Below are positions 1 through 64,000 of a DNA stretch of 64,000 nucleotides, one piece after another. The notes beneath the pieces are model-generated. The model had not been told where the DNA came from and did not search any database. It saw nothing but the letters and a program-made list of their open reading frames with translations. The DNA lies in contig OZ020248.1 in the NCBI GenBank assembly GCA_963971285.1, forward strand, positions 11,842,001-11,906,000. Reading direction: 5' to 3'. Position 1 is the first letter of the stretch; every line of letters begins with the position of its first letter. The stretch comes from Astropecten irregularis. Taxonomy: Eukaryota; Echinodermata; Asteroidea; Paxillosida; Astropectinidae. Made by a program: the position numbers and the translations under genes.

Positions 1-1527
1 TCCGACATGAACATGAGAGGAAATTTCGACATATGAGGCGAGTCGGATTTGATTTTGGGACAGGAAAAAAAAACAGGTTCCGGCCGGGTCTTGAACCCGG
101 GACGTTCAGCTCGCAGGTCCGGACCTGTCAGCTCGAGCCACTTTTTCCGACATGAACATGAGAGGAAATTTCGACATATGAGGCGAGTCGGATTTGATTT
201 TTGGGACAGGAAAAAAAAAGCGGTTCCGGCCGGGTCTTGAACCCGGTACATTTGGCTCTCAGGTACTGACCTGTCGGCTCGAGCCACTTTTTCCGACATG
301 AACATGAGAGGAAATTTTGACATATTAGGCGAGTCGGATTTGATTTTTGGGACAGGAAAAAAAAAACCGGTTCCGGCCGGGTCTTGAACCCGGGACATTC
401 GGCTCGCAGGTCCGGACCTGTCGGCTCGAGCCACTTTTTCCGACATGAACATGAGAGGAAATTTCGACATATGAGGCGAGTCGGATTTGATTTTTGGGAC
501 AGGAAAAAAAAAACAGGTTCCAGCCGGGTCTTGAACCCGGGACGTTCGGCTCACAGGTCCGGACCTGTCAGCTCGAGCCACTTTTTTCGACATGAACATG
601 AGAGGAAATTTCGACATATGAGGCAAGTCGGATTTGATTTTTGGGACAGGAAAAAAAAAACCGGTTCCAGCCGGGTCTTGAACCCGGGACGTTCGGCTTA
701 TAGGTCCGGACCTGTCAGCTCGATCCACTTTTTCCGACATGAACATGAGAGGAAATTTCGACATGAACATGAGAGGAAATTTCGACATATGAGGCGAGTC
801 GGATTTGATTTTTGGGACAGGAAAAAAAAAACCTGTTCCGGCCGGGTCTTGAACCCGGGACATTCGGCTCGCAGGTCCGGACCTGTCAGCTCGAGCCACT
901 TTTTCCGACATGAACATGAGAGGAAATTTCGACATATGAGGCGAGTCGGATTTGATTTTGGGACAGGAAAAAAAAACAGGTTCCGGCCGGGTCTTGAACC
1001 CGGGACGTTCAGCTCGCAGGTCCGGACCTGTCAGCTCGAGCCACTTTTTCCGACATGAACATGAGAGGAAATTTCGACATATGAGGCGAGTCGGATTTGA
1101 TTTTTGGGACAGGAAAAAAAAAGCGGTTCCGGCCGGGTCTTGAACCCGGTACATTTGGCTCTCAGGTACTGACCTGTCGGCTCGAGCCACTTTTTCCGAC
1201 ATGAACATGAGAGGAAATTTTGACATATTAGGCGAGTCGGATTTGATTTTTGGGACAGGAAAAAAAAAACCGGTTCCGGCCGGGTCTTGAACCCGGGACA
1301 TTCGGCTCGCAGGTCCGGACCTGTCGGCTCGAGCCACTTTTTCCGACATGAACATGAGAGGAAATTTCGACATATGAGGCGAGTCGGATTTGATTTTTGG
1401 GACAGGAAAAAAAAAACAGGTTCCAGCCGGGTCTTGAACCCGGGACGTTCGGCTCACAGGTCCGGACCTGTCAGCTCGAGCCACTTTTTTCGACATGAAC
1501 ATGAGAGGAAATTTCGACATATGAGGC
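1..1527. repeat. Array 1 higher-order repeat, 903-bp offset
   Basis: The sequence from position 1 recurs from position 904 with the same variants: a shortened GATTTTGGG, then a monomer with CCCGGTACATTTGGCTCTCAG, then one with ATATTAGG. The 903-bp unit is six monomers plus a 24-bp internal duplication, less small length differences. The two copies part near 620 (GGCAAGTCGG) and 1523 (GGCGAGTCGG). Confidence 0.8.
735..782. repeat. 24-bp local tandem duplication inside a monomer
   Basis: The segment beginning CGACATGAACATGAGAGG occurs twice in direct succession, at 735-758 and 759-782. It is a multiple of three, so it only adds eight codons to the spurious open frame. I noticed it in no other monomer of the window. 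Confidence 0.9.
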
Positions 1528-1994
1528 GAGTCGGATTTGATTTTTCGGACAGGAAAAAAAAAACCGGTTCCGGCCGGGTCTTGAACCCAGGACATTCGGC
1601 TCGCAGGTCCGGACCTGTCGGCTTGAGCCACTTTTTCCGACATGAACATGAGAGGAAATTTCGACATATGAGGCGAGTCGGATTTGATTTTTGGGACAGG
1701 AAAACAAAAACCGGTTCCGGCCAGGTCTTGAACCCGGGACGTTCGGCTCACAGGTCCGGACCTGTCAGCTCGAGCCAATTTTTCCGACATGAACATGAGA
1801 GGAAATTTCGACATATGAGGCGAGTCGGATTTGATTTTCAGGACAGGAAAAAAAAAACCGGTTCCGGCCGGGTCTTCAACCCGGGACATTCGGCTCGCAG
1901 GTCCGGACCTGTCGGCTTGAGCCACTTTTTCCGACATGAACATGAGAGGAAATTTCGACATATGAGGCGAGTCGGATTTGATTTTTGGGACAGG

Positions 1995-2004
1995 AAAAAA
2001 AAAA
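1995..2004 (-). terminator. Oligo(T) run, Pol III-type terminator (representative)
   Basis: Ten A on the plus strand give ten T on the minus strand, 13 nt downstream of the B box. Pol III normally stops at four or more T, so this is a strong terminator if the unit is transcribed. The run is 9-11 long in nearly all monomers. In a few it is broken by C, as in the monomers with AAAACAAAAA near 1700, 2143, 7419, 9032 and 10553. Confidence 0.65.
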
Positions 2005-2017
2005 CAGGTTCCGGCCG

Positions 2018-2028
2018 GGTCTTGAACC
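2018..2028 (-). promoter_or_regulatory. Perfect B box of a type 2 Pol III promoter (representative)
   Basis: The minus strand reads GGTTCAAGACC, an exact match to the B-box consensus GGTTCRANNCC, which is bound by TFIIIC. It is repeated in most of the roughly 110 monomers. Some subtypes break the invariant C: those reading GGTCTTCAACC on the plus strand (for example near 1872, 2315, 5535, 7590, 9203 and 10724) and those reading GGTCTTTAACC (near 9988, 11509, 11966 and 13048). Confidence 0.8.
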
Positions 2029-2058
2029 CGGGACGTTCGGCTCGCAGGTCCGGACCTG

Positions 2059-2071
2059 TCAGCTCGAGCCA
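2059..2071 (-). promoter_or_regulatory. A-box-like element (representative)
   Basis: The minus strand reads TGGCTCGAGCTGA. Against the eukaryotic A-box consensus TRGCNNAGYNGG it fits with one extra base after TGGCTC and the final G replaced by A. Other monomers have TGGCTCGAGCCGA, which fits equally well. The match is good but imperfect, so promoter function is an inference supported mainly by the correctly spaced B box. Confidence 0.6.
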
Positions 2072-4362
2072 CTTTTTCCGACATGAACATGAGAGGAAAT
2101 TTCGACATATGAGGCGAGTCGGATTTGATTTTTGGGACAGGAAAACAAAAACCGGTTCCGGCCAGGTCTTGAACCCGGGACGTTCGGCTCACAGGTCCGG
2201 ACCTGTCAGCTCGAGCCAATTTTTCCGACATGAACATGAGAGGAAATTTCGACATATGAGGCGAGTCGGATTTGATTTTCAGGACAGGAAAAAAAAAACC
2301 GGTTCCGGCCGGGTCTTCAACCCGGGACATTCGGCTCGCAGGTCCGGACCTGTCGGCTTGAGCCACTTTTTCCGACATGAACATGAGAGGAAATTTCGAC
2401 ATATGAGGCGAGTCGGATTTGATTTTTGGGACAGGAAAAAAAAAGCAGTTCCGGCCGGGTCTTGAACCCGGTACATTTGGCTCTCAGGTCTGGACCTGTC
2501 GGCTCGAGCCACTCATGAACATGAGAGGAAATTTTGACATATTAGGCGAGTCGGATTTGATTTTTGGGACAGGAAAAAAAAAACAGGTTCCGGCCGGGTC
2601 TTGAACCCGGGACGTTCGGCTCACAGGTCCGGACCTGTCAGCTCGAGCCACTTTTTCCGACATGAACATGAGAGGAAATTTCGACATATGAGGCGAGTCG
2701 GATTTGATTTTTCGGACAGGAAAAAAAAAACCTGTTCCGGCCGGGTCTTGAACCCGGGACATTCGGCTCGCAGGTCCGGACCTGTCAGCTCGAGCCACTT
2801 TTTCCGACATGAACATGAGAGGAAATTTCGACATATGAGGCGAGTCGGATTTGATTTTTGGGACAGGAAAAAAAAAACCGGTTCCGGCCGGGTCTTGAAC
2901 CCGGGACATTCGGCTCGCAGGTCCGGACCTGTCAGCTCGAGCCACTTTTTCCGACATGAACATGAGAGGAAATTTCGACATATGAGGCGAGTCGGATTTG
3001 ATTTTGGGACAGGAAAAAAAAACAGGTTCCGGCCGGGTCTTGAACCCAGGACGTTCAGCTCGCAGGTCCGGACCTGTCAGCTCGAGCCACTTTTTCCGAC
3101 ATGAACATGAGAGGAAATTTCGACATATGAGGCGAGTCGGATTTGATTTTTCGGACAGGAAAAAAAAAACCGGTTCCGGCCGGGTCTTGAACCCGGGACA
3201 TTCGGCTCGCAGGTCCGGACCTGTCAGCTCGAGCCACTTTTTCCGACATGAACATGAGAGGAAATTTCGACATATGAGGCGAGTCGGATTTGATTTTTGG
3301 GACAGGAAAAAAAAAACAGGTTCCGGCCGGGTCTTGAACCCGGGACGTTCGGCTCGCAGGTCCGGACCTGTCGGTTCGAGCCACTTTTTCCGACATGAAC
3401 ATGAGAGGAAATTTCGACATATGAGGCGAGTCGGATTTGATTTTTTTGACAGGAAAAAAAAAAACGGTTCCGGCTGGGTCTTGAACCCGGGACGTTCGGC
3501 TCGCAGGTCCGGACCTGTCAGCTCTAGCCACTTTTTCCGACATGAACATATGAGGAAATTTCGACATATGAGGCGAGTCGGATTTGATTTTTGGGACAGG
3601 AAAAAAAAACAGGTTCCGGCCGGGTCTTGAACCCGGGACGTTCAGCTCGCAGGTCCGGACCTGTCAGCTCGAGCCACTTTTTCCGACATGAACATGAGAG
3701 GAAATTTCGACATATGAGGCGAGTCGGATTTGATTTTTGGGACAGGAAAAAAAAAGCGGTTCCGGCCGGGTCTTGAACCCGGTACATTTGGCTCTCAGGT
3801 ACTGACCTGTCGGCTCGAGCCACTTTTTCCGACATGAACATGAGAGGAAATTTTGACATATTAGGCGAGTCGGATTTGATTTTTGGGACAGGAAAAAAAA
3901 AACCGGTTCCGGCCGGGTCTTGAACCCGGGACATTCGGCTCGCAGGTCCGGACCTGTCGGCTCGAGCCACTTTTTCCGACATGAACATGAGAGGAAATTT
4001 CGACATATGAGGCGAGTCGGATTTGATTTTTGGGACAGGAAAAAAAAAGCGGTTCCGGCCGGGTCTTGAACCCGGTACATTTGGCTCTCAGGTACTGACC
4101 TGTCGGCTCGAGCCACTTTTTCCGACATGAACATGAGAGGAAATTTTGACATATTAGGCGAGTCGGATTTGATTTTTGGGACAGGAAAAAAAAAACCGGT
4201 TCCGGCCGGGTCTTGAACCCGGGACATTCGGCTCGCAGGTCCGGACCTGTCGGCTCGAGCCACTTTTTCCGACATGAACATGAGAGGAAATTTCGACATA
4301 TGAGGCGAGTCGGATTTGATTTTTGGGACAGGAAAAAAAAAACAGGTTCCAGCCGGGTCTTG

Positions 4363-4370
4363 AACCAACC
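4363..4370. repeat. 4-bp duplication in the T-loop region of one monomer
   Basis: The usual TTGAACCCGGG is TTGAACCAACCCGGG here, a duplicated AACC. It lies at the 5' edge of the B box on the minus strand, and the T-arm hairpin of this copy is disrupted. Confidence 0.85.
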
Positions 4371-4940
4371 CGGGACGTTCGGCTCACAGGTCCGGACCTG
4401 TCAGCTCTAGCCACTTTTTCCGACATGAACATATGAGGAAATTTCGACATATGAGGCGAGTCGGATTTGATTTTTGGGACAGGAAAAAAAAACCCGGTTC
4501 CGGCCGGGTCTTGAACCCGGGACGTTCGGCTCACAGGTCCGGACCTGTCAGCTCGAGCCACTTTTTCCGACATGAACATGAGAGGAAATTTCGACATATG
4601 AGGCGAGTCGGATTTGATTTTTCGGACAGGAAAAAAAAAACCGGTTCCGGCCGGGTCTTGAACCCGGGACATTCGGCTCGCATGTCCGGACCTGTCAGCT
4701 CGAGCCACTTTTTCCGACATGAACATGAGAGGAAACTTCGACATATGAGGCGAGTCGGATTTGATTTTTGGGACAGGAAAAAAAAAACAGGTTCCGGCTG
4801 GGTCTTGAACCCGGGACGTTCAGCTCGCAGGTCCGGACCTGTCAGCTCGAGCCACTTTTTCCGACATGAACATGAGAGGAAATTTCGACATATGAGGCGA
4901 GTCGGATTTGATTTTTGGGACAGGAAAAAAAAAACAGGTT

Positions 4941-4956
4941 CCGGTCTTGAACCCGG
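4941..4956. other. Monomer with 5-bp deletion in the T-stem
   Basis: The plus strand reads GGTTCCGGTCTTGAACCC where other monomers have an additional GCCGG-type segment. The B-box core is kept but half of the T-stem is lost. Confidence 0.8.
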
Positions 4957-7900
4957 GACATTAGGCTCGCAGGTCCGGACCTGTCAGCTCGAGCCACTTT
5001 TTCCGACATGAACATGAGAGGAAATTTCGACATATTAGGCGAGTCGGATTTGATTTTTGGGACAGGAAAAAAAAAACCGGTTCCGGCCGGGTCTTGAACC
5101 CGGGATGTTCGGCTCGCAGGTCCGGACCTGTCAGCTCGAGCCACTTTTTCCGACATGAACAGGAGAGGAAATTTCGACATATGAGGCGAGTCGGATTTGA
5201 TTTTTAGGACAGGAAAAAAAAAACCGGTTCCGGCCGGGTCTTGAACCCGGGACATTCGGCTCGCAGGTCCGGACCTGTCGGCTCAAGCCACTTTTTCCGA
5301 CATGAACATGAGAGGAAATTTCGACATATTAGGCGAGTCGGATTTGATTTTTGGGACAGGAAAAAAAAAAATGGGTTCCGTCCGGGTATTGAACCCGGGA
5401 TGTTCGGCTTGCAGGTCCAGACCTGTCAGCTCGAGCCACTTTTTCCGACATGAACATGAGAGGAAATTTCGACATATGAGGCGAGTCGGATTTGATTTTT
5501 AGGACAGGAAAAAAAAAACCGGTTCCGGCCGGGTCTTCAACCCGGGACATTCGGCTCGCAGGTCCGGACCTGTCGGCTTGAGCCACTTTTTCCGACATGA
5601 ACATGAGAGGAAATTTCGACATATGAGGCGAGTCGGATTTGATTTTTGGGACAGGAAAAAAAAAACAGGTTCCGGCCGGGTCTTGAACCCGGGACGTTCG
5701 GCTTGCAGGTCCGGACCTGTCAGCTCGAGCCACTTTTTCCGACATGAACATGAGAGGAAATTTCGACATATGAGGCGAGTCGGATTTGTTTTTTCGGACA
5801 GGAAAAAAAAAAACGGTTCCGGCCGGGTCTTGAACCCGGGACATTGGGCTCGCAGGTCCGGACCTGTCAGCTCGAGCCACTTTTTCCGACATGAACATGA
5901 GAGGAAATTTCGACATATGAGGCGAGTCGGATTTGATTTTTGGGACAGGAAAAAAAAAGCGGTTCCGGCCGGGTCTTGAACCCGGTACATTTGGCTCTCA
6001 GGTCCTGACCTGTCGGCTCGAGCCACTTTTTCCGACATGAACATGAGAGGAAATTTTGACATATTAGGCGAGTCGGATTTGATTTTTGGGACAGGAAAAA
6101 AAAAACCGGTTCCGGCCGGGTCTTGAACCCGGGATGTTCGGCTCGCAGGTCCAGACCTGTCAGCTCGAGCCACTTTTTCCGACATGAACATGAGAGGAAA
6201 TTTCGACATATGAGGCGAGTCGGATTTGATTTTTAGGACAGGAAAAAAAAAACCGGTTCCGGCCGGGTCTTGAACCCGGGACATTCGGCTCGCAGGTCCG
6301 GACCTGTCGGCTCGAGCCACTTTTTCCGACATGAACATGAGAGGAAATTTCGACATATGAGGCGAGTCGGATTTGATTTTTGGGACAGGAAAAAAAAAAC
6401 AGGTTCCAGCCGGGTCTTGAACCCGGGACGTTCGGCTCACAGGTCCGGACCTGTCAGCTCGAGCCACTTTTTCCGACATGAACATGAGAGGAAATTTCGA
6501 CATATGAGGCGAGTCGGATTTGATTTTTCGGACAGGAAAAAAAAAACCGGTTCCGGCCGGGTCTTGAACCCGGGACATTCGGCTCGCAGGTCCGGACCTG
6601 TCGGCTTGAGCCACTTTTTCCGACATGAACATGAGAGGAAATTTCGACATATGAGGCGAGTCGGATTTGATTTTTGGGACAGGAAAAAAAAAGCGGTTCC
6701 GGCCGGGTCTTGAACCCGGTACATTTGGCTCTCAGGTCCTGACCTGTCGGCTCGAGCCACTTTTTCCGACATGAACATGAGAGGAAATTTTGACATATTA
6801 GGCGAGTCGGATTTGATTTTTGGGACAGGAAAAAAAAAACCGGTTCCGGCCGGGTCTTGAACCCGGGATGTTCGGCTCGCAGGTCCAGACCTGTAAGCTC
6901 GAGCCACTTTTTCCGACATGAACATGAGAGGAAATTTCGACATATGAGGCGAGTCGGATTTGATTTTTAGGACAGGAAAAAAAAAACCGGTTCCGGCCGG
7001 GTCTTGAACCCGGGACATTCGGCTCGCAGGTCCGGACCTGTCGGCTCGAGCCACTTTTTCCGACATGAACATGAGAGGAAATTTCGACATATGAGGCGAG
7101 TCGGATTTGATTTTTGGGACAGGAAAAAAAAAACAGGTTCCAGCCGGGTCTTGAACCCGGGACGTTCGGCTCACAGGTCCGGACCTGTCAGCTCGAGCCA
7201 CTTTTTCCGACATGAACATGAGAGGAAATTTCGACATATGAGGCGAGTCGGATTTGATTTTTCGGACAGGAAAAAAAAAACGGTTCCGGCCGGGTCTTGA
7301 ACCCGGGACATTCGGCTCGCAGGTCCGGACCTGTCGGCTTGAGCCACTTTTTCCGACATGAACACGAGAGGAAATTTCGACATATGAGGCGAGTCGGATT
7401 TGATTTTTGGGACAGGAAAACAAAAACCGGTTCCGGCCAGGTCTTGAACCCGGGACGTTCGGCTCGCAGGTCCGGACCTGTCAGCTCGAGCCACTTTTTC
7501 CGACATGAACATGAGAGGAAATTTCGACATATGGGGCGAGTCGGATTTGATTTTCAGGACAGGAAAAAAAAAACCGGTTCCGGCCGGGTCTTCAACCCGG
7601 GACATTCGGCTCGCAGGTCCGGACCTGTCGGCTTGAGCCACTTTTTCCGACATGAACATGAGAGGAAATTTCGACATATGAGGCGAGTCGGATTTGATTT
7701 TTGGGACAGGAAAAAAAAAGCGGTTCCGGCCGGGTCTTGAACCCGGTACATTTGGCTCTCAGGTCCGGACCTGTCGGCTCGAGCCACTTCTTCCGACATG
7801 AACATGAGAGGAAATTTTGACATATTAGGCGAGTCGGATTTGATTTTTGGGACAGGAAAAAAAAAACCGGTTCCGGCCGGGTCTTGAACCCGGGATGTTC

Positions 7901-8879
7901 GGCTCGCAGGTCCAGACCTGTCAGCTCGAGCCACTTTTTCCGACATGAACATGAGAGGAAATTTCGACATATGAGGCGAGTCGGATTTGATTTTTAGGAC
8001 AGGAAAAAAAAAACCGGTTCCGGCCGGGTCTTGAACCCGGGACATTCGGCTCGCAGGTCCGGACCTGTCGGCTCGAGCCACTTTTTCCGACATGAACATG
8101 AGAGGAAATTTCGACATATGAGGCGAGTCGGATTTGATTTTTGGGACAGGAAAAAAAAAACAGGTTCCGGCTGGGTCTTGAACCCAGGACATTCGGCTCG
8201 CAGGTCCGGACCTGTCGGCTCGAGCCACTTTTTCCGACATGAACATGAGAGGAAATTTCGACATATGAGGCAAGTCGGATTTGATTTTTGGGACAGGAAA
8301 AAAAAAACCGGTTCCGGCCGGGTCTTGAACCCGGGACATTCGGCTCGCAGGTCTGGACCTGTCAGCTCGAGCCACTTTTTCCGACATGAACATGAGAGGA
8401 AATTTCGACATATGAGGCGAGTCGGATTTGATTTTGGGACAGGAAAAAAAAACAGGTTCCGGCCGGGTCTTGAACCCGGGACGTTCAGCTCGCAGGTCCG
8501 GACCTGTCAGCTCGAGCCACTTTTTCCGACATGAACATGAGAGGAAATTTCGACATATGAGGCGAGTCGGATTTGATTTTTGGGACAGGAAAAAAAAAGC
8601 GGTTCCGGCCGGGTCTTGAACCCGGTACATTTGGCTCTCAGGTCCTGACCTGTCGGCTCGAGCCACTTTTTCCGACATGAACATGAGAGGAAATTTTGAC
8701 ATATTAGGCGAGTCGGATTTGATTTTTGGGACAGGAAAAAAAAAACCGGTTCCGGCCGGGTCTTGAACCCGGGATGTTCGGCTCGCAGGTCCAGACCTGT
8801 AAGCTCGAGCCACTTTTTCCGACATGAACATGAGAGGAAATTTCGACATATGAGGCGAGTCGGATTTGATTTTTAGGAC

Positions 8880-11569
8880 AGGAAAAAAAAAACCGGTTCC
8901 GGCCGGGTCTTGAACCCGGGACATTCGGCTCGCAGGTCCGGACCTGTCGGCTGGAGCCACTTTTTCCGACATGAACACGAGAGGAAATTTCGACATATGA
9001 GGCGAGTCGGATTTGATTTTTGGGACAGGAAAACAAAAACCGGTTCCGGCCAGGTCTTGAACCCGGGACGTTCGGCTCGCAGGTCCGGACCTGTCAGCTC
9101 GAGCCACTTTTTCCGACATGAACATGAGAGGAAATTTCGACATATGGGGCGAGTCGGATTTGATTTTCAGGACAGGAAAAAAAAAAACGGTTCCGGCCGG
9201 GTCTTCAACCCGGGACATTCGGCTCGCAGGTCCGGACCTGTCGGCTTGAGCCACTTTTTCCGACATGAACATGAGAGGAAATTTCGACATATGAGGCGAG
9301 TCGGATTTGATTTTTGGGACAGGAAAAAAAAAGCGGTTCCGGCCGGGTCTTGAACCCGGTACATTTGGCTCTCAGGTCCGGACCTGTCGGCTCGAGCCAC
9401 TTCTTCCGACATGAACATGAGAGGAAATTTTGACATATTAGGCGAGTCGGATTTGATTTTTGGGACAGGAAAAAAAAAACCGGTTCCGGCCGGGTCTTGA
9501 ACCCGGGATGTTCGGCTCGCAGGTCCAGACCTGTCAGCTCGAGCCACTTTTTCCGACATGAACATGAGAGGAAATTTCGACATATGAGGCGAGTCGGATT
9601 TGATTTTTAGGACAGGAAAAAAAAAACCGGTTCCGGCCGGGTCTTGAACCCGGGACATTCGGCTCGCAGGTCCGGACCTGTCGGCTCGAGCCACTTTTTC
9701 CGACATGAACATGAGAGGAAATTTCGACATATGAGGCGAGTCGGATTTGATTTTTGGGACAGGAAAAAAAAAACAGGTTCCGGCTGGGTCTTGAACCCAG
9801 GACATTCGGCTCGCAGGTCCGGACCTGTCGGCTCGAGCCACTTTTTCCGACATGAACATGATTTTTGGGACAGGAAAAAAAAAGCTCGAGCCACTTTTTC
9901 CGACATGAACATGAGAGGAAATTTCGACATATGAGGCGAGTCGGATTTAATTTTTGGGACAGGAAAAAAAAAACCTGTTCCGGCCGGGTCTTTAACCCAG
10001 GACGTTCGGCTCGCAGGTCCGGACCTGTCAGCTCGAGCCACTTTTTCCGACATGAACATGAGAGGAAATTTCGACATATGAGGCGAGTCGGATTTGATTT
10101 TTAGGACAGGAAAAAAAAAACCGGTTCCGGCCGGGTCTTGAACCCGGGACATTCGGCTCGCAGGTCCGGACCTGTCGGCTCGAGCCACTTTTTCCGACAT
10201 GAACATGAGAGGAAATTTCGACATATGAGGCGAGTCGGATTTGATTTTTGGGACAGGAAAAAAAAAACAGGTTCCAGCCGGGTCTTGAACCCGGGACGTT
10301 CGGCTCACAGGTCCGGACCTGTCAGCTCGAGCCACTTTTTCCGACATGAACATGAGAGGAAATTTCGACATATGAGGCGAGTCGGATTTGATTTTTCGGA
10401 CAGGAAAAAAAAACCGGTTCCGGCCGGGTCTTGAACCCGGGACATTTGGCTCGCAGGTCCGGACCTGTCGGCTTGAGCCACTTTTTCCGACATGAACACG
10501 AGAGGAAATTTCGACATATGAGGCGAGTCGGATTTGATTTTTGGGACAGGAAAACAAAAACCGGTTCCGGCCAGGTCTTGAACCCGGGACGTTCGGCTCG
10601 CAGGTCCGGACCTGTCAGCTCGAGCCACTTTTTCCGACATGAACATGAGAGGAAATTTCGACATATGGGGCGAGTCGGATTTGATTTTCAGGACAGGAAA
10701 AAAAAAACCGGTTCCGGCCGGGTCTTCAACCCGGGACATTCGGCTCGCAGGTCCGGACCTGTCGGCTTGAGCCACTTTTTCCGACATGAACATGAGAGGA
10801 AATTTCGACATATGAGGCGAGTCGGATTTGATTTTTGGGACAGGAAAAAAAAAGCGGTTCCGGCCGGGTCTTGAACCCGGTACATTTGGCTCTCAGGTCC
10901 GGACCTGTCGGCTCGAGCCACTTCTTCCGACATGAACATGAGAGGAAATTTTGACATATTAGGCGAGTCGGATTTGATTTTTGGGACAGGAAAAAAAAAA
11001 CCGGTTCCGGCCGGGTCTTGAACCCGGGATGTTCGGCTCGCAGGTCCAGACCTGTCAGCTCGAGCCACTTTTTCCGACATGAACATGAGAGGAAATTTCG
11101 ACATATGAGGCGAGTCGGATTTGATTTTTAGGACAGGAAAAAAAAAACCGGTTCCGGCCGGGTCTTGAACCCGGGACATTCGGCTCGCAGGTCCGGACCT
11201 GTCGGCTCGAGCCACTTTTTCCGACATGAACATGAGAGGAAATTTCGACATATGAGGCGAGTCGGATTTGATTTTTGGGACAGGAAAAAAAAAACAGGTT
11301 CCGGCTGGGTCTTGAACCCAGGACATTCGGCTCGCAGGTCCGGACCTGTCGGCTCGAGCCACTTTTTCCGACATGAACATGATTTTTGGGACAGGAAAAA
11401 AAAAGCTCGAGCCACTTTTTCCGACATGAACATGAGAGGAAATTTCGACATATGAGGCGAGTCGGATTTGATTTTTGGGACAGGAAAAAAAAAACCTGTT
11501 CCGGCCGGGTCTTTAACCCAGGACGTTCGGCTCGCAGGTCCGGACCTGTCAGCTCGAGCCACTTTTTCC
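8880..11569. repeat. Array 1 higher-order repeat, 1521-bp tandem duplication
   Basis: The segment from about 8880 to 10048 recurs at about 10401-11569 with the same ordered set of variants. These include the ACACGAGAGG monomer, the AAAACAAAAA monomer, the GGGGCGAGTCGG monomer, the GGTCTTCAACC monomer, the CCCGGTACATTTGG monomer, and the doubly deleted 53-bp monomer (9846 and 11367). Part of the block appears a third time at about 12419-13110, offset 1538 bp from the second copy. Confidence 0.85.
9846..9898. repeat. 53-bp doubly deleted monomer lacking the tRNA-like core (first copy)
   Basis: Two deletions are present. One joins CATGA directly to TTTTTGGG, removing the ATATGAGGCGAG part. The other joins the A-run directly to GCTCGAGCC, removing the B-box part. 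The same form is found at 11367-11419, 11861-11912 (52 bp) and 12905-12957, so one founding event was spread by higher-order amplification. At 11913 a further monomer carries only the first deletion. Confidence 0.85.
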
Positions 11570-11860
11570 AACATGAACATGAGAGGAAATTTGAACATAT
11601 GAGGCGAGTCGGATTTGATTTTTGGGACAGGAAAAAAAAAACCGGTTCCGGCCGGGTCTTGAACCCAGGACATTCGGCTCGCAGGTCCGGACCTGTCGGC
11701 TCGAGCCACTTTTTCCGACATGAACATGAGAGGAAATTTCGACATATGAGGCGAGTCGGATTTGATTTTTGGGACAGGAAAAAAAAAACAGGTTCCGGCT
11801 GGGTCTTGAACCCAGGACATTCGGCTCGCAGGTCCGGACCTGTCGGCTCGAGCCACTTTT

Positions 11861-12010
11861 TCCGACATGAACATGATTTTTGGGACAGGAAAAAAAAGCT
11901 CGAGCCACTTTTTCCGACATGAACATGATTTTTGGGACAGGAAAAAAAAAACCTGTTCCGGCCGGGTCTTTAACCCAGGACGTTCGGCTCGCAGGTCCGG
12001 ACCTGTCAGC
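11861..12010. repeat. Two deletion monomers in succession
   Basis: A 52-bp doubly deleted monomer (11861-11912) is followed at once by a monomer carrying only the CATGATTTTTGGG deletion, which still has the tRNA-like part in its GGTCTTTAACC subtype. This singly deleted form could be the intermediate of the double deletion, or a recombinant of the double-deletion and full-length types. Confidence 0.75.
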
Positions 12011-14426
12011 TCGAGCCACTTTTTCCAACATGAACATGAGAGGAAATTTCGACATATGAGGCGAGTCGGATTTGATTTTTGGGACAGGAAAAAAAAAACA
12101 TGTTCCGGCCGGGTCTTGAACCCGGGACGTTCGGCTCGCAGGTCCGGACCTGTCAGCTCGAGCCACTTTTTCCGACATGAACATGAGAGGAAATTTCGAC
12201 ATATGAGGCGAGTCGGATTTGATTTTTGGGACAGGAAAAAAAAAACCGGTTCCAGCCGGGTCTTGAACCCGGGACGTTCGGCTTATAGGTCCAGACCTGT
12301 CGGCTTGAGCCACTTTTTCCGACATGAACATGAGAGGAAATTTCGACATATGAGGCGAGTCGGATTTGATTTTTGGGACAGGAAAAAAAAACCGGTTCCG
12401 GCCGGGTCTTGAACCCGGTACATTTGGCTCTCAGGTCCGGACCTGTCGGCTCGAGCCACTTTTTCCGACATGAACATGAGAGGAAATTTTGACATATTAG
12501 GCGAGTCGGATTTGATTTTTGGGACAGGAAAAAAAAAACCGGTTCCGGCCGGGTCTTGAACCCGGGATGTTCGGCTCGCAGGTCCAGACCTGTCAGCTCG
12601 AGCCACTTTTTCCGACATGAACATGAGAGGAAATTTCGACATATGAGGCGAGTCGGATTTGATTTTTAGGACAGGAAAAAAAAAACCGGTTCCGGCCGGG
12701 TCTTGAACCCGGGACATTCGGCTCGCAGGTCCGGACCTGTCGGCTCGAGCCACTTTTTCCGACATGAACATGAGAGGAAATTTCGACATATGAGGCGAGT
12801 CCGATTTGATTTTTGGGACAGGAAAAAAAAAACAGGTTCCGGCTGGGTCTTGAACCCAGGACATTCGGCTCGCAGGTCCGGACCTGTCGGCTCGAGCCAC
12901 TTTTTCCGACATGAACATGATTTTTGGGACAGGAAAAAAAAAGCTCGAGCCACTTTTTCCGACATGAAGATGAGAGGAAATTTCGACATATGAGGCGAGT
13001 CGGATTTGATTTTTGGGACAGGAAAAAAAAAACCTGTTCCGGCCGGGTCTTTAACCCAGGACGTTCGGCTCGCAGGTCCGGACCTGTCAGCTCGAGCCAC
13101 TTTTTCCAACATGAACATGAGAGGAAATTTCGACATATGAGGCGAGTCGGATTTGATTTTTGGGACAGGAAAAAAAAAACATGTTCCGGCCGAGTCTTGA
13201 ACCCGGGACGTTCGGCTCGCAGGTCCGGACCTGTCGGCTCGAGCCACTTTTTCCGACATGAACATGAGAGGAAATTTCGACATATGAGGCGAGTCGGATT
13301 TGATTTTTGGGACAGAAAAAAAAAACCCGTTCCGGCCGGGTCTTGAACCCGGGACGTTCGGCTCGCAGGTCCGGACCTGTCAGCTCGAGCCACTTTTTCC
13401 GACATGAACATGAGAGGAAATTTCGACATATGAGGCGAGTTGGATTTGATTTTTGGGACAGAAAAAAAAAACCGGTTCCGGCCGGGTCTTGAACCCGGGA
13501 CATTCGGCTCGCAGGTCCAGACCTGTCGGCTCGAGCCACTTTTTCCGACTTGAACATGAGAGGAAATTTCGACATATGAGGCGAGTCGGATTTGATTTTT
13601 GGGACAGGAAAAAAAAAACCGGTTCCGGCCGGGTCTTGAACCCAGGACATTCGGCTCGCAGGTCCGGACCTGTCGGCTCGAGCCACTTTTTCCGACATGA
13701 ACATGAGAGGAAATTTCGACATATGAGGCGAGTCGGATTTGATTTTTGGGACAGGAAAAAAAAAACCGGTTCCGGCCGGGTCTTGAACCCAGGACATTCA
13801 GCTCGCAGGTCCGGACCTGTCGGCTCGAGCCACTTTTTCCGACATGAACATGAGAGGAAATTTCGACATATGAGGCGAGTCGGATTTGATTTTTGGGACA
13901 GGAAAAAAAAACCTGTTCCGGCCGGGTCTTGAACCCGGGACGTTCGACTCGCAGGTCCAGACCTGTCAGCTCGAGCCACTTTTTCCGACATGAACATGAG
14001 AGGAAATTTCGACATATGAGGCGAGTCGGATTTGATTTTTGGGACAGGAAAAAAAAAACAGGTTCCGGCCGGGTCTTGAACCCGGGACGTTCGGCTCGCA
14101 GGTCCGTACCTGTCAGCTCGAGCCACTTTTTCCGACATGAACATGAGAGGAAATTTCGACATATGAGGCGAGTCGGATTTGATTTTTCGGACAGGAAAAA
14201 AAAAACCGGTTCCGGCCGGGTCTTGAACCCGGGACATTCGGCTCGCAGGTCCGGACCTGTCAGCTCGAGCCACTTTTTCCGACATGAACATGAGAGGAAA
14301 TTTCGACATATGAGGCGAGTCGGATTTGATTTTTGGGACAGGAAAAACAAAAAAACGGTTCCGGCCGGGTCTTGAACCCGGGACGTTCGGCTCGCAGGTC
14401 CGGACCTGTCAGCTCGAGCCACTTTT

Positions 14427-14511
14427 TCCGACATAAACATGAGAGGAAATTTCGAAATATGACCGGGACATTCAGCTCGCAGGACCGGACCTGTCGGCTC
14501 GAGCCACTTTT
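14427..14511. repeat. 85-bp truncated monomer lacking A-run and B box
   Basis: The plus strand reads CGAAATATGACCGGGACATTC at the breakpoint, so about 62 bp are missing, including the A-run and the whole T-arm. The flanking monomers share the unusual GAAATATG variant, which places this deletion in a local subfamily. Confidence 0.8.
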
Positions 14512-15838
14512 TCCGACATGAACATGAGAGGAAATTTCGAAATATGAGGCGAGTCGGATTTGATTTTTGGGACAGGAAAAACAAAAACCGGTTCCGGCCG
14601 GGTCTTGAACCCGGGACGTTCGGCTCGCAGGTCCGGAACTGTCAGCTCGAGCCACTTTTTCCGACATGAATATGAGAGGAAATTTCGACATATGAGGCGA
14701 GTCTGATTTGATTTTTGGGACAGGAAAAAAAAAACCGGTTCCGGCTGGGTCTTGAACCCGGGACGTTCGGCTCGCAGGTCCGGAACTGTCATCTCGAGCC
14801 ACTTTTTCCGACATGAATATGAGAGGAAATTTCGACATATGAGGCGAGTCGGATTTGATTTTTGGGACAGGAAAAACAAAAACCCGGTTCCGGCCAGGTC
14901 TTGAACCCGGGACATTCGGCTCGCAGGTCCGGACCTGTCAGCACGAGCCACTTTTTCCGACATGAACATGAGAGGAAATTTCGACATATGAGGCGAGTCG
15001 AATTTGATTTTTGGGACAGGAAAAAAAAAACCGGTTCCGGCCGGGTCTTGAACCCGGGACATTCGGCTCGCAGGTCCGGAACCTGTCGGCTCGAGCCACT
15101 TTTTCCGACATGAACATGAGAGGAAATTTCGACATATGAGGCGAGTCGGATTTGATTTTTGGGACAGGAAAAAAAAAACCGGTTCCGGCCGGGTCTTGAA
15201 CCCGGGACATTCGGCTCGCAGGTCCGGACCTGTCAGCTCGAGCCACTTTTTCCGACATGAACATGAGAGGAAATTTCGACATATGAGGCGAGTCGGATTT
15301 GATTTTTGGGACAGGAAAAAAAGAAACGGTGCCGGCCGGGTCTTGAACCCGGGACATTCGGCTCGCAGGTCCGGACCTGTCAGCTCGAGCCACTTTTTCC
15401 GACATGAACATGAGAGGAAATTTCGACATATGAGGCGAGTCGGATTTGATTTTTGGGACAGGAAAAAAAAAACCGGTTCCGGCCGGTTCTTGAACCCGGG
15501 ACATTCGGCTCGCAGGTCCGGACCTGCCAGCTCGAGCCACTTTTTCCGACATGAACATGAGAGGAAATTTCGACATATGAGGCGAGTCGGATTTGATTTT
15601 TGGGACAGGAAAAAAAAAACCGGTTCCGGACGGGTCTTGAACCCGGGACGTTCGGCTCGCAGGTCCGGACTTGTCGGCTCGAGCCACTTTTTCCGACATG
15701 AACATGAGAGGAAATTTTGACATATGAGGCGAGTCGGATTTGATTTTTGGGACAGGAAAAAAAAAACCGGTTCCGGCCGGGTCTTGAACCCGGGACGTTT
15801 GGCTCGCAGGTCCAGACCTGTCAGCTCGAGCCACTTTT

Positions 15839-15940
15839 TCCGACATGAACATGAGAGGAAAAAAAAAACCGGTTCCGGCCGGGTCTTGAACCCGGGACGT
15901 TCGACTCGCAGGTCCGGACCTGTCGGCTAGAGCCACTTTT
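15839..15940. repeat. 102-bp truncated monomer, deletion between AGGAAA repeats
   Basis: GAGAGGAAA runs straight into the A-run and CCGGTTCCGG, losing about 45 bp between the AGGAAA of GAGAGGAAATTT and that of GACAGGAAAAAA. This is a deletion at a short direct repeat. The following copy also lacks the CTCGAG site (GGCTAGAGCC). Confidence 0.85.
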
Positions 15941-16249
15941 TCCGACATGAATATGAGAGGAAATTTCGACATATGAGGCGAGTCGGATTTGATTTTTGGG
16001 ACAGGAAAAAAAAAACCGGTTCCGGCCGGGTCTTGAACCCGGGACGTTCGGCTCGCAGGTCCGGACCTGTCGGCTCGAGCCACTTTTTCCGACATGAACA
16101 TGAGAGGAAATTTCGACATATGAGGCGAGTCGGATTTGATTTTTGGGACAGGAAAAAATAAACCGGTTCCGTCCGGGTCTTGAACCCGGGACGTTCGGCT
16201 CGCAGGTCCGGACCTGTCGGCTCGAGCCACTTTTTCCGACAAGGGGGGG

Positions 16250-16275
16250 CCAGGGGGGGCACGTGCCCCCCCTGG
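16250..16275. repeat. 26-bp perfect palindrome
   Basis: A CCAG arm with seven G is followed by the centre CACGTG and the mirror-complement arm of seven C and CTGG. It could extrude as a cruciform or mark a fold-back end of the transposon fragment. Confidence 0.95.
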
Positions 16276-16390
16276 AAAACCTTGTGACCCCCCTCGTGCC
16301 CCCCCATTTGAAATTTGGGTTGATGAAAAAAAATAAAGTATATAAAACGTGTGCCCCCCCAACAATTGCTAGTGCCCCCCTTGTGCCCCC

Positions 16391-16408
16391 CCAGACTCAA
16401 AAGTCTGG
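16391..16408. repeat. Terminal hairpin of the transposon fragment
   Basis: CCAGACT and AGTCTGG form a 7-bp stem around the loop CAAA, 11 bp from the presumed transposon end. Such subterminal hairpins are common in non-autonomous elements. Confidence 0.85.
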
Positions 16409-16419
16409 TGACGCCACTG

Positions 16420-18473
16420 CTTGTACCAAGTGAAATCAACCCGGTTGCCGTCAAAACACTGTAAAATAACTGTTTGACTAACATTTTTGTGCTAGAGTTT
16501 GAAATAACTCCTTCAATACTGAGCCGATCAAGCTGAAAACTGCACAAAATGTAGCCCCACATGTTCCCTACAGAAAATTCGCGTATTCGTCACATTTTCA
16601 AGGCATTTTCATAGCCGAAAGTTCAAGTATATCACGACTTGTACGAAGTGAAATCAACCCGGTTGCCGTCAAAACACTGTAAAATAACTGTTTGACTAAC
16701 ATTTTTGTGCTATAGAGTTGCAAATTACTCCTTCAATACTGAGCCGATCAAGCTGAAAACTGCACAAAATGTAGCCCCAGATGTTCCCTATAGGAAAATA
16801 GCGTATTCGTCACATTTCTATGGCATTTTCACGGCCAAAAGTTCAAGTATAGCACGACTTGTATCAGGTGAAATCAACCCGGTTGCCGTCAAAACACTGA
16901 AAAATAACTGTTTGACTAACATTTTTGTGCTAGAGTTGCAAATAACTCCTTCAATACTGAGCCGATCAAGCTGAAAAATACACAAAATGTAGCCCCAGAT
17001 GTTCCCTACAGGATAGTAGCCTAGTTGTTACATTTCCAAGGCATTTTCATGGCCGAAAGTTCAAGTATAGCACGACTTGTACCAAGTGAAAACAACCAAA
17101 TAGCCGTCAAAACACTGATAAAGAACTGTTTGACAAACATGTTTGTGCTAGAGTTGCAAATAACTCCTTCAATACTGAGCCGATCAAGCTGAAAACTGCA
17201 CAAAATGTAGCCCCAGATGTTCCCTACAGGATAGTAGCCTAGTTGTTACATTTCCAAGGCATTTTCATGGCCGAAAGTTCAAGTAAAGCACGACTTGTTC
17301 CAAGTGAAATCAACCCAGTAGCCGTCAAAACACTGAAAAAGAACTGTTTGACAAACATTTTTGTGCTAGAGTTGGAATTAACTCCTTCAATACTGAGCCG
17401 ATCAAGCTGAAAACAGCACAAAATGTAGCCCCAGATGTTCCCTATAGAAAAAGAGCGTATTCGTCACATTTCCAAGCCATTTTCATAGCCGAAAGTTCAA
17501 GTATAGCACGACTTGTACCAAGTGAAATCAACCCGGATGCCGTCAAAACACTGTATATAAAATAACTGTTTGACTAACATTTTTGTGCTAGAGTTGCAAA
17601 TAACTCCTTCAATACTGAGCCGATAAAGTTGAAAACTGCACAAAATGTAACCCCAGATGTTCCATACAGGATAGTAGCCTAGTTGTTACATTTCCAAGGC
17701 ATTTTCATGGCCAAAAGTTCAAGTATAGCACGACTTGTACCAAGTGAAACCAACACAGTAGCCGTCAAAACACTGATAAAGAATTGTTTGACTAACATTT
17801 TTGTGCTAGAGTTGCAAACAAATCCTTCAATACTGAGCCGATCAAGCTAAAAACTGCACAAAATGTAGCCCCAGATGTTCCCTACAGGATAGTAGCCTAG
17901 TTGTTACATTTCCAAGGCATTTTCATGGCCGAAAGTTCAAGTATAGCACGACTTGTACCAAGTGAAAACAACCAAGTAGCCGTCAAAACACTGATGAAGA
18001 ATTGTTTGACTAACATTTTTGTGCTAGAGTTGCAAATAACTCCTTCAACATTGAGCCGATCAAGTTGAAAACTGCACAAAATGTAGCCCCAGATGTTCCC
18101 TACAGGAAAGAAGCCTAGTTGTTACATTTCCAAGGCATTTATATGGCCAAAAGTTCAAGTAAAGCACGACTTGTTCCAAGTGAAATCAACCCGGTTGCCG
18201 TCAAAACACTGAAAAATAACTGTTTGACTAACATTTTTGTGCTAGAGTTGCAAATAACTCCTTCAATACTGAGCCGATCAAGCTGAAAACTGCACAAAAT
18301 GTAGCCCCAGATGTTCCCTATAGGAATATAGCGTATTCGTCACATTTCTATGGCATTTTCACGGCCAAAAGTTCAAGTATAGCACGACTTGTATCAGGTG
18401 AAATCAACCCGGTTGCCGTCAAAACACTGAAAAATAACTGTTTGACTAACATTTTTGTGCTAGAGTTGCAAAT
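16420..18473. repeat. Proximal edge of array 2, less regular order
   Basis: Monomers next to the transposon fragment carry variants rare deeper in the array, such as AGAGTTTGAAATAACTCC (about 16494), ACAGAAAATTCGCG (about 16570), CTGAAAAATACAC (16971) and TGAGCCGATAAAGTTG (about 17616). A segment around 16700-17230 recurs about 1530 bp (7 monomers) downstream at about 18230-18770. This fits the lower homogenisation expected at array edges. Confidence 0.65.
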
Positions 18474-21102
18474 AACTCCTTCAATACTGAGCCGATCAAG
18501 CTGAAAAATACACAAAATGTAGCCCCAGATGTTCCCTACAGGATAGTAGCCTAGTTGTTACATTTCCAAGGCATTTTCATGGCCGAAAGTTCAAGTATAG
18601 CACGACTTGTACCAAGTGAAAACAACCAAATAGCCGTCAAAACACTGATAAAGAACTGTTTGACAAACATGTTTGTGCTAGAGTTGCAAATAACTCCTTC
18701 AATACTGAGCCGATCAAGCTGAAAACTGCACAAAATGTAGCCCCAGATGTTCCCTACAGGATAGTAGCCTAGTTGTTACATTTCCAAGGCATTTTCATGG
18801 CCGAAAGTTCAAGTATAGCACGACTTGTACCAAGTGAAACCAACCCAGTAGCCGTCAAAACACTGATAAAGAACTGTTTGACTAAAATTTTTGTGCTAGA
18901 GTTGCAAATAACTCCTTCAAAATTGAGTCGATCAAGCTGAAAAACTGCACAAAATGTAGCCCCAGATGTTCCCTACAGGAAAATAGCCTAGTTGTTAAAT
19001 TTCCAAGGCATTTTCATGGCCAAAAGTTCAAGTAAAGCACGACTTGTTCCAAGTGAAATCAACCCAGTAGCCGTCAAAACACTGTAAAATAACTGTTTGA
19101 CTAACATTTTTGTGCTATAGAGTTGCAAATTACTCCTTCAATACTGAGCCGATCAAGCTGAAAACTGCACAAAATGTAGCCCCAGATGTTCCCTACGGGA
19201 AAATAGCGTATTCGTCACATTTCCATGGCATTTTCACGGCCAAAAGTTCAAGTATAGCACGACTTGTATCAGGTGAAACCAACACAGTAGCCGTCAAAAC
19301 ACTGAAAAAGAACTGTTTGACAAATATTTTTGTGCTAGAGTTGGAATTAACTCCTTCAATACTGAGCCGATCAAGCTGAAAACTGCACAAAATGTAGCCC
19401 CAGATGTTCCCTATAGAAAAAGAGCGTATTCGTCACATTTCCAAGCCTTTTTCATAGCCGAAAGTTCAAGTATAGCACGACTTGTACCAAGTGAAATCAA
19501 CCCGGTTGCCGTCAAAACACTGTATATAAAATAACTGTTTGACAAACATTTTTGTGCTAGAGTTGCAAATAACTCCTTCAATACTGAGCCGATCAAGTTG
19601 AAAACTGCACAAAATGTAACCCCAGATGTTCCATACAGGATAGTAGCCTAGTTGTTACATTTCCAAGGCATTTTCATGGCCGAAAGTTCAAGTATAGCAC
19701 GACTTGTACCAAGTGAAACCAACACAGTAGCCGTCAAAACACTGATAAAGAATTGTTTGACTAACATTTTTGTGCTAGAGTTGCAAACAAATCCTTCAAT
19801 ACTGAGCCGATCAAGCTAAAAACTGCACAATATGTAGCCCCAGATGTTCCCTACAGGATAGTAGCCTAGTTGTTACATTTCCAAGGCATTTTCATGGCCG
19901 AAAGTTCAAGTATAGCACGACTTGTACCAAGTGAAAACAACCAAGTAGCCGTCAAAACACTGATAAAGAATTGTTTGACTAACATTTTTGTGCTAGAGTT
20001 GCAAATAACTCCTTCAACATTGAGCCGATCAAGCTGACAAACTGCACAAAATGTAGCCCCAGATGTTCCCTACAGGATAGTAGCCTAGTTGTTACATTTC
20101 CAAGGCATTTTCATGGCCAAAAGTTCAAGTAAAGCACGACTTGTTCCAAGTGAAATCAACAAAGTAGCCGTCAAAACACTGTAAAATAACTGTTTGACTA
20201 ACATTTTTGTGCTATAGAGTTGCAAATTACTCCTTCAATACTGAGCCGATCAAGCTGAAAACTGCACAAAATGTAGCCCCAGATGTTCCCTACAGGAAAA
20301 CAACGTATTCGTCACATTTCCATGGCATTTTCACGGCCACAAATTCAAGTATAGCACGACTTGTTCCATGTGAAATCAACCCGGTTGCCGTCAAAACACT
20401 GCGAAAGAACTGTTTGACTAACATTTTTGTGCTAGAGTTGCAAATAACTCCTTCAATACTGAGCCGATCAAGCTGAAAACTGCACAAAATGTAGCCCCAG
20501 ATGTTCCCTACAGGATAGTAGCATAGTTGTTACATTTCCAAGGCATTTATATGGCCAAAAGTTCAAGTAAAGCACGACTTGTTCCAAGTGAAATCAACCC
20601 AGTAGCCGTCAAAACACTGTAAAATAACTGTTTGACTAACATTTTTGTGCTATAGAGTTGCAAATTACTCCTTCAATACTGAGCCGATCAAGCTGAAAAC
20701 TGCACAAAATGTAGCCCCAGATGTTCCCTATAGGAAAATAGCGTATTCGTCACATTTCTATGGCATTTTCACGGCCAAAAGTTCAAGTATAGCACGACTT
20801 GTATCAGGTGAAATCAACCCGGTTGCCGTCAAAACACTGAAAAATAACTGTTTGACTAACATTTTTGTGCTAGAGTTGAAAATAACTCCTTTAATACTGA
20901 GCCGATCAAGCTAAAAACTGCACAAAATGGAGCCCCACATGTTCCTATACAGGAAAATAGCGTATTCGTCACATTTACAAGGCATTTTCATGGCCGAAAG
21001 TTCAAGTATAGCACGACTTGTATCAGGTGAAAACAACACAGTAGCCGTCAAAACACTGAAAAAGAACTGTTTGACAAACATTTTTGTGCTAGAGTTGGAA
21101 TT
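18474..21102. repeat. Array 2 12-monomer block, copy A (2629 bp)
   Basis: This block is followed directly by a second copy offset by 2629 bp. Matching landmarks are CTGAAAAATACAC (18501 and 21130), the CAAACATGTTTGTG monomer, the AATTGAGTCGATC monomer, the CTACGGGAAAATAG monomer, and the ACAAATTCAAG monomer. Twelve monomers of 219 bp account for the length. Confidence 0.85.
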
Positions 21103-23731
21103 AACTCCTTCAATACTGAGCCGATCAAGCTGAAAAATACACAAAATGTAGCCCCAGATGTTCCCTACAGGATAGTAGCCTAGTTGTTACATTTCCAAGG
21201 CATTTTCATGGCCGAAAGTTCAAGTATAGCACGACTTGTACCAAGTGAAAACAACCAAATAGCCGTCAAAACACTGATAAAGAACTGTTTGACAAACATG
21301 TTTGTGCTAGAGTTGCAAATAACTCCTTCAATACTGAGCCGATCAAGCTGAAAACTGCACAAAATGTAGCCCCAGATGTTCCCTACAGGATAGTAGCCTA
21401 GTTGTTACATTTCCAAGGCATTTTCATGGCCGAAAGTTCAAGTATAGCACGACTTGTACCAAGTGAAACCAACCCAGTAGCCGTCAAAACACTGATAAAG
21501 AACTGTTTGACTAACATTTTTGTGCTAGAGTTGCAAATAACTCCTTCAAAATTGAGTCGATCAAGCTGAAAAACTGCACAAAATGTAGCCCCAGATGTTC
21601 CCTACAGGAAAATAGCCTAGTTGTTAAATTTCCAAGGCATTTTCATGGCCAAAAGTTCAAGTAAAGCACGACTTGTTCCAAGTGAAATCAACCCAGTAGC
21701 CGTCAAAACACTGTAAAATAACTGTTTGACTAACATTTTTGTGCTATAGAGTTGCAAATTACTCCTTCAATACTGAGCCGATCAAGCTGAAAACTGCACA
21801 AAATGTAGCCCCAGATGTTCCCTACGGGAAAATAGCGTATTCGTCACATTTCCATGGCATTTTCACGGCCAAAAGTTCAAGTATAGCACGACTTGTATCA
21901 GGTGAAACCAACACAGTAGCCGTCAAAACACTGAAAAAGAACTGTTTGACAAATATTTTTGTGCTAGAGTTGGAATTAACTCCTTCAATACTGAGCCGAT
22001 CAAGCTGAAAACTGCACAAAATGTAGCCCCAGATGTTCCCTATAGAAAAAGAGCGTATTCGTCACATTTCCAAGCCTTTTTCATAGCCGAAAGTTCAAGT
22101 ATAGCACGACTTGTACCAAGTGAAATCAACCCGGTTGCCGTCAAAACACTGTATATAAAATAACTGTTTGACAAACATTTTTGTGCTAGAGTTGCAAATA
22201 ACTCCTTCAATACTGAGCCGATCAAGTTGAAAACTGCACAAAATGTAACCCCAGATGTTCCATACAGGATAGTAGCCTAGTTGTTACATTTCCAAGGCAT
22301 TTTCATGGCCGAAAGTTCAAGTATAGCACGACTTGTACCAAGTGAAAACAACCAAGTAGCCGTCAAAACACTGATAAAGAATTGTTTGACTAACATTTTT
22401 GTGCTAGAGTTGCAAATAACTCCTTCAACATTGAGCCGATCAAGCTGACAAACTGCACAAAATGTAACCCCAGATGTTCCATACAGGATAGTAGCCTAGT
22501 TGTTACATTTCCAAGGCATTTTCATGGCCGAAAGTTCAAGTATAGCACGACTTGTACCAAGTGAAACCAACACAGTAGCCGTCAAAACACTGATAAAGAA
22601 TTGTTTGACTAACATTTTTGTGCTAGAGTTGCAAACAAATCCTTCAATACTGAGCCGATCAAGCTAAAAACTGCACAATATGTAGCCCCAGATGTTCCCT
22701 ACAGGATAGTAGCCTAGTTGTTACATTTCCAAGGCATTTTCATGGCCAAAAGTTCAAGTAAAGCACGACTTGTTCCAAGTGAAATCAACAAAGTAGCCGT
22801 CAAAACACTGTAAAATAACTGTTTGACTAACATTTTTGTGCTATAGAGTTGCAAATTACTCCTTCAATACTGAGCCGATCAAGCTGAAAACTGCACAAAA
22901 TGTAGCCCCAGATGTTCCCTACAGGAAAATAACGTATTCGTCACATTTCCATGGCATTTTCACGGCCACAAATTCAAGTATAGCACGACTTGTTCCATGT
23001 GAAATCAACCCGGTTGCCGTCAAAACACTGCGAAAGAACTGTTTGACTAACATTTTTGTGCTAGAGTTGCAAATAACTCCTTCAATACTGAGCCGATCAA
23101 GCTGAAAACTGCACAAAATGTAGCCCCAGATGTTCCCTACAGGATAGTAGCATAGTTGTTACATTTCCAAGGCATTTATATGGCCAAAAGTTCAAGTAAA
23201 GCACGACTTGTTCCAAGTGAAATCAACCCAGTAGCCGTCAAAACACTGTAAAATAACTGTTTGACTAACATTTTTGTGCTATAGAGTTGCAAATTACTCC
23301 TTCAATACTGAGCCGATCAAGCTGAAAACTGCACAAAATGTAGCCCCAGATGTTCCCTATAGGAAAATAGCGTATTCGTCACATTTCTATGGCATTTTCA
23401 CGGCCAAAAGTTCAAGTATAGCACGACTTGTATCAGGTGAAATCAACCCGGTTGCCGTCAAAACACTGAAAAATAACTGTTTGACTAACATTTTTGTGCT
23501 AGAGTTGAAAATAACTCCTTTAATACTGAGCCGATCAAGCTAAAAACTGCACAAAATGTAGCCCCACATGTTCCTATACAGGAAAATAGCGTATTCGTCA
23601 CATTTACAAGGCATTTTCATGGCCGAAAGTTCAAGTATAGCACGACTTGTATCAGGTGAAAACAACACAGTAGCCGTCAAAACACTGAAAAAGAACTGTT
23701 TGACAAACATTTTTGTGCTAGAGTTGGAATT
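21103..23731. repeat. Array 2 12-monomer block, copy B
   Basis: This is the second copy of the 2629-bp block. It matches copy A except for single-base changes and one local rearrangement. At about 22259-22696 two neighbouring monomers (the GAAAACAACCAAG/CTGACAAACTG type and the GAAACCAACACAG/CAAACAAATCC type) are in the opposite order from their counterparts at about 19630-20067. Confidence 0.8.
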
Positions 23732-25336
23732 AACTCCTTCAATACTGAGCCGATCAAGCTGAAAACTGCACAAAATGTAGCCCCAGATGTTCCCTACAGG
23801 AAAATAGCCTAGTTGTTACATTTCCAAGGCATTTACATGGCCAAAAGTTCAAGTAAAGCACGACTTGTTCCAAGTGAAATCAACCCAGTAGCCGTCAAAA
23901 CACTGTAAAATAACTGTTTGACTAACATTTTTGTGCTATAGAGTTGCAAATTACTCCTTCAATACTGAGCCGATCAAGCTGAAAACTGCACAAAATGTAG
24001 CCCAAGATGTTCCCTTCAGGAAAATAGCGTATTCGTCACATTTCCATGGCATTTTCACGGCCAAAATTTCAAGTATAGCACGACTTGTTCCATGTGAATT
24101 CAACCCGGTTGCCGTCAAAACACTGCAAAAGGACTGTTTGACTAACATTTTTGTGCTAGAGTTGCAAATAACTCCTTCAATACTGAGCCGATCAAGTTGA
24201 AAACTGCACAAAATGTAGCCCCAGATGTTCCCTACAGGATAGTAGCCTAGTTGTTACATTTCCAAGGCATTTATATGGCCAAAAGTTCAAGTAAAGCACG
24301 ACTTGTTCCAAGTGAAATCAACCCAGTAGCCGTCAAAACACTGAAAAAGAACTGTTTGACAAACATTTTTGTGCTAGAGTTGGAATTAACTCCTTCAATA
24401 CTGAGCCGATCAAGCTGAAAACTGCACAAAATGTAGCCCCAGATGTTCCCTATAGAAAAAGAGCGTATTCGTCACATTTCCAAGCCATTTTCATAGCCGA
24501 AAGTTCAAGTATAGCACGACTTGTACCAAGTGAAATCAACCCGGTTGCCGTCAAAACACTGTATATAAAATAACTGTTTGACTAACATTTTTGTGCTAGA
24601 GTTGCAAATAACTCCTTCAATACTGAGCCGATAAAGTTGAAAACTGCACAAAATGTAACCCCAGATGTTCCATACAGGATAGTAGCCTAGTTGTTACATT
24701 TCCAAGGCATTTTCATGGCCAAAAGTTCAAGTATAGCACGACTTGTACCAAGTGAAACCAACACAGTAGCCGTCAAAACACTGATAAAGAATTGTTTGAC
24801 TAACATTTTTGTGCTAGAGTTGCAAACAAATCCTTCAATACTGAGCCGATCAAGCTAAAAACTGCACAAAATGTAGCCCCAGATGTTCCCTACAGGATAG
24901 TAGCCTAGTTGTTACATTTCCAAGGCATTTTCATGGCCGAAAGTTCAAGTATAGCACGACTTGTATCAGGTGAAATCAACCCGGTTGCCGTCAAAACACT
25001 GAAAAATAACTGTTTGACTAACATTTTTGTGCTAGAGTTGCAAATAACTCCTTCAATACTGAGCCGATCAAGTTGAAAACTGCACAAAATGTAGCCCCAG
25101 ATGTTCCCTACAGGAAAGAAGCCTAGTTGTTAAATTTCCAAGGCATTTCCATGGCCGAAAGTTCAAGTATAGCACGACTTGTTCCATGTGAAATCAACAC
25201 GGTTGCCGTCAAAACACTGCGAAAGAACTGTTTGACTAACATTTTTGTGCTAGAGTTGCAAATAACTCCTTGAATACTGAGCCGATCAAGCTGAAAACTG
25301 CACAAAATGTAGCCCCAGATGTTCCCTACAGGATAG

Positions 25337-25388
25337 TAGCCTAGTTGTTACATTTCCAAGGCATTTTCATGGCCGAAAGTTCAAGTAT
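25337..25388 (+). promoter_or_regulatory. A-box/B-box-like pair in array 2 monomer (representative)
   Basis: TAGCCTAGTTG at 25337-25347 fits the A-box pattern TRGYNNARNNG exactly. AGTTCAAGTAT at 25378-25388, 41 nt later, keeps the GTTCAA core of a B box but misses the first G and last CC. A T5 run follows at 25460-25464. No T-arm stem forms, and a TTTT lies between the two boxes. In the GCGTATTCG subtypes the A box is weakened. The pair could be a decayed tRNA-like promoter or chance. Confidence 0.3.
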
Positions 25389-25391
25389 AGC

Positions 25392-25404
25392 ACGACTTGT
25401 ACCA
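25392..25404. repeat. Dyad ACTTGTACCAAGT in array 2 monomer (representative)
   Basis: ACTTG and CAAGT are inverted repeats around three bases. The variant ACTTGTTCCAAGT keeps the dyad, while ACTTGTATCAGGT and ACTTGTTCCATGT break it. The site recurs once per monomer and could bind a dimeric protein; no function is shown. Confidence 0.45.
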
Positions 25405-28400
25405 AGTGAAACCAACCCAGTAGCCGTCAAAACACTGATAAAGAACTGTTTGACTAACATTTTTGTGCTAGAGTTGAAAATAACTCCTTTAATACTGAGC
25501 CGATCAAGCTAAAAACTGCACAAAATGTAGCCCCACATGTTCCTATACAGGAAAATAGCGTATTCGTCACATTTACAAGGCATTTTCATGGCCGAAAGTT
25601 CAAGTATAGCACGACTTGTATCAGGTGAAAACAACACAGTAGCCGTCAAAACACTGAAAAAGAACTGTTTGACAAACATTTTTGTGCTAGAGTTGGAATT
25701 AACTCCTTCAATACTGAGCCGATCAAGCTGAAAACTGCCCAAAATGTAGCCCCAGATGTTCCCTACAGGAAAATAGCCTAGTTGTTACATTTCCAAGGCA
25801 TTTACATGGCCAAAAGTTCAAGTAAAGCACGACTTGTTCCAAGTGAAATCAACCCAGTAGCCGTCAAAACACTGTATATAAAATAACTGTTTGACTAACA
25901 TTTTTGTGCTATAGAGTTGCAAATTACTCCTTCAATACTGAGCCGATCAAGCTGAAAACTGCACAAAATGTAGCCCAAGATGTTCCCTACAGGAAAATAG
26001 CGTATTCGTCACATTTCCATGACATTTTCACGGCCAAAATTTCAAGTATAGCACGACTTGTTCCATGTGAATTCAACCCGGTTGCCGTCAAAACACTGCG
26101 AAAGAACTGTTTGACTAACATTTTTGTGCTAGAGTTGCAAATAACTCCTTCAATACTGAGCCGATCAAGTTGAAAACTGCACAAAATGTAGCCCCAGATG
26201 TTCCCTACAGGATAGTAGCCTAGTTGTTACATTTCCAAGGCATTTATATGGCCAAAAGTTCAAGTAAAGCACGACTTGTTCCAAGTGAAATCAACCCAGT
26301 AGCCGTCAAAACACTGAAAAAGAACTGTTTGACAAACATTTTTGTGCTAGAGTTGGAATTAACTCCTTCAATACTGAGCCGATCAAGCTGAAAACTGCAC
26401 AAAATGTAGCCCCAGATGTTCCCTATAGAAAAAGAGCGTATTCGTCACATTTCCAAGCCATTTTCATAGCCGAAAGTTCAAGTATAGCACGACTTGTACC
26501 AAGTGAAATCAACCCGGTTGCCGTCAAAACACTGTATATAAAATAACTGTTTGACTAACATTTTTGTGCTAGAGTTGCAAATAACTCCTTCAATACTGAG
26601 CCGATAAAGTTGAAAACTGCACAAAATGTAACCCCAGATGTTCCATACAGGATAGTAGCCTAGTTGTTACATTTCCAAGGCATTTTCATGGCCAAAAGTT
26701 CAAATATAGCACGACTTGTACCAAGTGAAACCAACACAGTAGCCGTCAAAACACTGATAAAGAATTGTTTGACTAACATTTTTGTGCTAGAGTTGCAAAC
26801 AAATCCTTCAATACTGAGCCGATCAAGCTAAAAACTGCACAAAATGTAGCCCCAGATGTTCCCTACAGGATAGTAGCCTAGTTGTTACATTTCCAAGGCA
26901 TTTTCATGGCCGAAAGTTCAAGTATAGCACGACTTGTATCAGGTGAAATCAACCCGGTTGCCGTCAAAACACTGAAAAATAACTGTTTGACTAACATTTT
27001 TGTGCTAGAGTTGCAAATAACTCCTTCAATACTGAGCCGATCAAGTTGAAAACTGCACAAAATGTAGCCCCAGATGTTCCCTACAGGAAAGAAGCCTAGT
27101 TGTTAAATTTCCAAGGCATTTCCATGGCCGAAAGTTCAAGTATAGCACGACTTGTTCCATGTGAAATCAACACGGTTGCCGTCAAAACACTGCGAAAGAA
27201 CTGTTTGACTAACATTTTTGTGCTAGAGTTGCAAATAACTCCTTGAATACTGAGCCGATCAAGCTGAAAACTGCACAAAATGTAGCCCCAGATGTTCCCT
27301 ACAGGATAGTAGCCTAGTTGTTACATTTCCAAGGCATTTTCATGGCCGAAAGTTCAAGTATAGCACGACTTGTACCAAGTGAAACCAACCCAGTAGCCGT
27401 CAAAACACTGATAAAGAACTGTTTGACTAACATTTTTGTGCTAGAGTTGAAAATAACTCCTTTAATACTGAGCCGATCAAGCTAAAAACTGCACAAAATG
27501 TAGCCCCACATGTTCCTATACAGGAAAATAGCGTATTCGTCACATTTACAAGGCATTTTCATGGCCGAAAGTTCAAGTATAGCACGACTTGTATCAGGTG
27601 AAAACAACACAGTAGCCGTCAAAACACTGAAAAAGAACTGTTTGACAAACATTTTTGTGCTAGAGTTGGAATTAACTCCTTCAATACTGAGCCGATCAAG
27701 CTGAAAACTGCACAAAATGTAGCCCCAGATGTTCCCTACAGGAAAATAGCCTAGTTGTTACATTTCCAAGGCATTTACATGGCCAAAAGTTCAAGTAAAG
27801 CACGACTTGTTCCAAGTGAAATCAACCCAGTAGCCGTCAAAACACTGTAAAATAACTGTTTGACTAACATTTTTGTGCTATAGAGTTGCAAATTACTCCT
27901 TCAATACTGAGCCGATCAAGCTGAAAACTGCACAAAATGTAGCCCAAGATGTTCCCTACAGGAAAATAGCGTATTCGTCACATTTCCATGGCATTTTCAC
28001 GGCCAAAATTTCAAGTATAGCACGACTTGTTCCATGTGAATTCAACCCGGTTGCCGTCAAAACACTGCGAAAGAACTGTTTGACTAACATTTTTGTGCTA
28101 GAGTTGCAAATAACTCCTTCAATACTGAGCCGATCAAGTTGAAAACTGCACAAAATGTAGCCCCAGATGTTCCCTACAGGAAAGAAGCCTAGTTGTTAAA
28201 TTTCCAAGGCATTTCCATGGCCGAAAGTTCAAGTAAAGCACGACTTGTTCCAAGTGAAATCAACCCAGTAGCCGTCAAAACACTGAAAAAGAACTGTTTG
28301 ACAAACATTTTTGTGCTAGAGTTGGAATTAACTCCTTCAATACTGAGCCGATCAAGCTGAAAACAGCACAAAATGTAGCCCCAGATGTTCCCTATAGAAA

Positions 28401-31400
28401 AAGAGCGTATTCGTCACATTTCCAAGCCATTTTCATAGCCGAAAGTTCAAGTATAGCACGACTTGTACCAAGTGAAATCAACCCGGATGCCGTCAAAACA
28501 CTGTATATAAAATAACTGTTTGACTAACATTTTTGTGCTAGAGTTGCAAATAACTCCTTCAATACTGAGCCGATAAAGTTGAAAACTGCACAAAATGTAA
28601 CCCCAGATGTTCCATACAGGATAGTAGCCTAGTTGTTACATTTCCAAGGCATTTTCATGGCCAAAAGTTCAAGTATAGCACGACTTGTACCAAGTGAAAC
28701 CAACACAGTAGCCGTCAAAACACTGATAAAGAATTGTTTGACTAACATTTTTGTGCTAGAGTTGCAAACAAATCCTTCAATACTGAGCCGATCAAGCTAA
28801 AAACTGCACAAAATGTAGCCCCAGATGTTCCCTACAGGATAGTAGCCTAGTTGTTACATTTCCAAGGCATTTTCATGGCCGAAAGTTCAAGTATAGCACG
28901 ACTTGTACCAAGTGAAAACAACCAAGTAGCCGTCAAAACACTGATGAAGAATTGTTTGACTAACATTTTTGTGCTAGAGTTGCAAATAACTCCTTCAACA
29001 TTGAGCCGATCAAGCTGAAAACTGCACAAAATGTAGCCCCAGATGTTCCCTACAGGAAAATAGCCTAGTTGTTACATTTCCAAGGCATTTACATGGCCAA
29101 AAGTTCAAGTAAAGCACGACTTGTTCCAAGTGAAATCAACAAAGTAGCCGTCAAAACACTGTAAAATAACTGTTTGACTAACATTTTTGTGCTATAGAGT
29201 TGCAAATTACTCCTTCAATACTGAGCCGATCAAGCTGAAAACTGCACAAAATGTAGCCCCAGATGTTCCCTAGAGGAAAATAGCATATTCGTCACATTTC
29301 CATGGCATTTTCACGGCCAAAAGTTCAAGTATAGCACGACTTGTACCAAGTGAAACCAACACAGTAGCCGTCAAAACACTGATAAAGAATTGTTTGACTA
29401 ACATTTTTGTGCTAGAGTTGCAAACAAATCCTTCAATACTGAGCCGATCAAGCTAAAAACTGCACAAAATGTAGCCCCAGATGTTCCCTACAGGATAGTA
29501 GCCTAGTTGTTACATTTCCAAGGCATTTTCATGGCCGAAAGTTCAAGTATAGCACGACTTGTATCAGGTGAAATCAACCCGGTTGCCGTCAAAACACTGA
29601 AAAATAACTGTTTGACTAACATTTTTGTGCTAGAGTTGCAAATAACTCCTTCAATACTGAGCCGATCAAGTTGAAAATTGCACAAAATGTAGCCCCAGAT
29701 GTTCCCTACAGGAAAGAAGCCTAGTTGTTAAATTTCCAAGGCATTTCCATGGCCGAAAGTTCAAGTATAGCACGACTTGTTCCATGTGAAATCAACACGG
29801 TTGCCGTCAAAACACTGCGAAAGAACTGTTTGACTAACATTTTTGTGCTAGAGTTGCAAATAACTCCTTGAATACTGAGCCGATCAAGCTGAAAACTGCA
29901 CAAAATGTAGCCCCAGATGTTCCCTACAGGATAGTAGCCTAGTTGTTACATTTCCAAGGCATTTTCATGGCCGAAAGTTCAAGTATAGCACGACTTGTAC
30001 CAAGTGAAACCAACCCAGTAGCCGTCAAAACACTGATAAAGAACTGTTTGACTAACATTTTTGTGCTAGAGTTGAAAATAACTCCTTTAATACTGAGCCG
30101 ATCAAGCTAAAAACTGCACAAAATGTAGCCCCACATGTTCCTATAAAGGAAAATAGCGTATTCGTCACATTTACAAGGCATTTTCATGGCCGAAAGTTCA
30201 AGTATAGCACGACTTGTATCAGGTGAAAACAACACAGTAGCCGTCAAAACACTGAAAAAGAACTGTTTGACAAACATTTTTGTGCTAGAGTTGGAATTAA
30301 CTCCTTCAATACTGAGCCGATCAAGCTGAAAACTGCACAAAATGTAGCCCCAGATGTTCCCTACAGGAAAATAGCCTAGTTGTTACATTTCCAAGGCATT
30401 TACATGGCCAAAAGTTCAAGTAAAGCACGACTTGTTCCAAGTGAAATCAACCCAGTAGCCGTCAAAACACTGTAAAATAACTGTTTGACTAACATTTTTG
30501 TGCTATAGAGTTGCAAATTACTCCTTCAATACTGAGCCGATCAAGCTGAAAACTGCACAAAATGTAGCCCAAGATGTTCCCTTCAGGAAAATAGCGTATT
30601 CGTCACATTTCCATGGCATTTTCACGGCCAAAATTTCAAGTATAGCACGACTTGTTCCATGTGAATTCAACCCGGTTGCCGTCAAAACACTGCGAAAGGA
30701 CTGTTTGACTAACATTTTTGTGCTAGAGTTGCAAATAACTCCTTCAATACTGAGCCGATCAAGTTGAAAACTGCACAAAATGTAGCCCCAGATGTTCCCT
30801 ACAGGATAGTAGCCTAGTTGTTACATTTCCAAGGCATTTATATGGCCAAAAGTTCAAGTAAAGCACGACTTGTTCCAAGTGAAATCAACCCAGTAGCCGT
30901 CAAAACACTGAAAAAGAACTGTTTGACAAACATTTTTGTGCTAGAGTTGGAATTAACTCCTTCAATACTGAGCCGATCAAGCTGAAAACTGCACAAAATG
31001 TAGCCCCAGATGTTCCCTATAGAAAAAGAGCGTATTCGTCACATTTCCAAGCCATTTTCATAGCCGAAAGTTCAAGTATAGCACGACTTGTACCAAGTGA
31101 AATCAACCCGGTTGCCGTCAAAACACTGTATATAAAATAACTGTTTGACTAACATTTTTGTGCTAGAGTTGCAAATAACTCCTTCAATACTGAGCCGATA
31201 AAGTTGAAAACTGCACAAAATGTAACCCCAGATGTTCCATACAGGATAGTAGCCTAGTTGTTACATTTCCAAGGCATTTTCATGGCCAAAAGTTCAAATA
31301 TAGCACGACTTGTACCAAGTGAAACCAACACAGTAGCCGTCAAAACACTGATAAAGAATTGTTTGACTAACATTTTTGTGCTAGAGTTGCAAACAAATCC

Positions 31401-34236
31401 TTCAATACTGAGCCGATCAAGCTAAAAACTGCACAAAATGTAGCCCCAGATGTTCCCTACAGGATAGTAGCCTAGTTGTTACATTTCCAAGGCATTTTCA
31501 TGGCCGAAAGTTCAAGTATAGCACGACTTGTATCAGGTGAAATCAACCCGGTTGCCGTCAAAACACTGAAAAATAACTGTTTGACTAACATTTTTGTGCT
31601 AGAGTTGCAAATAACTCCTTCAATACTGAGCCGATCAAGTTGAAAACTGCACAAAATGTAGCCCCAGATGTTCCCTACAGGAAAGAAGCCTAGTTGTTAA
31701 ATTTCCAAGGCATTTCCATGGCCGAAAGTTCAAGTATAGCACGACTTGTTCCATGTGAAATCAACACGGTTGCCGTCAAAACACTGCGAAAGAACTGTTT
31801 GACTAACATTTTTGTGCTAGAGTTGCAAATAACTCCTTGAATACTGAGCCGATCAAGCTGAAAACTGCACAAAATGTAGCCCCAGATGTTCCCTACAGGA
31901 TAGTAGCCTAGTTGTTACATTTCCAAGGCATTTTCATGGCCGAAAGTTCAAGTATAGCACGACTTGTACCAAGTGAAACCAACCCAGTAGCCGTCAAAAC
32001 ACTGATAAAGAACTGTTTGACTAACATTTTTGTGCTAGAGTTGAAAATAACTCCTTTAATACTGAGCCGATCAAGCTAAAAACTGCACAAAATGTAGCCC
32101 CACATGTTCCTATACAGGAAAATAGCGTATTCGTCACATTTACAAGGCATTTTCATGGCCGAAAGTTCAAGTATAGCACGACTTGTATCAGGTGAAAACA
32201 ACACAGTAGCCGTCAAAACACTGAAAAAGAACTGTTTGACAAACATTTTTGTGCTAGAGTTGGAATTAACTCCTTCAATACTGAGCCGATCAAGCTGAAA
32301 ACTGCACAAAATGTAGCCCCAGATGTTCCCTACAGGAAAATAGCCTAGTTGTTACATTTCCAAGGCATTTACATGGCCAAAAGTTCAAGTAAAGCACGAC
32401 TTGTTCCAAGTGAAATCAACCCAGTAGCCGTCAAAACACTGTAAAATAACTGTTTGACTAACATTTTTGTGCTATAGAGTTGCAAATAACTCCTTGAATA
32501 CTGAGCCGATCAAGCTGAAAACTGCACAAAATGTAGCCCCAGATGTTCCCTACAGGATAGTAGCCTAGTTGTTACATTTCCAAGGCATTTTCATGGCCGA
32601 AAGTTCAAGTATAGCACGACTTGTACCAAGTGAAACCAACCCAGTAGCCGTCAAAACACTGATAAAGAACTGTTTGACTAACATTTTTGTGCTAGAGTTG
32701 AAAATAACTCCTTTAATACTGAGCCGATCAAGCTAAAAACTGCACAAAATGTAGCCCCACATGTTCCTATACAGGAAAATAGCGTATTCGTCACATTTAC
32801 AAGGCATTTTCATGGCCGAAAGTTCAAGTATAGCACGACTTGTATCAGGTGAAAACAACACAGTAGCCGTCAAAACACTGAAAAAGAACTGTTTGACAAA
32901 CATTTTTGTGCTAGAGTTGGAATTAACTCCTTCAATACTGAGCCGATCAAGCTGAAAACTGCACAAAATGTAGCCCCAGATGTTCCCTACAGGAAAATAG
33001 CCTAGTTGTTACATTTCCAAGGCATTTACATGGCCAAAAGTTCAAGTAAAGCACGACTTGTTCCAAGTGAAATCAACCCAGTAGCCGTCAAAACACTGTA
33101 AAATAACTGTTTGACTAACATTTTTGTGCTATAGAGTTGCAAATTACTCCTTCAATACTGAGCCGATCAAGCTGAAAACTGCACAAAATGTAGCCCAAGA
33201 TGTTCCCTACAGGAAAATAGCGTATTCGTCACATTTCCATGGCATTTTCACGGCCAAAATTTCAAGTATAGCACGACTTGTTCCATGTGAATTCAACCCG
33301 GTTGCCGTCAAAACACTGCGAAAGAACTGTTTGACTAACATTTTTGTGCTAGAGTTGCAAATAACTCCTTCAATACTGAGCCGATCAAGTTGAAAACTGC
33401 ACAAAATGTAGCCCCAGATGTTCCCTACAGGAAAGAAGCCTAGTTGTTAAATTTCCAAGGCATTTCCATGGCCGAAAGTTCAAGTAAAGCACGACTTGTT
33501 CCAAGTGAAATCAACCCAGTAGCCGTCAAAACACTGAAAAAGAACTGTTTGACAAACATTTTTGTGCTAGAGTTGGAATTAACTCCTTCAATACTGAGCC
33601 GATCAAGCTGAAAACAGCACAAAATGTAGCCCCAGATGTTCCCTATAGAAAAAGAGCGTATTCGTCACATTTCCAAGCCATTTTCATAGCCGAAAGTTCA
33701 AGTATAGCACGACTTGTACCAAGTGAAACCAACACAGTAGCCGTCAAAACACTGATAAAGAATTGTTTGACTAACATTTTTGTGCTAGAGTTGCAAACAA
33801 ATCCTTCAATACTGAGCCGATCAAGCTAAAAACTGCACAAAATGTAGCCCCAGATGTTCCCTACAGGATAGTAGCCTAGTTGTTACATTTCCAAGGCATT
33901 TTCATGGCCGAAAGTTCAAGTATAGCACGACTTGTACCAAGTGAAAACAACCAAGTAGCCGTCAAAACACTGATGAAGAATTGTTTGACTAACATTTTTG
34001 TGCTAGAGTTGCAAATAACTCCTTCAACATTGAGCCGATCAAGCTGAAAACTGCACAAAATGTAGCCCCAGATGTTCCCTACAGGAAAATAGCCTAGTTG
34101 TTACATTTCCAAGGCATTTACATGGCCAAAAGTTCAAGTAAAGCACGACTTGTTCCAAGTGAAATCAACCCAGTAGCCGTCAAAACACTGAAAAAGAACT
34201 GTTTGACAAACATTTTTGTGCTAGAGTTGGAATTAA

Positions 34237-37200
34237 CTCCTTCAATACTGAGCCGATCAAGCTGAAAACTGCACAAAATGTAGCCCCAGATGTTCCCTAT
34301 AGGAAAATAGCGTATTCGTCACATTTCTATGGCATTTTCACGGCCAAAAGTTCAAGTATAGCACGACTTGTATCAGGTGAAATCAACCCGGTTGCCGTCA
34401 AAACACTGAAAAATAACTGTTTGACTAACATTTTTGTGCTAGAGTTGAAAATAACTCCTTTAATACTGAGCCGATCAAGCTAAAAACTGCACAAAATGTA
34501 GCCCCACATGTTCCTATACAGGAAAATAGCGTATTCGTCACATTTACAAGGCATTTTCATGGCCGAAAGTTCAAGTATAGCACGACTTGTATCAGGTGAA
34601 AACAACACAGTAGCCGTCAAAACACTGAAAAAGAACTGTTTGACAAACATTTTTGTGCTAGAGTTGGAATTAACTCCTTCAATACTGAGCCGATCAAGCT
34701 GAAAACTGCACAAAATGTAGCCCCAGATGTTCCCTACAGGAAAATAGCCTAGTTGTTACATTTCCAAGGCATTTACATGGCCAAAAGTTCAAGTAAAGCA
34801 CGACTTGTTCCAAGTGAAATCAACCCAGTAGCCGTCAAAACACTGTAAAATAACTGTTTGACTAACATTTTTGTGCTATAGAGTTGCAAATTACTCCTTC
34901 AATACTGAGCCGATCAAGCTGAAAACTGCACAAAATGTAGCCCAAGATGTTCCCTTCAGGAAAATAGCGTATTCGTCACATTTCCATGGCATTTTCACGG
35001 CCAAAATTTCAAGTATAGCACGACTTGTTCCATGTGAATTCAACCCGGTTGCCGTCAAAACACTGCAAAAGGACTGTTTGACTAACATTTTTGTGCTAGA
35101 GTTGCAAATAACTCCTTCAATACTGAGCCGATCAAGTTGAAAACTGCACAAAATGTAGCCCCAGATGTTCCCTACAGGATAGTAGCCTAGTTGTTACATT
35201 TCCAAGGCATTTATATGGCCAAAAGTTCAAGTAAAGCACGACTTGTTCCAAGTGAAATCAACCCAGTAGCCGTCAAAACACTGAAAAAGAACTGTTTGAC
35301 AAACATTTTTGTGCTAGAGTTGGAATTAACTCCTTCAATACTGAGCCGATCAAGCTGAAAACTGCACAAAATGTAGCCCCAGATGTTCCCTATAGAAAAA
35401 GAGCGTATTCGTCACATTTCCAAGCCATTTTCATAGCCGAAAGTTCAAGTATAGCACGACTTGTACCAAGTGAAATCAACCCGGTTGCCGTCAAAACACT
35501 GTATATAAAATAACTGTTTGACTAACATTTTTGTGCTAGAGTTGCAAATAACTCCTTCAATACTGAGCCGATAAAGTTGAAAACTGCACAAAATGTAACC
35601 CCAGATGTTCCATACAGGATAGTAGCCTAGTTGTTACATTTCCAAGGCATTTTCATGGCCAAAAGTTCAAGTATAGCACGACTTGTACCAAGTGAAACCA
35701 ACACAGTAGCCGTCAAAACACTGATAAAGAATTGTTTGACTAACATTTTTGTGCTAGAGTTGCAAACAAATCCTTCAATACTGAGCCGATCAAGCTAAAA
35801 ACTGCACAAAATGTAGCCCCAGATGTTCCCTACAGGATAGTAGCCTAGTTGTTACATTTCCAAGGCATTTTCATGGCCGAAAGTTCAAGTATAGCACGAC
35901 TTGTATCAGGTGAAATCAACCCGGTTGCCGTCAAAACACTGAAAAATAACTGTTTGACTAACATTTTTGTGCTAGAGTTGCAAATAACTCCTTCAATACT
36001 GAGCCGATCAAGTTGAAAACTGCACAAAATGTAGCCCCAGATGTTCCCTACAGGAAAGAAGCCTAGTTGTTAAATTTCCAAGGCATTTCCATGGCCGAAA
36101 GTTCAAGTATAGCACGACTTGTTCCATGTGAAATCAACACGGTTGCCGTCAAAACACTGCGAAAGAACTGTTTGACTAACATTTTTGTGCTAGAGTTGCA
36201 AATAACTCCTTGAATACTGAGCCGATCAAGCTGAAAACTGCACAAAATGTAGCCCCAGATGTTCCCTACAGGATAGTAGCCTAGTTGTTACATTTCCAAG
36301 GCATTTTCATGGCCGAAAGTTCAAGTATAGCACGACTTGTACCAAGTGAAACCAACCCAGTAGCCGTCAAAACACTGATAAAGAACTGTTTGACTAACAT
36401 TTTTGTGCTAGAGTTGAAAATAACTCCTTTAATACTGAGCCGATCAAGCTAAAAACTGCACAAAATGTAGCCCCACATGTTCCTATACAGGAAAATAGCG
36501 TATTCGTCACATTTACAAGGCATTTTCATGGCCGAAAGTTCAAGTATAGCACGACTTGTATCAGGTGAAAACAACACAGTAGCCGTCAAAACACTGAAAA
36601 AGAACTGTTTGACAAACATTTTTGTGCTAGAGTTGGAATTAACTCCTTCAATACTGAGCCGATCAAGCTGAAAACTGCCCAAAATGTAGCCCCAGATGTT
36701 CCCTACAGGAAAATAGCCTAGTTGTTACATTTCCAAGGCATTTACATGGCCAAAAGTTCAAGTAAAGCACGACTTGTTCCAAGTGAAATCAACCCAGTAG
36801 CCGTCAAAACACTGTATATAAAATAACTGTTTGACTAACATTTTTGTGCTATAGAGTTGCAAATTACTCCTTCAATACTGAGCCGATCAAGCTGAAAACT
36901 GCACAAAATGTAGCCCAAGATGTTCCCTACAGGAAAATAGCGTATTCGTCACATTTCCATGACATTTTCACGGCCAAAATTTCAAGTATAGCACGACTTG
37001 TTCCATGTGAATTCAACCCGGTTGCCGTCAAAACACTGCGAAAGAACTGTTTGACTAACATTTTTGTGCTAGAGTTGCAAATAACTCCTTCAATACTGAG
37101 CCGATCAAGTTGAAAACTGCACAAAATGTAGCCCCAGATGTTCCCTACAGGATAGTAGCCTAGTTGTTACATTTCCAAGGCATTTATATGGCCAAAAGTT

Positions 37201-40200
37201 CAAGTAAAGCACGACTTGTTCCAAGTGAAATCAACCCAGTAGCCGTCAAAACACTGAAAAAGAACTGTTTGACAAACATTTTTGTGCTAGAGTTGGAATT
37301 AACTCCTTCAATACTGAGCCGATCAAGCTGAAAACTGCACAAAATGTAGCCCCAGATGTTCCCTATAGAAAAAGAGCGTATTCGTCACATTTCCAAGCCA
37401 TTTTCATAGCCGAAAGTTCAAGTATAGCACGACTTGTACCAAGTGAAATCAACCCGGTTGCCGTCAAAACACTGTATATAAAATAACTGTTTGACTAACA
37501 TTTTTGTGCTAGAGTTGCAAATAACTCCTTCAATACTGAGCCGATAAAGTTGAAAACTGCACAAAATGTAACCCCAGATGTTCCATACAGGATAGTAGCC
37601 TAGTTGTTACATTTCCAAGGCATTTTCATGGCCAAAAGTTCAAATATAGCACGACTTGTACCAAGTGAAACCAACACAGTAGCCGTCAAAACACTGATAA
37701 AGAATTGTTTGACTAACATTTTTGTGCTAGAGTTGCAAACAAATCCTTCAATACTGAGCCGATCAAGCTAAAAACTGCACAAAATGTAGCCCCAGATGTT
37801 CCCTACAGGATAGTAGCCTAGTTGTTACATTTCCAAGGCATTTTCATGGCCGAAAGTTCAAGTATAGCACGACTTGTATCAGGTGAAATCAACCCGGTTG
37901 CCGTCAAAACACTGAAAAATAACTGTTTGACTAACATTTTTGTGCTAGAGTTGCAAATAACTCCTTCAATACTGAGCCGATCAAGTTGAAAACTGCACAA
38001 AATGTAGCCCCAGATGTTCCCTACAGGAAAGAAGCCTAGTTGTTAAATTTCCAAGGCATTTCCATGGCCGAAAGTTCAAGTATAGCACGACTTGTTCCAT
38101 GTGAAATCAACACGGTTGCCGTCAAAACACTGCGAAAGAACTGTTTGACTAACATTTTTGTGCTAGAGTTGCAAATAACTCCTTGAATACTGAGCCGATC
38201 AAGCTGAAAACTGCACAAAATGTAGCCCCAGATGTTCCCTACAGGATAGTAGCCTAGTTGTTACATTTCCAAGGCATTTTCATGGCCGAAAGTTCAAGTA
38301 TAGCACGACTTGTACCAAGTGAAACCAACCCAGTAGCCGTCAAAACACTGATAAAGAACTGTTTGACTAACATTTTTGTGCTAGAGTTGAAAATAACTCC
38401 TTTAATACTGAGCCGATCAAGCTAAAAACTGCACAAAATGTAGCCCCACATGTTCCTATACAGGAAAATAGCGTATTCGTCACATTTACAAGGCATTTTC
38501 ATGGCCGAAAGTTCAAGTATAGCACGACTTGTATCAGGTGAAAACAACACAGTAGCCGTCAAAACACTGAAAAAGAACTGTTTGACAAACATTTTTGTGC
38601 TAGAGTTGGAATTAACTCCTTCAATACTGAGCCGATCAAGCTGAAAACTGCACAAAATGTAGCCCCAGATGTTCCCTACAGGAAAATAGCCTAGTTGTTA
38701 CATTTCCAAGGCATTTACATGGCCAAAAGTTCAAGTAAAGCACGACTTGTTCCAAGTGAAATCAACCCAGTAGCCGTCAAAACACTGTAAAATAACTGTT
38801 TGACTAACATTTTTGTGCTATAGAGTTGCAAATTACTCCTTCAATACTGAGCCGATCAAGCTGAAAACTGCACAAAATGTAGCCCAAGATGTTCCCTACA
38901 GGAAAATAGCGTATTCGTCACATTTCCATGGCATTTTCACGGCCAAAATTTCAAGTATAGCACGACTTGTTCCATGTGAATTCAACCCGGTTGCCGTCAA
39001 AACACTGCGAAAGAACTGTTTGACTAACATTTTTGTGCTAGAGTTGCAAATAACTCCTTCAATACTGAGCCGATCAAGTTGAAAACTGCACAAAATGTAG
39101 CCCCAGATGTTCCCTACAGGAAAGAAGCCTAGTTGTTAAATTTCCAAGGCATTTCCATGGCCGAAAGTTCAAGTAAAGCACGACTTGTTCCAAGTGAAAT
39201 CAACCCAGTAGCCGTCAAAACACTGAAAAAGAACTGTTTGACAAACATTTTTGTGCTAGAGTTGGAATTAACTCCTTCAATACTGAGCCGATCAAGCTGA
39301 AAACAGCACAAAATGTAGCCCCAGATGTTCCCTATAGAAAAAGAGCGTATTCGTCACATTTCCAAGCCATTTTCATAGCCGAAAGTTCAAGTATAGCACG
39401 ACTTGTACCAAGTGAAATCAACCCGGATGCCGTCAAAACACTGTATATAAAATAACTGTTTGACTAACATTTTTGTGCTAGAGTTGCAAATAACTCCTTC
39501 AATACTGAGCCGATAAAGTTGAAAACTGCACAAAATGTAACCCCAGATGTTCCATACAGGATAGTAGCCTAGTTGTTACATTTCCAAGGCATTTTCATGG
39601 CCAAAAGTTCAAGTATAGCACGACTTGTACCAAGTGAAACCAACACAGTAGCCGTCAAAACACTGATAAAGAATTGTTTGACTAACATTTTTGTGCTAGA
39701 GTTGCAAACAAATCCTTCAATACTGAGCCGATCAAGCTAAAAACTGCACAAAATGTAGCCCCAGATGTTCCCTACAGGATAGTAGCCTAGTTGTTACATT
39801 TCCAAGGCATTTTCATGGCCGAAAGTTCAAGTATAGCACGACTTGTACCAAGTGAAAACAACCAAGTAGCCGTCAAAACACTGATGAAGAATTGTTTGAC
39901 TAACATTTTTGTGCTAGAGTTGCAAATAACTCCTTCAACATTGAGCCGATCAAGCTGAAAACTGCACAAAATGTAGCCCCAGATGTTCCCTACAGGAAAA
40001 TAGCCTAGTTGTTACATTTCCAAGGCATTTACATGGCCAAAAGTTCAAGTAAAGCACGACTTGTTCCAAGTGAAATCAACAAAGTAGCCGTCAAAACACT
40101 GTAAAATAACTGTTTGACTAACATTTTTGTGCTATAGAGTTGCAAATTACTCCTTCAATACTGAGCCGATCAAGCTGAAAACTGCACAAAATGTAGCCCC

Positions 40201-43200
40201 AGATGTTCCCTAGAGGAAAATAGCATATTCGTCACATTTCCATGGCATTTTCACGGCCAAAAGTTCAAGTATAGCACGACTTGTACCAAGTGAAACCAAC
40301 ACAGTAGCCGTCAAAACACTGATAAAGAATTGTTTGACTAACATTTTTGTGCTAGAGTTGCAAACAAATCCTTCAATACTGAGCCGATCAAGCTAAAAAC
40401 TGCACAAAATGTAGCCCCAGATGTTCCCTACAGGATAGTAGCCTAGTTGTTACATTTCCAAGGCATTTTCATGGCCGAAAGTTCAAGTATAGCACGACTT
40501 GTATCAGGTGAAATCAACCCGGTTGCCGTCAAAACACTGAAAAATAACTGTTTGACTAACATTTTTGTGCTAGAGTTGCAAATAACTCCTTCAATACTGA
40601 GCCGATCAAGTTGAAAATTGCACAAAATGTAGCCCCAGATGTTCCCTACAGGAAAGAAGCCTAGTTGTTAAATTTCCAAGGCATTTCCATGGCCGAAAGT
40701 TCAAGTATAGCACGACTTGTTCCATGTGAAATCAACACGGTTGCCGTCAAAACACTGCGAAAGAACTGTTTGACTAACATTTTTGTGCTAGAGTTGCAAA
40801 TAACTCCTTGAATACTGAGCCGATCAAGCTGAAAACTGCACAAAATGTAGCCCCAGATGTTCCCTACAGGATAGTAGCCTAGTTGTTACATTTCCAAGGC
40901 ATTTTCATGGCCGAAAGTTCAAGTATAGCACGACTTGTACCAAGTGAAACCAACCCAGTAGCCGTCAAAACACTGATAAAGAACTGTTTGACTAACATTT
41001 TTGTGCTAGAGTTGAAAATAACTCCTTTAATACTGAGCCGATCAAGCTAAAAACTGCACAAAATGTAGCCCCACATGTTCCTATAAAGGAAAATAGCGTA
41101 TTCGTCACATTTACAAGGCATTTTCATGGCCGAAAGTTCAAGTATAGCACGACTTGTATCAGGTGAAAACAACACAGTAGCCGTCAAAACACTGAAAAAG
41201 AACTGTTTGACAAACATTTTTGTGCTAGAGTTGGAATTAACTCCTTCAATACTGAGCCGATCAAGCTGAAAACTGCACAAAATGTAGCCCCAGATGTTCC
41301 CTACAGGAAAATAGCCTAGTTGTTACATTTCCAAGGCATTTACATGGCCAAAAGTTCAAGTAAAGCACGACTTGTTCCAAGTGAAATCAACCCAGTAGCC
41401 GTCAAAACACTGTAAAATAACTGTTTGACTAACATTTTTGTGCTATAGAGTTGCAAATTACTCCTTCAATACTGAGCCGATCAAGCTGAAAACTGCACAA
41501 AATGTAGCCCAAGATGTTCCCTTCAGGAAAATAGCGTATTCGTCACATTTCCATGGCATTTTCACGGCCAAAATTTCAAGTATAGCACGACTTGTTCCAT
41601 GTGAATTCAACCCGGTTGCCGTCAAAACACTGCGAAAGGACTGTTTGACTAACATTTTTGTGCTAGAGTTGCAAATAACTCCTTCAATACTGAGCCGATC
41701 AAGTTGAAAACTGCACAAAATGTAGCCCCAGATGTTCCCTACAGGATAGTAGCCTAGTTGTTACATTTCCAAGGCATTTATATGGCCAAAAGTTCAAGTA
41801 AAGCACGACTTGTTCCAAGTGAAATCAACCCAGTAGCCGTCAAAACACTGAAAAAGAACTGTTTGACAAACATTTTTGTGCTAGAGTTGGAATTAACTCC
41901 TTCAATACTGAGCCGATCAAGCTGAAAACTGCACAAAATGTAGCCCCAGATGTTCCCTATAGAAAAAGAGCGTATTCGTCACATTTCCAAGCCATTTTCA
42001 TAGCCGAAAGTTCAAGTATAGCACGACTTGTACCAAGTGAAATCAACCCGGTTGCCGTCAAAACACTGTATATAAAATAACTGTTTGACTAACATTTTTG
42101 TGCTAGAGTTGCAAATAACTCCTTCAATACTGAGCCGATAAAGTTGAAAACTGCACAAAATGTAACCCCAGATGTTCCATACAGGATAGTAGCCTAGTTG
42201 TTACATTTCCAAGGCATTTTCATGGCCAAAAGTTCAAATATAGCACGACTTGTACCAAGTGAAACCAACACAGTAGCCGTCAAAACACTGATAAAGAATT
42301 GTTTGACTAACATTTTTGTGCTAGAGTTGCAAACAAATCCTTCAATACTGAGCCGATCAAGCTAAAAACTGCACAAAATGTAGCCCCAGATGTTCCCTAC
42401 AGGATAGTAGCCTAGTTGTTACATTTCCAAGGCATTTTCATGGCCGAAAGTTCAAGTATAGCACGACTTGTATCAGGTGAAATCAACCCGGTTGCCGTCA
42501 AAACACTGAAAAATAACTGTTTGACTAACATTTTTGTGCTAGAGTTGCAAATAACTCCTTCAATACTGAGCCGATCAAGTTGAAAACTGCACAAAATGTA
42601 GCCCCAGATGTTCCCTACAGGAAAGAAGCCTAGTTGTTAAATTTCCAAGGCATTTCCATGGCCGAAAGTTCAAGTATAGCACGACTTGTTCCATGTGAAA
42701 TCAACACGGTTGCCGTCAAAACACTGCGAAAGAACTGTTTGACTAACATTTTTGTGCTAGAGTTGCAAATAACTCCTTGAATACTGAGCCGATCAAGCTG
42801 AAAACTGCACAAAATGTAGCCCCAGATGTTCCCTACAGGATAGTAGCCTAGTTGTTACATTTCCAAGGCATTTTCATGGCCGAAAGTTCAAGTATAGCAC
42901 GACTTGTACCAAGTGAAACCAACCCAGTAGCCGTCAAAACACTGATAAAGAACTGTTTGACTCACATTTTTGTGCTAGAGTTGAAAATAACTCCTTTAAT
43001 ACTGAGCCGATCAAGCTAAAAACTGCACAAAATGTAGCCCCACATGTTCCTATACAGGAAAATAGCGTATTCGTCACATTTACAAGGCATTTTCATGGCC
43101 GAAAGTTCAAGTATAGCACGACTTGTATCAGGTGAAAACAACACAGTAGCCGTCAAAACACTGAAAAAGAACTGTTTGACAAACATTTTTGTGCTAGAGT

Positions 43201-43426
43201 TGGAATTAACTCCTTCAATACTGAGCCGATCAAGCTGAAAACTGCCCAAAATGTAGCCCCAGATGTTCCCTACAGGAAAATAGCCTAGTTGTTACATTTC
43301 CAAGGCATTTACATGGCCAAAAGTTCAAGTAAAGCACGACTTGTTCCAAGTGAAATCAACCCAGTAGCCGTCAAAACACTGTAAAATAACTGTTTGACTA
43401 ACATTTTTGTGCTATAGAGTTGCAAA
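34237..43426. repeat. Large higher-order segment, copy 2
   Basis: This is the partner of 23297-32486. The rare-variant monomers reappear in the same order at +10,940 bp (for example 34948, 41521, 41081, 40209 and 36677). Near the distal end the copy carries changes not in copy 1, such as CTCACATTTTTG at about 42961 and GCCCAAAATG near 43244. The latter matches the block at 36449 better than the 32 kb region, so a switch of template lies between about 42400 and 43250. Confidence 0.8.
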
Positions 43427-45375
43427 TTACTCCTTCAATACTGAGCCGATCAAGCTGAAAACTGCACAAAATGTAGCCCAAGATGTTCCCTACAGGAAAA
43501 TAGCGTATTCGTCACATTTCCATGACATTTTCACGGCCAAAATTTCAAGTATAGCACGACTTGTTCCATGTGAATTCAACCCGGTTGCCGTCAAAACACT
43601 GCGAAAGAACTGTTTGACTAACATTTTTGTGCTAGAGTTGCAAATAACTCCTTCAATACTGAGCCGATCAAGTTGAAAACTGCACAAAATGTAGCCCCAG
43701 ATGTTCCCTACAGGATAGTAGCCTAGTTGTTACATTTCCAAGGCATTTATATGGCCAAAAGTTCAAGTAAAGCACGACTTGTTCCAAGTGAAATCAACCC
43801 AGTAGCCGTCAAAACACTGAAAAAGAACTGTTTGACAAACATTTTTGTGCTAGAGTTGGAATTAACTCCTTCAATACTGAGCCGATCAAGCTGAAAACTG
43901 CACAAAATGTAGCCCCAGATGTTCCCTATAGAAAAAGAGCGTATTCGTCACATTTCCAAGCCATTTTCATAGCCGAAAGTTCAAGTATAGCACGACTTGT
44001 ACCAAGTGAAATCAACCCGGTTGCCGTCAAAACACTGTATATAAAATAACTGTTTGACTAACATTTTTGTGCTAGAGTTGCAAATAACTCCTTCAATACT
44101 GAGCCGATAAAGTTGAAAACTGCACAAAATGTAACCCCAGATGTTCCATACAGGATAGTAGCCTAGTTGTTACATTTCCAAGGCATTTTCATGGCCAAAA
44201 GTTCAAATATAGCACGACTTGTACCAAGTGAAACCAACACAGTAGCCGTCAAAACACTGATAAAGAATTGTTTGACTAACATTTTTGTGCTAGAGTTGCA
44301 AACAAATCCTTCAATACTGAGCCGATCAAGCTAAAAACTGCACAAAATGTAGCCCCAGATGTTCCCTACAGGATAGTAGCCTAGTTGTTACATTTCCAAG
44401 GCATTTTCATGGCCGAAAGTTCAAGTATAGCACGACTTGTATCAGGTGAAATCAACCCGGTTGCCGTCAAAACACTGAAAAATAACTGTTTGACTAACAT
44501 TTTTGTGCTAGAGTTGCAAATAACTCCTTCAATACTGAGCCGATCAAGTTGAAAACTGCACAAAATGTAGCCCCAGATGTTCCCTACAGGAAAGAAGCCT
44601 AGTTGTTAAATTTCCAAGGCATTTCCATGGCCGAAAGTTCAAGTATAGCACGACTTGTTCCATGTGAAATCAACACGGTTGCCGTCAAAACACTGCGAAA
44701 GAACTGTTTGACTAACATTTTTGTGCTAGAGTTGCAAATAACTCCTTGAATACTGAGCCGATCAAGCTGAAAACTGCACAAAATGTAGCCCCAGATGTTC
44801 CCTACAGGATAGTAGCCTAGTTGTTACATTTCCAAGGCATTTTCATGGCCGAAAGTTCAAGTATAGCACGACTTGTACCAAGTGAAACCAACCCAGTAGC
44901 CGTCAAAACACTGATAAAGAACTGTTTGACTAACATTTTTGTGCTAGAGTTGAAAATAACTCCTTTAATACTGAGCCGATCAAGCTAAAAACTGCACAAA
45001 ATGTAGCCCCACATGTTCCTATACAGGAAAATAGCGTATTCGTCACATTTACAAGGCATTTTCATGGCCGAAAGTTCAAGTATAGCACGACTTGTATCAG
45101 GTGAAAACAACACAGTAGCCGTCAAAACACTGAAAAAGAACTGTTTGACAAACATTTTTGTGCTAGAGTTGGAATTAACTCCTTCAATACTGAGCCGATC
45201 AAGCTGAAAACTGCACAAAATGTAGCCCCAGATGTTCCCTACAGGAAAATAGCCTAGTTGTTACATTTCCAAGGCATTTACATGGCCAAAAGTTCAAGTA
45301 AAGCACGACTTGTTCCAAGTGAAATCAACCCAGTAGCCGTCAAAACACTGTAAAATAACTGTTTGACTAACATTT
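43016..45375. repeat. Additional copy of an about 9-monomer block
   Basis: From about 43016 to 45375 the sequence follows 36449-38812 (offset 6563-6567 bp) and, before that, 25509-27872. The four-base change in offset comes from GTATATAAAA at about 36813 against GTAAAA at about 43380. After 45376 the array resumes the order seen from 32467, at an offset of 12,909 bp, up to about 47174. The net effect is one extra block of about 1969 bp compared with the first large segment. Confidence 0.75.
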
Positions 45376-48300
45376 TTGTGCTATAGAGTTGCAAATAACT
45401 CCTTGAATACTGAGCCGATCAAGCTGAAAACTGCACAAAATGTAGCCCCAGATGTTCCCTACAGGATAGTAGCCTAGTTGTTACATTTCCAAGGCATTTT
45501 CATGGCCGAAAGTTCAAGTATAGCACGACTTGTACCAAGTGAAACCAACCCAGTAGCCGTCAAAACACTGATAAAGAACTGTTTGACTAACATTTTTGTG
45601 CTAGAGTTGAAAATAACTCCTTTAATACTGAGCCGATCAAGCTAAAAACTGCACAAAATGTAGCCCCACATGTTCCTATACAGGAAAATAGCGTATTCGT
45701 CACATTTACAAGGCATTTTCATGGCCGAAAGTTCAAGTATAGCACGACTTGTATCAGGTGAAAACAACACAGTAGCCGTCAAAACACTGAAAAAGAACTG
45801 TTTGACAAACATTTTTGTGCTAGAGTTGGAATTAACTCCTTCAATACTGAGCCGATCAAGCTGAAAACTGCACAAAATGTAGCCCCAGATGTTCCCTACA
45901 GGAAAATAGCCTAGTTGTTACATTTCCAAGGCATTTACATGGCCAAAAGTTCAAGTAAAGCACGACTTGTTCCAAGTGAAATCAACCCAGTAGCCGTCAA
46001 AACACTGTAAAATAACTGTTTGACTAACATTTTTGTGCTATAGAGTTGCAAATTACTCCTTCAATACTGAGCCGATCAAGCTGAAAACTGCACAAAATGT
46101 AGCCCAAGATGTTCCCTACAGGAAAATAGCGTATTCGTCACATTTCCATGGCATTTTCACGGCCAAAATTTCAAGTATAGCACGACTTGTTCCATGTGAA
46201 TTCAACCCGGTTGCCGTCAAAACACTGCGAAAGAACTGTTTGACTAACATTTTTGTGCTAGAGTTGCAAATAACTCCTTCAATACTGAGCCGATCAAGTT
46301 GAAAACTGCACAAAATGTAGCCCCAGATGTTCCCTACAGGAAAGAAGCCTAGTTGTTAAATTTCCAAGGCATTTCCATGGCCGAAAGTTCAAGTAAAGCA
46401 CGACTTGTTCCAAGTGAAATCAACCCAGTAGCCGTCAAAACACTGAAAAAGAACTGTTTGACAAACATTTTTGTGCTAGAGTTGGAATTAACTCCTTCAA
46501 TACTGAGCCGATCAAGCTGAAAACAGCACAAAATGTAGCCCCAGATGTTCCCTATAGAAAAAGAGCGTATTCGTCACATTTCCAAGCCATTTTCATAGCC
46601 GAAAGTTCAAGTATAGCACGACTTGTACCAAGTGAAACCAACACAGTAGCCGTCAAAACACTGATAAAGAATTGTTTGACTAACATTTTTGTGCTAGAGT
46701 TGCAAACAAATCCTTCAATACTGAGCCGATCAAGCTAAAAACTGCACAAAATGTAGCCCCAGATGTTCCCTACAGGATAGTAGCCTAGTTGTTACATTTC
46801 CAAGGCATTTTCATGGCCGAAAGTTCAAGTATAGCACGACTTGTACCAAGTGAAAACAACCAAGTAGCCGTCAAAACACTGATGAAGAATTGTTTGACTA
46901 ACATTTTTGTGCTAGAGTTGCAAATAACTCCTTCAACATTGAGCCGATCAAGCTGAAAACTGCACAAAATGTAGCCCCAGATGTTCCCTACAGGAAAATA
47001 GCCTAGTTGTTACATTTCCAAGGCATTTACATGGCCAAAAGTTCAAGTAAAGCACGACTTGTTCCAAGTGAAATCAACCCAGTAGCCGTCAAAACACTGA
47101 AAAAGAACTGTTTGACAAACATTTTTGTGCTAGAGTTGGAATTAACTCCTTCAATACTGAGCCGATCAAGCTGAAAACAGCACAAAATGTAGCCCCAGAT
47201 GTTCCCTATAGAAAAAGAGCGTATTCGTCACATTTCCAAGCCATTTTCATAGCCGAAAGTTCAAGTATAGCACGACTTGTACCAAGTGAAACCAACACAG
47301 TAGCCGTCAAAACACTGATAAAGAATTGTTTGACTAACATTTTTGTGCTAGAGTTGCAAACAAATCCTTCAATACTGAGCCGATCAAGCTAAAAACTGCA
47401 CAAAATGTAGCCCCAGATGTTCCCTACAGGATAGTAGCCTAGTTGTTACATTTCCAAGGCATTTTCATGGCCGAAAGTTCAAGTATAGCACGACTTGTAC
47501 CAAGTGAAAACAACCAAGTAGCCGTCAAAACACTGATGAAGAATTGTTTGACTAACATTTTTGTGCTAGAGTTGCAAATAACTCCTTCAACATTGAGCCG
47601 ATCAAGCTGAAAACTGCACAAAATGTAGCCCCAGATGTTCCCTACAGGAAAATAGCCTAGTTGTTACATTTCCAAGGCATTTACATGGCCAAAAGTTCAA
47701 GTAAAGCACGACTTGTTCCAAGTGAAATCAACAAAGTAGCCGTCAAAACACTGTAAAATAACTGTTTGACTAACATTTTTGTGCTATAGAGTTGCAAATT
47801 ACTCCTTCAATACTGAGCCGATCAAGCTGAAAACTGCACAAAATGTAGCCCCAGATGTTCCCTAGAGGAAAATAGCATATTCGTCACATTTCCATGGCAT
47901 TTTCACAGCCAAAAGTTCAAGTATAGCACGACTTGTACCAAGTGAAACCAACACAGTAGCCGTCAAAACACTGATAAAGAATTGTTTGACTAACATTTTT
48001 GTGCTAGAGTTGCAAACAAATCCTTCAATACTGAGCCGATCAAGCTAAAAACTGCACAAAATGTAGCCCCAGATGTTCCCTACAGGATAGTAGCCTAGTT
48101 GTTACATTTCCAAGGCATTTTCATGGCCGAAAGTTCAAGTATAGCACGACTTGTATCAGGTGAAATCAACCCGGTTGCCGTCAAAACACTGAAAAATAAC
48201 TGTTTGACTAACATTTTTGTGCTAGAGTTGCAAATAACTCCTTCAATACTGAGCCGATCAAGTTGAAAATTGCACAAAATGTAGCCCAAGATGTTCCCTA

Positions 48301-49832
48301 CAGGAAAGAAGCCTAGTTGTTAAATTTCCAAGGCATTTCCATGGCCGAAAGTTCAAGTATAGCACGACTTGTTCCATGTGAAATCAACACGGTTGCCGTC
48401 AAAACACTGCGAAAGAACTGTTTGACTAACATTTTTGTGCTAGAGTTGCAAATAACTCCTTGAATACTGAGCCGATCAAGCTGAAAACTGCACAAAATGT
48501 AGCCCCAGATGTTCCCTACAGGATAGTAGCCTAGTTGTTACATTTCCAAGGCATTTTCATGGCCGAAAGTTCAAGTATAGCACGACTTGTACCAAGTGAA
48601 ACCAACCCAGTAGCCGTCAAAACACTGATAAAGAACTGTTTGACTAACATTTTTGTGCTAGAGTTGAAAATAACTCCTTTAATACTGAGCCGATCAAGCT
48701 AAAAACTGCACAAAATGTAGCCCCACATGTTCCTATACAGGAAAATAGCGTATTCGTCACATTTACAAGGCATTTTCATGGCCGAAAGTTCAAGTATAGC
48801 ACGACTTGTATCAGGTGAAAACAACACAGTAGCCGTCAAAACACTGAAAAAGAACTGTTTGACAAACATTTTTGTGCTAGAGTTGGAATTAACTCCTTCA
48901 ATACTGAGCCGATCAAGCTGAAAACTGCACAAAATGTAGCCCCAGATGTTCCCTACAGGAAAATAGCCTAGTTGTTACATTTCCAAGGCATTTACATGGC
49001 CAAAAGTTCAAGTAAAGCACGACTTGTTCCAAGTGAAATCAACCCAGTAGCCGTCAAAACACTGTAAAATAACTGTTTGACTAACATTTTTGTGCTATAG
49101 AGTTGCAAATTACTCCTTCAATACTGAGCCGATCAAGCTGAAAACTGCACAAAATGTAGCCCAAGATGTTCCCTTCAGGAAAATAGCGTATTCGTCACAT
49201 TTCCATGGCATTTTCACGGCCAAAATTTCAAGTATAGCACGACTTGTTCCATGTGAATTCAACCCGGTTGCCGTCAAAACACTGCGAAAGGACTGTTTGA
49301 CTAACATTTTTGTGCTAGAGTTGCAAATAACTCCTTCAATACTGAGCCGATCAAGTTGAAAACTGCACAAAATGTAGCCCCAGATGTTCCCTACAGGATA
49401 GTAGCCTAGTTGTTACATTTCCAAGGCATTTATATGGCCAAAAGTTCAAGTAAAGCACGACTTGTTCCAAGTGAAATCAACCCAGTAGCCGTCAAAACAC
49501 TGAAAAAGAACTGTTTGACAAACATTTTTGTGCTAGAGTTGGAATTAACTCCTTCAATACTGAGCCGATCAAGCTGAAAACTGCACAAAATGTAGCCCCA
49601 GATGTTCCCTATAGAAAAAGAGCGTATTCGTCACATTTCCAAGCCATTTTCATAGCCGAAAGTTCAAGTATAGCACGACTTGTACCAAGTGAAATCAACC
49701 CGGTTGCCGTCAAAACACTGTATATAAAATAACTGTTTGACTAACATTTTTGTGCTAGAGTTGCAAATAACTCCTTCAATACTGAGCCGATAAAGTTGAA
49801 AACTGCACAAAATGTAACCCCAGATGTTCCAT

Positions 49833-52800
49833 ACAGGATAGTAGCCTAGTTGTTACATTTCCAAGGCATTTTCATGGCCAAAAGTTCAAATATAGCACGA
49901 CTTGTACCAAGTGAAACCAACACAGTAGCCGTCAAAACACTGATAAAGAATTGTTTGACTAACATTTTTGTGCTAGAGTTGCAAACAAATCCTTCAATAC
50001 TGAGCCGATCAAGCTAAAAACTGCACAAAATGTAGCCCCAGATGTTCCCTACAGGATAGTAGCCTAGTTGTTACATTTCCAAGGCATTTTCATGGCCGAA
50101 AGTTCAAGTATAGCACGACTTGTATCAGGTGAAATCAACCCGGTTGCCGTCAAAACACTGAAAAATAACTGTTTGACTAACATTTTTGTGCTAGAGTTGC
50201 AAATAACTCCTTCAATACTGAGCCGATCAAGTTGAAAACTGCACAAAATGTAGCCCCAGATGTTCCCTACAGGAAAGAAGCCTAGTTGTTAAATTTCCAA
50301 GGCATTTCCATGGCCGAAAGTTCAAGTATAGCACGACTTGTTCCATGTGAAATCAACACGGTTGCCGTCAAAACACTGCGAAAGAACTGTTTGACTAACA
50401 TTTTTGTGCTAGAGTTGCAAATAACTCCTTGAATACTGAGCCGATCAAGCTGAAAACTGCACAAAATGTAGCCCCAGATGTTCCCTACAGGATAGTAGCC
50501 TAGTTGTTACATTTCCAAGGCATTTTCATGGCCGAAAGTTCAAGTATAGCACGACTTGTACCAAGTGAAACCAACCCAGTAGCCGTCAAAACACTGATAA
50601 AGAACTGTTTGACTAACATTTTTGTGCTAGAGTTGCAAATTACTCCTTCAATACTGAGCCGATCAAGCTGAAAACTGCACAAAATGTAGCCCAAGATGTT
50701 CCCTACAGGAAAATAGCGTATTCGTCACATTTCCATGGCATTTTCACGGCCAAAATTTCAAGTATAGCACGACTTGTTCCATGTGAATTCAACCCGGTTG
50801 CCGTCAAAACACTGCGAAAGAACTGTTTGACTAACATTTTTGTGCTAGAGTTGCAAATAACTCCTTCAATACTGAGCCGATCAAGTTGAAAACTGCACAA
50901 AATGTAGCCCCAGATGTTCCCTACAGGAAAGAAGCCTAGTTGTTAAATTTCCAAGGCATTTCCATGGCCGAAAGTTCAAGTAAAGCACGACTTGTTCCAA
51001 GTGAAATCAACCCAGTAGCCGTCAAAACACTGAAAAAGAACTGTTTGACAAACATTTTTGTGCTAGAGTTGGAATTAACTCCTTCAATACTGAGCCGATC
51101 AAGCTGAAAACAGCACAAAATGTAGCCCCAGATGTTCCCTATAGAAAAAGAGCGTATTCGTCACATTTCCAAGCCATTTTCATAGCCGAAAGTTCAAGTA
51201 TAGCACGACTTGTACCAAGTGAAACCAACACAGTAGCCGTCAAAACACTGATAAAGAATTGTTTGACTAACATTTTTGTGCTAGAGTTGCAAACAAATCC
51301 TTCAATACTGAGCCGATCAAGCTAAAAACTGCACAAAATGTAGCCCCAGATGTTCCCTACAGGATAGTAGCCTAGTTGTTACATTTCCAAGGCATTTTCA
51401 TGGCCAAAAGTTCAAATATAGCACGACTTGTACCAAGTGAAACCAACACAGTAGCCGTCAAAACACTGATAAAGAATTGTTTGACTAACATTTTTGTGCT
51501 AGAGTTGCAAACAAATCCTTCAATACTGAGCCGATCAAGCTAAAAACTGCACAAAATGTAGCCCCAGATGTTCCCTACAGGATAGTAGCCTAGTTGTTAC
51601 ATTTCCAAGGCATTTTCATGGCCGAAAGTTCAAGTATAGCACGACTTGTATCAGGTGAAATCAACCCGGTTGCCGTCAAAACACTGAAAAATAACTGTTT
51701 GACTAACATTTTTGTGCTAGAGTTGCAAATAACTCCTTCAATACTGAGCCGATCAAGTTGAAAACTGCACAAAATGTAGCCCCAGATGTTCCCTACAGGA
51801 AAGAAGCCTAGTTGTTAAATTTCCAAGGCATTTCCATGGCCGAAAGTTCAAGTATAGCACGACTTGTTCCATGTGAAATCAACACGGTTGCCGTCAAAAC
51901 ACTGCGAAAGAACTGTTTGACTAACATTTTTGTGCTAGAGTTGCAAATAACTCCTTGAATACTGAGCCGATCAAGCTGAAAACTGCACAAAATGTAGCCC
52001 CAGATGTTCCCTACAGGATAGTAGCCTAGTTGTTACATTTCCAAGGCATTTTCATGGCCGAAAGTTCAAGTATAGCACGACTTGTACCAAGTGAAACCAA
52101 CCCAGTAGCCGTCAAAACACTGATAAAGAACTGTTTGACTAACATTTTTGTGCTAGAGTTGCAAATTACTCCTTCAATACTGAGCCGATCAAGCTGAAAA
52201 CTGCACAAAATGTAGCCCAAGATGTTCCCTACAGGAAAATAGCGTATTCGTCACATTTCCATGGCATTTTCACGGCCAAAATTTCAAGTATAGCACGACT
52301 TGTTCCATGTGAATTCAACCCGGTTGCCGTCAAAACACTGCGAAAGAACTGTTTGACTAACATTTTTGTGCTAGAGTTGCAAATAACTCCTTCAATACTG
52401 AGCCGATCAAGTTGAAAACTGCACAAAATGTAGCCCCAGATGTTCCCTACAGGAAAGAAGCCTAGTTGTTAAATTTCCAAGGCATTTCCATGGCCGAAAG
52501 TTCAAGTAAAGCACGACTTGTTCCAAGTGAAATCAACCCAGTAGCCGTCAAAACACTGAAAAAGAACTGTTTGACAAACATTTTTGTGCTAGAGTTGGAA
52601 TTAACTCCTTCAATACTGAGCCGATCAAGCTGAAAACAGCACAAAATGTAGCCCCAGATGTTCCCTATAGAAAAAGAGCGTATTCGTCACATTTCCAAGC
52701 CATTTTCATAGCCGAAAGTTCAAGTATAGCACGACTTGTACCAAGTGAAACCAACACAGTAGCCGTCAAAACACTGATAAAGAATTGTTTGACTAACATT

Positions 52801-52884
52801 TTTGTGCTAGAGTTGCAAACAAATCCTTCAATACTGAGCCGATCAAGCTAAAAACTGCACAAAATGTAGCCCCAGATGTTCCCT
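49833..52884. repeat. 7-monomer tandem duplication (1526 bp)
   Basis: The segments 49833-51358 and 51359-52884 are near-identical direct repeats, each seven monomers long. The variant CAAATATAGC occurs at the same place in both (about 49887 and 51413). The monomer GTTGCAAATTACTCC that follows GATAAAGAACTG is specific to this duplication and its copy near 59.8 kb. Confidence 0.8.
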
Positions 52885-54430
52885 ACAGGATAGTAGCCTA
52901 GTTGTTACATTTCCAAGGCATTTTCATGGCCGAAAGTTCAAGTATAGCACGACTTGTACCAAGTGAAAACAACCAAGTAGCCGTCAAAACACTGATGAAG
53001 AATTGTTTGACTAACATTTTTGTGCTAGAGTTGCAAATAACTCCTTCAACATTGAGCCGATCAAGCTGAAAACTGCACAAAATGTAGCCCCAGATGTTCC
53101 CTACAGGAAAATAGCCTAGTTGTTACATTTCCAAGGCATTTACATGGCCAAAAGTTCAAGTAAAGCACGACTTGTTCCAAGTGAAATCAACCCAGTAGCC
53201 GTCAAAACACTGAAAAAGAACTGTTTGACAAACATTTTTGTGCTAGAGTTGGAATTAACTCCTTCAATACTGAGCCGATCAAGCTGAAAACAGCACAAAA
53301 TGTAGCCCCAGATGTTCCCTATAGAAAAAGAGCGTATTCGTCACATTTCCAAGCCATTTTCATAGCCGAAAGTTCAAGTATAGCACGACTTGTACCAAGT
53401 GAAACCAACACAGTAGCCGTCAAAACACTGATAAAGAATTGTTTGACTAACATTTTTGTGCTAGAGTTGCAAACAAATCCTTCAATACTGAGCCGATCAA
53501 GCTAAAAACTGCACAAAATGTAGCTCCAGATGTTCCCTACAGGATAGTAGCCTAGTTGTTACATTTCCAAGGCATTTTCATGGCCGAAAGTTCAAGTATA
53601 GCACGACTTGTACCAAGTGAAAACAACCAAGTAGCCGTCAAAACACTGATGAAGAATTGTTTGACTAACATTTTTGTGCTAGAGTTGCAAATAACTCCTT
53701 CAACATTGAGCCGATCAAGCTGAAAACTGCACAAAATGTAGCCCCAGATGTTCCCTACAGGAAAATAGCCTAGTTGTTACATTTCCAAGGCATTTACATG
53801 GCCAAAAGTTCAAGTAAAGCACGACTTGTTCCAAGTGAAATCAACAAAGTAGCCGTCAAAACACTGTAAAATAACTGTTTGACTAACATTTTTGTGCTAT
53901 AGAGTTGCAAATTACTCCTTCAATACTGAGCCGATCAAGCTGAAAACTGCACAAAATGTAGCCCCAGATGTTCCCTAGAGGAAAATAGCATATTCGTCAC
54001 ATTTCCATGGCATTTTCACGGCCAAAAGTTCAAGTATAGCACGACTTGTACCAAGTGAAACCAACACAGTAGCCGTCAAAACACTGATAAAGAATTGTTT
54101 GACTAACATTTTTGTGCTAGAGTTGCAAACAAATCCTTCAATACTGAGCCGATCAAGCTAAAAACTGCAAAAAATGTAGCCCCAGATGTTCCCTACAGGA
54201 TAGTAGCCTAGTTGTTACATTTCCAAGGCATTTTCATGGCCGAAAGTTCAAGTATAGCACGACTTGTATCAGGTGAAATCAACCCGGTTGCCGTCAAAAC
54301 ACTGAAAAATAACTGTTTGACTAACATTTTTGTGCTAGAGTTGCAAATAACTCCTTCAATACTGAGCCGATCAAGTTGAAAATTGCACAAAATGTAGCCC
54401 CAGATGTTCCCTACAGGAAAGAAGCCTAGT
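51374..54430. repeat. Segment repeated 7,648 bp downstream
   Basis: About 3.05 kb here matches 59022-62078 at a constant offset of 7,648 bp (35 monomers). The partners part at about 54435 and 62083, where GTTACATTTCC replaces GTTAAATTTCC. Rare changes shared by both copies include CTGCAAAAAATG (about 54167 and 61815). Confidence 0.8.
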
Positions 54431-56365
54431 TGTTACATTTCCAAGGCATTTTCATGGCCGAAAGTTCAAGTATAGCACGACTTGTACCAAGTGAAACCAA
54501 CCCAGTAGCCGTCAAAACACTGATAAAGAACTGTTTGACTAACATTTTTGTGCTAGAGTTGAAAATAACTCCTTTAATACTGAGCCGATCAAGCTAAAAA
54601 CTGCACAAAATGTAGCCCCACATGTTCCTATACAGGAAAATAGCGTATTCGTCACATTTACAAGGCATTTTCATGGCCGAAAGTTCAAGTATAGCACGAC
54701 TTGTATCAGGTGAAAACAACACAGTAGCCGTCAAAACACTGAAAAAGAACTGTTTGACAAACATTTTTGTGCTAGAGTTGGAATTAACTCCTTCAATACT
54801 GAGCCGATCAAGCTGAAAACTGCACAAAATGTAGCCCCAGATGTTCCCTACAGGAAAATAGCCTAGTTGTTACATTTCCAAGGCATTTACATGGCCAAAA
54901 GTTCAAGTATAGCACGACTTGTACCAAGTGAAACCAACACAGTAGCCGTCAAAACACTGATAAAGAATTGTTTGACTAACATTTTTGTGCTAGAGTTGCA
55001 AACAAATCCTTCAATACTGAGCCGATCAAGCTAAAAACTGCACAAAATGTAGCCCCAGATGTTCCCTACAGGATAGTAGCCTAGTTGTTACATTTCCAAG
55101 GCATTTTCATGGCCGAAAGTTCAAGTATAGCACGACTTGTACCAAGTGAAAACAACCAAGTAGCCGTCAAAACACTGATGAAGAATTGTTTGACTAACAT
55201 TTTTGTGCTAGAGTTGCAAATAACTCCTTCAACATTGAGCCGATCAAGCTGAAAACTGCACAAAATGTAGCCCCAGATGTTCCCTACAGGAAAATAGCCT
55301 AGTTGTTACATTTCCAAGGCATTTACATGGCCAAAAGTTCAAGTAAAGCACGACTTGTTCCAAGTGAAATCAACAAAGTAGCCGTCAAAACACTGTAAAA
55401 TAACTGTTTGACTAACATTTTTGTGCTATAGAGTTGCAAATTACTCCTTCAATACTGAGCCGATCAAGCTGAAAACTGCACAAAATGTAGCCCCAGATGT
55501 TCCCTAGAGGAAAATAGCATATTCGTCACATTTCCATGGCATTTTCACAGCCAAAAGTTCAAGTATAGCACGACTTGTACCAAGTGAAACCAACACAGTA
55601 GCCGTCAAAACACTGATAAAGAATTGTTTGACTAACATTTTTGTGCTAGAGTTGCAAACAAATCCTTCAATACTGAGCCGATCAAGCTAAAAACTGCACA
55701 AAATGTAGCCCCAGATGTTCCCTACAGGATAGTAGCCTAGTTGTTACATTTCCAAGGCATTTTCATGGCCGAAAGTTCAAGTATAGCACGACTTGTATCA
55801 GGTGAAATCAACCCGGTTGCCGTCAAAACACTGAAAAATAACTGTTTGACTAACATTTTTGTGCTAGAGTTGCAAATAACTCCTTCAATACTGAGCCGAT
55901 CAAGTTGAAAATTGCACAAAATGTAGCCCCAGATGTTCCCTACAGGAAAGAAGCCTAGTTGTTAAATTTCCAAGGCATTTCCATGGCCGAAAGTTCAAGT
56001 ATAGCACGACTTGTTCCATGTGAAATCAACACGGTTGCCGTCAAAACACTGCGAAAGAACTGTTTGACTAACATTTTGTGCTAGAGTTGCAAATAACTCC
56101 TTGAATACTGAGCCGATCAAGCTGAAAACTGCACAAAATGTAGCCCCAGATGTTCCCTACAGGATAGTAGCCTAGTTGTTACATTTCCAAGGCATTTTCA
56201 TGGCCGAAAGTTCAAGTATAGCACGACTTGTACCAAGTGAAACCAACCCAGTAGCCGTCAAAACACTGATAAAGAACTGTTTGACTAACATTTTTGTGCT
56301 AGAGTTGAAAATAACTCCTTTAATACTGAGCCGATCAAGCTAAAAACTGCACAAAATGTAGCCCC

Positions 56366-59300
56366 ACATGTTCCTATACAGGAAAATAGCGTATTCGTCA
56401 CATTTACAAGGCATTTTCATGGCCGAAAGTTCAAGTATAGCACGACTTGTATCAGGTGAAAACAACACAGTAGCCGTCAAAACACTGAAAAAGAACTGTT
56501 TGACAAACATTTTTGTGCTAGAGTTGGAATTAACTCCTTCAATACTGAGCCGATCAAGCTGAAAACTGCACAAAATGTAGCCCCAGATGTTCCCTACAGG
56601 AAAATAGCCTAGTTGTTACATTTCCAAGGCATTTACATGGCCAAAAGTTCAAGTAAAGCACGACTTGTTCCAAGTGAAATCAACCCAGTAGCCGTCAAAA
56701 CACTGTAAAATAACTGTTTGACTAACATTTTTGTGCTATAGAGTTGCAAATTACTCCTTCAATACTGAGCCGATCAAGCTGAAAACTGCACAAAATGTAG
56801 CCCAAGATGTTCCCTTCAGGAAAATAGCGTATTCGTCACATTTCCATGGCATTTTCACGGCCAAAATTTCAAGTATAGCACGACTTGTTCCATGTGAATT
56901 CAACCCGGTTGCCGTCAAAACACTGCGAAAGGACTGTTTGACTAACATTTTTGTGCTAGAGTTGCAAATAACTCCTTCAATACTGAGCCGATCAAGTTGA
57001 AAACTGCACAAAATGTAGCCCCAGATGTTCCCTACAGGATAGTAGCCTAGTTGTTACATTTCCAAGGCATTTATATGGCCAAAAGTTCAAGTAAAGCACG
57101 ACTTGTTCCAAGTGAAATCAACCCAGTAGCCGTCAAAACACTGAAAAAGAACTGTTTGACAAACATTTTTGTGCTAGAGTTGGAATTAACTCCTTCAATA
57201 CTGAGCCGATCAAGCTGAAAACTGCACAAAATGTAGCCCCAGATGTTCCCTATAGAAAAAGAGCGTATTCGTCACATTTCCAAGCCATTTTCATAGCCGA
57301 AAGTTCAAGTATAGCACGACTTGTACCAAGTGAAATCAACCCGGTTGCCGTCAAAACACTGTATATAAAATAACTGTTTGACTAACATTTTTGTGCTAGA
57401 GTTGCAAATAACTCCTTCAATACTGAGCCGATAAAGTTGAAAACTGCACAAAATGTAACCCCAGATGTTCCATACAGGATAGTAGCCTAGTTGTTACATT
57501 TCCAAGGCATTTTCATGGCCAAAAGTTCAAGTATAGCACGACTTGTACCAAGTGAAACCAACACAGTAGCCGTCAAAACACTGATAAAGAATTGTTTGAC
57601 TAACATTTTTGTGCTAGAGTTGCAAACAAATCCTTCAATACTGAGCCGATCAAGCTAAAAACTGCACAAAATGTAGCCCCAGATGTTCCCTACAGGATAG
57701 TAGCCTAGTTGTTACATTTCCAAGGCATTTTCATGGCCGAAAGTTCAAGTATAGCACGACTTGTATCAGGTGAAATCAACCCGGTTGCCGTCAAAACACT
57801 GAAAAATAACTGTTTGACTAACATTTTTGTGCTAGAGTTGCAAATAACTCCTTCAATACTGAGCCGATCAAGTTGAAAACTGCACAAAATGTAGCCCCAC
57901 ATGTTCCTATACAGGAAAATAGCGTATTCGTCACATTTACAAGGCATTTTCATGGCCGAAAGTTCAAGTATAGCACGACTTGTATCAGGTGAAAACAACA
58001 CAGTAGCCGTCAAAACACTGAAAAAGAACTGTTTGACAAACATTTTTGTGCTAGAGTTGGAATTAACTCCTTCAATACTGAGCCGATCAAGCTGAAAACT
58101 GCACAAAATGTAGCCCCAGATGTTCCCTACAGGAAAATAGCCTAGTTGTTACATTTCCAAGGCATTTACATGGCCAAAAGTTCAAGTAAAGCACGACTTG
58201 TTCCAAGTGAAATCAACCCAGTAGCCGTCAAAACACTGTAAAATAACTGTTTGACTAACATTTTTGTGCTATAGAGTTGCAAATTACTCCTTCAATACTG
58301 AGCCGATCAAGCTGAAAACTGCACAAAATGTAGCCCAAGATGTTCCCTTCAGGAAAATAGCGTATTCGTCACATTTCCATGGCATTTTCACGGCCAAAAT
58401 TTCAAGTATAGCACGACTTGTTCCATGTGAATTCAACCCGGTTGCCGTCAAAACACTGCGAAAGGACTGTTTGACTAACATTTTTGTGCTAGAGTTGCAA
58501 ATAACTCCTTCAATACTGAGCCGATCAAGTTGAAAACTGCACAAAATGTAGCCCCAGATGTTCCCTACAGGATAGTAGCCTAGTTGTTACATTTCCAAGG
58601 CATTTATATGGCCAAAAGTTCAAGTAAAGCACGACTTGTTCCAAGTGAAATCAACCCAGTAGCCGTCAAAACACTGAAAAAGAACTGTTTGACAAACATT
58701 TTTGTGCTAGAGTTGGAATTAACTCCTTCAATACTGAGCCGATCAAGCTGAAAACTGCACAAAATGTAGCCCCAGATGTTCCCTATAGAAAAAGAGCGTA
58801 TTCGTCACATTTCCAAGCCATTTTCATAGCCGAAAGTTCAAGTATAGCACGACTTGTACCAAGTGAAATCAACCCGGTTGCCGTCAAAACACTGTATATA
58901 AAATAACTGTTTGACTAACATTTTTGTGCTAGAGTTGCAAATAACTCCTTCAATACTGAGCCGATAAAGTTGAAAACTGCACAAAATGTAACCCCAGATG
59001 TTCCATACAGGATAGTAGCCTAGTTGTTACATTTCCAAGGCATTTTCATGGCCAAAAGTTCAAGTATAGCACGACTTGTACCAAGTGAAACCAACACAGT
59101 AGCCGTCAAAACACTGATAAAGAATTGTTTGACTAACATTTTTGTGCTAGAGTTGCAAACAAATCCTTCAATACTGAGCCGATCAAGCTAAAAACTGCAC
59201 AAAATGTAGCCCCAGATGTTCCCTACAGGATAGTAGCCTAGTTGTTACATTTCCAAGGCATTTTCATGGCCGAAAGTTCAAGTATAGCACGACTTGTATC

Positions 59301-59431
59301 AGGTGAAATCAACCCGGTTGCCGTCAAAACACTGAAAAATAACTGTTTGACTAACATTTTTGTGCTAGAGTTGCAAATAACTCCTTCAATACTGAGCCGA
59401 TCAAGTTGAAAACTGCACAAAATGTAGCCCC
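56366..59431. repeat. 7-monomer tandem duplication (1533 bp) with recombinant junction
   Basis: The segments 56366-57898 and 57899-59431 are direct repeats. At the junction (about 57860-57899) a monomer of the CAAATAACTCCTTC/AAGTTGAAAACTG type runs straight into the CCCCACATGTTCCTATACAGG type. This combination is not found elsewhere in the window, and it fuses two short minus-strand frames into one of 133 codons. Confidence 0.8.
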
Positions 59432-62400
59432 AGATGTTCCCTACAGGAAAGAAGCCTAGTTGTTAAATTTCCAAGGCATTTCCATGGCCGAAAGTTCAAG
59501 TATAGCACGACTTGTTCCATGTGAAATCAACACGGTTGCCGTCAAAACACTGCGAAAGAACTGTTTGACTAACATTTTTGTGCTAGAGTTGCAAATAACT
59601 CCTTGAATACTGAGCCGATCAAGCTGAAAACTGCACAAAATGTAGCCCCAGATGTTCCCTACAGGATAGTAGCCTAGTTGTTACATTTCCAAGGCATTTT
59701 CATGGCCGAAAGTTCAAGTATAGCACGACTTGTACCAAGTGAAACCAACCCAGTAGCCGTCAAAACACTGATAAAGAACTGTTTGACTAACATTTTTGTG
59801 CTAGAGTTGCAAATTACTCCTTCAATACTGAGCCGATCAAGCTGAAAACTGCACAAAATGTAGCCCAAGATGTTCCCTACAGGAAAATAGCGTATTCGTC
59901 ACATTTCCATGGCATTTTCACGGCCAAAATTTCAAGTATAGCACGACTTGTTCCATGTGAATTCAACCCGGTTGCCGTCAAAACACTGCGAAAGAACTGT
60001 TTGACTAACATTTTTGTGCTAGAGTTGCAAATAACTCCTTCAATACTGAGCCGATCAAGTTGAAAACTGCACAAAATGTAGCCCCAGATGTTCCCTACAG
60101 GAAAGAAGCCTAGTTGTTAAATTTCCAAGGCATTTCCATGGCCGAAAGTTCAAGTAAAGCACGACTTGTTCCAAGTGAAATCAACCCAGTAGCCGTCAAA
60201 ACACTGAAAAAGAACTGTTTGACAAACATTTTTGTGCTAGAGTTGGAATTAACTCCTTCAATACTGAGCCGATCAAGCTGAAAACAGCACAAAATGTAGC
60301 CCCAGATGTTCCCTATAGAAAAAGAGCGTATTCGTCACATTTCCAAGCCATTTTCATAGCCGAAAGTTCAAGTATAGCACGACTTGTACCAAGTGAAACC
60401 AACACAGTAGCCGTCAAAACACTGATAAAGAATTGTTTGACTAACATTTTTGTGCTAGAGTTGCAAACAAATCCTTCAATACTGAGCCGATCAAGCTAAA
60501 AACTGCACAAAATGTAGCCCCAGATGTTCCCTACAGGATAGTAGCCTAGTTGTTACATTTCCAAGGCATTTTCATGGCCGAAAGTTCAAGTATAGCACGA
60601 CTTGTACCAAGTGAAAACAACCAAGTAGCCGTCAAAACACTGATGAAGAATTGTTTGACTAACATTTTTGTGCTAGAGTTGCAAATAACTCCTTCAACAT
60701 TGAGCCGATCAAGCTGAAAACTGCACAAAATGTAGCCCCAGATGTTCCCTACAGGAAAATAGCCTAGTTGTTACATTTCCAAGGCATTTACATGGCCAAA
60801 AGTTCAAGTAAAGCACGACTTGTTCCAAGTGAAATCAACCCAGTAGCCGTCAAAACACTGAAAAAGAACTGTTTGACAAACATTTTTGTGCTAGAGTTGG
60901 AATTAACTCCTTCAATACTGAGCCGATCAAGCTGAAAACAGCACAAAATGTAGCCCCAGATGTTCCCTATAGAAAAAGAGCGTATTCGTCACATTTCCAA
61001 GCCATTTTCATAGCCGAAAGTTCAAGTATAGCACGACTTGTACCAAGTGAAACCAACACAGTAGCCGTCAAAACACTGATAAAGAATTGTTTGACTAACA
61101 TTTTTGTGCTAGAGTTGCAAACAAATCCTTCAATACTGAGCCGATCAAGCTAAAAACTGCACAAAATGTAGCCCCAGATGTTCCCTACAGGATAGTAGCC
61201 TAGTTGTTACATTTCCAAGGCATTTTCATGGCCGAAAGTTCAAGTATAGCACGACTTGTACCAAGTGAAAACAACCAAGTAGCCGTCAAAACACTGATGA
61301 AGAATTGTTTGACTAACATTTTTGTGCTAGAGTTGCAAATAACTCCTTCAACATTGAGCCGATCAAGCTGAAAACTGCACAAAATGTAGCCCCAGATGTT
61401 CCCTACAGGAAAATAGCCTAGTTGTTACATTTCCAAGGCATTTACATGGCCAAAAGTTCAAGTAAAGCACGACTTGTTCCAAGTGAAATCAACAAAGTAG
61501 CCGTCAAAACACTGTAAAATAACTGTTTGACTAACATTTTTGTGCTATAGAGTTGCAAATTACTCCTTCAATACTGAGCCGATCAAGCTGAAAACTGCAC
61601 AAAATGTAGCCCCAGATGTTCCCTAGAGGAAAATAGCATATTCGTCACATTTCAATGGCATTTTCACGGCCAAAAGTTCAAGTATAGCACGACTTGTACC
61701 AAGTGAAACCAACACAGTAGCCGTCAAAACACTGATAAAGAATTGTTTGACTAACATTTTTGTGCTAGAGTTGCAAACAAATCCTTCAATACTGAGCCGA
61801 TCAAGCTAAAAACTGCAAAAAATGTAGCCCCAGATGTTCCCTACAGGATAGTAGCCTAGTTGTTACATTTCCAAGGCATTTTCATGGCCGAAAGTTCAAG
61901 TATAGCACGACTTGTATCAGGTGAAATCAACCCGGTTGCCGTCAAAACACTGAAAAATAACTGTTTGACTAACATTTTTGTGCTAGAGTTGCAAATAACT
62001 CCTTCAATACTGAGCCGATCAAGTTGAAAATTGCACAAAATGTAGCCCCAGATGTTCCCTACAGGAAAGAAGCCTAGTTGTTAAATTTCCAAGGCATTTC
62101 CATGGCCGAAAGTTCAAGTATAGCACGACTTGTTCCATGTGAAATCAACACGGTTGCCGTCAAAACACTGCGAAAGAACTGTTTGACTAACATTTTTGTG
62201 CTAGAGTTGCAAATAACTCCTTGAATACTGAGCCGATCAAGCTGAAAACTGCACAAAATGTAGCCCCAGATGTTCCCTACAGGATAGTAGCCTAGTTGTT
62301 ACATTTCCAAGGCATTTTCATGGCCGAAAGTTCAAGTATAGCACGACTTGTACCAAGTGAAACCAACCCAGTAGCCGTCAAAACACTGATAAAGAACTGT

Positions 62401-64000
62401 TTGACTAACATTTTTGTGCTAGAGTTGAAAATAACTCCTTTAATACTGAGCCGATCAAGCTAAAAACTGCACAAAATGTAGCCCCACATGTTCCTATACA
62501 GGAAAATAGCGTATTCGTCACATTTACAAGGCATTTTCATGGCCGAAAGTTCAAGTATAGCACGACTTGTATCAGGTGAAAACAACACAGTAGCCGTCAA
62601 AACACTGAAAAAGAACTGTTTGACAAACATTTTTGTGCTAGAGTTGGAATTAACTCCTTCAATACTGAGCCGATCAAGCTGAAAACTGCACAAAATGTAG
62701 CCCCAGATGTTCCCTACAGGAAAATAGCCTAGTTGTTACATTTCCAAGGCATTTACATGGCCAAAAGTTCAAGTAAAGCACGACTTGTTCCAAGTGAAAT
62801 CAACCCAGTAGCCGTCAAAACACTGTAAAATAACTGTTTGACTAACATTTTTGTGCTATAGAGTTGCAAATTACTCCTTCAATACTGAGCCGATCAAGCT
62901 GAAAACTGCACAAAATGTAGCCCAAGATGTTCCCTTCAGGAAAATAGCGTATTCGTCACATTTCCATGGCATTTTCACGGCCAAAATTTCAAGTATAGCA
63001 CGACTTGTTCCATGTGAATTCAACCCGGTTGCCGTCAAAACACTGCGAAAGGACTGTTTGACTAACATTTTTGTGCTAGAGTTGCAAATAACTCCTTCAA
63101 TACTGAGCCGATCAAGTTGAAAACTGCACAAAATGTAGCCCCAGATGTTCCCTACAGGATAGTAGCCTAGTTGTTACATTTCCAAGGCATTTATATGGCC
63201 AAAAGTTCAAGTAAAGCACGACTTGTTCCAAGTGAAATCAACCCAGTAGCCGTCAAAACACTGAAAAAGAACTGTTTGACAAACATTTTTGTGCTAGAGT
63301 TGGAATTAACTCCTTCAATACTGAGCCGATCAAGCTGAAAACTGCACAAAATGTAGCCCCAGATGTTCCCTATAGAAAAAGAGCGTATTCGTCACATTTC
63401 CAAGCCATTTTCATAGCCGAAAGTTCAAGTATAGCACGACTTGTACCAAGTGAAATCAACCCGGTTGCCGTCAAAACACTGTATATAAAATAACTGTTTG
63501 ACTAACATTTTTGTGCTAGAGTTGCAAATAACTCCTTCAATACTGAGCCGATAAAGTTGAAAACTGCACAAAATGTAACCCCAGATGTTCCATACAGGAT
63601 AGTAGCCTAGTTGTTACATTTCCAAGGCATTTTCATGGCCAAAAGTTCAAGTATAGCACGACTTGTACCAAGTGAAACCAACACAGTAGCCGTCAAAACA
63701 CTGATAAAGAATTGTTTGACTAACATTTTTGTGCTAGAGTTGCAAACAAATCCTTCAATACTGAGCCGATCAAGCTAAAAACTGCACAAAATGTAGCCCC
63801 AGATGTTCCCTACAGGATAGTAGCCTAGTTGTTACATTTCCAAGGCATTTTCATGGCCGAAAGTTCAAGTATAGCACGACTTGTATCAGGTGAAATCAAC
63901 CCGGTTGCCGTCAAAACACTGAAAAATAACTGTTTGACTAACATTTTTGTGCTAGAGTTGCAAATAACTCCTTCAATACTGAGCCGATCAAGTTGAAAAC

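Follow-up and report, generated by a model that had tools for sequence, protein, structure and literature searches.

A satellite family of Astropecten irregularis with a diverging spacer and a tRNA-like module that, CpG sites apart, stays the same between arrays

Known satellites related to Pol III genes

A number of tandem families whose sequence is tRNA-like or linked to Pol III have been described, among them PolIII/TAN, Xenopus OAX, Rana/polIII and Hydromantes Hy/polIII (PMC10702118). PolIII/TAN (formerly Hirt), from the newt Cynops pyrrhogaster, has a unit of ~360 nt with reported in vitro transcription, and that account gives no similar SINE as known (PMC10702118). Judged by these descriptions, the 147-bp satellite in the window (the whole 64,000-nt stretch of DNA analysed here) belongs to this PolIII/TAN kind, as a tandem array with a tRNA-like B-box region in its repeating unit. 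The initial annotation had regarded such an array as unusual, which is only partly right in view of the several known repeats of this sort (PMC10702118); what does stand out is the constraint signature reported below (module constant, spacer drifting), for which no description was found in the literature for such satellites. Six 18-20-letter pieces of the 147-bp satellite and its 218-bp neighbour had no occurrence in the literature searched.

The likeness to PolIII/TAN, by description only, lies in a tandem repeat with tRNA-like sequence, whereas its unit is ~360 nt long and transcribed in vitro and the units described here are of 147-150 bp and known from sequence alone. Xenopus OAX, or satellite I, likewise repeats a tRNA-derived segment in tandem, but its unit is deemed too long for a proper satellite (PMC10702118), while here roughly half of a short unit consists of module and T run. 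Rana/polIII (~250 nt) and Hy/polIII (~200 nt) are also tandem with Pol III or tRNA-like sequence; Hy/polIII reportedly lacks box B (PMC10702118), whereas no element of the present satellite is clearer than its B box, and its A box is not established. Short units are also found in the SINE-derived squamate sSat, of which two variants in one gecko average 143 and 151 nt (PMC10702118). Both sSat and the Patella PcH-sat (PMC11121367) link tRNA-type elements to satellites, but they are traced to dispersed SINEs (PMC10702118, PMC11121367), of which none was seen here among the matches listed, and PcH-sat reportedly lacks both boxes (PMC11121367) whereas the 147-bp satellite has a B box.

Promoter-like elements of the 147-bp unit

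The window contains the following features.

1..16241, minus strand: 147-bp satellite array (Tandem Repeats Finder), the right end of a longer array
65..73, minus strand: T9 run of the first complete module, Pol III terminator-like
76..141, minus strand: tRNA-like module of 66 nt, first complete example, GTGGC...GGAACC type, read from the sequence and recurring in full monomers
84..100, minus strand: T-arm CCGGGTTCAAGACCCGG of the first complete module, with a 5-bp stem and a 7-nt loop
87..97, minus strand: B box GGTTCAAGACC of the first complete module
128..140, minus strand: A-box-like TGGCTCGAGCTGA of the first complete module, no better than chance
9853..9905, minus strand: short monomer of 53 nt without a B box
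11374..11426, 11868..11919 (52 nt) and 12912..12964, minus strand: further short monomers without a B box
16242..16419: junction DNA between the 147-bp and 218-bp satellites, with G/C tracts and palindromes
16420..64000: 218-bp satellite (Tandem Repeats Finder), a natural control for motif counts

The tandem array, with a period of 147 bp, fills positions 1-16241 and extends leftward for at least 39.6 kb past the window start on the same contig, as read from the flanking DNA. Cutting positions 1-16241 into units gave 113 pieces, including 104 full-length monomers, 72 of them distinct as aligned. In most full units a long T run comes immediately after the 66-nt module, with spacer beyond it, the non-module part measuring ~81 bp. 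No resemblance was seen between this unit and the 218-bp satellite.

With up to two substitutions allowed, 110 B-box sites lie on the minus strand of 1-16241, and 96 are exactly GGTTCAAGACC, which agrees with the perfect minus-strand B box originally noted. The strict pattern GGTTCRANNCC occurs 97 times on the minus strand and never on the plus strand of the array, and both strands of the 218-bp satellite are free of it and of the T-arm. A TGGC precedes the B box by the annotated 43 nt in 101 of the 103 full monomers having both. The T9-11 run was likewise recovered in 94/104 full monomers, with the T run beginning 13 nt past the B box in 92/103, and at least four Ts, the terminator of a type 2 Pol III unit, follow the module in all 104. 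The complete set (TGGC at 43 nt, strict B box, 5-bp T stem and T>=4) is present at 89 of the 110 sites, so that 'most' monomers carry it rather than 'every' one, at least four short monomers of the array having lost the B box wholly.

Chance expectation was estimated from dinucleotide-shuffled monomers placed in tandem. A strict B box arose in 197/20000 shuffles, and together with T>=4 within 40 nt in 48/20000; a perfect T-arm arose in 246/100000, and in 52/100000 with T>=4 within 25 nt. The B box, the intact T-arm and its nearby terminator thus exceed chance expectation. The A box, however, is no better than chance: none of the 110 sites has TRGYNNANNNG upstream, as a type 2 Pol III unit should, only 11/110 fit the shorter TRGYNNA, and 55% of shuffled upstreams scored equally well or better, with one inserted base tolerated in real and shuffled sequences alike. 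The initial annotation's 'whole promoter-terminator set' fails on this element, since it cannot be told from shuffled sequence, and keeps the other three.

The scan with tRNA and covariance models proposed at the outset gave no tRNA: ARAGORN called none at default settings (nothing but a poor one when the threshold was lowered), Rfam at gathering scores found no tRNA (RF00005) in the whole window, and RF00005 matched neither one monomer up to E=10 nor 1-3000 up to E=5. A mascRNA/menRNA identity (RF01684) was rejected, the best score in 1-3000 being 20.9 bits against a gathering score of 42.5, with none at gathering in the window; in the mascRNA-like fold, also sub-threshold, 66 of 68 distinct monomers lack one pairing of the proposed acceptor stem. 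RNA folding was not clearly better than for shuffles (z of -0.4 and -0.6; also -1.5, -0.9 and -0.3), and no convincing covariation was seen.

In the organism's own genome, 63 of 72911 first-look candidates were scored with RF00005 and 62 matches listed; ARAGORN on 30 tRNA loci cut out made 269 calls (overlapping loci, repeats), 54 of them distinct. No progenitor was found in this partial sample, mostly Lys, Thr and Cys, where the best local match to the module was a tRNA-Cys T-arm with a score of 23, against 20 (90%) and 26 (99%) for shuffled modules. The exact 17-nt T-arm occurs in 15 viral contigs, just 1 of these 15 copies falling within a called tRNA, so a tRNA origin gains little from the T-arm letters alone. 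A search of viral contigs with one pattern each from the spacer, the module and the 218-bp satellite returned 0 exact matches.

Protein coding was also considered. Thirty-six ORFs of >=150 aa overlap 1..16420, because 147 = 3 x 49 and the consensus is open right through in three of six frames; the coding reading was rejected since periods of 148-150 bp in other arrays shift the frame every unit.

Constancy of the module between arrays

The family forms arrays at several genomic places, with five contigs entering the between-array comparison and unit periods of 148-150 bp elsewhere against 147 bp in the window. The 476-Mb genome holds 2502 exact module cores, followed by the satellite spacer in 2402 cases, and 3155 units with an exact B box and an exact downstream spacer 20-mer. 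The places listed for exact module copies (100 of 2502; 9/9; 52/52) are clusters or arrays, and no dispersed copy sharing the module was seen among these matches, which cover exact copies only. The array borders, read by eye, fall at differing unit phases, so the arrays are not retroposed units. Across 14 array samples, a strict B box is present in 660/729 monomers and T>=4 in 729/729, and a T run of 8-10 is kept in 13/13 array consensi though its flanks differ.

Consensus sequences were compared between 13 array groups, leaving out C8a, which has 2 monomers, and C8e2, which nearly duplicates C8e, and keeping 708/729 monomers. These groups represent 11 places, since the window array and C11left are one physical array and C8b_A and C8b_B are two blocks of another. 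Outside CpG, the module differs at 0/47 positions and the spacer at 18/55 (p=3.3e-6, or p=8e-4 when counted as 11 events). The first arrays had been retrieved through a module 22-mer, a choice biased towards conserved modules, and for this reason arrays found by spacer pattern were added; the window, itself picked for its module, and five such arrays gave 0/47 against 13/55 (p=1.7e-4). An earlier five-group comparison on another alignment gave 1/46 against 13/58, the single module difference being a gap at the border with the T run. Within arrays, polymorphic sites number 29/47 in the module and 35/55 in the spacer, and the McDonald-Kreitman-like contrast is significant with p=9e-6 (fixed against polymorphic only) or 1.5e-4 (fixed against all polymorphic). 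At CpG-capable sites, consensus differences were 5/19 in the module and 1/10 in the spacer. Between arrays, therefore, the module consensus is constant, CpG sites apart, while the spacer diverges, which hints at some functional role.

Inside the window array the predicted transcript region is more variable than the spacer, not less: non-CpG segregating sites number 23/53 at monomer positions 7-79 (transcript region) and 10/47 in the spacer (p=0.02; by diversity p=0.11). Moreover, mutations hit the critical C of the B box in 17/729 monomers from 8/15 groups, against 9 and 1 monomers for the 'free' positions 8 and 9, so there is no box-specific protection within arrays. The CpG-type decay suggests methylated arrays and would argue for silence.

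Competing explanations and significance

The leading reading, if an unproven one, is that of a tRNA-module satellite family whose module is kept because lineages founding new arrays need it, probably for TFIIIC binding or Pol III use; as a whole we rate it a little short of an even chance. The module would derive from a tRNA or a tRNA-type Pol III element and would most likely be a TFIIIC-binding site able to start short Pol III transcripts, putatively of ~75-90 nt and terminated by the T run. Individual copies inside an array could then decay freely, and the useful product might be either RNA or bound TFIIIC. That spread itself depends on the Pol III/TFIIIC module, only module-keeping lineages founding arrays on other chromosomes, is a bolder proposal and on balance doubtful.

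The free decay of the module, B box included, inside arrays would also be expected of a passive relic, in which a tRNA pseudogene or the head of a tRNA-type SINE was tandemly amplified with its T run and the B box is inert ancestry. The recurrence of short monomers without a B box along the window array, CpG-type decay as in silenced DNA and array borders at different unit phases all agree with such a relic, but it does not predict a module constant between arrays beside a changing spacer, and we consider it unlikely. That constancy could come instead from interlocus gene conversion or recombination concentrated on the module, which is rich in GC and in palindromes, or from dyads that bind a protein unconnected with Pol III. 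Indeed, inverted repeats (GGCTCGAGCC, CAGGTCCGGACCTG and CCGGGTTCAAGACCCGG) follow one another along the module, in sequence and in folds, and the module divergence between arrays, 0.036, lies inside the within-array range of 0 to 0.080, as conversion would give. Yet conversion acting over five contigs on 66 bp, with the adjoining spacer left diverged, is a special assumption, and conversion itself does not explain the T run kept in 13/13 consensi; this account appears improbable.

A GC-rich satellite could also have acquired a B-box-like inverted repeat beside an A/T tract by chance. A probability of ~5e-4 per random unit cannot be neglected where many satellites are inspected, and the single called tRNA among the 15 viral T-arm copies and the missing progenitor in the partial tRNA sample point the same way; the T-arm, the position of the T run and the between-array constancy are nevertheless hard to obtain jointly, leaving chance a very improbable origin.

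Pol III-like satellites can be plain relics, and a family with a constant module offers a testable case of a satellite living by its promoter or TFIIIC site. If a role in founding arrays is the true explanation, the short Pol III-like units in tandem, which run into thousands (3155 counted), would constitute a selected or selfish chromosomal element, one detectable from sequence alone through the McDonald-Kreitman-like contrast of module and spacer. The same contrast may be applied to other satellites for which assembled genomes exist.

Organization and promoter elements of the 147-bp array

The window, positions 11842001–11906000 of contig C11, is divided between two satellites as follows.

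1–16241, module read on the minus strand: 147-bp satellite
16242–16419: junction between the two satellites
16420–64000: 218-bp satellite, about 47.6 kb, starting directly after the junction

In minus-strand orientation, the 147-bp unit consists, in order, of a 66-nt tRNA-like module (consensus GTGGCTCGAGCYGACAGGTCCGGACCTGCGAGCCGAAYGTCCCGGGTTCAAGACCCGGCCGGAACC), usually GG, a T run of 8–10 and a spacer. The window array yielded 104 full monomers, 72 of them distinct as aligned. Truncated 53-nt monomers of identical sequence (9853–9905, 11374–11426 and 12912–12964) follow one another at spacings of 1521 and 1538 bp, which suggests higher-order repeats of about 10 units. G7/C7 tracts and several GTGCCCCCC motifs lie in the junction, as does a perfect palindrome of 26 bp (CCAGGGGGGGCAC/GTGCCCCCCCTGG).

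The B box, T-arm and terminator of the 147-bp unit are real. There are 110 B-box sites with at most two substitutions in the array (96 exact), and the strict pattern GGTTCRANNCC fits 97 times on the minus strand versus 0 on the plus strand. TGGC lies 43 nt ahead of the B box in 101 of the 103 full monomers having both, and the T run begins 13 nt past it in 92/103, bearing out the spacings given in the initial annotation; the complete set (TGGC at 43 nt, strict B box, 5-bp T stem and at least four Ts) is present at 89/110 sites. Shuffled monomers rarely equal these features, with a strict B box in 197/20,000, a B box plus T≥4 in 48/20,000, a perfect T-arm in 246/100,000 and a T-arm with T≥4 within 25 nt in 52/100,000. 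Neither strand of the 218-bp satellite has a strict B box or T-arm. The same comparison went against the A-box-like element proposed as part of the set, which is not established: none of the 110 sites conforms to TRGYNNANNNG, and an A-box match at least as good was present in 55% of shuffled upstream stretches when real and shuffled sequence were each allowed one inserted base.

Relationship to tRNAs and known tandem families

The 147-bp unit is not a tRNA by ARAGORN and Rfam tests. ARAGORN at default settings found no tRNA, and a lowered threshold gave a poor cloverleaf only. The covariance-model check was likewise negative, with no Rfam match at gathering scores across the window; the best match, to mascRNA/menRNA, reached 20.8–20.9 bits against a cut-off of 42.5 (positions 1–3000 and one monomer), and no tRNA match appeared up to E=5 (1–3000) or E=10 (one monomer). 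The upstream half makes other inverted repeats, RNA folding was not clearly better than that of shuffles, and the paired changes observed were mostly at CpG sites. None of 54 distinct tRNAs sampled from the same genome was a convincing parent. Dense tRNA gene clusters were seen on contigs C12 (16.09–16.40 Mb), C24 (2.59 Mb) and C8 (1.05 Mb), with Lys, Thr and Cys dominating the sampled loci.

This kind of satellite is already known, since such families are described in excerpts of PMC10702118 and PMC11121367. Tandem families with Pol III/tRNA-like sequence in the former include PolIII/TAN of newt (~360 nt, transcribed in vitro), OAX of Xenopus, Rana/polIII (~250 nt) and Hy/polIII (~200 nt, lacking box B), together with squamate satellites derived from SINEs; the latter covers PcH-sat, SINE-derived and without boxes. 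The unit had been called unusual, which holds only in part; in a limited literature search, partly of excerpts, module-versus-spacer constraint was not seen reported for a satellite of this type, and we do not claim that no such report exists.

Module and spacer within and between arrays

Protection of the boxes was not evident within the window array. Segregating non-CpG sites were more frequent in the transcript region (positions 7–79; 23/53) than in the spacer (10/47; p=0.02), a contrast that runs opposite to constraint; by diversity p=0.11. Of the 110 sites, 10 carry G or A in place of the key C of the B box, and four or more short monomers lack the box. C-to-T changes at CpG make up most of the variation (variable sites: CpG 17/24, CHG 7/21, CHH 7/31), an excess that would be expected of CpG-methylated DNA.

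Across the genome (168 contigs, 475.7 Mb) the core GGTTCAAGACCCGGCCGGAACC has 2502 copies and its reversed control none; 2402/2502 cores are followed within 6–30 nt by the spacer word AAAAATCAA. An exact B box with an exact spacer 20-mer marks 3155 units, and the array in the window holds 6 of the 9 genomic copies of the B-dead form GGTTGAAGACC.... Cores are strongly biased in strand (2250 reverse, 252 forward), presumably owing to a few large arrays sharing one orientation. Further arrays were taken from contigs C8, C10, C11, C14 and C18. In all, 14 array samples were split at a spacer anchor into 729 monomers, 660 with a strict B box and all 729 with a T run ≥4.

Between arrays, the module consensus is the same except at 5/19 CpG-capable sites (four of the five C/T), whereas the spacer differs between subfamilies. 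The test drew on 708 monomers in 13 array groups, from 11 places on 5 contigs; the groups represent a few subfamilies, and their differences therefore do not amount to thirteen independent samples.

Consensus differences between arrays (module vs spacer)
Non-CpG sites, 13 groups: 0/47 vs 18/55, p=3.3e-6; adjacent differences merged into 11 events, p=8e-4
CpG sites included: 5/66 vs 19/65, p=0.0015
Without bases of the module piece with which some arrays were found: 0/30 vs 18/55, p=1.6e-4; events p=0.007
Window plus five spacer-pattern arrays only: 0/47 vs 13/55, p=1.7e-4; events p=0.0016
Earlier five-group version: 1/46 vs 13/58

At non-CpG sites, mean divergence between arrays was 0.036 in the module and 0.129 in the spacer.

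Possible modes of spread and maintenance of the family

Array borders, judged by eye, fall at differing phases of the unit. Among the matches listed, places lie in clusters or in the arrays examined and none is a dispersed copy. Together these point to spread probably at the DNA level, not by SINE-like retroposition. A small array at locus L016 (C8, ~9.49 Mb) has the same GC-rich stretch GCGGATCCAGGGGTGGGCCGCGGGGGCACGTGCCCCCC... on both flanks, as if carried in or beside a dispersed element. At least one family array adjoins a gene: at locus L028 (7907–8155) it ends ~160 bp ahead of a first exon reading MGVPAFFRWLSKKYPSIVVHCNEEK (Pfam XRN_N, E=2.9e-6).

The comparison of module with spacer is a fair one because both have the same history. 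Passive ancestry of the module is a rival explanation that we consider less likely than selection on it. Sites polymorphic within some array are found in both parts (module 29/47, spacer 35/55), and the two differ in fixed versus polymorphic-only sites (p=9e-6) and in fixed versus all polymorphic sites (p=1.5e-4). Gene conversion focused on the module could keep it alike between arrays, and seems unlikely to us. Within arrays non-CpG divergence is mixed, being higher in the module in 8/13 groups and in the spacer in 5.

Free decay of copies together with a module constant between arrays could instead reflect selection on founder units, or on there being enough working copies per array. Given the good B box and terminator, TFIIIC binding with short Pol III transcripts would be the natural candidate. 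The case for a promoter is lowered because the A box is missing, and a TFIIIC site built on the B box alone would be an alternative.
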